Part shown: positions 1 to 64,000 of the stretch, in pieces
Layout: each line of letters opens with the position of its first letter
Position numbering within the stretch: position 1 is the first letter of the stretch
Source: Owenia fusiformis
Lineage: Eukaryota > Annelida > Polychaeta > Sabellida > Oweniidae
DNA length: 64,000 nucleotides
Reading direction: 5' to 3'
Assembly: GCA_903813345.2 (NCBI GenBank)
Contig: CAIIXF020000006.1
Coordinates: 17,426,348 to 17,490,347, forward strand
The notes under the pieces: model-generated
What the model saw: the letters and a program-made list of their open reading frames with translations, nothing else
The model's database searches: none
What the model was told of the DNA's origin: nothing
Made by a program: the position numbers and the translations under genes

Positions 1-230
1 TTCAGTCTCTATTTTTTGCTAGTCCCTTTTGACATGAACCGAACACTTCCAGGTAGAAAATTTAGCATTTGTTTGCCAATTCATACTTTTTTACAAAAGA
101 ACAATGCAAAATCAGAGAGCAGCTAAAGTTCACTGAAGGAGATATAAAGTATGCCATCTCATTAACATGCTATTGTCATAACACGGCATCCAGCATCTGA
201 TTTTGATACTGGCATTGAAGCCCAGTCAGC

Positions 231-438
231 CCCATAGCCAGGATTTGCCAAGGGGGTTCAGTTTTAAAAAATTTCCAGGGGGGTTCACATTTGACAATTT
301 TGGCCCAAATATGGTTAAAATTACTTGAGAAGTACTCAAAATGGTGAAAAACTGCATGATGTTGAAAAAAAACTTGGCTAGGGGGGGGGGGGGGTTCACC
401 CGAACCCTGCGAACCCCCCCCCCTGGCTACGGGCCTGC
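231..438. repeat. Dispersed G-run/C-run repeat (family A)
   Basis: The left end reads CCCATAGCCAGGATTTGCC followed by a G-rich run and GGTTC. The right end is a long C run, then CTGGCTACGGGCCTG, which is roughly the inverse of the left end. Related sequence occurs near 8410, 12735, 16079, 40190 and, in a larger form, at 43340-45096. The imperfect terminal inverted repeats suggest a non-autonomous DNA element. I could not find a clear target-site duplication for this copy. Confidence 0.6.
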
Positions 439-1100
439 AGTGCTACCCTCGTGGTACTTACAGCAATACAGTGATCCCAACTAAAGTTCGACAGTATAAC
501 TTTGAGCCACATATTGCCTTGATGATTCTGGCACCAGGTATAATTCTTTACTAATTGATGATTTAATGTGTACAAGTTACTGATAAGGTTAGCCTACTCG
601 TAATTCTGTTTTCAAAATTTATTAAACAATTTACTCTAATTTTTCACATCATATGTCAAACCCTTAGTAGGCATGACGACAGCAGATGTATCAGTTTCCC
701 AGGTAACCAACTCATTTTATCATGCATATATATTTTTCCCCTCGCAAGAATAAGATACATATATTTACATTATATATCTCCCTGTTTACATGCATTGCTC
801 GCTTCAATATTTATCACTTTTTTATTTTGAAATTTTTATTACCACCATGAAATATAACATCCCTGGGCTTTATCTTTCACCTGCATGACATACTATTATC
901 TAAAGATCTCTCATTAATAAATGTTTTTCTGTTGAGTAATATGTTAAGTCTATTGTCTAAAGCTCTAATAGTGTGATCATATATTCCATAGCTGTTTTTG
1001 ACAATTTTAATACATGTTTTTTCCACTAATTCATAGACCTGATCACAGCTAGTGTTGTTCAATAAAATGTGATGTTCTGTTTTTTGCATCATCATTTTGA
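439..1100. other. AT-rich sequence, no gene seen
   Basis: I see no exon with a recognisable protein and no repeat unit here. An 88-codon open frame on the - strand at 877-1143 runs into the neighbouring tandem repeat and resembles no family I know, so I treat it as chance. Confidence 0.6.
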
Positions 1101-2106
1101 TGTATGTAGTATTCACAATGGTTGTGCTATATGGTATGTACAATAGTTGTATTATGTGAGTTATATATGTGAGTTATACATAATTATAGACACAATAGTT
1201 GTTATAATATGGTATGTATAATAGTTGTGTTATGTGAGTTATACATAACTCTAGACACAATGGTTGTGCTATATGGTATGTACAATAGTTGTATTATGTG
1301 AGTTATATATGTGAGTTATATATAATTCTAGACACAATGGTTGTGCTATATGGTATGTACAATAGTTGTATTATGTGAGTTATATATGTGAGTTATACAT
1401 AATTCTCGACACAATAGTTGTTATAGTATGGTATGTACAATAGTTGTGCTATGTGAGTTATACATAACTCTAGACACGATGGTTGTGTTATATGGTATGT
1501 ACAATAGTTGTGTTATGTGAGTTATATATGTGAGTTATACATAATTCTAGATACAATAGTTGTTATAATATGGTATGTACAATAGTTGTGTTATGTGAGT
1601 TATACATAATTCTAGACACGATGGTTGTGCTATATGGTATGTACAATAGTTGTGTTATGTGAGTTATATATGTGAGTAATACATAATTCTAGACACAATA
1701 GTTGTTATAATATGGTATGTACAATAGTTGTGTTATGTGAGTTACACATAATTCTAGACACAATAGTTGTTATAATATGGTATGTACAATAGTTGTGTTA
1801 TGTGAGTTATACATGATTCTAGACACAATGGTTGTGCTATATGGTATATACAATAGTTGTGTTATGTGAGTTATACATGATTTTAGACACAATGGTTGTG
1901 CTATATGGTATGTACAATAGTTGTGTTATCTGAGTTATACATGATTCTAGACACAATGGTTGTGCTATATGGTATGTACAATAGTTGTGTTATATGAGAT
2001 ATACATAACTTTAGACACGATGGTTGTGCTATATGGTACAGGTATGTACAATAGTTGTGTTATATAAGTTATACATAACTCTAGACACAATTCTTGTGCT
2101 ATATGG
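1101..2106. repeat. Minisatellite, alternating units of about 65 and 85 bp
   Basis: About a dozen units contain ATGGTTGTGCTATATGG, then GTACAATAGTTGTGTT, then ATGTGAGTTATACATAA and a TCTAGACACAA joint. Some units carry an extra TATATGTGAGTTAT step, giving a longer form that alternates with the short one. An open frame at 2024-2209 is a by-product of the repeat. Confidence 0.9.
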
Positions 2107-2429
2107 TGAACACCGCAAATCAGTCAGACAAATTATAAAAGAAAATATGAGAAACAAGAAACACTATATGGTTGCTCTATTTTTCTTATTGTCAGTCCAT
2201 TTTTCTTAGAAAAACTAATTTCCCCATTTGATTGGACAGCAAAAGTTAATTTAGAGATTAGATATTAATCTTTGGAGAGTAAATATACCTGAAAGGCTTT
2301 AATTGTAAAATAATATTATCTTACAAAATGTAAATATTATTGTAATTAAACTTTCCATTGATTAGTTTACAGGAAAGGAATTAACAGAGTAACAAATTAA
2401 TGAAAATACTTTGATACCCTGTTAAAAGA

Positions 2430-2745
2430 CTTTGAATTGGCAGATTATGCAGTGAATATCAGAATTTTCAGGTTATGCAATGTGTATCAGAATTTTCAGA
2501 TTATGCAGTATATATCAGAATTTTCAGATGTTGCAGTATATATCAGAATTTTCAGATAATGCAGTATATATCAGAATTTTCAAGCTATGCAATGTATATC
2601 AGAATTGTCAAATTGTACAATTGATATCAGAATTGTCAAATTGTACAATTAATATCAGAATTGTCAAATTGTTTAATATACACCTGTATATCAGAATTTT
2701 CATGTTATATGTTATACATATATATCAGGATCGTCAAATTGTACA
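2430..2745. repeat. Minisatellite, about 28-29 bp unit
   Basis: Ten or so units contain TATATCAGAATTTTCAG or the variant TATCAGAATTGTCAAATTG. The first half of the array uses the TTTTCAG form and the second half the TTGTCAA form, so two subfamilies lie side by side. The array keeps one frame open (2480-2761) because the unit lacks stops; it is not a convincing gene. Confidence 0.85.
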
Positions 2746-4962
2746 ATCTTATTCATCCTAGTCAGACCCCACATGATTGACTCAGATTGAAATACTTCAC
2801 TCAAACCTTAGAGGAGCTTTTAAACAATCCAAAACATTTAAGAACAATCCAGAATGTAAAATAACGAACCATATCAATTATTTCTGCAAGATCCAGAATT
2901 AAGTTAAATAAACCAGATAAATTATCTGACAGTGTGGGAATTTGCCTTTCTATAAAATATCATTGTTTTCTGTTTATAATTCTGTATATTCTTTCCCGAT
3001 TGCCTCTTGATTTTTACTTAAGAAGCCTACCACTAATCACTAAGTGCCTCCAAATGTAACACTGAAATTCTGCTGGAAATCTGAAGCGATGCTCTGGTGA
3101 TACATCAAGTTATGTTTTTATTAGATCGTGCATTTTCTTGGGAAGGGTGTCTCTGACATATTATACATCAATTAAGAGAAGGAGATTGAAAAGTTATGTA
3201 TTTACATATAATTTTCATGCCATTGGTAGAATTACAATAATAATCTTGTTGGAACATGACTTTTAACTTTTCTCTCCATTGATTATGTTCCTGTATTCTC
3301 GCTTCTATGTTTTGTATGTGTCTGAGCTCTTTTTTCACAGCCTAAGTGCTAAGTGGTGTGAAGTCTCTTGAAGTCTCTTAGCCCCTCCAACTCTTTATGT
3401 TTCTACAAGTATTTGAGGAGAAAGGGGATGAGGATATCAGAGGGAATTTTCAGCAGGCGATTCTGCATCAAGAACCCAATTTTCTCAAACATAAGGCATG
3501 CGGACTGCGGATTGGTATGTTGGCTTAGGGGACAAAGGAAGACAACATAAGAAAGGGAATGTAATATGGATGTATGGCATGTGAGTGGTACATCAAGCCT
3601 TGGCTCCTTTTTCATTTTCTCAAAGACAATGTTAGAGGCAGTGAATATTTTGGTTAGGAGTAAACCCGGCAGAGACCAAGGCTACACTAGAAGACAACCT
3701 TTATTCATGCTTTAGTAGGATTCACAATAATACCCCTATTTCACATTCACTGATATGTACTGGATGACAAGTTTCAGTTCTATGACTGGTCATGTAAAAT
3801 TCTCATGTCTTCCTGAAATCTTCAGTTTCGGTGATATGACACGATCAAATGATGTTTTTCCTTGTATTGTTCATGAGAACATATCTCTATTTAGAGATTC
3901 ATGTCTCAAGTGTTAAAGATAATGTCACGATTTGTATGATGGAACATATTAAAAAGACCCGTATTGGACCAAACAATAGGGGATTATCTGTACCATTCAG
4001 TGCCTCCCCTATATGAGGTCAGAGAGAGGCTCCCTTTGCCCTGCTGTTAATTCCAGAGGCTAGCAGTTCCAATCACAATAAAACCTGTTTAATCCAAATG
4101 CTCCTTGGACCAGCCAAAAGTATTTGGATTAGCAGGTGTTCACATTTCAAGTTTTTTCAACATGTAGGTCAATGGAAGATCACGTATTTTGGGCATAGAA
4201 AAAGTGTTCACATTGAGAAGTATTCAGAAGAGAGAGGTGTTCGGATATACATGTTTCACTGTGCTAACCTTTGAGTAAACACGATTCTCTTTTACATGAT
4301 GTCAAGTTTTGAAAAGGGTACGTGAATCTTCTCTGGTCATTAGGTTATACTGATCGTGTAATAACTCCTGCATTTTCATTCTGTTCATTGGCAATAAACT
4401 GATCAAATGGCATAATGTAGGCCTTCTTAATGGTTTGTAACAAGGCACATTACTCACATTGGGAACTCTGCTCTGTTTCAATGCCAGCTTATTGCATTAA
4501 CAACTGACTTTAAGTTTCCTTGAACGTTATTCAACATCGGACATTGATTTTTCATGTTGTGTCTTCTTTAAGTGATTGGTATTTGTTGTAGATACTGTAC
4601 ATGCATTGTCTGAAGACTCGTGTCAATGATCTTTTCTCCTTCTTTTCCTATATCTATTTCATTGAATTATTTTATTTCCCTATTACATTTGTGTGATGTC
4701 ATGTGCTTGTAAATTTCTTCTATAGTTCTACTATTTCCTTGTTTATTTAAAAAATATGACCTAATACTATAAAGGAAATTCTTTCACAGGATGTGAGTTG
4801 ACTTGAGCTGAGGATAATGGTTTGTTGTCTAATGTTGCTATGGCTACAAAGCACCAATCATTGTACCTTATAATGAGAATAATTACAAGATCAACAAATA
4901 TTGTGTTGTCTCCTGCAGAAATATTCTGGTGTTCGTGGAGGATTCCGTCTGGGCAGATACAA
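2746..4962. other. Intergenic, no gene seen
   Basis: AT-rich sequence with scattered short open frames on both strands (for example 3368-3550 + and 3403-3615 -). They overlap one another and show no domain, so I do not call them. No clear repeat structure was seen. Confidence 0.5.
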
Positions 4963-5390
4963 GATCATGGTCCATGTTTTCAGGATCATGGTACCATGTA
5001 TATTTCCATGATCATGGAACATGTTTTCATGAATATATGACATGCTTTCCTGATCTTGGTAAATATTTTCATAATACATGCTTTCATAGTCATTGTGCAT
5101 GTTTTATGATCGATGTGAATGTACATATTTTCATTATCATGGTACATGTTTCATGATATGATCAATGAACATATTTTCATGAACATGGTACATGTGTTCA
5201 TAAACATGGTATATGTGTTCATAAACATGGTACATGTGTTCATAAACATGGTACATGTGTTCATAAACATGGTACATATGTTCATGAACATGGTATATAT
5301 TTTTATGAACATGGTACATATGTTCATGAACATGGTACATACAAGTATTTTCATGAACATGGTACATGTTCACAAAATCATGGTCGATTA
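4963..5390. repeat. 21-bp tandem repeat with open frames on both strands
   Basis: The core (about 5157-5370) repeats a 21-bp unit resembling CATGGTACATGTGTTCATAAA, preceded by a more degenerate stretch with GATCATGG and CATGTTTTCATGA. The unit length is a multiple of three and stop-free, so overlapping frames stay open on both strands (5119-5391 +, 5137-5373 -, 5151-5360 -). The peptides are only heptad-length repeats such as NMVHVFI. I regard this as non-coding. Confidence 0.85.
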
Positions 5391-8300
5391 GAACTAGGTA
5401 ACAGTGAGAGATGAATCATATTACATTTTCTTGTTCTACAGATGGCTTTTATTCAGTGGTACAACCCAATCTCCTACCAATTATAGAAAGTTGATTTAAT
5501 TGAATATCTTAATTTCAAATATGCCATAAAATTAATTTTTTCAATAGGCAATTTCTGATTGAAAGATCTGGGGAGTCATTTGGCTTGCAAACAGCAATCT
5601 TATAGTTTAAGTCAATAATCCGTTGGGAAGTATTATTTTTTCAATTACTTAGACCTCTTGCCTGAAGAAGAGATAGAATCTCTGCTTTATTGTTTGTTTA
5701 TAATTGAAATTATTGATTATGGTAAAGACACGGGACCAACCAGCTATTGTTATTCTAATGGTATCGTAAGCTTAATGTCGTCTGCTCAGACTGAATCTTG
5801 TCATTTCTCTTTAAAATTTGAATGAGCATTTTGATTTTCTTGCATTTTTATACAGTACAGAGTATTTCTATGTATTTATGAGTTTCATATTTTCAACTTT
5901 GTCCTTGCTTTTTTCATTTTAAAACAAAACCATAATGTAGCATGATCCATGGTATGAACAAGAAAAGGTATAGAAAGATCAAGCTATAAATATATATATG
6001 TATATGGACATATTGCTTTATCTACAAGTGTTCTCCACGGGATTTCTTCTCCAATAGGTGCACAATTCTCATTTTCACAATTCATACCAAAATTGGTCAA
6101 AATATGTCAATTTTCCCATTTTCAAGTGAGTGCAAATGGATTTTCAAGTGGGTGTTTTTAAAATCCCAGGTAGGTGCTGCATCCACTTGTTTTAATGCTG
6201 GGGAGATCACTGTACTAGATTATATATGGGCTTTCAAGAGACGTGACAATGTCAGAAAATTAAACATTTTTTCAAATTAATTTGACCCAGTTGAATCTGG
6301 ATGCAAGATTCATGTGAATGTCTTTGATAAAAGATGGCGTTGATATTGATAATTATAGTGACATCAAAATATTACATAACAATATAATTTTCTATAAAGG
6401 TCATCGGAAAATCTAAAAAATCAATTTTTCACTATGTTACAACCCTAAGACATGTTTTTAAACTCTAATTAAAATTTTAAGCAATTGCAGTAATGATTAC
6501 ATGTTATGTAAGTGACTGTGTAAAGATACAAGATAGTGTCAAACGTTCTAGGATGTGATATAGGCTCATGTAAACAGTTTGCCGTGGGGCTACCTTTCTC
6601 GTACTAGGTAGTGAGTACGAAACCAAGATTTTAAACTATGATTAATTTTCAATTAGGTTATTTTTACTTGTGAAGCAGTTACTAGATTTATACAGATGTG
6701 ATTATTGATACTCTCATTTTTATATTGTTCATAATAATTAAAATTAATGTGAATTTGTATTAGATGCCTTAATAGTTTAAAAGGTGATATTTCCATGAAG
6801 ATTGGGTAATTAATCTTACGACAGAATTTAATTGCATCAAAGTATCAATTTGATAAATAAACTTACTTTTCTTGTTACATAAAGGTTTTAGGTTTATTTT
6901 TGATGATTTCGTGACATTTTGACGGATACGGATATAGATTACTTCAAAGTAAGTTGATGAGAACAAAGTGACCTTTAATATAGGAAAATGTTCACATCAT
7001 TCATACATGTATATTTTATTTTTCAATTTTCCCACAAACAGTTAGTTCCAATAGAATGAGCAAGCCTACTTGTTGTTTGACACATTCGTGACATTTACTC
7101 TGATTGGAAAAGAAATTTGAGAAAATCATAAGTAATTTTTCGAAAGTTTTTTTTGCATTATAATCAGTCCTCTTTACTTTAACATCATGAAGATTTTCAT
7201 ATTGCTGTCCTTCTCTGCACTTGTCTGTAAGTTATTGACTTCATTGTGTGACCTAGAGACACATTAAACTTGAATCTAAAATAAATATAAAATATATATA
7301 GTGTATAGATAGCTTACATATCAAGTTGCATCCACAAGGTGCACTTTAAAAATGTCTGATTAAATCATGCTTTCTCAGAAATATAAATTTAAATCATATT
7401 TGTTTCATAAATAGTTTAAGGTTAGCTCAGTATAATAATCATTCGGCCATTTAGATGGAGTCTTCTATATGTTAACTGGTCAGAATGATCCTACTGGTCC
7501 ATCCTTAATGATTATAGATATAAAAACCCACATATAAATCACATGCATATTAATGTATCAGTCCCAGACTACTGTGACATGTCTCCAGTGATAAACCATT
7601 AAAAAGTGAATTGAGAAAGTCTATTAAACATCTAATATGGATGAGTAATTTGATATCAGCTTGATTAAGATTTTATTTTTTGAATAAAGAGAAGTTATGT
7701 TTTATTTGACAGCTTATTAAAAATTACATGCATCTGTTACAACTCCTCATGGAAATCTCCCTGACAGAAATAGTTCACTCTCTTGTTTATTTCTTGGCCT
7801 TTCTCTGTAAAACTTAAAAGAGGATTTCATTTTATTTATTTTCTAGGATATAAAGAGGGGAAGTACATGCTTGATTATTTTATTTGTTGTTTATTTGATT
7901 ATCTCATGTTTATTTCACGTTTTGAAAAAGGGCCACGTTGATTTTTTATGCATGAGAATATTTACTATTTGAAATGTCATAATTTTCAATAATGCAACAA
8001 TGGTTATTATTATTTAATGAAGTGTGGCAAATTTCTATGTAATTACTGATCGTATCAACTTGATTATTACATATATTTCTACTTTTTACAAATAAGTTGT
8101 GAAAAAACTCCTTGAAGTCGTAGATAGTGGCAGCATTCATATCCCTGGATTCTTTTTTGCATCAAAATATTATTAAATTCACTATCAGCAAAAATCTAAT
8201 AATTTTGATTTTTTTGGTCATGATAATAGTTATCTGAATTGGTCTTGGATTATTTATCATTTATATTATTGAAGTGAGATAGGTATACTGCATCTTTATT

Positions 8301-8409
8301 ATTTATATATTAACCTTGGGCAAATCAAAAAGACAAACTTTTTTGTTTCATTATTTTTGAAAATATGTACTGTAGTTTATAAGTTATGCTGTTTTTTCCC
8401 CAAACACTC
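5391..8409. other. Intergenic, no gene seen
   Basis: AT-rich, low-complexity sequence in part. Small open frames on the - strand at 6769-6966 and 7946-8140 have no recognisable domain or splice context. I saw no tandem array or mobile element that could be delimited. Confidence 0.5.
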
Positions 8410-8580
8410 CAAACCTTTAGCCTGGGAGTTCAAGGGGGCATTCTGGTAAAACATTCTTTCAAATCAAGCAGTTTTCACCATTTTGAGCACTTTTCAAGTG
8501 ATTTAGGCCAAAACTGCCAAATTTGAACACCCCTGAAAACTCTGAAAACTGACCCGCCCCTTAGGAAGCTACAGGTCAGC
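8410..8580. repeat. Dispersed repeat, family A relative
   Basis: A TTTAGCCTGGGAGTTCAAGG end, an internal CAAATCAAGCAGTTTT and TTTTGAGCACTT core, and a closing AACACCCCTG / GCCCCTTAGGAAGCTAC end match the layout of the repeat at 231-438. The core motif TCAAGCAGTTTTTCA also recurs near 40285. Confidence 0.5.
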
Positions 8581-10519
8581 ACTCAGGTCAGGTCAACAAA
8601 GCCAAATGAAAATACGAAAAGTATCTTTAGCAATGGGAAGTGCTGGCCATTATACTCAGTTGAGAAAATCTTGATACTTTGGCTTCTTTTTGGAGATTTC
8701 TAATAGTCAGAGTAAGAAAATGACAATTTTGCAACCAGTTGACAATATATTCTGTGCAGGATACACTGTTCAATATTGTCTTGTTCATTTCCTTAAATAG
8801 GTTCTCTAAGACCTTATATTTAGAAGCCCATTTTATATACTTTATCAATCACATTATCCCCTTATTCAGTAGAAATTCCAACCAATATACGCCAACCATA
8901 AAGCTTTGAGTCACTAACTCAGCAGCCTTTGTTCAATTAATTTGTGCCAACGTTCCTAATGATGATAGAATTGCCTTACTTTATACTCTTTAAGCCCCAT
9001 ACCTAGAGTAAAGTGGTTTAATTTGACGAGTTTACAAGCATTTTGCCTTAATTCATTAAGAGCATGGTTATGTCTTGAATATTGAACAGGCGGCTTAATA
9101 GTTTATTGTGTTCCATTTCTCCTTGTTGTTTCCTTTGAAAGTCTTGTCATATGACAATGATGTCATTAAAACTGTGGAAGATATGACAGACTGTCAAATG
9201 AAACCTTGTGTGAAATCTTTATTTTGTAACATAACTCAAGTCAAACAATAAGCAAACGGGGCTGCAAGAAAGGGGATTGTGGGGGTTGTGTGAACACACC
9301 TTGACCGAAAAATAACAGACTCACCTGAAAACATTTTGGTAAAATTTTGAAAAATCTGGTATTTTTGGTCAAATTTTGCTTTAAGCATACTCATAGAACA
9401 ATAATTTTGTGTCTGATGTTTTTTTGGTTTAAGAAACATATATTTTAGGGAATAAGGGCGCAAACATTATTTTGGTCTTATTTTCACAAAAAATCAAAAA
9501 AATCTGGAATCTACCCTAAATATCTGTAAAAATCCATCTAGTCTTTCATAATTCTCTGGACCCCCCCCCCTCCCTATTTACTGGAAGGGGCTTTACAAGG
9601 GCTTGATTCATGATCAGAAATTGCCTTATAAAAATGATCCGACCCCTGGAAAAAACTTCCTTGGAAATATGAGTAAGAAAGTCCAGTAAGTAGTAAGTGC
9701 ACATATCACGCATCACTATCCTATCATATGACAGTGTGTAATACACTTAATGTATGCATAAGATGTATAAATTGATGTGCTAATGTAAATTAATATTTTT
9801 CATCAATTAAGCCTGTCTGTTTTTTGATATAACACAGATGCCATTGATTAAGATCGCTTCTGTGGCGAAACCCTTACTTCATTGCAAATAAAAGTAATGT
9901 TTTTTAAATAAAACCAGCAGTTACTCTTTGAGTATCCTTTAGAGTGTAAAAGCTTAAAAGCAATCAGAACCACTTTTATTTTAAAAACAATTTAGGTTTT
10001 ATTACAAAACAACCAATATACCGAATCCAAGAGAAAAATCACTCATGCTAAAAATTTCTGTTAACCAGGGCCTATTTGGCGCCATTTAAATGCTACATTG
10101 TCTGCTTTTCTTACATTTCAGAAAAATAGTCTGAACAAACACAAATCTCCTTTATTCCTTGCTAGTTCCTCTATTATCCTCTTTATAATGAGTATAAAGC
10201 ATAACTGGAGGGATATTTTATTCATGGGGCAAAGAAAGCTTTCCCTTATTCAGAGCAATAATGACATGTCAGATGGTAATAGAGTTACTCACTAAATAGA
10301 AAGTGTGGTTTATATCTCTTAATATTGCCTGTTAGACTCTGAAATGATCCTGTAATAATCCTGAAATAAGTTTGTCATATTGTCTCTGGTTTAGCATCTT
10401 CAATTTCAATTTTTAATCAATTGATAGTTCTTATCATGAATTGATGAATATACCTTAATAGAAGTTATAAGACAAATTTTCTATAACTTTGAAAAAGTTC
10501 ATCTGTTACCGATACCAGT
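8581..10519. other. Intergenic with a decayed C-rich repeat at 9236-9570
   Basis: The 9236-9570 part has a GGGGATTGTGGGGG end and a poly-C tract at about 9561-9570 flanking an A/T-rich core, like the other G-run/C-run repeats but too decayed to delimit. No gene is visible; open frames at 9236-9463 and 9546-9746 (-) are inside it. Confidence 0.45.
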
Positions 10520-10815
10520 TGCATGTGAACATCTTACTTATACATATGTGAACATCTTACTTATACATATGTGAACACCTAATTTATACATATATGAACA
10601 CCTAACTTATACATATGTGAACACCTAATTTATAGATATATAAACACCTAACTTATACATATGTGAACACCTAACTTATACATATATGAACACCTAACTT
10701 ATACATATATGAACACCTATTTTATACATATATGAACACCTAACTTATCGATATGTGAATATCTTGTATACATATATGAACACCTAACTTATACATATAT
10801 GAACACTTTACTTAT
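10520..10815. repeat. 23-bp minisatellite
   Basis: About 12 units of the form ATATGTGAACACCTAACTTA with TACAT joints. Units vary at ATATGTG versus ATATATG. The array ends at ATGAACACTTTACTTATTTC. Confidence 0.9.
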
Positions 10816-10865
10816 TTCTAATCACCTTCCATTATAAGAACCGTACCCGTGTAAGTAAAATGCTC

Positions 10866-11215
10866 GACTGGTCAGGGGCAGAGGCTAGAGTATGAATGGT
10901 CAGGGCCAGGGATAGAGTGTGAGTGGTCAGGGGTAGGGGCTAGAGTATGAATGGTCAGGGGCAGGGATAGAGTTTGAGTGGTCAGTGGCAGGGGTTAGGG
11001 TATGAGTGGTCAGGGGGAGGGGTTAGAGTATAAATGGGCAGGGCCAGTGATAGAGTATGAGTGGTCAGTGGCAAGGGGTAGCGTATGAGTGATCAGGGGC
11101 AATGGGTAGAGTATGAATGGCCAGGGCCAGGGACTAGAGTAGGAATGGTCAGGGGCTAGGGTTAGAGTATGAGTGGTCAGGGGCTAAAGTATGAATGGTC
11201 ACGGCTATGCATATA
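10866..11215. repeat. G-rich minisatellite, about 28-30 bp unit
   Basis: Around twelve imperfect units contain GAGTATGAATGGTCAGGGGC followed by AGGGGCTA or AGGGATA. The array is strongly purine-rich on the + strand, unlike its AT-rich surroundings, and lies only 50 bp from the preceding 23-bp array. Confidence 0.85.
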
Positions 11216-12734
11216 GTCTGGGAAGCGTGTTTGAGAGATCAGGGACAAGACTTTTATCTTATGAGACATATATAAAGTTATGCATGTCATCTTAGAAAGT
11301 ATGGGTCAGCGAATTTCCTCTGATTAGAACCGCAGAAAATTAAAACCAAATGTAAGTTGGGTCATTTTACTGTGATATGAAGTTATGATTCTAGTTGAGT
11401 TGCATTAACACAATTAAGTCTAACTCCATGTACCTAAGATTGAATTATTCTCTACCAATTGACTTAACAGCGATTCCTACTTAGTGGTAATATTAGTTAT
11501 GTGTAGGAAGTTCACTACATGGTCTATGAGTGCCATTGTATACATTTGCTGTTTCGAGCAACTTTGTTCTCTAAGAGAAAAGTGTTATAAGTGTGTGTCT
11601 TTGAGAGGCAATCTCAAGAGTAATTATAGAAGTTGGAGTGTATGGTTCTCAAAAGATATTAGGATGAAATTGAGGTGTTAAAGTGTCAGTATGATATTTG
11701 AAATCGTTTTCAGGAGACTTTTGTTATTTATAATCTTAATGGAATATACTTAAAGAAATGTTCAAAACAAGATTATTTATTTTTTGCAATACTTACACTT
11801 TAATACACAACACTTTAATTAAATGTAAATTAAGGTAGGGAGAGACAAAGTTGGAATCTGTTTAAATATGACTTTTGTATTTTGTATGCATAAAACTGTG
11901 AAACATATTGTCCATTGCCTACCTTAAGTCCTGGCAAAATGGCATGATTTGCATAGAGCTATGGTCTAGAAAATATATTTTTATAGATCGTCAAAGTATT
12001 AAGTTGCAATCTTATTGAAAAATGGTATAAATGATGTAATAATGTAAAAAAAACATTATGACAGAATAGCTATTTCAAAAGGTCTAGAACTACAAGTCAC
12101 ATTTTTATGTTTAATTAAAAGTCTACTAAATCATATTGAAACATTTGCAGTTGTTATATTATGTATGTAAATAATTATAATATATATATGAGCCTTGTGT
12201 GTTTTATGGTTTCACACATGGTTTAAACGTTTCCATCTTGCTATGTTTTTAAGTGCTTATTTTGTCTAAATTAGCTCACTTTTTATGTCACCTCCATTTG
12301 TTTACATATTGTTATAGCAACCAAACTGGCATTTGGCAATTGGCATTCTGCATTGATGCTTGAAGTTTGGCATCTGTATTTCTGTAACAAGCTGTCACTC
12401 TCATCACATAGAGATATTATGCCTCATATTTTGTTTATGATAGAGGATGCGTCATACTGTTATGTCAATGCTGAACATTTAATTGGATTTTTATAAGTAA
12501 TTAACACAATCAAGTGGTTTAATGCTGCATTAAATAAGAACCTCTGATTCATAGTCACAAATAATGATCAGCATATATGCGCTTCTACATACAGAAAAAC
12601 CTGTCTTGGAGGAACACCTTTGATACCTCTAAAAAATGTTCTACTTGGGAGGTGTTCCATTTATAGAAATTCATTAACATTAAAGCAGTTAGTCTTGGAA
12701 CTCTGAAAAGTGTTCCACTAACAGAGGTGTTAAC
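11216..12734. other. Intergenic, no gene seen
   Basis: Non-repetitive AT-rich DNA. The 65-codon open frame at 11484-11681 (+) has no recognisable domain, signal peptide or splice context. Confidence 0.5.
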
Positions 12735-12885
12735 AGAGGGGTTCGATGGGTTCGAGCGAACCCCCCCCCCCACCCTGGCCAACAGTTTTTCAACATGCTG
12801 GGCACTTTAATTTGATTTTGGCCATTTTTGCAAAATTGTCAATAAGTGAACCCCCTTGGCAAATCCTGGCTAGGGGCCTGTATAA
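12735..12885. repeat. Dispersed repeat family A, inverted relative to 231-438
   Basis: It opens with GGTTCGAGCGAAC and a C run and closes with GAACCCCCTTGGCAAATCC then TGGCTAGGGGCCTG, the reverse complement of the left end at 231. The core has TTTGCAAAATTGTC and GGCCATTTTTG. Confidence 0.6.
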
Positions 12886-13304
12886 TGTTGTGACAAAATA
12901 TGTTCATATAATGTTTTGCTGTTTGAATGGATTTACACGATAAGGCTCGTGTTGACAAGTAATATATGCTCCAGGTTGATCAACACAAATCGTCATGAAA
13001 TCGATGTATTTTCAATTATTTTTGTAATTTTCCCTAATGTATTTAATGGTGTGATATAAATAGTGCATTGAGTATTCAATGTTTTTCTATAGCCCTATGG
13101 AGAAGTGTAATGTATTGTAAACTTTCATTTCCTATTATATCGGAAGCTCCCCTTTCTGCTATTTCTTTTCCCATAAGCTTCTGTCCTTTTTCGGTAATTG
13201 TATATCAATAATTACGGTGATTTTCGAGCGTTTGTTCATTTGTTCTAAATGCTGATCCCTTGCAAGGAGCATTCTGATAGTCATAACATCTTTCTCTCTT
13301 ACAA

Positions 13305-13735
13305 GTTCTGACTTAAGAAGGAAGGAGATGCTTCTCCCAAGTTTAGAAGGGAGGTGATGCTTCTCCGCTCCCAAGTTCAGAAGGAATGAGATGCTTCTCC
13401 CAAGTTCAGAAGGAAGGAGATGCTTCTCCCAAGTTCAGAAAGTTCAGAAGGAAAGAGGTGCTTCTCCCAGGTTCAGAAGGAAGGTGATGCTTCTTTAAAC
13501 TTGAGAAAGAAAGGGCTGCTTCTCCCAAGTTCAGAAGGAAAGTGATGCTTCTCCCAAGTTCAGAAAGTTCAGAAGGAAAGAGGTGCTTCTCCCAGGTTCA
13601 GAAGGAAGGTGATGCTTCTTTAAACTTGAGAAAGAAAGGGCTGCTTCTCCCAACTTCAGAAGGAAGGTGATGCTTCTTTCAAGCTCAGAAGGAAGGAGAT
13701 GCTTCTTCCAGCTTGACAAGCAAGGAGAAGCTCCC
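13305..13735. repeat. Minisatellite, about 28-30 bp unit with longer period
   Basis: About 15 units contain AAGTTCAGAAGGAAGG then AGATGCTTCTCCC. A longer block including TTTAAACTTGAGAAAGAAAG and CTGCTTCTCCCAA occurs twice (about 13490 and 13610), so the array also has a higher-order period near 120 bp. On the - strand it gives repeated peptides such as LLPSELERS (13531-13719). That is interesting as translated low complexity, but there is no gene evidence. Confidence 0.85.
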
Positions 13736-13739
13736 TTAC

Positions 13740-15907
13740 TTGAAGGATCACATAGATTACCTTCATATATAAAGAAGCTTTTCTGATTTATTTATTGTCT
13801 GGTCCTTTGATCTTTGTATGTTTATTGGTTAGTTACCTCTGTGAAAAATATATTCCATTGTCTACTGAAGAAGAAGACTCTTAGATATTATTTAGTTCAT
13901 TGCATATGAAATGAAGGAATCTCACGGATGAGTGATGGATGTGTCAGTCGATTTTGTCATTATTTTCTATTTGTAAATTGTTTTAAAATGTGACTCATTT
14001 GATATTAGGAACCAAACTTTAAATATCATGGATTTTTCATGCACAATAAGGTCCAAACTATTTATGTTAAGCCAAACATGTTTCAAGAATTACCAGCTGC
14101 AAAAATATTTTTTGTCTTTTTAGCTCATTTTGCCTCTGTACAGACTATATACAGTACATATTGTATTACAAATTCATTGAATAAAAAATGATTGAATAAT
14201 AAGCAGTTCGGTTTATTCTTTTCCTGGGAACAAAATCTCACTATGGTAAAGCCTACAAATGTGAAAAAACAGTGGGAAGTCAAAATTAGTGCACACACTC
14301 GAAATTATAGCCAATTTTTTTCCTGAAATAACAGAAATTCAGTTATTCAATATCAAGTTGTGGAGAAATGGCAAACTGTTTGGCATTTTAAACCTGGGAT
14401 TGTTTATTTGTTATGCATAGGGCATGAGCTTTGTAGAAAGAAATAATCAGTTACTATCTCATAATAGGGATTTTAATTGCCATCTTAATGTGCGCTGAAT
14501 TAATAAGGTTAGGCTTTGAAAGAAATCATTTGAGCAAATATGTTACTATAAGATACACTAAAGAGTAAAAATTATTTTCATTGGTGCTGTTCACACAGTG
14601 GTATAAAGGGTGCTCCGCACACGTATGTTATTAAATCCTCATCTATCATTGGATAAATTAACACACGCACACTTTGGTCTATTGTTAAACCAACCAAAAT
14701 GTAATGAATAGAATTTATGATCCAGGCAGTCGAATATTAACCACTTCACGTGTGTGTAGGACATCATATTGACGTTTTTTTATTCCAAGTCATTTTTCTT
14801 CATTATATTTGCATAAAACCTCTAAGTAGATATTAGTAATTTTAAGTGGCGAGTCAAAAAATAATAACCTCTCGTCGCATTAACTTGTTTAATCTAAATT
14901 TTGTGACGGAAACCCATTAGAATTTAGCTGTGCAGAAGGCTAGTGAGGGGGAGGAACCCGGGGTCTAATTGATTTTATTGTCGTTTATTAATATGTGTGA
15001 ATAAACCAAATTAAAGACATAAATCGCACAGCCTTGAATGGGGATCATAATAAAGTAACGTGTGCTACCTATGAATGTATGTGTCACCGTGGTGACAAGT
15101 TTAAATACTGAATAGAGTATAAATTAGCAGAAAAACATAAAATGAATCAAATAGACATGAAACGCATACTCTTAATGCATTAAAAATGTCCCAAAATATC
15201 ATAGTTCATTCAAATTTTTGAGAGAACTGGTGTGAAATAAGCATGAGCAGACGACATTCAGAACACACGTCGTGTTTAATTAGCATGCCGTTCAGGTGAT
15301 TGGATCAGTATAATTAGTGCATTGAAGGCATGATACTCCATACAACCATGGTTACCAATACTTCATTACCAGCTATCAGTGCTAAACAGACTTTTAATTA
15401 AGAAACATGTGAAACGAAACAAATGGAACCGGGCCTACCGATGACAGACAACATATAAGAATTACAGAAAAATATGAGGATTAATAGACGATTATAGACA
15501 ACTATAAACGACTGATATAGGATTAATTTAGAAAATTAGCTTTTCCATTTAGCATAATGATTCTTTTAGAGGGTGAGTATGTTTTCTTATATTTTCTATC
15601 CTACCTTGAGCTTTTTAGTGCTTTTCATTGTCATACAGACTGTTTAAGTCTGATATACATGTGACGGTAAGAGGGGAAGGTGGTGATTAACTTTTCAATT
15701 CCATAGAATTCGCCTATTTAATGGTTTTCATATCTAATGAAGGATATTGAATATTGAGTACATGTACTTCCTGATCTTAGATCAAATTATTCAATAATAG
15801 AGGATTGTCCCATTCTAAGACTAAAGTCCTGAGGGATAGGACAGTATCAAGAAATGGTAACATCCATAAAATAAAGGTAGGTGCATACCATTAAAAAGAT
15901 TGAAGAT
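13740..15907. other. Intergenic; non-repetitive block at 14850-15560
   Basis: No exon is recognisable. The stretch 14850-15560 differs from its surroundings: no simple repeats, many TAAT/ATTA cores, CpG-containing words such as CTCGTCGC and GTGACGG, and mixed composition. That is what a conserved regulatory element often looks like. It is 14 kb upstream of the LMO first coding exon. Regulatory function is a guess. Confidence 0.25.
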
Positions 15908-16073
15908 ATGAAACCCATAAAATGGTTTTAATATACATTATCTTCCTTATATATCATCTATAACCTTATATAGCCTCATTGATTGTCTTAATCAAAAGTC
16001 GTGCATGAGTGACTAAGTTGTATTATATTATTGTCTTTCATGCCTGTGGTCAATAACATGTCAAAGAATATAT
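15908..16073 (+). repeat. Direct repeat copy 1 (about 165 bp)
   Basis: The block from AACCCATAAAATGG through TATCTTCCTTATATATCAT to GGTCAATAACATGTCA is repeated with roughly 80 percent identity at 17258-17415 in the same orientation. It is immediately followed by a family A end, GGCCCGTAGCC, at 16081. Confidence 0.8.
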
Positions 16074-17257
16074 TTACCAGGCCCGTAGCCAACGTTTTCT
16101 TGGAGGGGGCTATGGACCTGTGTGTTTAGTCTTTCAAATCTGAATGGTACAGCTTTGCATGAAGCCACATTCCCCTGAAGCCTGAAAAGACTAGTATTTG
16201 TGAAGATTCACTGTAAAAGCATTGAAAAGGGAATATTCCCTCATCCTACTAGTAAATTCCAACTTGGTTTTAAGATTACACTGTTGTAGAGGATGCCTTA
16301 GTTTTCAATTTTACAATATGATTCTTCAGGAGGGTGAATCATCATGATAAACCAGCTCATCTCTTTCCTTCTATCTGTCTTGTTGAAAACAGAAAGATAT
16401 GATGAGCATTAGAAAGCGGTTTAATATACTTTCTAATATATTCTAGATCTCAACCTGACATAAAGTATATACAGTTCCTATCATCCCTTATTCTCACGAC
16501 CAATTTGATTTTAAATTGAAATAATTTGTTCATTAAATTAAATTATTAAAAGTTTTAAATCTTGATGACCCCAACTCTTAAAATTAACTTTAAGGGAGGT
16601 GCTCGATTTCCTCATGAGAGGAGGTATTAGGTATAGGATTAATCAAAAACTATGGGGTTTCAAGAAAAATGTTCAAACTAAAGAACAAACAGGATGTGAT
16701 GAATATCAGAATAAGGATATACACCTCGTTAAATGAATATGTTATAGATGGACATACTAGTACTCTTCTATGTGATCTTGTTACTTTGATTGGGAAAGAA
16801 GAGAAGCTTGTGGTATACCTTAATAGGTCTGTTAGGTTCTGATAAGAATGACAAAAAGTAGTCTCTTCAAGGCCTTGTGATCACTTCCCACAGACCTCTG
16901 AAGTTTAATAGAAAGTGGGGAGGGGTATAGTGGGGAAGGAAGGGGGAGGGGGGGGGGTGCAGATACATCATATACTAAAAAATGATTTTATGTCACTATC
17001 ACAAGTGGTGATGAAACAAATTGTAGGTGGTGACAAAAAAATTTAGCATTGCAATATGTAACACTATGAATTTGTACCTTGATGTTGTTCAATGTCTGTA
17101 AGAAATGGCAGGTAGTGAAAAATTGCATTTTATACCTCATTATCAGGTTGAGAGGAGACAGTGGCACCTGTGTGCCCTGTCCATATGAGTGGTAGGGTGG
17201 GGCAAGTCAAGGTGAATGTACAGCTTCTATTTGAAATTAATGACATGAATCAAAACT

Positions 17258-17415
17258 GAGAACCCATAAAAAATTTAATCTGTATTATCTTCCTTATATA
17301 TCATTTATGACCATATATAGCCCTATTATCATAGTCATAGGTCATACTTGAGTGATTTAGTTGTATTTTATTATGGTGTAACATGCCTTTGGTCAATGAC
17401 ATGTCATAAAATCTT
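17258..17415 (+). repeat. Direct repeat copy 2 (about 160 bp)
   Basis: Matches 15908-16073 over its length, with GTATTATCTTCCTTATATAT, TATATAGCC and TTTGGTCAATGACATGTCA. The two copies are 1.35 kb apart. The DNA between them is unique except for a G run near 16935-16950. Confidence 0.8.
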
Positions 17416-19471
17416 CTTTTTTTTATAAATTAATGGATGGAATTATCTTGCTAGTCGTATTGTGTGCCTTCTCTCACCATTACACATACTCATGTGTCTT
17501 GTGTAGGTAGGCATGTTGGGTAGGAGGGGGGGGAGTCAGTATTGCTGATAGATGATATACAAGCTTATTTTGATGTTGAATTTATTTTTGGCTTTTATGA
17601 TATCTTTTGTTAGATGATAAAAGCCTCCTAAACCATATTAACAAGAAAAGATAACAGGATCATGAATCTTAGAGATGAAAACTTCAAACATAATAAACAG
17701 CATACATGATGGTCATGCTCTAGAGCAAAACAGAAGAGAAACAAAATACCTATTGAGATAAAAAGAAATAATGGATTTTAACATTAGATAAAAGGTGTCA
17801 ATATGAAAGAGAACAGCGACAAGAACATAGAAGGCTTAGTTCAAAGTTCATTAATTGATGTGATAATCAGTAGGGAAATCCTAACATATAATTGCAGAAT
17901 AAAATACATGCCATTCATTTTTTGGCTATGATCTCATAATGAGTAGACTATTATATCTTTGTGTGGTTTAATCAGCCTGTCATTGAAGTCTTTAATTAAA
18001 TAGAATTGATAGATAACTAGCACGAATCTCATATTTGCGTGTGATTAGGAGAATATTCCTTGTTGTCTTGTACATGGTTCATCTGAGAAAAGTTGCTTCA
18101 AATGTAGTCTAGGTATAAGCCCTGGTGACCCTCCCCCTCCCCACTACACACGTCCCACTGTGTGAGAAGGTGTGTAGTCAAGTTATGAGAGGGGGGACAC
18201 AGTTACCATTACTTTTGCACTTTCTACTTTTAAAAAGTTGAATGTGAATTTTTAATAGATGTCATGTTAGTTCTATTGTTACATAATGCACAAATTAAAG
18301 TGGTAATACATGAATAATGATACATAAATGAATGATATTGTATGGAAAGTGCCCCAGAAAATTCCTTTATGGATTATATTTTGCAAGCCAGGGTATGTCC
18401 AGGGTGTGTCCATCTTTTAATTGCGAAGTACAGGACAAACTATATCTCAAAGATGTAATAACAGATAGATGTAATTTTCTGAATCTAATACATTTATTTA
18501 TTTCTTGATTCAATCAGTTTTCAATTCAATTAATTGATTCATTTCTTAAATGTCCACACTCTGATGTGTCTTCCTGCTTTCAACTAATGGGATCAGATAG
18601 TATATTCACTGCGGGACAGTTATAATTTAATATGGAAACATTACCCGATCCATCAAAGTAATACCGACAAATAATCAAACTAATGAAAAACTAATGAAAT
18701 TGTATAAATCCTATTATACTAATGTATATAAAACGTAATAAGACGTTCAAACAGGAATATTCTAGGAAATTAAGTACGTTGTCTCATTTCCTTGTTCAAT
18801 ATTCTGACCTATTGGTGATGATCGAGAAAAAAAAAACGATTCAGATGATATTCATTAATTTACCAGATTCAAAGACATAGATGATACTTGTCTTGTCATT
18901 TGAAATACAACCATGAAGTATGGTATCAATAATGTATTGTTTTTTAATAGACCACATGAAGGACATTTTTTGTAATTATTGAAAATCACATTTTCAATCA
19001 AAACAAAAAACTCTTAAAATTTGCATGCTCTTTGTCTACTCCAAGCCATAATACAAATCAAATCAAATCAAATTATCGAGTATTTGTGTTGAAGATAACA
19101 ATGTTTCTTGTAAGTACAGTATGTGAGTAAATCAACTTTTAAAAATTTTGGGTCCCAATTTTGAAATTTTAGGGCCCAATCCTAAAGTTTTTGGCCCCTT
19201 TTCTTTTTGGGTGCAATTTCTAATGCCCTAAAATCTTTTTGGGCCACTAGCCCCCTATGAGAATGGCCTGATAGAGAAAATAAAAGCCTTGAAAAAGGAT
19301 GCATACAATTTCTGATATAAGAGATATCTTAAGATTTTGATCTCAGTTTATTATTTTAAAGCATTGCATTGATTACTGCCATCTATTGATAGGTTGTTTA
19401 ATTTATTGATTTTGATTAATTAAAAAAGATGTAATGCAAGGCCAGTAATACATTTATAAAAACTACAAAAA
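17416..19471. other. Intergenic, no gene seen
   Basis: AT-rich DNA with a decayed repeat at 19135-19265 made of TTTTGGGTCCCAATTTT, TTTTAGGGCCCAATCC and TTTTTGGGCC steps. No protein family is recognisable. Confidence 0.5.
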
Positions 19472-19850
19472 GCTTGCAGTAGCGGAGTTCATATGTCCCA
19501 TAGACTTGCAGTGGCATAGTTCATATGTCCTATAGACTTGCAGTGGCATAGTTCATATATCCCATAGACTTGCAGTGGCATAGTTCATATGTCCCATAGA
19601 CTTGCAGTGGCATAGTTCATATGTCCCATAGGCTTGCAGTGGCATAGTTCATGTATACCATAGGCTTGCAGTGACATAGTTCATATATACCAAAGGCTTG
19701 CAGTGGCATAGTTCATGTATACCATAGGCTTGCAGTGGCATAGTTCATGTATACCATAGGCTTGCAGTGACATAGTTCATGTATACCATAGGCTTGCAGT
19801 GGCATAGTTCATGTGTCCCATAGGCTTGCAGTAGTAATATTCATGTGTCA
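19472..19850. repeat. 32-bp minisatellite
   Basis: Twelve units of TTGCAGTGGCATAGTTCAT followed by ATGTCCCATAGAC or GTATACCATAGGC. The first half carries ATGTCCCATAGAC and the second half mainly GTATACCATAGGC, a gradient of variants typical of local unit turnover. Confidence 0.9.
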
Positions 19851-20629
19851 TATTCTATGATTATACAAGTCAGCTAGCAGTGGGAGAGTATTCTCAGCCT
19901 TAACTTAAGACCTTTGGTCAGCATGGGCCCAAAGTAAAAGTTCAAAATTATGTTGTCACGAATATGTTATAGTATACTTATTACTTTCTCATTTCCTCTC
20001 AGAACAGGAAGAGCTTTTCATAATGGGAATCATATATGTGACCTTCTCATAAATTCTTCATATTCTATGGTTTCAAGTGACATATTATTTCATTAAATGT
20101 TGCCATGGAAATGAGGGACGGTGTGAAATCAAAATCATTTTGTAATCATATGTACTAAGCTGTGAAATGATACCTATGACTTGACAAGAATGGTTTCATT
20201 CTGATATATGAATTAACTCGTTGATATTACATGTATATTACTGTAACCCTTGAAATATTCACTTGGGATTATTTTGTAGTATTTTTTCAAAATGCAATGA
20301 TTAGTACTGGTCAGAATTAGTAAATTGTTAAGGTTAATTTTGCAAAAATAAGTGGATATATGGTAGCACAAAGTTAGTTTATTAAACTTTGTCTGATGAC
20401 AAATGCTCATTTCATTATGTTAAACTATAATTTGGATAAGGTTCAGTATTCAGTATCTTTGTACTAACCAAGTAATATAACATAGAGTTCATGTATATAT
20501 CTTTTTTAACTTAGCTGGTTTATAACGTTTATTGACGTATTGTATCATAACATGATTACATTGGTCATAGATTGATTGAAATCACTGAAAACTAATAAAT
20601 ACTTTTATCCTATGCCAAGTAGAGTTTTA
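19851..20629. other. Intergenic, no gene seen
   Basis: AT-rich. The - strand open frame at 20213-20410 has no recognisable features. Confidence 0.5.
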
Positions 20630-20998
20630 GGGAGATAAGTTGGTAAGACATATCCCGTATCCTGATTTTGAGGTTTCCATATCCAGAACCTCCATATCTC
20701 CCGCCATATCTCCTGCTTCGGTGCATATCTTCCCGCTTCAGTACATATCTTCCCGCTTCCGGTAAGTAGTGGAAATGCAATAAAATGACTTTGCATATGA
20801 ATGATTTGTTTATTTTTACACTTTGAACTATTGAAATGGCCATATGCCCCTGGAAACGCTAATTAGTATAGGATAAAGCAGTTAGGTACGATCAGTTTGG
20901 ATATTGGGTTCATCCCTACGGTCCCTAAAGGTGGATATGGATATCTCCCTCTGGATAAACCCATATCCAAAACCTCCCAGTATGTAACCCTTATTTAT
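20630..20998. repeat. Dispersed repeat family B, copy 1
   Basis: The part 20872-20998 (from GATAAAGCAGTTAGGTACG through TTTGGATATTGGGTTCATC to AACCTCCCAGTATGTAACC) matches the reverse complement of 56200-56353, inside the first lectin gene. The preceding 20630-20770 has a tandem of CATATCTTCCCGCTTC words and CATATCC/CCATATC words of the same flavour. One frame reads MDIGFIP..GYLPLDKP in both copies, but the copies differ by indels, so I call it a repeat and not a gene. Confidence 0.7.
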
Positions 20999-20999
20999 T

Positions 21000-22295
21000 G
21001 GGAGGAATATGAGATTGATATACAGGGCAGATATGATACAGGGGCGAATATAATACCCATATTCAGTACCAAACAAGAAATAAGTATTTTATACCATAAT
21101 ATTGAACGATTTAAGTGTATCACTATTAACTATTAGGATTATGAAATATCAAATGATAATCAACAAAAAAAACAATAAATGTATGGTTTTCATGAAATTT
21201 TAATTGATAAGGATTTCACATTATAATTAACATTTAACAACTTTAAAAAATTAGAGGAAATGTTTGATGAGGAGTTTTTGGGGATATGAGTTATATTATA
21301 TATTTGAGGTAATAATAAATAGTGTGCACTTAAAAGGATATCATTCTCCCAATTGGAGAGTCTAGGAGTCTAGTAAAGATTGAACTAGGTACTAATTTGG
21401 GCTATATTTGCAAGAATTGGTGATTAAAAACAAACAGTATACTGATAGGTTTTTCAATCAAAACCACAAGCAAACTGCATGGTGAAAATGTAAGTATGCT
21501 CTCATTTGTCAAGTCCATCAGTGACACGCTGCGCCTTAAATGCGGAATCAAATATGTAGAGGTTTATCAAAAATTGTTTTATTTTAAGAAATCCCATTCA
21601 AATATAGTGTCATCATGCCTATTCTTAAAAACTTTTCTATTCAGAGAAATAGAAAGGTTTTTATGTATTCATTGCAATTTATCTATCAAAGTGGATATAA
21701 TCTTTCATTGAAATGGCACATTTAAATTAAGAATTAAAATGATCGGTATTCACTGTCATATTTATCAACAAACAAAAACAGGTCACATGATAAAAATATC
21801 CTTCTATGACGTTTTGTGTTCATTGGGCAAATGTATCATCTGTACTAGTGATTATTTCTTACATTTTGATGATATCCTTCAAGAATGAGTCCCTTGTATA
21901 CATAAATATTTTAACCTAGTTTAGTTGACTGCATTGTCACTGGCCCCATATAGATGTGACACAGATGTGAGCCATGTGACACAGATTTGAGCCATGTGAC
22001 ACAGATGTGAGCCATGTGACACACATTTGAAGATGATACAGATATAAAAGACAAATACACTAATACAGGTTGTAAGACAATCTCTTTCGTCCATGTTATA
22101 TGCATTTTTTTTATATTAGGGATCATCTCATGACATGTGCATAAAATAAAGGCACATTTATTTTATTGTCAATAAATTGTAGGACTCAATGAATGGGTAC
22201 TATGTTCTGTATACCCATAGTAGTCCTTTTTATTGAAATAGTCTAAGAACAAAACATAACAATTATTTTATTTTTGAAATCATAGAATCATATAT
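21000..22295. other. Intergenic, with a 20-bp repeat at 21948-22032
   Basis: Four copies of GTGACACAGATGTGAGCCAT lie at 21948-22032. Open frames at 21496-21711 (+) and 21911-22126 (-) have no recognisable domain; the latter runs through the short repeat. Confidence 0.6.
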
Positions 22296-23101
22296 AGCGA
22301 GATCAATAGTGCAAGAAAACAGGCAAACAGTTCATTCATGGAACGAAGCATGAAACTTTCCACATATCATCAGAATACCATTCCCTTTGATTTAAGAGCC
22401 AGAGCCAGTTTTGAGGTCCACTAGTATGGTCAAAAAATAGAAAGTACCCCCTCCCACCATATCCCATGGGGGTGGGGAGATATAGGAATATTTTTTTCAT
22501 AAAAAAATTCTTTGAATATGGTCATACTACAGTTTTAGTGTGCTATTTTCATGGTAAAGAAATTTTGCAAACATAACAAGATGATTTATCATTGATTTCC
22601 ATCATTGTTAAAGACTAATCATGGGCGACGCCCACTTTTCATACCTTAAACATTTAGGTTATTAAATCTCTATCATGGGTTGAACAAATGAATGTAATTC
22701 AGTTTTCTGGATAACACCAGATACCTTTTTGATGTTAGGTGCTATAATTAATCTTAGCATTTGACTTTTTAAAGGCTTACACCATATCACAACCCTGTTT
22801 AGAAGAAGAAAGCAAGCAACAAATGTCCCAGATCTACAACATGTATCCACTATTCTATGTACATGTATGTCGAGTCTCTATTTTCTCCTGAAGAGAACCT
22901 ATGCTACAGATACAACTTTCCAGAATTGAGATGATGATGTGCCTAAACAGTTTAATGAATGGTGTGCTGACCAACAGAATGTACCAGTACCAGTGAACAT
23001 TTAGGCTATTAAACCTCTTTCATGGTTTGAACCGGAACCAGAAGGGCCGCCACAGTCACAGCCTGAAGTCTCTAAATTCTCAAGAGAGCCTATACTACAT
23101 A

Positions 23102-23402
23102 CACAGCTGTCCAGAATCTAGATAATGAAGTGATAAACAGTTTGATGAATGGTGTGCTGACCAACAGAATGTACCAGTCTTTAAGTTTTGGTTTCCGATT
23201 ATTTGAATCGAAATACTGTGCCTTAACTAAGTGTGGGCTATCAGAGAGGGAAATTTCCCTCTTTATCTCCAGTCAATTAGCAATCTTATCACCTGTTTTT
23301 TTGTTTCTTGACCTTGTCAATATGCTTGCTGAGTACCAGTTCAGTATATCATCAGAACTCAAAGTTCAAAAATGGATAGCTTTTGGAAAAGTAAAAAATT
23401 AG
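23102..23402 (+). pseudogene. Decayed repeat-protein coding relic, left arm
   Basis: A 90-codon frame is open at 23130-23402, but comparison with the sister relic on the - strand at 24868-25134 shows this copy has lost one base near 23130 (GTGATAAACAG versus GTGCTTAAACAG). In the frame of the sister copy it reads KQFDEWCADQQNVPVFKFWF, then a stop, then IEILCL and REGNFPLYLQS. That pattern recalls an unnamed family of repeat-associated proteins common in marine invertebrates (an FW..Y..M...L.F.R..REG.W.L.L pattern). The family match is from memory and not certain. The open frame is therefore a by-product of a frameshift and not a gene. Confidence 0.55.
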
Positions 23403-24407
23403 AAATATCTCACTTCCCATGAAATTGCAGCTGCCCTTTGACATGGTAGGACTATGTGTCTCCCCTTATTTCATGCTCCCACAGGTTCAGACACTACACC
23501 AGCAAAGGCTGGAAAAATGATTTGGGTGCCAGTGTAGAAAACATTGCCCCAAGCTTCAGATGCATGCCAAATGCTAGTAAAATGCAGGGATTGTAATGGA
23601 CATGACACCTAGCTCAGTGATACTGATAATAGAGTGTTGAAGTGATTAAATGCACAAAATAGGTAAATTTCCTATCCATAATAGAAGACTCATTAACTTG
23701 TAATTTAACATGTTGATAAAGTGGGCGTCGCCCTCGGTCAAGCTTTAATAATGAATATCCATGAGAAATACGGATGCAATGTTGAAAATGGATTTTAAAC
23801 ACTGAAAATAACATACTAAAAATGAATATAGATCATATTAAAAAAAAATCAACAAAAAATACTTCCCTCCCCTCCCCCCAGGATTTGATGGGAGGAGGCA
23901 TTTGCAATTTTTCAGATCTCATCAGGACACCATTCCCTTTGATTTAAGTGCCAGAGCCATTTTTGTGGTTCACTAGAATGACAAAAAAGCACTTGCATCT
24001 TTTTGTTGAGCACTGTTGTTTGCAGCTGCATTTTACTAGCATTTGGCATGCATCTGATGCATTTTCCACACTGGCACCCAAATTATTTTCCCAGCCTTTG
24101 TGGTAAAGGATTCCCAACTCAATTGTGAGGGTGAAGCGAGGACTGACATAGGTATAATTGTCTGGAACCAACTTATGCAACTTATGGTGGGATGTTCACA
24201 ATTTGAGTTGTTTTCTTTGTGAACATTTCTTGTCTTGCAGCATTTACAGTTATTTCATTGCTGTCTCTATTGTATAAAATCACAACAAAACATTCAATGA
24301 TTGGACTCCAGATATAGTGTCTGAACCTGTTGGGACATGAAATAAGGGGAGACACATAGTCCTACCATGTCAAAGGCAGCTGCAATTTCACGGGAAGTGA
24401 GATATTT

Positions 24408-24720
24408 CTAATTTTTTACTTTTCCAAAAGCTATCCATTTTTGAACTTTGAGTTCTGATGATATACTGAACTGGTACTCAGCAAGCATATTGACAAGGTC
24501 AAAAAACGAAAAACCAGGTGACAAGCTTGCTAATTGACTGGAGATAAAGAGGGAAATTTCCCTCTCTGATAGCCCACACTTAGTTAAGGCACAGTATTTC
24601 GATTCAAATAATCGGAAACCAAAACTTAAAGACTGGTACATTCTGTTGGTCAGCACACCATTCATCAAACTGTTTATCACTTCATTATCTAGATTCTGGA
24701 CAGCTGTGTATGTAGTATAG
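24408..24720 (-). pseudogene. Decayed repeat-protein coding relic, right arm copy B
   Basis: Inverted counterpart of 23102-23402, differing at only a few residues over the 90-codon open frame (24408-24680). It shares the one-base loss, so the frameshift predates the inverted duplication. It sits just downstream, in its own direction, of the less decayed relic at 24868-25134. Confidence 0.55.
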
Positions 24721-24867
24721 GCTCTCTTGAGAATTTAGAGACTGCAGGCTGTAACTGTGGCGGCCCTTCTGGTTCTGGTTCAACTCATGAAAGAAGTTTA
24801 ATAGCCTAAATGTTCAGCATATAAAAAGTGGGCGTCGCCCATGACTAGTCTTTAACAACTATGAAAA

Positions 24868-25134
24868 TTAAAGAGAAACCATCTGGAAATAAAGAGGAAA
24901 ATTCTCCTGCCCTATAGCCCTCACATAGTCAAGGCACAGTATTTCAATTTGAATAATCAGAAACCAAAGCTTGAAGACTGGTACATTCTGTTGGTCAGCA
25001 CAGCATTCATCAAGGAGTTTAGGCACTTGGTCAGCACACCATTCATCAAACTGTTTAAGCACATCATCATCTAAATTCTGGACAGTTGTGTCTATAGCAT
25101 AGGTTCTCTTCAGGAGAGTATAGAGACTCGACAT
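24868..25134 (-). pseudogene. Decayed repeat-protein coding relic, right arm copy C
   Basis: This copy keeps the probable original frame for 88 codons: TYAIDTTVQNLDDDVLKQFD, a WCADQ motif used twice (a small internal duplication WCADQVPKLLDE / CCADQQNVPVFK), then LWFLIIQIEILCLDYVRAI and FPLYFQ. It is followed by a stop and the GGGCGACGCCC module. The left arm has only a truncated version near 22900-22970. I recognise no catalytic motif. Confidence 0.5.
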
Positions 25135-25774
25135 ACATGTACATAGAATAGTGGATACATGTTGTAGATCTGGGACATTTGTTGCTTGCTTTCTTCTTCT
25201 AAACAGGGGTGTGATATGGTCTAAGCCTTTAAGAAGTCAAATGCAAAGATCAATTATAGCACCTTACATCAAAAGGGTATCTGGTGTTATCCAGAAAACT
25301 GAATTACATTCATTTGTTCAACCAATGATAGAGATTTGATAACCTAAATGTTCAAGGTATGAAAAGTGGGCGTCGCTCATGATTAGTCTTTAACAATGAT
25401 GAAAATCGATGATAAATCATCTTGTTATGTTTGCAAAATTTCTTTACCATGAAAATAGCACTCTAAAACTGTAGTATGACCATATTCAAAGAAATTTTTT
25501 TATGAAAAAAATATTTCGATATCTCCGCACCCCCATGGGATTTGGTGGGAGGGGGTACTTACTATTTTTTGATCATTCTAGTGGACCACAAAAATGGCTC
25601 TGGCTCTTAAATCAAAGGGAATGGTATTCTGATGATATGTGGAAAGTTTCACGCTTCGTTCCATGAATGAACTATTTTTGCACTATTGATCTCGCTAATA
25701 TTGTGAGAGATAATGCAAATACGGGGTATTACCTTAAAATATCACATGCTCTCTCTGAACCTGGTACAAATCCT

Positions 25775-26205
25775 GTATCATGTATTGTAATGCATTGCAT
25801 TGTTTTGGTTTGGTTTGTATTATATTGTATGTATTGTATTGTATTGGTTTGGTATGATTTGTATTATATTGTATGTATTATAATTCATTGCATTATATTG
25901 ATTTGGTTTGTTTTATTTTATATTGTATGTATTGTAATGCATTGCATTGTATTTGTTTGGTTTGTATTATATTGTATGTATTGTAATGCATTACATTGTA
26001 TTTGTTTGACTTGTATTATATTGTATGTATTGTAATGCATTGCATTGTATTGGTTTGGTTTGTATAATGTTGTAATGTATTGCATTGGTTTGGTTTGTAT
26101 TATATTGTATGTATTGTATTGTATTGGTTTGATATGGTTTGTATTATATTGTATTGTATTGTAGTATATTGTATTGTATTATATTGTATTGGTTTGTATT
26201 ATTGA
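25775..26205. repeat. Tandem repeat of TATTGTATGTATTGTAATGC type
   Basis: Irregular units of about 40-60 bp combine TTGGTTTGGTTTGTATTATA, TTGTATGTATTGTA and ATGCATTGCATTG. The + strand frame (25667-26035) is open and yields a Cys/Tyr/Ile/Val repeat peptide, a consequence of composition. The array abuts the right end of the inverted-repeat composite. Confidence 0.85.
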
Positions 26206-29200
26206 TATGGTCCCTTTATGTTATTGTTATTATTATCAGAGACAAGGTGTTATTTACTGTAATTTCTTTACATATAATGCACTTGATCGTATTTAAGATA
26301 GTGTCAGTTTTCTTTAGAAAATGATTTTAATTACACCTGCTCATTAGTAATGTGGCATGTATGTATTTTAAAGAAGCTGCAATCTGCTGGTATGTAACTG
26401 GAGTTAACTATGTAAACCCCCTACACATAACAATTTGCTTAAATGATCAAACATCTTTGTAGAAAATTATTTTTTTAATTTGCTCCCAATTTGATACATA
26501 TTTTCACAATTTTAGACAAACTCATGAAATATAAATCTGAGTGAAATATGTCTCACTGAATGGACTATTTAAATGGGACTTAATGGTGAAAAATATAAAC
26601 TTGGGAGAAATGTATTAAATGCAATGTAATCTTTATCTGCTTTTAGTTATACCTGATATTAAGAAAGTGTTATTAAAAGTACAGTGAACCACACTGTTGC
26701 ATTCTATAAGAGGGTTCTAATTTTCATTTGTACCAATCTAGCTAATGGTTTGTTCTATGCAAAGCCAGTAAAATCCATTTAATACTCTTTGAGCAATTTC
26801 TTAAAAACATAATAAAAATTGAAGTACCATATTGAATCAGGTTAGCAATCAGTCAAGGTGCACTTAGAACAAGACAACCGAGCCTGTCTCCTGTATCACA
26901 CATTATATCACGTACTCTTAGTTTTTCTTCTTTTTAGTTTTACTTCTTATGTTGTCTACTTGTATAAACCTAAGTTAAGGCTACTGAATATTTGCAGCCT
27001 ATACCCAGGATTTTTTCTCGGGTGGGGTCAGGGATCCAGTATTTGTCAAATTTTTCCTATATTATCATGATTTTTCTAATCAATTTTTAAAATATATCCA
27101 ATTCCAATACAATGGATGTGGGAAAATAAATTACAGTATGCATCAAATATCAAGTTTACTGATGATTACTAAAATAACATTTACTTTGGAGTTTTCTTGA
27201 TGAGCACATTATTTCAGAGAGATTTAATCAGTCTGCATGTTAGATATAGGGTATGTATACAAGATTGTTTTTCCGAAAATGTCACATTGATTACGCTAAT
27301 TATTTTTCACTTTCTGGTTAGAATCTAAATAAACACTTCATTTTCTTGCGTTTTTTTACATATTAAGGATACAAATTTCAATTAAGGTTATTTTTGATAA
27401 TCAATCTTTTCCTGCTGTACATTTCTAAAACTTGACCATGATGGTGTTTTAAAAGGAGATCAGATTATCTTGTTTTGTGGTTACATTGAGGTAGCTCTGC
27501 CTGGTAAATGTAGGCTATCTGATTGTTAGAGGAGACATGTATATATTTGATATCTTAATCGTCCTTTGACCATTCAATAAAATATATTTCTACTTTTTAC
27601 TAAATAATTTGTTATTTGTATCCATTTCATCATTAATTATGGTCAAATTTAATTTTTTGATCAAAAGCAAAGATGTGGTACTAGAAATAATTTTTTGTTT
27701 TGTTTCATCAGATTATAATTGGTTTGAAATATGTTATAAATTATAATTTTCAACTCTCGTTAATCAAGTTCTATTAAAAATGAAATGACCAGGTCAGTTG
27801 TATTTAATATGATCAAATAAGAGAGAATAGCAAGCTGTTATTTTGGTGCCTTTTGATATTTCATGATCAGTTCAAATTAAATGTTTACCCAAATTATTGC
27901 CATTATTTTAGTGAAATTAATTTTTTAATTTCCTTGAAAGAATCATGGGCATTCAATAGAATTATTGAAAGCCCATGAAAGAATCTTGAAAAAATTCAGA
28001 AATAGAATCATTTTAAGTTTAAGGTCAAGCAGTTCATTTTGTGCATGAAATGTCATTCTCATTAGACACAAGTCAATTGGCATAATTTCTCGTGAAGTTA
28101 GGAAATTCCCGCAAAGTTGGGAAATTCCCGCAAAGTTCACAATAAGAGTTCGACTTCTAGAATTTCGGACTTATTATGATTCTGAATGTTTATTTTATCT
28201 ATTTTATGTCTTTTTGATCCTAAGTTTTGTTCTATTTCATATGAAAATCATTGAAACACCTTACTGTTTATTGATTAAATCATATATCATCATTCGATTT
28301 GTGGTTAGCGATAACATGATAATTAAGGTTGTCCAAATTGAAAAAACGATCAAATCTTAACATATAATGTAACTGCCTTTTACAATATCACTCATCTCTA
28401 TGTTAAAGGAAGTGGCTAATACATCCGCTATGATGTCTATGGAAGATTATAGTAGTCATGTAACCTCGTGTAAGGCAGGGAACAGCACAGGACAACTCAC
28501 CTGCATTAGAAACCATTCAATTTTAATAAAATCTTTAAATCATCTAATATTGTATTTGAAATTAGGTTGAATGTATCCATGTGACATCCGCCAGGTTCAT
28601 CAGGTTCAACACTGACCGATTAGATGAAACTAAACAGATTTTAATAAATTTCTGCCAATCAGTTTATTTCATGGGAACTTGACTTGTTATTGAAGTCTAC
28701 TTTTAGTTCTTAACTTAATTACTTAAATGTTTTTTCCTTTAATAGAGTATCAAACTTAGATCAACGATTCAAAAACTATTTTTGAGACAATTATAAAGTG
28801 GATTGAAATTAAAGTTGCAGATGAATTTCTTTTCACTAGGCAAGCTGTCACACTAAGCAGATTAAAGTAAATTAAATCATTCATTCAGTAAAAAATATGT
28901 TTTTATGATATTAGTTTTCATCCTTAATTGTTTGTTACAAACAAGTATAATGATTGAATGCTAAGTATTCTTTGATGAGTCCAAAAGACATAATGAAACA
29001 ATAAAGAGATTGTAAAGTCCTATTAAAATATAAGAATTGAGTTGATAAGCAATAAAAGCGCCATTAGCTCGAGATCCCTACCTCAATCAATATTTAGAAA
29101 AGAAAAATAAATAGATGTAAAATGGGATATTAAGTTGAATGGGATATATGAACCAATAATCTTGGAATAAAATCTAGAGAATTATTGTCATTAGGTGTCA

Positions 29201-29731
29201 GAATAAATTCATTTACACAATAAAAAATAAATATACACTATTTATTCCAATCCCAGATGGATCACAACATATGTCGAATTTTAACCAATCAGAGAACTCA
29301 TGTGTATCAGCTTGCATCATGGGATGATATGTTCTCAATTTAAACGTATTTTGGGAAATATTCTGATTGGTCAGTTTTATAAACGTTATCAATATAGTCA
29401 TTAAACTGTAATCAGTTGTAAATGTGATTCACACAGTGATATCATCAACATTTATGCAATCACATGGGAACCTGCACTCATCACCTTATTTAAATCAAAA
29501 AGTGATTCTCAAAAAATCATTTATGATACAGCTACCCTTAGAGGCAGTCAGTAATAAGAGAGATTGGAGCACTTGAAAAAAACTACAAAATTCAAGAAAT
29601 GGACAATACGCTGAAAAATAGAAGAATTAGTATATAGTTATTTGAAAAGAATAATTTAATTTCAATTCTTTCAAAAATAATTTAGATACAAAGTAAGGAC
29701 ATTTTGAAAAGGAGAGATCTAAGTACTGAAG
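26206..29731. other. Region upstream of LMO, no gene seen
   Basis: No coding exon is recognisable. The last 500 bp contain CCAATCAGAG at about 29283 and ATTGGTCAG at about 29366, which are CCAAT-box-like on opposite strands, but no convincing TATA box. A small GGAAATTCCCGCAAAGTT repeat (two copies) lies at about 28100-28138. Non-coding 5' exons of LMO could be here and would be invisible to me. Confidence 0.4.
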
Positions 29732-29948
29732 ATGTTAGTAGAAGTAAAGAGAGAGAGGAACCCATATTGCGGAGACTTATTCACACTAAGGACAGAGCAG
29801 GGCATGTACCCGACATACGATGCAATTATGAAAACTATTGACACGAGTGTGCCAAAACCAAAAGTGAGAAAACGTCGTAGCCCAAAAGTAAAGAGATTGA
29901 ATTCAAGTAGAAGTTATAGTCCTGCATCTAGTATTGCTTCAAGTCAAG
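29732..29948 (+). CDS. LMO: LMO exon 1: LIM-only protein, N-terminal extension
   Basis: Proposed first coding exon of a LIM-only transcriptional adaptor. The ATG is preceded in frame by a TAA at 29720-29722 and the exon ends at a good donor, AAG|GTTAGT. It leaves phase 1 (one base, G). Exon 2 begins in the matching phase, so the junction makes a Gly codon and the frame runs into LIM1. The 72 residues are not a LIM domain. They start MLVEVKRERNPYCGD, contain a basic run PKPKVRKRRSPKVKR that looks like a nuclear localisation signal, and end in a Ser-rich stretch. Vertebrate LMO1 and LMO3 have only a short N-terminal leader, so this extension is unusual. Translation could instead start at Met 32885 in exon 2, giving about 175 aa instead of 249. 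The assignment rests on phase, donor quality and position, not on homology. Confidence 0.6.
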
Positions 29949-32879
29949 GTTAGTAGGGGGTAAGGCTGGAGGTACAGGGAGTCAGGTCAAGGTGGGGTAG
30001 ATCATGGAAGTTGACAGTAACATAACTGAAAAGAATCCTGTTAATGTCGCTCCAATTACGGTACTTTGAAGTGACGTTTCAGAATAGGCTTTTGAGTGTC
30101 TACAACTGTCAATCATCTTGCTTGCTGGTTTGTTTATCCCAGAATCATTATAATTTGTAAAATACACCTACAAATCAAAGTACACACTATTATTTGTTTA
30201 TTAAAAAAAAAATTTATTGCAGGTCATAATTTAAACAGAATCTATATCGTTAGCCTACTTTTACTCCTCATGTGATTAGTAAATGATAATTTATGATACA
30301 AACAGATAAAGAGCTCTATCAAACAACATTAAATTACACTGAATTGAGCTAAAATCCAATGTTGATCGACTGAAGACATCTGTCTGGCACACAAATCGTG
30401 GCATTATGGAGATGTACAAATAAATAAATTTTATAAAGCATCTTGAAAAATAACACTATCTTATTAAATTCACGATTGTGTCAATATATTTGATTGGTTT
30501 ATCAAGCCCTGTCGGGGAACAAAATATTAGGAAGTCTTGTATATATATCGGTGAAATAACATTAAAAGGAGGGAAAATTACAAGGAATTTTTGCCTAAGG
30601 AATGAATTCAAAATGCTAATTTGAATGGAAATTCAAAAAATAAACATTTCCTTCAAAATCGTATGAGAAACAATGCAAAAAGGTAGGAGAGTTGAGATAC
30701 TTTGGTTACAGGTATTGATAGCTTGTATCAACTTTTAGTCATTTCTAATTCCAAAGCGTGTGTAAAGTAAATGTCTTAATCGTGAAATATAGGTAAATAC
30801 ATTAATTGACTATCTGAGTAGTCACCTCATAACAAACGAGTTGGGACCATAGCTTAGTGCAGTTTTTAATTAAGAAAAGGAGAAGTTCAAATAGCTTTGA
30901 GGTTTCTAACAGCCTAAAGTTGTAAGTCATTGACACGCACAGGTAAAGACATTATTTTTGTGTTATCATAAGTGGTACAAAGTGAATGCTAACGTAAGTA
31001 ACGCTTTTTTTGTGTTTAATAATCTTGTTAATGATAAAACATGGTTCTGTTCATTTATAAAATGTTTCAATCTACTGAAATTGAATAAAAATGTAAACTT
31101 AGGACACCATATGAGAGCATTTAAAGGGCCTACATTTTAAAATAAAATTTGATTTTTTTAATATTAAGGGCCTACATTTTAAAATAAAATTTGATTTTTT
31201 AACATTAAGGGCCTACATTTTAAAATAAAATTTGATTTTTTAATATGATTTGATTAATAATCTAAACAATGTTGTCTGAGACTGGTGTCACACAGGATTA
31301 AAAAGTATAAAATGTCAGTTGAGGCAGTCAGTCTGTCTGTTCATGTACTTACATGTCACTTACACTGTTAATTAGACTTTTACAAGGTTTTACATATACT
31401 AGTTATTGTCTTAAATTTAATCCTGTTAATTGCAAAACCTTTTTTATTTACACAAATGTTCATTCATTATTGAAATTGAAAGCGATATTATAAACTTGAA
31501 AAATTATTTTATCCAACAAACAGATACTTACAAACTGCATTAATTAAAAAAAGTGAATTTAATTAATGATGAAATAACAATAAATCAGTTTCCATTGATC
31601 AAAACAAAAAATGAATTAATGAACAAGTTTGCTTGATTGTATATATGATGAAGGGTTTTTTGAAATATATAAATGCTCTCAATTTGTTATTTTGACAGAT
31701 TTTTGATGTAGGAGAATCATGATAATTGTGCTTGCCTTGTTGATCATTTCATCAAATTAAAATTGTAAATCGAATTGTAAATCACTGTGAATTTTTAGAT
31801 TGCGTAAATCGATACTAATGCATCAATTATATTCCAATTGAGATTCGAGTCAATATATAATAAAATCATTGATTTAAAACATATGTACATACAAGTAATA
31901 TCTGTCATTAAGAAGATTATTATGTTTGTTTGAATTATGTTTATTAAATACAAAAGTTAGGTTTTCATTGTGATATCCTATCATGTAAATGGTTCATGTA
32001 ACATATTCAGTTATTCATCAAATGGTAAAATACACATGTATGCTATTCCTCACTTAAGCTTGTTAAACTCTTAAAGCCTATTAAACTCTTAAAGCCTGTC
32101 AAACTCTTAAAGCCTAGCCAACTAACACACAGTCAAATCTATTTGCCTTTGTTAGGAATTTTGAAGATTTGGCAGACAGTTTTAAGAATAAATATTAGAC
32201 TTCACACCGCAATAAAGTATCTCCTCTTATAGTCTGATATTTTTGTATACTTTTATGTGTTACATATTTAACTGAAAGCATGGTCATGCTGGCATTTTGT
32301 ATTTCAATTAATTGAAGGGATTTGTGTGATATAACTGAAGCTATTGATCGTGGGAAGTTGATCAAAATAATAGATGATGAAAGTACTGTAGTTGATTTGG
32401 TGAAATCATTTTGTGTAATAGAAGATTGATTATAGCCACCAATATGTTTAATTTATTTTTTAAATGTAATTATGTTTTATAATTAAACATATTTGTTGAT
32501 ACCTTGTCAATATTATCAAAATTGATTTGCATTTATATAAATGTTACATTATATTGTTGCTTTAAATGTTGGTTGGCAGACAAAGAACAATAATTTGTAG
32601 GGCTAGGTTACAACTCTTTCGACGTTTGGTTTTGATATTCACACTCAGTTGTATGATGTTTATAGATATGAAGTACTGATAGCTTATATATAACATGTAT
32701 TTGTTGCATCGGTAAAAATAATTGCATCAATGCAATGTACTATGTTGGATTGTTCAATGGACCTATTAAGATAAACTGGAATTGGTTGCACTGGCTTATT
32801 TTATGACACACCACATAATGATTTCATCACAAACACAACATGACACACCATATAAAGATTCTATTCTGTGTTTTTGCAG
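29949..32879 (+). other. LMO intron 1
   Basis: 2,931 bp between GTTAGT and TTTTTGCAG. It holds a three-copy repeat of GGGCCTACATTTTAAAATAA at 31124-31245 (unit about 50 bp) and four copies of TTAAACTCTTAAAGCCT-like 17-mers at 32058-32116. The rest is AT-rich with no exon seen. Confidence 0.6.
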
Positions 32880-33093
32880 GAGAAATGGCCATCAGCCAAG
32901 AGAGTTGCCATACAGTGCATGAATGCTGTGGTTGCAAGAAGAAGATCCATGATCGCTACTTGTTGAAGACAATGGACGAATACTGGCACGAAGATTGCCT
33001 CAAATGTTCATGTTGCGACTGTCGACTCGGAGAAGTGGGATCTACGTTATTCACAAAAGCTAATCTAATGCTTTGTAGAAGAGATTATTTAAG
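32880..33093 (+). CDS. LMO: LMO exon 2: LIM domain 1
   Basis: Encodes the first LIM zinc-binding domain of an LMO1/LMO3 (Drosophila Beadex) type protein. LMO proteins have two LIM domains and no DNA-binding domain; the family bridges LDB1/Chip with bHLH and GATA factors in the nucleus. The zinc ligands are present in order: C-C-G-C, then HEDC, then CSCC, and CRRD at the end. The stretch [20 protein letters not shown] is nearly the vertebrate LMO3 sequence, which makes the family call strong. The exon is preceded by TTTTTGCAG and ends AAG|GTATGA, leaving two bases (AG) for an Arg codon completed by exon 3. An alternative initiator Met lies at 32885 ([10 protein letters not shown]). The open frame continues past the donor into intron, which is not coding. 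Confidence 0.95.
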
Positions 33094-33139
33094 GTATGAT
33101 TTTAAACTTGCTTTATTTCATATTTTTGATGGAAAGTTT

Positions 33140-33335
33140 ACTTCTTGTACATCTTAAGATTATTACTTTGCATCTCAATATTATTATATTGCATCTCAAG
33201 ATTATTACTTTGCATCTTAAGATTATTATCATCTTAAGATTATTACATTGCATCTCAAAACTATTACTTTGCATCTTAAGGTTATTATATTGCATCTCAA
33301 AACTATTACTTTGCATCTTAAGATTATTATATTAT
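33140..33335. repeat. Tandem repeat in LMO intron 2
   Basis: Units of about 16 to 20 bp, TTGCATCTTAAGATTATTA or TTGCATCTCAAGATTATTA, repeat for roughly 200 bp beginning 50 bp after the exon 2 donor. Frames on both strands stay open (33096-33377 +, 33113-33316 -) because of the unit, not because of selection. Confidence 0.85.
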
Positions 33336-33339
33336 CTGA

Positions 33340-36073
33340 TGCCATGCTTAAATTTTCTTGCCATACTCATTTCTTAGACCTTTTCATAGTCAGGTCAGAT
33401 TCTTAAATGCTTTCAACATTTTCAGAAGGACTTCAAAAAATTTTCTCTCAAAAATGATAATTATGAATTTGCCAAAGTCTTGCTGAAATAAAATCACAAA
33501 TTGCTTGTTTTGTCATTGCTTTGCAAAAAATAGTTAAACATGTTAATAATCGTGAAAATTCACTTATTTTTTCATATCGGGACAGGGGGGATACGTCAGC
33601 CTTCCCAGGCTACACGCCTACACCAGGACACCATGCCCTCCACTTCAGTATCCCTTTAATTCTCTTGGTTCAAATAAAAACTGGACCTACATGACATAAT
33701 GTATTTTTCCTATTTACTGGTATCTCATTTATATCTCGTTTACAATTATTTATGTTATTTATTATACTCTTGTGTGTCAGCTAAATTAAAAAAGTTATTT
33801 TATAATTACCGCCGTGTTATTTTTACTGAAAAAGGAAATTAGGAAAATATGGTTTATGATTTGCAATGACAGGAAAATGTGCTGTTCTATAATTCAAAGT
33901 CTCCGTAAAAATCAGCTTTATCTGCAAAAACCAATTTAAAGATAAAACAACTCGTCACAAAAGAGGTCTAATTGCAACGGTATAATCCTTTTCTTGATTG
34001 CGTTTACACGGTTGCTAACACCATAGCGTTAAATAAAACAATGCTACTGTGAAAAGGTAGGAGATCTTTGTAGAATAATTAGCATTTCATTTGAAACTGT
34101 AAGAATCATATGTAAGAATAGTGGGTGGTTTCCGGTTGACCTTATTTGACAAGGTAAAATACATATATGTTGCGATAATATGATAGATATGATACATGAA
34201 ATATTTATTATCTTTTGTGCATAGGGTGGAAAATGAGTGACTACCTAGGAAATTAGAAGGTGTCTCTAAGCATTCCAATCCATCAAACTATAACAATATT
34301 TTTGTCAGAGCAATCATAACAAAATTAGCCATTAGGCTGTAAAAATCACCGTCGGTGCAGATTCCGTTGAAAATCTTGACAGAATCTATAGATAAAGGCA
34401 TTATTCCTCCGCAAAACTAATTAGCAGTATATAGGACCCCTGTAATAGTGTCCAATGTTTTATCATTGTGATCATCCAGCGTCATAAATAAACGACTTTA
34501 ATTTGAAAATACAACTTTTAGACGTTTTAATTATCCTCCCGAGGGTAACACGATATTACTCCATGTTAGTAGCCAGAGAAATCTTTGAAAAATCCCCATT
34601 TTGATTAATACGCCGATTATCTTGCCATGATCACCATGATTCTAATGAAATTTAGAAAATCACACGATTTTGATCTCCTAATACAATTCCATGTTTGTCT
34701 TTTTTCTCCCACTGATTAATGTTTGAAAGGAATCATTTACATCCAATTTGAGACTTGCCATTGAATAAAATATCACAGTGGGCATATTTTTAAACTGGAA
34801 ATATAGTAAAATAGAGACGAATAAGCAAAAAAACTGAGTAAAACATGTTAAATTCTTCGTCCGTATTTTATAGATTACCAAAAAATCAGACACTCCTTCT
34901 TTGGGAGAAAATATGCAAAATTGCGTGGTTAGAAAGACGTCTTTGTATTGATGAGTGTGTTATCAAGGCACAAGACTTATTTATTTATTCATGATGAAAT
35001 CAATTTGCACTTTTCATTTATTTTTCACTTGAAGGTATTTCCTTTGATCTTATTAACGAGGCAGATTACTGGTCTAATAGGAACATCTTTGTTTGTCATT
35101 GAATGCTATACATCATGGAATTCATCTATCAGCATCTATCAAAAGGAAATCAAAGGATTTTTATAAAGGAATTCAATGTAAATGGAGCATCAAGTAATTA
35201 AATTGGCAAAATAATTGGAAATAGCAAAATAAGTAAAATGGCAAAATCATTCAAATTGGCAAAATGGTGAAACAATTTAATTAAATATTGGTAAACTGAA
35301 TTTACACATACATGTATAGACATTCATTGCAGTGCTTGTGTTATATTTCAGATATCTTTTAAAGATTGATCTCAGGCTTACATCATGTACCTGTTATGTT
35401 TGTTACATGAATATCATATCAGTGAAAATGACTATAACTAAGAATTATGAATGACACAGGACATTGAAATATATGGCAATAGGAGCTTAAAACTGGCAAA
35501 TGGCTGTTAGGAAAAGACAGGCTGTCATTTCTGATTGCATTCAGCATTATTTATTGTTTCTTAGATGAATAAGAGATAGCTGTACGATCAATCACCAAGT
35601 GTCTTTAAATGTGTTGAAAAGAATGATACGGAAATTAAACACCCGGAAATGAATAGCTAAGAATCCTGGGTAAATAAATGAGCTGCCGGGGATTGTCACA
35701 AGCGAGCTTTAAGGTGTGAAATTTTAATCAGGTGATTATGGGCCATATCGGATAAATCCATAATGTGGTGTTGAATTGTAAACTTGTGATAGATCTTTTT
35801 TTTAATACCATAATGTAAGCTTCTCGGAATTGATTGTGAAAATTTGGATTGATATCAAGTGACAATTTTGAAATGACAACCATCGAAGCATTGCTTTACT
35901 TCAGTGGTCATTAAACCGCAACTTGGTGTTTGTTGCCAGCAGTACAGATTTTGATAAATTGTGATTCGACTTACATGTACGTGACCTGAATTAGAGGTGT
36001 TTTATCTACCAATTTTAACAGATTTCTATTGCTTGAATTACAAAGGGGTTTACCTTGTAGAAAGGTGTTTATT
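33340..36073 (+). other. LMO intron 2, distal part
   Basis: No exon seen. The stretch about 33900-34680 is non-repetitive with mixed composition and words such as CACCGTCGGTGCAGATTCCG and ATCATCCAGCGTCATAAATA. It stands out from the AT-rich background and could be a conserved regulatory element; this is inference. A short AT-rich repeat of GGCAAAATAATTGGAAATAG type lies at 35205-35280. Confidence 0.3.
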
Positions 36074-37104
36074 ATCCCATCGAACAAAGTTCGGAGGGAT
36101 ATAGGGAACGCCTCCGTCCGTCCGTCCGTCCGTACGTACGTCTGTACGTACGTCCGTCCGTCCGTCCGTCCGTCCGTCCGTCTGTCCGTCCGTCCGTCCG
36201 TCCGGGCAATAACTCAAATACCGTTGGCCCGATTTTGTTCATATTTTGTACACATATACCCTATGGGGGTAGAAGTTCTGCTCGAGAGCCGATTTTCAAA
36301 ATGGCCGCTCATTTCAAAATGGCGGCCATTTTAGTGCCGATTTTACAGTAATTTAGGTGTAATATGTAAAACTGTAATAGCAATATGTTTTAAATGTAAA
36401 AAAATTATAAAGGACATTAATAATGCTACAAATGTAGATATTAAAGAAGCACATGGCAGCCATCTTGAAAAATGGCGGCCTTTACTCGTCATTTTACGAT
36501 TTTTGCTATAACTCAAAAAATAGTGGAGCGATTTTGTTCATATTTGGTATGTGAATACTATAAGCATTGCACACTGTCTAAAGACACTTTTAGTAGAAGG
36601 TGGCCATTTTGAAAAATGGCCGCCATTTTAACATATTATACTAACTCGAAAAGTAGTGGAGCGATTTTGTTCATATTTGGTATGTGAATACTATAAGCAT
36701 GGCACACTGTCCTATGACACTTTTGGTAGAAGGCGGCCATTTTGAAAACAATTTTGAAAAATGGCCGCCATTTTAACGTATTTTACTATAACTCGAAAAG
36801 AAGTGGAGCGATTTTGTTCATATTTGATATGTGAATACTTTAAGCATGGCACATTGTCTAATAAAACTTTTTGGAGTAGTCGGCCATTTTGAAAAATGGC
36901 CACCAGTTTTATGTGTGTTATTTTACAAGTTCGTGTGCGATTTTTCAAAAATTTTAGAGGTGGCTACTTAAAAGCATATTATTTCTTCTGATGACAACTT
37001 TGCTAGTGAGCAACCATTTTGAAAATGGTGGCCTTTCTGGTGTGTTGTTTTATGATATTTGCTATTCGTTTGTAAAAATGCCAGCCATTTCTGTTCGATG
37101 GGAT
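36074..37104. mobile_element. 1.03 kb non-autonomous element with (TCCG)n and 13-bp inverted ends
   Basis: The ends are exact inverted repeats: ATCCCATCGAACA at 36074-36086 and TGTTCGATGGGAT at 37092-37104. Next to the left end is a (TCCG)n/(TACG)n tract at 36112-36204. The body has three or four diverged units of about 130-180 bp, each with CGGCCATTTTGAAAA, ATGGCCGCCATTTTAA, AAGTAGTGGAGCGATTTTG and TTCATATTTGGTATGTGAAT. I found no unambiguous target-site duplication. I associate this architecture with abundant repeats of bivalve and gastropod genomes, but that is memory. It inserted in LMO intron 2, 280 bp before exon 3. Confidence 0.75.
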
Positions 37105-37384
37105 TCGCTACGCTTTGGCGTTGCCGTTGTTCTGGTCTTACAATGGTGTTTACCTCAATACAAAGAAAGGTTTGCACTTGAAAACCTCTCTACCTCATTC
37201 GCCAGAGCCCATAGTTCTTCTTTCCTCTCTTTCTTAGCACCATTAACAAAATCCCAGGAATTGGCTCAAAACAGGGGTGTAGTCACACCCAATGCACCCC
37301 CCCCTGGGGACAACCATGCATAAAGGATTTCCTTATTGTGAATATCATGGAGTCTGTCCCTTATGAAGAAACTTGTACTTTCAG

Positions 37385-37510
37385 ATTATTTGGATCAACT
37401 GGCTATTGTTCAGCATGTAACAAGATGATTCCAGCATTTGAAATGGTAATGAGGGCCAAAGGGAATGTGTACCACCTGGAATGCTTTGCCTGTCAACAGT
37501 GTAATCACAG
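37385..37510 (+). CDS. LMO: LMO exon 3: start of LIM domain 2
   Basis: Continues the LMO frame: AG from exon 2 plus A makes Arg, then [20 protein letters not shown] and [21 protein letters not shown]. The first zinc module of LIM2 is intact (CSAC, HLEC) and CQQC starts the second. The acceptor is TTTCAG and the donor is ACAG|GTAAAA; the exon is 126 bp and leaves AG for the next junction. LFG..G.C and [14 protein letters not shown] are family hallmarks. About 150 bp downstream, at 37652-37695, the donor and its flanking 30 bp are duplicated with a stronger consensus, CACAG|GTAAGT. Use of that second donor would add 148 bp and meet a TAA at once. Confidence 0.95.
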
Positions 37511-37695
37511 GTAAAAGTCACGTCAATTCAATTCAATTTGTGGCGACGTTTTTTTTAATTTTTTTATTAAGTTATTCATTTGTACAAAGAATACAATACA
37601 ATAATACAGTGTAAGTGGCTGTGCTTTTAGCATTATTAGCCACGTTATCACGCCACAGGTAAGTCACGTCAATTCAATTCAATTTGTGGCGAATT
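37505..37695 (+). repeat. Duplicated exon 3 splice-donor segment
   Basis: CACAGGTAAAAGTCACG followed by TCAATTCAATTCAATTTGTG (from 37506) recurs from 37654 as CACAGGTAAGTCACG with the same tail. Both are followed by a T-rich tract, so about 40 bp that includes the splice site is directly repeated with about 110 bp between the copies. Confidence 0.85.
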
Positions 37696-39069
37696 TTTTT
37701 TTTAAATCTATTTTATTTTTAATACCAAAGTTGCATAATTGTTGGAAATTGTGGCATGATTTTCTATATAATTTTTGTGTTCCACCTGTTTCTTGCTCAA
37801 ACATTTGACATAGATTTCCATTTCGAAATATGACAACTTTGAAACGTTATGGCATTTTCCAAATAAAATATAATTACTAATTGATGTCAAATTAATTTTT
37901 CTCAATCATGTTAAAAACAAGAAGCATTTTAAGAAGTAGAAATCTTGGAACTGAAATGACAAATGTAAAGAGAAAAGTTGTCAATATATTGCGAGTGTTA
38001 GGCACTTGACGAGGCTAAGGAGGTATAAAAAGCAATAATACTTACGGGAGTGAAGTACAGCTCTTCAGTCAATATAAGTGTCTCTCTAAGTACGTAATAT
38101 ACGAGAAATACTCCCTGAAACATATAAATGAAACCAGAAATTCTTTCTTTTGCAGTTCCTTTATTGGTTATCTTCATGTTTTTTAAATTCAGAGCAATAT
38201 TTAATACATCATTTAGCATGATTTCATTGAAGTACAATAACAGTTATTTTGAATAAATGGCGCTCTTAGGACATGGGTATTGAGCAAGGGTAAGGGATCT
38301 CAAGTATTGTGTATTTCTTCAGAACACTCTAAAAGGCAATAATTACAGCCTAGTTCTTGATCTAAACTGACAAATTCTCTGCTTCAGTTCTATCAAACAC
38401 GCAGGTCAGGGCATTTACGACTTTTTATCGGGTAATTTAGCTACAAAAAGCCGTGTGTTTTTGTCATAAACGTCAGTGCTCATCACCAGTTGAACTGAAC
38501 AATAGTAATATTACTTAATGCATGAAATTAAAACTCTGTACTCACTTTAATTTACATTATTAGACAACCTCATAAACGTCAGTGAGAATCCAGCAAAATT
38601 AATGAGATATGAACGTTAATGGGCGATTACCACCAAAGGGAATAGGGACATTTTGCGATCTTTACGGTATTATTACGGGCATTTAAGCGTGACTAATGCT
38701 AACTGTGAAAAGCTATGTTACTGTTAATTAACTTTTGAAGTGTAAAATAATATTCGCAATGACCAATCTTGTTATTATTTCAACTATGTGCTATGCAAGT
38801 TTTATATTTTATATATGGTAAAACCTCAAACGTTTCTTGAAATTGTTATCATAAAACCCAAAAATTGAATCAATGAAAGGATTTGATTTGATATTTCTTT
38901 ATCAGCATCATACAAGCTACACTGAACAACACTTATAGACTCTTCCACAAAGGATTGTTTCGAATAATATCTATGTCCAAATACACTGACACGTTAGACT
39001 ATCGTTTGTAATCTGTTCACTCCAGATAATTTTTAATAAAATAAAAATGTTTTCTATTTCTGTTTCCAG
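37696..39069 (+). other. LMO intron 3, remainder
   Basis: No exon seen before the 39069 acceptor. The interval about 38440-38760 is non-repetitive, with TTAATG/ATTA cores, CAGTGAGAATCC, and GATCTTTACGG words. It looks more like a constrained non-coding element than its neighbours; unproven. Confidence 0.3.
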
Positions 39070-39262
39070 GTTTTGTGTTGGCGATAAATTTTATTTGTGT
39101 GACAATAAAATATTATGTGAATATGACTATGAGGAACGGATGGTATTCGCCAGTATGTCATATAACTATAATGCCTTGGCCCAGATTAAGAGGCAAGCCC
39201 AGTGTCTGAGTGATGATATGTCTAGTGGATATGGGAGTCCTAGTCCAGGATCGTTAACATAG
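39070..39262 (+). CDS. LMO: LMO exon 4: end of LIM2 and C-terminal tail
   Basis: Final coding exon. After TTTCCAG, G completes the Arg codon, then FCVGDKFYLCDNKILCEYDY. That carries the last LIM2 ligands (CEYD), completing the second zinc module begun by CQQC in exon 3. A 38-residue tail follows, MVFASMSYNYNALAQIKRQA and a Ser/Gly/Pro-rich end SGYGSPSPGSLT, then TAG. Vertebrate LMO1 and LMO3 stop soon after LIM2, so this tail is longer than theirs. With exons 1-4 the protein is about 249 aa; without exon 1 it is about 175 aa. Confidence 0.95.
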
Positions 39263-40574
39263 AGGGAGCCAAATGTAATTCTAGTTCTTGTGCCCTTTTA
39301 AAGATGGCAGTGCAATAGGATCCAGCAGACGACATTGACAGAGCCTGGGTCATTGGATGAAAGAGAAAGCTGCCAAGAAGTCAACATCTGCAACAATATA
39401 TGTCCAGTTCATTGAGTGTAGATAAGTTGTATTAAATGCCCGTAAAGCACAGATGTGTTCAAATGGCCATTTAACACACACAGATGCAGTAAAGATTCAT
39501 CCAATCATACAGATGTGCACATTTTTTATCTTTAACTGCATGAGTGAACAGTTGATTTTAGCTAAGTGCAACTTTAATCACTTCATGTAACATGTGTATG
39601 AAAAAAAACAGAGATTCTGTGAAACTTAAGATAATACTTATCTGCTAGTACTATTATTATACACAGGTGTCCATATGATTATTACAATGTACAATGCCGT
39701 CATTGTTGTTTTCAAATCTTGGTTACGACTCTGTGATACATATGATTTATTAAGAAATATAAATTGATCTCTATAGTTCATGTCTGAAGCTGTGAACTGA
39801 AATTAGATTCATGAACATGGCTGAAAATAGGTACAGAAAAATGTAGACTCATCTTTGTTAGTTAAGAGAGCAACAACTGTTACTTAAATCAAACACCTGA
39901 GTTATTAACAACATGGAAAAAGTGCCATAATTGGCTTAAGTGTTAACAAATATTCAAACCTCTTGCTAGATATATGAATCAAGACCCTTGGAACTGAATG
40001 TGTTTCTTATGCAGCTTCAGAGAATTGTGAGAAAGTCAGATTTTACTTTTATTGTACATGTGTAATGTACATAATACTATATCACCTTGAACATATGCCT
40101 ACATTGTCTAATGTATTGTACTGTACTAAATATGCCTTTGTCATATGTATAGTACTGTTCTAAATAAGTATTTATCCGACGCATGTACGTCTGTAGCCAG
40201 GGGGTGGGGATTCAGGGGTGGGGATTCAGGGGATTTGAGCCCCCATGGACAAAAAATCTTTCAAAATCAAGCAGTTTTTCAATACCAGTATTGAAATTCA
40301 AAATTATTCAAAATTATCAATATTGAGTCCCCCTTGAATTTTTAAAAACTACCTCCCCCCTCGGCAAATGCTATGTTATATATGTAGACTACACTCAAGG
40401 TGGTGTAGAAAAAAACAGTTGTGGTATTTGTACATTGTAAGGTGATTGTTATTAAATTATGTGCATATTGGAAGTCCTATATGACAGATTATATATATTT
40501 ATATTTTTAATATTCATTATTTAAATAAATGTATGAGAACTCAGATAAGTAAATAAGCAGTAATATGAAATAAA
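39263..40574 (+). other. Probable LMO 3' untranslated region
   Basis: No further exon is visible after the stop. AATAAA signals lie at 40524-40529 and 40569-40574, with another at about 41870. Which is used is unknown. A family A repeat (40190-40375) lies inside if the transcript extends that far. Confidence 0.4.
40190..40375. repeat. Dispersed repeat family A relative
   Basis: Opens CGTCTGTAGCCAGGGGGTG with a tandem of GGGGATTCAG, has the core TCAAGCAGTTTTTCAA shared with 8460, and closes with ACTACCTCCCCCCTCGGC. Confidence 0.55.
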
Positions 40575-42523
40575 TACTGTTGCCAATACAGTCTGATACA
40601 CAGATACACAAAGATATATGGCTGATTGTCATACAAACTTTCATGCATCTGTTGACACTGTGAGCTAGCCTGACTAAATGTTTTTAAAATAAGAAAAATC
40701 ATTCTGTATTTTTGATCACTAAGTTCTTCAAAAGGTAATGTTGTATTTTTAACATTTTTAAATGGTGAAGAGTTGTATTTAACTTAAATTGGATATAAAG
40801 CACAGACAATATGATAAAAATGTTCATGAATAAGAAAACAGAATTGTGTGATATGGCAAACCTAGATGAAAATACAGTCACATGTACACATTGACGTTTG
40901 AGCTAAGCCATAGAAATGTAATTCATGTAATTGGTAATTGATTTTGATATTTATTTTACTCCAACCTGGCATCTGAAATTATCAACCTGCAAATATCTTT
41001 TCATTTAAAAAGAGATTATAAATTATTAGGAAACTAGATAAGTTTAAATATTCAGAGATAAAGATCTAAGTTGTAATGTATTCACTATGAGACTGATTTA
41101 GTAGCAAATAGACTCTATTGAAATTTATAGTCTAGTGGCTATACCTTTATGTGAGAACCTTTGCCATACATCTCCTCTTTTATCACATATAGTCAGGACC
41201 AGTGGCTCACTACTAGACATTTTTGTTTTACGATTCCAAAATCAATTATTACAAACATGGATATTATGACATCATAGTAAGAGTACAATTAATAGACTTG
41301 AGTTTTAAGTAAAAGTAAACAAAGCTTCTTGCAATGAGCTCTCAGGATCTTCAGGGAAATTTTCTGCCTCTACTCTGACACTTCGTTTTCTTTGGTCGAT
41401 TCATATGCTGCATAGGTTCATTAACAAAACATCCTGACAGTAAAACACACATGTTCTTGCCAAGTTTACTAAAAATTATTCCATGACAGTGACCTTTTGT
41501 ACTCAAAACAAATACACTGTAGGTATTTTAAGTTTGTCTACTGCAGCATTCAGGCTTTGGGAAAATGAATATGATGATTTGATGATTATGCATGTGTTTG
41601 GAAAGTACAGTTGCATCTCAGTATGCACTGTAAAACCGCACACTTAAACACTGACACATATAATATTTTACATATCGATCAGATCAGATTATTTCTTTTG
41701 CTTTTAATCATATTGTCATGGCAATTTGTCACATGACCACATATTCAGGAGTACTGCGAATCAATGGAAGTTATGATCTATAATTTATATTATTATTATA
41801 AGTATAAAGAACACAAAAATGATGTACAGTTAAATATTGTAAAATTTATTGAAATATTTGTATAAAATAAATCTATTGTATAAGTATAATTTGTATTTTG
41901 TATATTCATTGTACTTCATGGTCAAGGCCATAGCTAAAAATATGGTAATTGATTCAAAAAATTTGATACCCCAAAGTGTTTTGGGGGAAAATCTGTTTCA
42001 TATGAGTAGTAAAAGCTGACATGTATATTTAAAAGTTGATATCTTTTGTTGCCTGCTAGGATTTCAGAAAATTATGTTTGGGAAAAAGTAAAACACTATT
42101 ACCAAATTCTAAACCTCCATTGAACATCTATCTAAACAATGTGAAATTCAAGTAGCTTAATTGCACAATCATTTTGTCAAAAATCATTTTGAATAAAATA
42201 TTCATAACCCCCCCAACCAACAAAAAAATTTGTTGAAAAGCTAGTAACAAATCATAGTTTGAAAATATTTCCTGAGGTGTACCCCGTCCACCCGTTTTTG
42301 GTGCTAGCTTCTCTCGCAGTGATGCAAACCCAAAAGATTACAATGCCCTTGATAATTGCTGGTTACTCACTTGTAACCATCACTATGACATGTTCAAATG
42401 ATGCTTGTATCATTTTGTTTTGTTTTGATGCATCAAAGTGGCATACATGTATATATTTTACCATTTTATTGTCATACATTTCTTGCCAATGTAAAGATGG
42501 CAGTCAAGTTGTTAGTCTATTTA
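40575..42523. other. Intergenic, no gene seen
   Basis: AT-rich, unstructured. A 111-codon open frame (42259-42594) starts in unique sequence and ends inside the element at 42532, with no recognisable domain. A - strand frame at 40699-40881 likewise has none. Confidence 0.5.
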
Positions 42524-42531
42524 GAAGATGT

Positions 42532-42836
42532 CAAGGAGGATTGGCTCCCAGAGTGCAACATCGATATTCTGTCCCATATATGGAAATGTCGTGATTCAAA
42601 ATTTGAATTCAAACAGCCACCATTTTGTTCACTTCAGCATTTGAATCGTGAATTTTGGTCTTATTCCTAAATGAAAAATTCCAAAACTCACAAGAAATGA
42701 TCGATATATTGGTTCGAATTTTTTGGACTGTTTATTTTAAATTTATCTTCGGTAATAATTTCAGAAAATAACGACATTTCGACGTTTTCATTGTTGGAAA
42801 ATATCGATAGCCGATCCTGGGAGCCAATCCTCCTTG
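42532..42836. mobile_element. 305-bp hAT-like non-autonomous element
   Basis: Exact 20-bp terminal inverted repeats, CAAGGAGGATTGGCTCCCAG, are present at both ends. Both sides are flanked by the 8-bp direct repeat GAAGATGT (42524-42531 and 42837-42844). An 8-bp target duplication with CA..TG ends is the hAT superfamily signature. Subterminal ATCGATATT / AATATCGAT words are also inverted. There is no coding capacity. Confidence 0.9.
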
Positions 42837-42844
42837 GAAGATGT

Positions 42845-43334
42845 GAAAAATAATTAAAATATTATCAATAGACAGACCATTTGACTGTACTGACATCTTT
42901 TTATGAACACTCTTTCTATTTTAAAATATTGAACAAAAAAGGAACAGCATTAAAGTTTTTAAGAGATGATTTTAATTTTGATAATGTGAATTTTCCACAT
43001 TTGGATACCAATATTCCATTGAATCCAGTATATGTTTTTTGTTGTTGTATCCTAGCTTATTAGATATAACAGGGCATGCCAAAAATATTTAGATTTTAGA
43101 CATAATGTAGTAAACTCTTAGGCCAAAGAAGGCCAAACAAGAATAAAACTTAAGAAACACTTTGTAGGCTTTGGATGTAATTGTTAGATTTTTTAAAATT
43201 TGCACCAGACTCACACTATTTTCACAAGGCACATTTTAAGGTGGATTCGGATATGGCACTAATGGTTGAGAAATATGGATCAAAATCAGCCATAGTATTC
43301 TCCTTAAGACCAGTGTGAAATATTGTGTTTGATG
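42845..43334. other. Intergenic, no gene seen
   Basis: AT-rich, unstructured. The 42881-43063 frame has no recognisable features. Confidence 0.5.
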
Positions 43335-43339
43335 GAATA

Positions 43340-45096
43340 CAGGGCCGTCAGATGGGGGGGGGGGGGTGCGATGGGTGCGACCGCACCCCCCTTTGTCACC
43401 CCACAAAAAAAATTTGAAAAAAATGTTTTTTTTGAAAAATATTTTTTTTGTAATTTTTTTTTCATTGACTCATACACTTTGAAAGTACCCAGAAAGCACC
43501 AAATAGCATCTTAAAATTGTAAAATTTTCTAGGGGTATTGGCCACCCCTCACACCCCCCACAAAACAATGGAAAGTTCTAAATTTATTTTAGTGTTTTGT
43601 CTCAGACACTTTTAAAGTGCCCAGACATCATCAAATAGCTCCTTGATATAGTTAGTGTTTCTGGGGGACTTGCTCCCCCTCTTGCATCTTGCACTTGCAT
43701 AGCCCCCCCACTCTGGCGCCCCCCCCCCTCTGGCGCCCCCCCCCCTTGACCCCCCCCCCCAAAAAAATTGTGATTTTCTCAAATTCTTTAATTGACTCAT
43801 ACACTTTGAAAGTGCCCAGAAAGCACCAAAAAGCGTCGTAAAATTGTAACATTTTCTAGGGGGAGTGGGCCACCCCTCACACCCCAAACAAAACAATGGA
43901 AAGTTCTAAATTTATTTTAGTGTTTTGTCTCAGACACTTTTAAATTGCCCAGACATCATCAAATAGCTCCTTGATAAAGTTAATGATTCTGGAAGACTAA
44001 CACTTACTCGTCCTCTGGCATCCCCACTCCACCTCCCCCTCTGGCAGCCCCCCCCCTTAACACCCCAAAAAAAAATTTCAAATTTTTTATTGACTCATAC
44101 CCTTTGAAAGTGCCCAGAAAGCACCAAATAGCATCTTAAAATTGTAAAATTTTCTTGGGAAATAGGCACTTTTAGGCACAGACACTTTTAAAGTGCCCAA
44201 ACTTCATCGATTAGCACCTTGATATTGTAAATTTTGATATGGGGGACAAACACTTGCTCCCCCTCTGGCACCCCAGCCCCACCTCCCCCTCTGGCACCCC
44301 TCCCCCCTTTGACACCCCCAAAATTTAAAAAAAATTTTGATTGTTTTTCAATGTTTTTATTGACTAATACACTTTAAAAGTGCCCAGAAGTACCAAATAT
44401 CATCTTTAAATTGTAAAATTTTCTAGGAGAGTTAGCCACCCCTCACATCCCCCACAAAACAAAAGAAAATATTCTGAATTTCATGTATTGTCTCAGACAT
44501 TTTTTAAGTGCCCAGACATCATCAAATAGCACCTTGATATGGTCAATGTTTCTGGGGGACAACCCCTTGCGCCCCTACTGGCACCCCACCCCACTTCACC
44601 CTCTCATCCTCTTTGACACCCCTAAAAGAATTTGAAAAAAAATTCACATTTTTCTTATTGACTCATAACGCACAGGCGTACCAGATGGTTGCAAATTCGC
44701 TCCAAATACAACCAAATTTCAAAATTTCCCTGGGGGGAGAACCCCCAGACCCCCTAGGCCCTGAATGCTCAGTTTTTTATTCACTCAACTCTTATTCCCG
44801 TGGTGGTGGCGTACTACTTAGAAACTTACACATTGAAAGTGCCCAGAAAGCACCAAATAGCATCTCAAAACTGTAAAATTTTCTAGGGGGGAGTGGACCA
44901 CTCCTCATACCCCCCACAAAACAATTGGAACGTTTGGAAGTTGCATTTGTTAATTCCAAACCAATATAGGGAGTAACTGACCCCCCCCCCTCTGTCTTAC
45001 GCGATTTGATTACGCGGCAAAAAAATGACAATTTTATATTCTCTTTAGTAAGCTAAAAACCGCACCCCCCTTGGAGAAAAGTGTCTTACGGGCCTG
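43340..45096. mobile_element. 1.76 kb C-rich higher-order repeat element (family A, large form)
   Basis: The ends CAGGGCCGTCAG and CTTACGGGCCTG are imperfect inverted repeats, flanked on both sides by GAATA (43335-43339 and 45097-45101). Inside, a unit of about 300 bp recurs five or six times, starting near 43464, 43791, 44089, 44359, 44656 (disrupted) and 44829. Each unit holds two related half-units: ACTTTGAAAGTGCCCAGAAA..CACCAAATAGCATC and ACTTTTAAAGTGCCCAGACA..ATCAAATAGC. They are separated by CACCCCTCACACCCCCCAC and GCTCCCCCTCTGGCACCCC linkers. Open frames such as 43612-43896 (-) result from the composition. A GCACAGGCGTACCA word at 44680 is shared with the element at 51545. Confidence 0.75.
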
Positions 45097-45517
45097 GAAT
45101 ATGGTTACTCGAGTCTCTAGCCAATTCTTGACTAAAGAGTTGATGCAACGGTTACGTCCGCCATTTGTGATAACAAATTCTGACGTTGCCGTTAACAGGA
45201 TGTCCCGGTGTACGTGTGAATCCTGATACTAATAAAACTAATTCCATACGATTTGTTTTGGAGCTATGTACTACTAAAATTGTGTCAATACAATTTAGCA
45301 TACAAAAGAAATAATCAAAACGGCAATTCAATATTTTAGATTCGATCAACATGAAATGCCCAATGAGGAGCCGTCATAGACATGAAACCCTCTGCTGATG
45401 TATGATTGTTTGTTCGATACCTGTTTTATATTCTTTTAAGTAAAAATGAAAATAGATACAAAACAAACTTAAAGGTAAAATTAGATCTATAGGGGGTGAC
45501 AAGAGTGCAAGCAACAT

Positions 45518-46039
45518 CACTGTTCTACAACTAGTTACTTTGACGGAACGTCAATGTAACAAAATGGATGAACTTCATGGATACGAATTTTTCGTTTTCT
45601 TGATTTAAACTTACGTATAAGTCATGTTGCGGATTATCATTTGGCGCAACGTTACACAATATAGTCTCGCTTTTAAAAATGCTCTCGGTTTGGAATTTGA
45701 TTTTTAAACAAAGCTGTAATTCATGCATTTAGACCATCGCTTTTGTTACATTGACGCAAGTCGTCAAAGTAACATACATTGGTAATATAACGGACTTTCT
45801 CCAATGTAACAAAAGCGAGGGGCTAAAGATATGAATTGCAACTTCATTTACAAAACAAATTCCAAATCGAAGAAACTTAAAACTAGATTAATTATATTTT
45901 TGAGCTTCGTGCAAAATTATAATCTGCAACTTGACTTATAAGTAGATTTAAATCGAGAAAATAAAAAAACTCGTTACCAGGAAGTTCATCCATTTTGTTA
46001 CATTGACGTTCCGTCAAAGTAACTAGTTGTGGAACAGTG
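45518..46039. mobile_element. 522-bp foldback element with 5-bp target duplication
   Basis: The ends CACTGTTCTACAACTAG and its inverse begin long inverted arms (at least 60 bp with one mismatch, weaker pairing to about 150 bp). The flanks are AACAT on both sides (45513-45517 and 46040-46044). The word ATGTAACAAAA, with TTACATTGACG, recurs in both arms and in the middle. CAC ends with a 5-bp duplication recall Transib-type elements, but the rest of the terminus does not match their consensus well, so the superfamily is left open. Confidence 0.88.
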
Positions 46040-46064
46040 AACATGTAAAATTGACAAATTTTTC

Positions 46065-46685
46065 CTTACAATATATGAACATGAATTATATGCAAATACA
46101 TTATATTTTTTTCTTAAAAGGTGATATAGCTGTGGGCATAGAATTACTATTGTAAGTCTCCCACAAATGTGGATGTTCATATTCAGAAATATTATCTCAG
46201 ATCTTGAATGATACAAAAGTTACGGAAGATAATGTAAGTATCCCCTATAGCCTATAAAATAGGGGGTGTTTTAGGGGGTGAATCAATTATTTCTCATCAA
46301 AATTAATTTTAATGTTATTAGAACTTCATTCTGTTTCATCAATGCTGGTCTAGAAATGAAAATAAAATATTAATATACACATGTAAAGAAGTGGAAAAAT
46401 AAAAAAAAAGTATACGTAGATGATTGTATATCTGAAAATAATATGAAACCAAATTATATGCAAATACATTTTATTTTTTCTTAAAAAGTGATAAAGCTTT
46501 GTGCATAGGATTACTACAGTCTCCCAGAAATATAGGTGTACATATTCAGAAATATTTTCAAGCCCAAATCTTGAATGAAACAAAAGTTACGGAAGATAAC
46601 GTAAGTAACCCCTTTAAATAGGGGGCATTTGAGGGGGTTAATCAACTATTTCTTTTTAATTTTTAATTTTTACATATTTGAAATA
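46065..46685 (+). repeat. Direct duplication of a 250-bp block
   Basis: 46065-46310 and 46430-46685 share AATTATATGCAAATACATT, AGTCTCCCA, CATATTCAGAAATATT, then CTTGAATGA, ACAAAAGTTACGGAAGATAA and an AGGGGGTGTTTTAGGGGGT-like end. The foldback element at 45518 sits just upstream, next to a partial third match (CTATAGGGGGTG at about 45489). Confidence 0.8.
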
Positions 46686-46914
46686 ATATCAATTCATAAT
46701 TTAATCTACCATTGATCAATGTACTTCCATTAAAGATGTCCTTATGTTTTAGTAATGAATATTAATTAATTTTTAATTTGTCATTGATTTTTGTCATTAT
46801 TGATTCATCCGTCGTAATTTCTAGTCATCCTGATGGACAAATGGTTTTCACCTTATTAACATTGTTCAGTTGGATACATTGACATTTTGTAGTTCCAGAT
46901 TGTGTTCATTTTTT

Positions 46915-47455
46915 TCAGGAAAGAAAGAAGAGACTGTGTATGGAAAGCTCCTGTTGTTAGTTAGTTGTAAAACATGATATCTTGGACACTTGCTCAAAAG
47001 ACACTAGTATTAGAAAAATACGAATGGAAAACGCGAATGGAAAATCGTTATATCTTGGAAAATACTAATTCAATGGCCTTCAGGCCTCAATAGCATACTT
47101 TAACATGTAAAAATTGCTCCAAAAAATTCCCAAGATGGATTTCATTGAAAATATCCAATACTTTTTGATTTTGAATCTTAAAACATGTTTGTAAATAATA
47201 ATGAAGGAAAATATGATATTTATTTGATATATTTAGTGAATTTGAAGTTTTAAATCAGCAATATTCACACACAAACCAGATGTGAAGAACTGCCATCTAT
47301 ACGAGTCCTGGCTCTCATTATTTTCATTTTTTCAGGAAAGTGTGTATGTATAGCTCCTGTGTAGATGCATGGTTAGTTGTAAAACACGATGCCTTGGACA
47401 CATGCTCAAAAGACAGTTGTACTAAGAAAATACGAAAAACGCAGTTGGAGGTGAC
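46915..47455 (+). repeat. Direct duplication, about 130 bp, twice
   Basis: 46915-47045 and 47328-47455 share TTTTTTCAGGAAAG, GTATG.A.AGCTCCTGT, TTAGTTGTAAAACA and CACTTGCTCAAAAGACA followed by AAAATACGAA. Each copy starts with a splice-acceptor-like pyrimidine tract plus CAG, but no open frame of interest follows. Confidence 0.75.
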
Positions 47456-48361
47456 TGCCACTGCAATAAAACTGAATAACTTTCTAACCACACCTTTGAT
47501 CTGGTGAGGAAGAATTATTTTTGACTCAGATCATTCCTTGTCATGTCTATTTTCTAAAACATCTCCACAGTGCATACTTTATTTCACCAGATCTGATTCT
47601 CCCTTTAACAGACATCTTGTTTTTGTTTTATAATCCTAAGATCAAGCTAAAAGCAATTTCAAATCAATTAATGAATATAACAGTGCTTTTGTTTTCATAA
47701 TTGTGAGATAAGTACATTCTGACAATCCGTATCCAACCACTTAATATGTTTGACAGGAACCCTGACTTTGTTTCATGAAGTATTATCTGAAATCAATTTC
47801 AAAGGATTTGAAGATCTAACAAATTAGTCTAAATTGATTACCAATGGAACCTTTTTAGCTGAAAATTATCAGGATGTTTGCATTTATGTCAAATCATCTC
47901 TAATGCTTTTAACATTAGCCTATATACAATATCTTATGTTTTAAATACTAAGTCAATGTCACTTTGCTAAGGTGAGTGACTTTTATCAAGTTCATATTTA
48001 AAGGTACAATCTGTTTTAAGCGACAGAGACGAAAAATAAATATTTTGGATAGGAATATTTGTAATCTCAGATGCATTCAAACCTCTTACCAGACTTTTCG
48101 TTAAGTTCGATTTTTGAATTTAGCAACAATTTACACCAATGCATATCACACATCCTAACTTTTGACATTTTCAACTTTTATTACCAATTTTTAAAAAAGA
48201 AATAATTTATAATACTAATATGGATCATAATATGCCACAATAACACAATATTAATTAAGTCTCATGAAATTTTCTGATAGTTCCGATACGGGATTTTGGG
48301 TGATACGGTGTCAGAGTAAATATAGTCTCCCTGAATATATGACCCGGGGTGGGGGGACATG
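47456..48361. other. Intergenic, no gene seen
   Basis: AT-rich, without structure I can name. Confidence 0.5.
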
Positions 48362-48399
48362 CACCCTAGGACACCAGGTCCACCTGGTGTCCTCGGGTG
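48362..48399. repeat. 18-bp palindrome, 2-bp loop
   Basis: CACCCTAGGACACCAGGT at 48362-48379 pairs with ACCTGGTGTCCTCGGGTG at 48382-48399 with one mismatch. It is GC-rich in an AT-rich setting and would form a strong hairpin. It is preceded by a G run (CCGGGGTGGGGGG). Confidence 0.9.
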
Positions 48400-48644
48400 T
48401 ATGGTCTTAACCGGACCATATTTTTTGTATTGGTAAACAATATAACCCAGGACTATATATACTGACGGACTATAAATACGTTGAATAGTGAACGAATGGA
48501 TTGTCTGGCTAGATTTTGGTCCTATCTGTTATCTTTTTTTAAATATATAGATGTCGTACTATAGTAGTACTTTAATATGTAGTTATTTATATGTAGTTAT
48601 AAGATATCTTATCAATGAATTAAAAAATGCTGCTTGCATCCAAT

Positions 48645-48720
48645 CACCGTTAGTATAGTGGTTAGAAAAGTCGTCTGGTTGTTGCCTAGGTGTGGATCGA
48701 CTCTTACTCTATCCCCGGGC
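48645..48720 (+). pseudogene. tRNA-derived relic (tRNA-Asp-like) or SINE head
   Basis: CACCGTTAGTATAGTGGTTA closely resembles the D-arm region of tRNA-Asp, and TAGTATAGTGG fits the pol III A box (TRGYNNARNNG) exactly. GGATCGACTCT at 48694-48704 matches the B box GGTTCGANTCC at 9 of 11 positions, with spacing like a tRNA. The acceptor, anticodon and T stems do not pair well, so it is not a functional tRNA. A T run follows at 48731. It may be the head of a SINE. Confidence 0.6.
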
Positions 48721-48838
48721 TCTATCCTGTTTTTTTCTTTACCATATTCTGCATAAAATGAAACTTACTAAAATGCATTAGCATATTCGTTTTCTCGTTT
48801 TCATCAGATACTTTTTAATATTAATGCACGTATATGAG

Positions 48839-48966
48839 ACTATAATTTCTAGTTAATTCTGTCCCTGAGACAACTTATTCTTAATTTTCTAGATGTACAT
48901 GTCCAAGCGGACTATATTTTCTGGTTGCCTCTGTCCCTGAGACAACTTATCCTTATTTTTCTGGTT
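48839..48966. repeat. Two-copy 60-bp direct repeat
   Basis: ACTATAATTTCTAGTTAATT and ACTATATTTTCTGGTTGCCT each precede CTGTCCCTGAGACAACTTAT and a TTTTCT end. Confidence 0.8.
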
Positions 48967-49329
48967 ATATACACAGGCTGGTATCGAAAGATTTGTCCGC
49001 TGTGACGGAGCATGTTATTGTTAATAAAAACACTAACAATACTTCACAGTTTATTTTTTAGCTCATATGTTTCGTTATATCAAAGAAAATTACTTCATGC
49101 AATGGACAGATAGTATTTCGCGGCTATTTCGCTTATTTCACTAAGTACACTATTATGTCATCTTGGTCAACATTTTACAAAACACGAAATGCAATGAAGT
49201 CATAGGTAATAATAAATTTCACCAATCCCGGAGATTAAATTGACAATTTCGCGATGATTAATTTTCGCGATTTTACCACAATCGCGAAAAGCGCGAAACT
49301 AAATTGCACGCGAAAGTACAGTAGTTGGA

Positions 49330-49543
49330 AAAGTCGAACTGTAAGTACCAAGACACTTACGGTCACCTGGTATCAGCTCAATCTTACTTTGGATTCGCAA
49401 TAATCGAGTGCTTATAATGGACTGACAAAAACATATTTTATCTTGGAAGACAGTACAAATTTTACTGGTAAAATAAATTAATAAGCATTACATTTTGTTA
49501 CCAAAAGCTATAGAAGAAAAAATAAGGTAATAAAGTGAGTAAT
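49330..49543 (+). promoter_or_regulatory. Upstream region of lectin gene 1, conserved in copy 2
   Basis: TATCAGCTCAATCTTACTTT, GGATTCGCAATAATCGAGTG, and AGAAAAAATAAGGTAA just before the ATG are matched at 59040-59236 before the second lectin gene. The region presumably holds the 5'UTR and proximal promoter, duplicated with the gene. No clear TATA box or initiator is visible. Confidence 0.5.
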
Positions 49544-49994
49544 ATGTGTTCAACTTTTACAGAAATCTGTTTTTCTGCTCTATTTTCTGTTTGTTTCTGT
49601 GGGAGCATAGATCAAGTATATTATGAAAGAAACCCAGGTCAAATCTATCACCACGATGGCAATGGAGTGGGCCTGATCGCGAGTATATCAAAAAATTCAA
49701 AAATGCGGTGTCTAGTGGAATGTGCAAATGAACCACAATGTTTGAACGTTAACTTCAAAAAAGGTGAAACATGTGAGATGTTTGGATTGGCAGATGGCGG
49801 GTGGTACGAACATAATGATGCATTTGACTCTTATTTTGCAATAAGTAGGGCAATAGTCCCAATAACTTCTCAGCTATCAACAACGACTACTCCTACCACA
49901 GAACCACCAACTACGACTGTAGGCCCAACTATGATGGCTTCAACTACTGAACCTCAAACAACTGCTACTACAACGAAGCCACCAAGTACTGCAG
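49544..49994 (+). CDS. Lectin gene 1 exon 1: signal peptide, PAN-like domain, Thr-rich linker
   Basis: First exon of a secreted multi-domain lectin. The ATG at 49544 was chosen because it aligns with the only ATG of the paralogue at 59237; the frame is also open from a GTG at 49535. Residues 1-20 or so (ending SVCFCGS) are a hydrophobic signal peptide. Residues about 20-95 are PAN/apple-like: VYYERNPGQIYHHDGNGVGL, then CLVECANEPQCLNVNFKKGE with the CxxxC.....C spacing and CEMFGLADGGWYEH. From about residue 108 a Thr/Pro-rich mucin-like linker runs to the exon end. It is 150 codons plus one base, donor GCAG|GTAATG (phase 1), matching exon 2. The PAN call is by cysteine pattern; ligands are unknown. 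It is nearly the same as 59237-59624 apart from the linker. Confidence 0.8.
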
Positions 49995-50231
49995 GTAATG
50001 CTATACTTTAACCATGGGAGTAATTCTATATTAATATATTAGGTATGACATTTTGGCAAAATATGAGTAAAATAAAGAATTGTACCTAAATTATAGAAAT
50101 TACGAGAAATTCTGCAATTTGAAAAGCTGTTTTTCGAGGTAATGCGTCAATTTTTTATTTCATGACGTCCATTGTTTGATTTGAAATATCGCACACATAA
50201 AGAGAAAAGTTCAAATTTCATATACCCTAAT
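49995..50231 (+). other. Start of lectin gene 1 intron 1
   Basis: The intron runs 49995-55888 (5,894 bp). This first part is AT-rich unique sequence with no features I can name; the remainder is annotated element by element. Confidence 0.6.
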
Positions 50232-51146
50232 CACGGGTAACTAGGGTATCCGCGTATATTGAGTATGACCGGTTCTTAGGCTACGAATATGACCTGTTTT
50301 TGAAAGTCATGAGAGGCACAGCTGCTTAAAAATGGAAAATAAAGGTTAACTTCTATATTATCCTTTTTGAAATTGTGTTTGTTGAATATAGTTTATGCTC
50401 TATTTAATAGTAATGTAACAAAAAAATGTTAAACATGAGCTATTTTAGCAATGTAACTGTTCATAATGGAATATCTATCAGAAAGTACAGATTTCTCGCC
50501 TTAGAGCCAAATCATTAATATCACAGTAGAAAAAAACAAATCCCAAACCTTTTTATGGCTAACCTGAACAAGATCTCCAAATCTCAGTTTATATGATCCC
50601 CCGTAGAGTGAGCAAGAGAAGGATTTATCTTTTCCCAGAGGATACGCTTGTAAAATGTCATGGAAACGAGTGTAACACGGCCCACTGATTGTTTCACAAT
50701 CGTATTCTCCAATAATGGGGCACCAGTGACATTCGTATTCTCAAAAATTCAAAGATGTATCATATTTGGACAGAGCAGGCTAAATTATTTAAAATATTCA
50801 TGACTAATTCGTAGATCTAGCTATATATTATACATAAGATGTGTCATCCTCTTCGGAGTTGCGTTGTGTTACACAAAAACTGATCAAAGATGCTGGAAAC
50901 TAGGATTTTACGGCTTCAATCTAATATTAATACGTTTTCTCTTGATTAAGGCCCCTTGTGATATGCCTGGCATTACAAGTATACCAAGTATCATTCATTG
51001 ACCAAGTAGGATAAAAAGAAAACGTTCGAAAGTGTTCATAAAAAGCAAGTACTCACCTCGTCTGTTTATAGGAACAGAAATACGGTCACACTCGTAAGCT
51101 TAGAACCGGTCATACTCAATATACGCGGATACTCTAGTATCCCGTG
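50232..51146. mobile_element. 915-bp element, 60-bp inverted ends, CTAAT duplication
   Basis: The left end CACGGGTAACTAGGGTATCC and on to about 50295 is matched inverted by the right end, including TATTGAGTATGACCGGTTCT and GCGTATATTGAG. The flanks are CTAAT on both sides (50227-50231 and 51147-51151). There is no transposase frame. It sits in intron 1 of lectin gene 1. The corresponding early intron of gene 2 lacks it. Confidence 0.9.
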
Positions 51147-51544
51147 CTAATTTTCATGACATTTGGTTCATATAGAATGTGAGTGTCCCATATTTATTTG
51201 CCCACCCCGCGGGTCTTTAATATCTGTAGTACTAATCTATGTACAACTATTTTTGATGTTATGAGTATAGGCTATCAATATTTTCAAATTTATTGTAATG
51301 ACCCGTGGATGAACGTTTATGTAATATGTGTGGTATTTTAGAAGATGAATACACTTTATTATGATTTGTGTGAAAAACAGAGAGAAAACTTCTGTTTGAC
51401 ACCCTAACACAATTTAATTTTGTTATTTTTAAAAAGCTGATGTCTCATGAAAATTCTTAGTCATTTTACATCTTTCAAAGTTGTTTATCATTCATTCCTG
51501 GATTAAAAAAACTGGATTAATATTGTGACAATGATACACCACAT

Positions 51545-51848
51545 GGGCGTAGCGCCTATTACGCAAAATACGCACAGGCGTACCAAATGAATTTGAAAAC
51601 AATTAAAAATGTGTTAAAATGCATTAATTTATTTGCGAATTTATTGATGCTTCCTATCGTATCTGTATGTTTACCATTGTCAACATTTAAAGTTGATAAA
51701 AACGCTTAGATTCCATCAAATAACATCCTTGAAAAAAAAATTCGCGGGGGAGCATACCCCCGGACCCCCCGTGATGCACGCCCTTCGGTCATGCATTCAG
51801 GCATCCCCGAGTGTGCGTACCAACTCAAAATATAGCCCTACGCCCATG
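51545..51848. mobile_element. 304-bp element, GGGCGTAG ends, CACCACAT duplication
   Basis: GGGCGTAGCGCC at the left and CTACGCCC near the right are inverted repeats. CACCACA is found directly on both sides (51537-51543 and 51849-51855), extendable to 8 bp (CACCACAT) depending on where the end is set. The internal GCACAGGCGTACCA is shared with 44680. An 8-bp duplication and GGCGTAG ends suggest a hAT relative; uncertain. Confidence 0.75.
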
Positions 51849-51938
51849 CACCACATTGATGTTTTAAATTAAGTTATGCTGTATTTGTATTTTACAAATA
51901 TCTCGTATTTTTGTATTTTACATTTTGTGATGCTGTAA

Positions 51939-52830
51939 TAGACGAGATGCGAGTAGAAATAATCTTGGATTACGTCATTGAATATTCAAAGTCAAAGTGA
52001 TGTCATATTTGAAATCTACATTCAAGTTCAGGTTGATTCCCCATAGACCCCATGTTACAAAATCAAAAAAGTGAAATATTCTTTCTTGTACTCGACATAT
52101 TTTAATTTGCATAACTATTCGATACATAAGGGTTAAATGATAAAAAGAAAAACTGAGCCACTAAAACTAATGTAATTTAAGTTAAAGGGAAGATTCTACT
52201 ATAGGTGGGGGTATATAGAGATATTGTATATCGTATAAGAGGGTGAACATTTATTGTATATTTTATAAGAGGGGGCAAAATTTATCGTATATGGTATAAG
52301 AGGTGTAAAAAATATAATGGATATGGTATAAGAGGAAATATATGGTATATGGTATCTCAAGGCACCAGGCCAGCAGGTTAAATATATGTTTAAAAAAGAA
52401 TTAAAAAAGACTTATTACATTGTATTTTATCCTAAAATTCCCCATTGTGCTGACTCTCTGACTGTAACTGTGTTAAATTTACATAAAAAATCTCTCTAAT
52501 AGACTAGATGTGAGTAGAAATAATCTTGATTTACATCATTAAAATTTCCGTCAAACTAATGTCATATTTGGAATCTACATGTAAAAGAACGGGAATGGGA
52601 TTCTGAAAAGAGTTTATCAACTTTGAAAATTTAATATTCTTTGAAAATGCGACTTCTAGGTCGGTGAAATTCCCCATAGACCCCATGTTGTAAAATCACA
52701 AAGAGTGAAATATCTTTTCTTGTGTTGGGCAGATCATATTTTCTTTTACTGAACGTATTTTAATTTGTATAACTATCAGAAACATAAAAGTAATACAAAA
52801 AGTGAACCAGTGAAGTTAAAGAACTCTCCT
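51939..52830 (+). repeat. Direct duplication flanking a minisatellite
   Basis: Blocks at 51939-52190 and 52500-52830 share AGACGAGATGCGAGTAGAAA or AGACTAGATGTGAGTAGAAA, ATAATCTTG, TTCCCCATAGACCCCATGTT, GTGAAATAT and the TATTTTAATTTG tail. The second has about 80 bp inserted. Between them, 52205-52370 is a tandem of GTATATGGTATAAGAGG-like units (about 36 bp, five copies). Confidence 0.8.
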
Positions 52831-54117
52831 TACTTTTTGTACCATTGGGATGCATGTTAAATTGACAAAGTTCGAATTAGAATTTCTCAAATCGCAGCCC
52901 ATCGATTTTCAAAGAATTTCAGAGAATTACAGCAAAGCATTTCACCTCCATGTCAAAGAATGTCAACAAAAATACCCCACGAAAATCAAAATCTCTTACA
53001 TAATACGAGTACCAAAACGTCATCATATTTATACTTTAGACTAATTGACCAATTCACCGCTACCAAGGTCATCCATCCGCAGAAAATAATCCCAAATATT
53101 TTACCGTTCACTGTTATGATCACATGTCTCCCAGTTATTCTGGGCATTATATGTCAGCAAATCAGAGTATTCTATCCAAAGATGGTGCTGAAGTATACCA
53201 TTGAAGTCCCCAAACAGGTTTCTAATAGAACTACTTTCCTCATACCACGAGATAAACAAACCGAGTAAGGATAGTAACTCGAATCAGCCACCTGGTGGCG
53301 AAACTGGAAACTACCTACTTGCATCTAAGTAATTGGTTCCACATTCCAGATCAAGGTTTTGAGAAATCACTCTAAAACAACGAGTTTTGTGCCCCTTTCC
53401 TTAAATTCAATCTCGAATAAGAATGCCAAATGCCATTGACTCTTCTCAACTTTGATGAAAAATATGGTCCTGTGGCTTCTCGTGTTTCTGGGTTTGTGGC
53501 ATCTTGGATTTCCAAGGTATGATGTGTTCATATTGATTGATTGAAAATCAAACGAGTATAGGTTTGTGGGACAAATCATTAAAATATTTGAGTATAAAGT
53601 GTTCAAACAGCGTATGTGTTAGTACAAGTATCACTAGATACAGTAAAATAGCAAAAGGTGTCCAATATTTTGTGTCCTCCAAACATCAAGATTTAATCAA
53701 TGCACATAAATTATTTCAAACAATTATTTTCAGAAATTAGACTAATCCAATGTAGTATTTAAATGATTGTTATATAAATTCTCAATTAATTCGAATTTTA
53801 AATAAAAAGTAAATTGAATATGTTGAGTATGTGTTGGAGGATACAAAACATATGGACATTATAAAACGTTACTAGTTTTTAATGAGTTCGACATATCAAA
53901 CAACCCCTTTTGAGAGATGGTGGAAAACATATTAGTTAACCAGTCAGAAATAATCGACGGACTTTGATTTGTCAAAATTTGATTTTTGTCCAAAAAATCA
54001 CCATTAAAGCTGCTTTTAAGAAATAATAAGCAATATTTTCAATATATATTGCATGGTCATGGTAAACAGTTGTGTTGAAAGCATAATAGCACATATATAG
54101 TGTCGTTGTTCTCAATA
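52831..54117. other. Intron of lectin gene 1, no further feature seen
   Basis: Open frames at 52850-53044, 52960-53268 (+) and 53367-53606 (-) were considered. One (52960-53268) has a hydrophobic stretch ILPFTVMITCLPVILGIICQ, but no family, start or splice context was recognisable. Confidence 0.45.
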
Positions 54118-55036
54118 CGAGGGGTGATCAATAAGTAATGGACGCATTTTACACGGATGCTTTTTATGAATCTCTTTGATTTTTCACCAGTGATACATCA
54201 ATCAATTATCTATCAACTCTGAAGATTGGAAGACAAGATATGAAATGCGTGTTGATATATCTTTATTTTAGTGAAGGGGTACAGGTACCCCGCGACCAAC
54301 ATTTACGTCACATATTCTGAAGTAATGCCAATTTGGCATATCAGTTAGATTTGAACTTTTTGATATGCCAAAAGAGTTGTGAAGTTTGAATATCATGCTG
54401 CCTGTGGTAACACATAAAAGATTCTAGTATTGTGATATCAAAGTGTTAGTCAGGCTTTGCAGGTTGATTTATGAATGCACTGTGGAAGAAGGGGTTAGTA
54501 AGAGGAGGTAACACTGTACTCCATGTGGACAATGCCCCTGCCCAAATATCTCAAACTGTGCAGGATACAATATCCCTGGCCCATGCAGCCTTTAGTCCAG
54601 ATCTGGCCATATATGACTTATTTATTTCTATCCTACTTATTTCTGGAGAGAAATGATGCAGGTTTAATGACAATGATGAAATAAAACCAGCTGTGTAACT
54701 GCAGCTTACTACCATGTCAGAGAATGGATTCGGTCTGGTCTTTCAATCTTGGGTTAATGATGGAGGATTTTGTAATGAGGAGTGTGTAGCACTAAATGGA
54801 GTCTATGTATAGGACCCTGTAAGATGAAGGTGGCAAGAACGCCACAAAGTGATGACAAAATATTGGTGTAAAAATGGTGTAATTCATAACCATAATGGTT
54901 AGTTTTGTTCAACTTGCATTAAACTCCATTCCACGTTAAATGAGCTATATAGCTTCAGAATCACTGGTGAAAAAATTAAAGAAATTGGTTTATAAATCTA
55001 TGTAAAAAGCGTCTATTACTTATTGATCACCCCTCG
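54118..55036 (+). mobile_element. Tc1/mariner element, internally deleted
   Basis: The inverted ends begin CGAGGGGTGATCAATAAGTA and pair over about 35 bp. TA dinucleotides flank both sides (54116-54117 and 55037-55038), the expected mariner target duplication. It is 919 bp, shorter than the usual 1.3 kb, and contains only a fragment of transposase. Confidence 0.88.
54471..54656 (+). pseudogene. Mariner-type transposase fragment
   Basis: The frame contains VLHVDNAPAQISQTVQD and FSPDLAIYDLFI. In mariner transposases the second and third catalytic acidic residues sit in HxDNAPxH and YSPDLAPxDxxLFP contexts, so the family is clear. The fragment starts late and lacks the N-terminal helix-turn-helix and first Asp, and the histidine of DNAPxH is Gln here. 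It cannot encode an active enzyme. Confidence 0.85.
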
Positions 55037-55219
55037 TACACATGGATAGCAGAATTCATGGAATCTAAAAAATATAGATTATCGTAGATTTGCCCCTACA
55101 CAAGGTATTAAATATAGACAGGGTATGCTGAAATAAGTCCACGGATTGTACCCATTGAAGCGCAAGCGTTTCATTCTAAATGATTCATCCCTACTACCCG
55201 TAGTTACACGTTTTTGAAT

Positions 55220-55460
55220 GGATTGAACAATCCAATAATAGTTCTCCAGGGGCTGTGAATTTATAACAATTCGAGAATTATCCAGATAAATTTTATCTTC
55301 TGGGATAAATTTTGGATTTTTGATCAAGATAAATATTTGGTGAATTGGTAGATTTATCCAGATGACCAAATTACATTGGAATTGGGATAAATTTTATCCG
55401 AAAATTAATCCGCCTATGTAGGTGGATTGAAATTAGGATAACATTTATCCAAAAGAAGAT
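55220..55460 (+). promoter_or_regulatory. Cluster of TTATCC/GGATAA words before the lectin exon
   Basis: A dozen or so GGATAAA and TTTATCC words in both orientations, plus a palindrome AATCCGCCTATGTAGGTGGATT-like core, lie 430-670 bp upstream of exon 2 in gene 1 and are repeated at 63360-63560 in gene 2. GATA and TTATC are the core of GATA-factor sites. Conservation in both copies may only reflect the recent duplication; regulation is inferred. Confidence 0.3.
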
Positions 55461-55609
55461 TGTACGATTTCACCATTATAAGGATACATTCCAAGATAAA
55501 TAATCCCACAATATATCATTACGATGACGAAATTTATCCGGATCAATCATAGGATCGTACCAATACACGGCCCCAGTATCCCGAATGTGTTATCAAACTT
55601 AACGATGGA

Positions 55610-55697
55610 AACATTCATCTGTATGCTGCTATTTCCAAGCTCAGTGGATGTTAAATATCTACCAGAGCTTGGGAATAGCAGCATACAGATGGATGTT
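55610..55697. repeat. Inverted repeat in a copy 1-specific insert
   Basis: AACATTCATCTGTATGCTGC with CTATTTCCAAGCTC pairs with GAGCTTGGGAATAGCAGCAT with ACAGATGGATGTTT, arms about 35 bp with a 22-bp loop. Copy 2 lacks the region corresponding to about 55455-55680 and joins directly to CAGATGGATGTTTC near 63575. The copy-1 sequence therefore gained an insert, or copy 2 lost it. Confidence 0.8.
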
Positions 55698-55888
55698 TCT
55701 AACTGAATTTACTTTGGTATTATTGGTGCAAAAATGAACTGATAGTATAGCAAAACAGCACCACGCGGTATTGATTTACCTTTTCCTAAGTTATTGTCGT
55801 ACTGATGGACAGATGGTATTGATATATCCTCCTAATAATAAAAATTGTTCGTTTCGATTGCGATTAAATATATTTTCTGTAGTTCCAG

Positions 55889-56077
55889 ATTGTGGGTCAC
55901 TGGGCTTAGTGGACCTGGGTGTAACTGGCTCCTGCTACTACATTGAGGCAATAGATAGGAACGTTATGGATGGATTGAATATATGTCAGTCACATTCCCC
56001 ACCCATGAGCTTAGTATCCATAGACGATGCAGATGAACAAAACAAGATAAGGGCACACCTTGCCGGTCTCAACTCAC
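55889..56077 (+). CDS. Lectin gene 1 exon 2: first half of C-type lectin domain
   Basis: After GTTCCAG the two bases AT complete the Asp codon left by exon 1 (phase 1), giving DCGSLGLVDLGVTGSCYYIE. This holds the N-terminal Cys pair of a long-form CTLD, then LNICQSHSPPMSLVSIDDAD and EQNKIRAHLAGL. LVSI.....EQ..I is the family's second helix region. The exon leaves one base, C, before donor CAC|GTATGC. The open frame beyond the donor is intron. Exon 2 of gene 2 differs at only a few bases, including one Thr to Ala change. Confidence 0.85.
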
Positions 56078-56199
56078 GTATGCGTTTATTGTCTTACATT
56101 TTCATTAAAATGGCAGCCGTTTTTCAGTGCCCTACCGAGTAAATTTATTTTTAGATTCATCCATTGCTGAAATCTTTTTTCGGGACACCGGCCCGATAT

Positions 56200-56353
56200 A
56201 TAAGGGTTATGTACTGGGAGGTTTTGGTTATGGGGTTTATCCAGAGGGAGATATGCATATCTACCTGAGGGACAGTAGGGACCGAAGGTAGATGTGCATA
56301 TTTCACGAGGGATGAACCCAATATCCAAACCGACCGTACATAACTGCTTTATC
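56200..56353. repeat. Dispersed repeat family B, copy 2
   Basis: The reverse complement matches 20872-20998 over about 130 bp, from GATAAAGCAGTTATGTACG to AACCTCCCAGTACATAACCC. It lies in intron 2 of lectin gene 1. A (TA)n tract at 56355-56400 follows. Confidence 0.75.
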
Positions 56354-56394
56354 TGTAATATATATAATATATAATATATTATAATATAATATAT

Positions 56395-57043
56395 TATAGT
56401 AGCCTCATAGTCATGCCTCTCTATTTTCTCAATAACTTTCTCAATTTTGATGATTTTTTCATGAAATTTTCACAGAATAAACCTTAAAGAATTCCTAACA
56501 TACCAATCTTTTTATACGGTAAATGTCCCATTAATTTCATTGTTACAACCCTTTGAAAAATAATGTCATATTCTGTTGATGGGTCAATTTTGTCGCCATT
56601 TGAAAGCATCTTTTATCTCCATCAAGTATGACAATAGGCGAGTAGAAATTTAATGCCTTTTATGGGACGAGCAGTATAGAGGCTTGAGATCACGAGGTCT
56701 TGAAATAGTATGGTGGATTTAGAACACTAAAAAAGATAAATGATCCCCTATCAAAGACTGCAATCAAATTTGTAGACCATATTAGGACAAAACGTAATTT
56801 AGATTGTTCGTATCTTTTTAGAAAAAAAGACGACAAAAATGACCCATCAACAGAATATGACATTATTTTTTAAAAGGTTGTAACAATCAAATAATGAGGC
56901 ATTTACCATATAAAAAAATTTATATGTTAGGAATTTTTTAAAGTTTATTCCTTGAAAATTTTATCAAAAAATATTCAAAATTGAGAAAGTTATTGAGAAA
57001 ATAGAGAGGCATGACTTGTTCTGGCCAGGCTGCTATATAATAT
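56395..57043. mobile_element. 650-bp foldback element in lectin intron 2
   Basis: The arms 56395-56610 and 56826-57043 are inverted copies: TCATGCCTCTCTATTTTCTC, AATAACTTTCTCAATTTTGA and AATGTCATATTCTGTTGATG with the GGGTCAATTTTGTCG side pair over about 210 bp. The spacer is about 215 bp. No coding frame. The target duplication is unclear because the left end merges into the (TA)n tract. Confidence 0.85.
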
Positions 57044-57214
57044 TTGATGGGATAATAACGATATTTGAACAAGTGATTTCGCATGTCAATCATTGGATTG
57101 AAACCAAACTAAATTGAGTATAAGACCAGAAATCTCAAAGATTCCTAGCCATCTTTATGTCCATGCTCTATTAATTTGTGCAACTTTCTCATCATATTGT
57201 TAACATCATTCCAG

Positions 57215-57432
57215 CTTCTTGGTGGAACATTGGTCTGAATGATTTAGCAGTACAGGGTCAGTATGTCTGGTTTGCTACTGGAGCAGCTCCATCTTGGACC
57301 AACTGGCGTTTTGGTCAACCAAATACGATTTCAGACCATTGTGTTATTATGAGTAACGATAATGGAGAGTGGTATGACCATGATTGTAATGTCTCCCTCG
57401 GCCAATTTACAATTTGCGAATATAAACAATGA
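57215..57432 (+). CDS. Lectin gene 1 exon 3: second half of C-type lectin domain
   Basis: After ATTCCAG the frame runs (C)CT TCT TGG TGG, giving SWWNIGLNDLAVQGQYVWFA, then WTNWRFGQPN, DHCVIM, GEWYDHDC and TICEY, followed by QTGA-type termination (stop at 57430-57432). WIGLND-like, NW..GQP, C, W.D..C and CEY are the CTLD core. The sugar-site position reads QPN, a hybrid of the mannose-type EPN and galactose-type QPD motifs, and the second calcium motif is WYD where WND is usual. Sugar specificity cannot be assigned. With exons 1 and 2 the protein is about 285 aa. AATAAA follows at 57440-57445. Confidence 0.88.
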
Positions 57433-57439
57433 ATATTTT

Positions 57440-57445
57440 AATAAA
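57440..57445 (+). terminator. Polyadenylation signal of lectin gene 1
   Basis: AATAAA begins 7 bp after the stop codon. A short 3'UTR would result if used. No cleavage site can be fixed. Confidence 0.5.
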
Positions 57446-57600
57446 GAGAAATCGAATATCATATTGTTGAGGTAACCTGAAATGGAACTGATCATACAGT
57501 GTATATGTAAATATGTTCTCCCCTTAGCTTTCATATAAAGACATGATATCCCGCATGTTATATACCAAATTAACCCTCATTGAGATGTTAGAGCACCTAC

Positions 57601-57818
57601 CAAATTTGAATAATGAACGAAACAGAATAAAAAGTTACACTTGAAGCAAAAATTGAAGGTTTGCGATATAATCTTATGGATATTGGAACACTGTGCCATG
57701 GGCCATGCAGCCGAAGGTAAGCCATACAACAGAATTTTGCCGATTCAATCTGACGGAGAATGCCGAGCCTCTCCATGGCAACCACTACCACCACATCCCC
57801 TGACGTACATGTAGTAGC
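57601..57818 (-). pseudogene. Possible second exon of a sorbitol dehydrogenase-like fragment
   Basis: On the - strand TTTTCAG precedes GCTACTACATGTACG at 57818, and the open frame ends at a GTAGGT donor (57600). It begins ATTCTSGDVVVVVAMERLG, which parallels the ATRSGG..VLVGLG strand that follows the exon at 58065-58232 in sorbitol dehydrogenases, in the correct order and phase 0. After that the frame (ILRQIESAKFCCMAYLRL) no longer resembles the family, so I suspect a frameshift or divergence. The weak homology makes this tentative. Confidence 0.35.
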
Positions 57819-58064
57819 CTGAAAACTGAAATGAGCGGTGTATTCTCAATGATCAGAACCAAATAACGAACATGCATGTAAATGCTCCAAGTTTCATCAA
57901 AGAGGTTTAGATTTAAAAAAATATACATAATAGAACTATTTTAAAATGCATGGCAAACAGATGTGTGAAAAAGTAGAATTTTGATAAAAAGCAAGAAAAT
58001 AGAAATAACCAAGCAGGATTAAAAAAAGCTAAACATACGTATAATTTACCAGGGCCTTGCTTAC

Positions 58065-58232
58065 CCATACTGCCAATTGGTAACTTGGCTCTACTCCACT
58101 ACACTCTATGGCAATATCAGCCTGTTGTCCCATTGCTTCTATAACTCTATCAGCAAGTACTTGGCCGGTTTCATCAACCTTGGCAAGTACAGTAAAGTCA
58201 GCGCCCATCTCTTTTGCCTGCTGTAGTCTTCT
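58065..58232 (-). CDS. Sorbitol dehydrogenase-like exon, isolated fragment
   Basis: A 56-codon phase 0 exon on the - strand, between a TATCTGAG acceptor and a strong GTAAGC donor: RRLQQAKEMGADFTVLAKVD ..., then ADIAIECSGVEPSYQLAVW. This matches the part of medium-chain sorbitol (L-iditol) dehydrogenase after the nucleotide-binding Gly motif (RL.KAKE.GAD, .IECTGAE.S.Q). The family oxidises sorbitol to fructose with NAD. The zinc-ligand exons, the GxGPxG strand and all other exons are missing within the window, so it is a fragment or pseudogene. It lies alone between the two lectin genes, on the opposite strand. Confidence 0.65.
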
Positions 58233-59039
58233 CTCAGATAGATATAACAATTAGACATCATGATAAACCATGAGATCTCATTTCTTCTCAGCCCTGAGGT
58301 TTCAGGTGAAAAAGAAAGATGCTATGAGTATCAGAATGACAATTAGTATGAAAATATATTTTTATTTTCTTATAAGCATTGGCACACACAACCTTCCAAC
58401 TATGTTCTTAATATTCTGATGATATTATTTTACTCCACAATATTGCCTAAACACCATGCATTGGTCAGAGTTATTTTTATTATTATGAAAAAATAAAATA
58501 AAATAAGACGTACTTGTTTGAAATAACAAATATTTGAATCGGCATTTAGACTATCCACTATCCAGGATAATTATCGAAACCTTGGTTTATACATCAGAAG
58601 TTTTAATGGAAAAGCGATCAATTCGAGTGGAGGACGTTCGCGCCGGTTTTTCAATAACTTCGTATTGGATTGGATCATAATAGGCTTCTGACAGAATCAC
58701 GATTGACATTGTCATTGCATGTGCTGGTTTATTTTTCCTGCGAAAAAGTAGCCCTTGAGTTGAAAATAAACTGTGTGAAAATCCTGAAATTCTTGACATC
58801 CCGTGATAATACAGATCAATATAATAACTCAATGGAAAAAACTCCTCGAGAAAAACAAAAATCTATTAGATCGACTTTTCTTTGTGAACCTTTTTAGGAG
58901 TTTTAGAAAAAGGCGCATGGCAAGAAATGATTATGATATTCTCCAAAAAAACAATGAAACAATTTTCAATTGTTTTTGTATGTCTGATTACCCCTTTCAA
59001 TCACTTAAGGTAATTGGTCATTGTAAATAACAAGACAAT
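58233..59039. other. Intergenic between SORD-like fragment and lectin gene 2
   Basis: No further dehydrogenase exon found. The - strand frame at 58587-58832 and the + frames at 58670-58897 and 58803-59030 overlap, and none resembles a known protein. Confidence 0.5.
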
Positions 59040-59236
59040 GACCCGCGTATCAGCTCAGTCTGACTTTGGATTCGCAATAATCGAGTGACTGACAAAATTC
59101 ACTTTTGACAGGAGAGTTATAGAAAAATATATTTTATTTCTATGAACAGTACACATCTTTACGGAGAAAATATATTAATAAACATTAAATCTTGTTACAA
59201 AAAGTTATAAAAGAAAAAATAAGGTAACAAAGTAAC
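59040..59236 (+). promoter_or_regulatory. Upstream region of lectin gene 2
   Basis: Shares TATCAGCTCAGTCTGACTTT, GGATTCGCAATAATCGAGTG and AAAGAAAAAATAAGGTAA with 49330-49543, with small indels. See that entry. Confidence 0.5.
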
Positions 59237-59624
59237 ATGTGTTCTGTTGCAAGAATCTGTTTTGCTGTTCTATTTTCTGTTTGTTTCTGTGACAACATAG
59301 ATCAAGTATATTATGAAAGAAACCCGGGTCAAATCTATCACCATGATGGCAATGGAGTGGGCCTGATTGCGAGTATATCAAAAAATTCGAAAATGCGATG
59401 CTTAGCGGAATGTGCAAATGAACCACAATGTTTCAACGTTAACTTCAAAAAAGGTGTATTGTGTGAGATGTATGGGTTGGCAGATGCCGGGTGGTACGAA
59501 CATCATGATACATTTGACTCTTATTTTGCAAAAAGCAAGCCAATAGTCTCAAAAACTACAATACAGCTACCAACAACGACTACTACTACTACTACTACAA
59601 CGCAGTCTCCAACTTCTGCCACAG
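59237..59624 (+). CDS. Lectin gene 2 exon 1: signal peptide, PAN-like domain, Thr linker
   Basis: Paralogue of 49544-49994. MCSVARICFAVLFSVCFC is a signal peptide. The PAN-like part, VYYERNPGQIYHHDGNGVGL, then CLAECANEPQCFNVNFKKG and CEMYGLADAGWYEH, keeps all cysteines. The linker is shorter and more uniform, a run of about nine Thr followed by QSPTSAT, where gene 1 has a longer Thr/Pro/Glu mixture. The donor ACAG|GTAATA leaves phase 1 like gene 1. The open frame continuing past 59624 is intron. As in gene 1, PAN is called from the cysteine pattern. Confidence 0.8.
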
Positions 59625-59703
59625 GTAATACTCCACTTAAACTAAGGCCTACGGTGTAATGTTTTATATTAATATACACGTTATAAGTTATACCGTTGTG
59701 ATA

Positions 59704-62267
59704 AATGGGCGTAGCCAAGCATGAGGTAGGCGGATAAGTGTCTTACTTAAATTTTACAGACCTAGAAACATAAGGTAATATCACGCCTAACCATTGACAA
59801 CGTACAGTGACAAAATATACCGTCGCACACTTTAGGTGAACGGTGTCACTATTAACTGATTTGAAGCGAAAACTGATGTAGGTTTGATGAAGGTTTTCAA
59901 AAATTAATTTGAGGAATACATAAAGGAGTTCATGTTTGATTTCGTGTGTATTCGATTTGGAAGACATTTACATTTCTAATTACGTTAGACGATTTTCGAG
60001 CAGTGCACATTTCCTTTGATCGTTTTCTCCCCTGTCGCCCAAGAGTGCCGAATATTTTTATGAGAAAATGTTTCTCTAAACTACACAATTTAAGACGGTT
60101 GAAGGCTTAATAAATATTCATGAATTTGGTATCAAAAAAGAAAAATGTACGTTGTCATCTTCAATGTACGTTGTCCTGTTAATTGAAATGCATGAGATAT
60201 GAGATACTATACTGAGGAATAAGTGATGTTCAACAAACATATTCATGTATCCCTGGTACAGATAAACGGGTAAAAGTGATTTTTACCCCTTGTTGAATGC
60301 TATTTTATTTTATGAAAGTGTTGATAGCGATTAATATTTGACCATGGGGTGTTATCTTCCAACTTCTTTCACTTGACTATTCGGCGTCGGTACGTTACGT
60401 TATGTTATACTTTTATGAATTTTAATAATCTTAAGGAGTTCATGGAGAGATCTTTACTAGCTAATCGAAGATGACTTTCAAAATCCAGTTTACGCTATAT
60501 CTGGAAAGTGCTGAAGTTCTAAGGTTTTAGGTTAAATAAAGTTGAAGTAATACTGTTATTGTTCAGTTTCAATTTGAAATGATGAATGATTTAATTAGTA
60601 TTTTCTGTAACACTTATGTGCTAGTTTTGTTTTGGCGTATGCTTTCAAGTTTTTTTTCATTAACAAGATACTTTTTGAAAATCAACCAAACTTTCCTTTG
60701 TACAATTACAATAAATTATAATGTTACCATCCAAAAGATGACCATTGAATTGACGATGTGTAAAATTTTCAGAATGTTTTAGTGACTTGTTTAACCCTTA
60801 AATGGTTTTTTGGTTCTTTGCAATAATTATATTAGAAATAACCATTCTATCAACATGAAATTCCATCTAATTCTCAATTAATACAATTCCTTTCAGATTT
60901 AACAAATTAGATATAAATCGCATTATGACTTTTTGTGCTACCTGAGGCCAAAGAACATCACTATCACTGAAACATATTCAATTAATACAGTGTTATATAT
61001 ATATGCTACGAAATGTTACAAAATGCTAAAACACCTGACCCCTTATGGTTAGGTTTACACATATTTCCATGCATTCATGATAAATAATGCATACATATTC
61101 TGAAGGGTAATAGATTAACATATGTAAAACTGAAGTCAGAATGAAAAAAGCTTCTCTGGTTGCAAAGTAATTGCAAAATATATATTGGGTTACAAACGGA
61201 CCCCAAAAACCTTTAGTAAAAACAAAACAAAAAACATTTGAGGGATAAGAGAAACGCGTGTTCAAAAAGTTGACCATATCGATACCACTCTTTTATTTGC
61301 ATAGAATTCAAGTACAAATTAATAACAATATAAGTAAATCTTCACAGAGTGTTTACCAAATTAAGCGTGACAGTTGAACGAGCGGGGTAAGGTACAACGC
61401 AAGGGTGATGCAAATTGAGCTAACTGCATGGTGTTTTCGTCTGTACTTTAACGTAATAAGATACACTTTTATGAAATTTAATAATCTTAAGAAGTTGACA
61501 GAGAGATTTGTACTAGCTAGTCGAAGATGACTTTTTAAAATCCCGTTTATGCTATATCTGGAAAGTGCGGAGGTTCAATATAGTTCAATCAAATTGAATT
61601 AGTAATACTGTGATTGTTCTGTTTCAGTTTTAAATGAATCTGATCCCCCTGCCCCTTAGTGTTATGAAAAATACGTTGTCTACATTAGGGTTAACTGTGA
61701 ATTCAGATATGTAAGTTCAATGGAACAACGTACATCGAAATGACAACGTACACTTATGATTTTTTAAAAACTATTTTAGCAAAAACGTGAATTTATATTA
61801 AATCTTCAATCGACCTCAATTATGTAACTTAGGGAAACATATTCTCATAAAAATAATAAACACTCTTAGGCGACATGGGAAAAGCTGACCAAAGTAAATG
61901 TGAAAAAATCAACATTTTTCAACCGATCATTGCTGGTGGGTAGATTTACGACGAAAAACTCGAGCACTGCTCGAGAATCTTTTAATGTAATTAGAAAGGT
62001 TAATGTCTTCCAAATCGAATACACACGAAATTAAACATGAAATCCTTAAAGTTTTCCTCAGATTAATTTTTAAAGCCTAAATCACACCCACATTATAGCT
62101 TTTGCTTCATATCAGTTAGAATAGTGACACCGTACATCTAAAGTGTACGACTGCGTGTTTTGTCACTGTACGTTGTCGATGGTTAGGCGTGAATATACCT
62201 CATTTAGTCTAAAAGCCTCGCCTCTTCATTCTTGCCTTACCTAAGAATGATCCTAGCCACGCCCCTG
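59704..62267. mobile_element. 2.56 kb foldback element in lectin gene 2 intron 1
   Basis: Inverted arms 59704-60200 and 61660-62267 share, in opposite orientation, ATGGTTAGGCGTGA and its inverse, ACAACGTACAGTGACAAAA with TTTTGTCACTGTACGTTGTC, and CAAATCGAATACACACGAAA with its inverse. The right terminus read inward is CAGGGGCGTGGCTAGGATC, and the left is ATGGGCGTAGCCAAGCATG. CAGGGGCGTGGC looks like a hAT-type end, but the target duplication is not clear. Between the arms, 60390-60590 and 61448-61640 are direct copies of each other (ATAATCTTAAG, TATATCTGGAAAGTGC, ACTGTTATTGTTC). No intact frame. Gene 1 lacks it. Confidence 0.85.
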
Positions 62268-63231
62268 TGCAATATCAACATTGGTGCAATTGCAAACAAG
62301 TGAGGATTATTGCGTATATCTAATTTTTATGTGTTTATTTGGATTATGCGTTCTGAGAAGAATTGGGCTTCGAGTGCGAAATTCCATTCAATTGAAAAGG
62401 GAGTTATAATGATATATCATTCAGAATAAAATAAAATTGACTTTTTCTTTTGGAATCGGAAAAAAATTAAGCAAGGAAATCTCGAATGGGATTGAACAAG
62501 ATAAAGGAATGATGCTTTCGTCATATTAGAATCATAATAAAAACCAGCATTTTTTATTTATGGCATTTATGAAGAGATTTCTTTTTGTGAATATACAGAA
62601 TAAAATGTTTGGTCGTACACAATAAAATATATAAACCACCTTTATTAACCCATCTTTATTCCTAAAGTGCATACATAATGAATATATAAGCGCAAATGCC
62701 AAAGGGAAGGGTAAATCTGTCATAAGAAAAGTAGACCCTATATATCCCAAAACCATGATCTAACGTGAAAAGAAACAAAGTCTAACATCCCCCCCTCCAA
62801 TCGAGAACCAATATCACAATCCAGGACCAGAACACCAAGGGACATTTCATTCATACTGAAGTCATTACAATACATGTTGAAGAAAAATTGAAAAATTGAT
62901 AGCCAATACCCATAACATCAGTAGTTGTAGATACTAGAACTCATAAAATATAAAGTATTCAGTCTCAAATGATGTGGGATAGATAAGATCCAGTCTCGAA
63001 GTCCATAGGCAATTCAAAGAATCATAATCCGTTCGCAAAGCCGTCATCATAATCCATAAAATACAAAGAGAGACCAACTTCTACAATAAGTCTGAGTTTT
63101 CCCTCTACAAAATTTGTGAATCTACAAGTTATTATTTATTTTCTGTTCCAAATTCTGTCAAATAATTGACAACCTATCAAAGACAGTCACATGTGGTATA
63201 AACTTGTTTTCTTAAAAAGACATTAAAACGC
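62268..63231 (+). other. Lectin gene 2 intron 1, unique part
   Basis: No feature recognised. AT-rich. A - strand frame at 62532-62756 has hydrophobic residues but no family. Confidence 0.5.
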
Positions 63232-63775
63232 CATATACAAGGTATTAAATATAGACAGGGTATGCTGAAATAAGTCCACGGATTGTACCCAATGATTCAT
63301 CCCGTAGTTACACGTTTTTGAATGGATTGAATAATCCAAATAATAGTTCTCCAGGGGCCGTGAATTTATAACAATTCGAGAATTTATCCGGATAAATTTT
63401 ATCTTCAAGGATAAATTTTGGATTTTCGATCCAGATAAATATTTGATGAATTGGTAGATTTGTCCAAATGACCAAATTACATTGAAATTTGGATCAAGTT
63501 TATCCGAAAATTAATCCACCTATGTAGGTGGATTGAAATTAGGATAGCGTTTATCCAAAAGGTTCAGCATGCAGATGGATGTTTCTAACTGAATTTACTT
63601 TCAATTGGTATTGTTGGTGTAAAAATGAACTGATAGCAAAACAGCACCACGCGGTATTGATTTACCCTTTCCTAAGTTATTGTCGTACTGATGGACAGAT
63701 GGTATTGATATATCCTCCTAATAATAAAAATTGTTCGTTTCGATTGCGATTAAATATATTTTTCTGTAGTTCCAG
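63232..63775 (+). repeat. Intron segment duplicated from lectin gene 1
   Basis: AAGGTATTAAATATAGACAG through the TTATCC cluster to the exon 2 acceptor matches 55100-55888, except that gene 2 lacks about 225 bp corresponding to 55455-55680 and has small deletions near 63290. It is almost identical over most of its length. Confidence 0.9.
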
Positions 63776-63964
63776 ATTGTGGGTCACTGGGCTTAGTGGA
63801 CCTGGGTGTAGCTGGCTCCTGCTACTATATTGAGGCAATAGATAGGAACGTTATGGATGGATTGAATATATGTCAGTCACATTCCCCACCCATGAGCTTA
63901 GTATCCATAGACGATGCAGATGAACAAAACAAGATAAGAGCACACCTTGCCGGTCTCAACTCAC
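63776..63964 (+). CDS. Lectin gene 2 exon 2 (partial gene at window end)
   Basis: Same 189 bp, same phases and same splice sites (TTCCAG acceptor, CAC|GTATGC donor) as 55889-56077. The protein reads DCGSLGLVDLGVAGSCYYIE to AHLAGL, with Thr changed to Ala and a few silent differences. The last lectin exon, expected about 1.1 kb further on if the spacing is kept, is outside the window. Whether this gene is complete cannot be judged. Confidence 0.85.
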
Positions 63965-64000
63965 GTATGCGTTTATTGTCTTACATTTTCATTAAAATGG

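Follow-up and report, generated by a model that had tools for sequence, protein, structure and literature searches.

Two stretches on the forward strand of a genomic segment of the annelid Owenia fusiformis (64,000 nucleotides, referred to as the window) begin with similar exons and share a nearly identical second exon. This raises the question of whether they are two genes for one kind of protein, what that protein is, and how the copies have come to resemble each other so unevenly along their length. A sequence-only reading had seen in them a same-strand pair of genes sharing leader, PAN domain, Thr-rich linker and long-form C-type lectin domain (CTLD). We consider it probable, judging from the sequence comparisons described here, that the locus contains two tandem paralogues encoding a secreted recognition protein composed of a PAN-like module, a stalk and a CTLD, and that a local duplication was followed by homogenization of exon 2.

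Results

Gene structure and extent of the two copies

The features of both copies are collected in Table 1. The open frames and the GT/AG exon borders agree with the gene pair and the exon positions proposed earlier, and the exon phases are equal as had been claimed, with phase 1 after exons 1 and 2 in both copies. The tandem gene pair is real. The joining of exons 1 and 2 is predicted from the sequence, across an intron of ~5.9 kb in gene A and ~4.1 kb in gene B. The exon 2 start at 55889 chosen in the sequence-only reading is in frame, but the upstream AG, which gives a start at 55883 and is also in frame, has the better pyrimidine tract (tracts compared by eye). Use of 55883 would yield a gene A product of 287 aa and use of 55889 one of 285 aa, the difference being Val-Pro. 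Exon 3 of gene B lies beyond the end of the window, and the one complete CTLD visible is that of gene A.

Table 1. Positions of the features of the lectin gene pair within the window
Feature	Position	Strand	Remarks
Gene A exon 1: putative leader, PAN-like segment, Thr-rich linker	49544..49994	+	Open frame, donor GTAATG
Gene A exon 2: first half of CTLD	55883..56077, alternative start 55889	+	In frame with exons 1 and 3 from either start
Gene A exon 3: second half of CTLD	57215..57432	+	WNIGL, QPN, WYD and stop; Lectin_C match
AATAAA, possible polyadenylation signal of gene A	57440..57445	+	
Gene B exon 1: putative leader, PAN-like segment, shorter Thr-rich linker	59237..59624	+	
Gene B exon 2: first half of CTLD	63770..63964, alternative start 63776	+	
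High-identity block around exon 2	55747..56113	+	Matches 63633-64000 with 4 mismatches in 367 aligned bases; reaches the window end in copy B
Shared upstream flank	49340..49543	+	Matches 59022-59236, 164 of 193 aligned bases identical

When the gene A protein was compared with the 64 kb by tblastn at E values up to 10, both genes were recovered together with three short matches (E 3.0, 6.9 and 9.1). Twenty pattern matches of the same protein in prokaryote genome contigs and 31 of the PAN alignment in viral contigs were followed up by tblastn, and none was confirmed, as expected of an animal gene. Rfam, applied to the whole window at gathering scores, gave no match.

Other features of the window

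Exons of a LIM-only (LMO-type) gene are found at 32822-39262 (+); their frames, joined by eye, match the structures of LMO-2 (E 2.1e-46) and LMO4 (E 4.3e-46), a sign of animal DNA. Between the lectin genes, on the opposite strand, a short frame at ~58050-58230 (-) resembles part of sorbitol dehydrogenase; its best PDB match has an E value of 0.012, with none at E up to 0.01, and ADH_zinc_N scores 17.8 bits (cut-off 31.8). Long inverted copies at 22325-25677 (identity 94.8% in 651 aligned bases and 97.0% in 504) include an open frame of 108 aa; for one copy, this frame was compared with Pfam and matched nothing at E values up to 0.1.

Both first introns contain inverted repeats. In gene A, inverted ends of 43 bases (91% complementary) at 54116-55038 enclose decayed frames, which we take to resemble a mariner-type transposase; a 45-aa piece of this element had no match in Pfam or NCBIfam. 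Its only same-strand match in intron 1 of gene B is 36 bases long (E 0.075). In gene B, an inverted repeat with arms of 405 and 479 bases (70% identity) at 59770-62203 is perhaps a foldback-type element.

The C-type lectin half

The CTLD identity of gene A is well supported by profile and sequence comparisons. The joined exons match Lectin_C (PF00059) over residues 177-282 with 34.7 bits (cut-off 22.6; E 3.2e-8). Exon 3 alone reaches 25.8 bits, and the gain of ~9 bits on joining exon 2 to it supports this join. The unspliced exon 2 frame on its own matched no Pfam family at E values up to 1. All six cysteines of the long form are present (Cys152, 166, 183, 256, 271 and 281), and the WIGL-like motif reads WNIGL. 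A PDB sequence search returned 80 distinct sequences up to E 0.1. Among the best 60 of these 80, the top match was the macrophage mannose receptor (5xts), with an E value of 4.4e-14 summed over several domains and 4.6e-8 for the best single domain; DC-SIGN (1sl5) was also among the best matches (E 6.6e-10). These two proteins are vertebrate membrane receptors. Their CTLDs can be aligned with that of gene A including the calcium-site region, but the match spans only the lectin part of gene A. For gene A, the long-form CTLD of the sequence-only reading is therefore confirmed by the Lectin_C score, the cysteines and the PDB matches. In gene B, the first three CTLD cysteines fall within the window, and Lectin_C did not match the visible half at E values up to 1, the second half of the domain being outside the window.

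At calcium site 2, gene A has QPN and WYD, whereas the canonical combination is EPN or QPD plus WND and DC-SIGN has EPN at the aligned position. From the usual ligand positions and the PDB alignment, we take Gln248, Asn250, Asp254 and Asp268 to be candidate calcium ligands, with Tyr267 presumably in place of the usual Asn. Several QPN lectins with an altered second motif are listed in the excerpts of a review of bivalve lectins (PMC12842671), for example MmCTL4 (QPN/WSD), which is reported there to be calcium dependent and to bind D-xylose and D-mannose. Gene A resembles MmCTL4 in combining QPN with an altered WND motif (PMC12842671, excerpts); WYD does not occur in that text. With candidate calcium ligands in place and such lectins on record, sugar binding by the gene A CTLD is plausible, through a site that would be non-canonical.

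The N-terminal half

The most hydrophobic 15-residue stretch of gene A starts at residue 8 (hydropathy 2.13; maximum after residue 25: 1.2), which fits a leader. A leader of ~20 residues and secretion of the product are thus predicted. Of the 46 residues taken as the linker of gene A (105-150), 19 are Thr, 8 are Pro and 4 are Ser; gene B has a shorter linker.

The segment between leader and linker probably is a PAN module. In Pfam, gene A exon 1 matched PAN_1 with 18.5 bits (cut-off 21.4; E 0.0018) and PAN_3 (E 0.0043), and at E up to 1 these were the only families listed. Gene B exon 1 matched PAN_1 with 15.9 bits (cut-off 21.4; E 0.012), PAN_4 (E 0.034), PAN_3 (E 0.06) and, as a fourth family, DUF3439 of unknown function (E 0.47). 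Every match to PAN_1, PAN_3 and PAN_4 (PF00024, PF08277 and PF14295) was under the curated cut-off in both copies. The PAN domain assigned by the sequence-only reading thus recurs as a coherent set of families in both copies but stays below the Pfam gathering score throughout, and of the two domains that had been expected in the joined protein, only Lectin_C exceeds its cut-off. When the gene A segment was shuffled, PAN families appeared in none of ten shuffles, and unrelated families at E up to 1 in three of ten, one of them at 0.0056. The E value alone is therefore a weak argument, and a better one is that the matched families form a coherent PAN set. The cysteines of the gene A segment (Cys56, 60, 66 and 77) are spaced C-x3-C-x5-C-x10-C, which we take to resemble the PAN core.

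PDB sequence searches with the copy pair or with the PAN part of copy A returned no PAN protein; the top-scoring entry, an eggshell protein rich in cysteine, had an E value of 0.00086 for copy A and of 0.064 for the pair. It is not a PAN protein by name and aligned in stretches of ~20 residues, none significant singly. AlphaFold models of the PAN part had a mean pLDDT of 37.7 from one sequence and 48.3 from the two-sequence alignment. The latter model has one helix among strands, presumably as in the PAN fold. Submitted to Foldseek, it had 194 matches at E values of 10 or less, of which none reached 0.001; among the best 50 of the 194 none was a PAN protein by title. NCBIfam had no match to exon 1 at E up to 0.1. 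Between the copies, the PAN region has a dN of 0.050 and a dS of 0.226, as for a constrained protein.

Divergence between the copies

Identity between the copies, counted over aligned bases with gaps excluded, varies along their length. Exon 1 (49544-49857 in copy A) is identical at 280 of 311 bases, and exon 1 with the upstream flank at 88.1%; distal intron 1 (55094-55455) is identical at 310 of 329 bases, with 35 gap positions. Exon 2 is identical at 186 of 189 bases, and this near-identity, which the sequence-only reading had noticed for the exon itself, runs into both flanking introns, giving 98.9% (363/367) for the block. Mismatches are significantly more frequent in exon 1 plus flank than in the exon 2 block (60/504 versus 4/367; Fisher p=6.7e-11), and in the distal intron than in the intron parts of the block (19/329 versus 1/178; p=0.003). 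Between the exon 2 codons, dS is 0.049 and dN is 0.007.

When the first introns were compared by blastn on the same strand, a match was found in the last ~0.8 kb of copy A; elsewhere in the intron, the sole match was the one of 36 bases mentioned above. A self comparison also revealed an opposite-strand match of 54 bases (51238-51291 with 62933-62884). As the first introns are mostly unmatched, one clean duplication does not account for the entire history of the pair, and the uneven divergence suggests either recent exchange or an assembly duplicate. The simplest reading of these comparisons would be a gene duplication, differing intron insertions, and a later exchange of the exon 2 region.

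The leaders differ by 8.5 non-synonymous and 0.5 synonymous differences over 17 codons. We considered whether the leader is under positive selection but make no such claim, as 17 codons are too few.

Discussion

Our reading of the locus has to be weighed against three others. Exon 1 might be a gene of its own, coding for a small secreted PAN-like and Thr-rich protein, with exons 2 and 3 forming a separate lectin gene. Past the donor, the frame of exon 1 stops after five codons in gene A and after 11 in gene B, so that exon 1 could stand alone, and the length of intron 1 is also in favour of two genes. However, the donors and acceptors are canonical with matching phases, the order of exon 1 and exon 2 is kept in both copies, and inspection by eye found no leader-like start upstream of exon 2. 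We regard separate genes as very unlikely. More weight, although we still think it rather unlikely, is due to the possibility that the small cysteine-rich module at the N-terminus is not PAN: this would agree with the sub-threshold Pfam scores, with a shuffled control that reached nearly the same E value, and with a search that produced neither a PAN relative in the PDB nor a confident model. It would have to accommodate a list of families for gene A exon 1 that, at E up to 1, consists of PAN families only, and cysteines spaced much as in the PAN core. We retain a single spliced gene per copy with a probable PAN module.

The third reading concerns the pair itself. If the second exon 2 block were the other allele of the first, set in tandem by the assembly, only exon 1 would be truly duplicated. 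Four differences in 367 bases are within the range that is common between alleles of outbred invertebrates, and the block runs past the end of the window. The 60 differences in 504 bases of exon 1 and its flank, however, are above the usual allelic level, and the distal intron likewise differs (19/329 bases and 35 gap positions). An artefact of this kind appears unlikely as an account of the pair, and part of the exon 2 near-identity may be an assembly effect. Gene duplication with later exchange around exon 2 remains the reading that we prefer.

On that reading, the protein would be exported by its leader of ~20 residues, as its hydropathy suggests. The PAN-like module would then be a probable contact for protein or glycan, held at a distance by a Thr- and Pro-rich stalk that is likely O-glycosylated, and the C-terminal CTLD would bind glycan, probably in a calcium-dependent manner and with a modified sugar preference. 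A local gene duplication would have produced the pair; leader, PAN module and linker would have drifted, while the exon 2 region may have been homogenized at a later time, gene conversion or unequal exchange being the simplest mechanism.

The exon frames and phases, the homology of the gene A CTLD, the duplication and its uneven divergence are established from the sequence, and the joining of exon 1 to exon 2, the PAN identity, the secretion, the ligands and a role in defence are predicted. The secreted two-headed protein of the sequence-only reading is well grounded as regards a CTLD-bearing gene A, but its PAN head is weakly, though coherently, indicated. Its shared architecture applies to the leader, the Thr-rich linker and the CTLD of gene A, whereas the PAN module scores below the cut-off and the CTLD of gene B is incomplete in the window. 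From what is known of such domains, the product is perhaps a secreted two-headed reader of glycan and protein in defence or mucus. An 'expanding immune family', as had been suggested, goes beyond the two copies visible in the 64-kb window, one of them cut by the window end.

The combination of PAN and CTLD is already known. A survey of nematode lectins (PMC5297725) refers, in its excerpts, to earlier finds of proteins with both domains and reports class IV proteins with one or two CTLDs plus one or two CW (PAN_3) domains; its table gives 16 of these for C. elegans and zero for the other six nematodes. The likeness to class IV consists in having a PAN-type module and a CTLD in one animal protein and is one of domain content, with the Thr-rich stalk and the domain order outside the comparison (PMC5297725, excerpts). 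In the literature examined, which was available in part, this survey was the only source of PAN plus CTLD proteins, and this is no proof of absence elsewhere. 'PAN' occurs in the excerpts of PMC12842671 only as an author's name, and in those of PMC10140915 and PMC11797021 only in a pan-genome title and an author's name; the excerpts of PMC3269628 mention a PAN module in a legend on rhamnose-binding, not C-type, lectins. PAN does not occur in PMC8878817, nor do the terms sought in PMC5094078. The tandem pair, with its Thr-rich stalk, adds a new instance to this combination.

A more far-reaching possibility, which we consider quite unlikely, is a larger array, with the pair at one end, in which gene conversion homogenizes the lectin exon again and again while leader, PAN head and stalk length diversify. 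Such an array would provide a set of proteins with one common glycan reader and a varied second head. For the pair itself, the meaning depends on the uneven divergence. Were this an assembly effect, the locus would add one further two-domain lectin of a combination already on record. If it is real, the pair would offer a testable, if small, example of modular evolution in animal lectins, in which one recognition head is kept uniform and the other is free to change.
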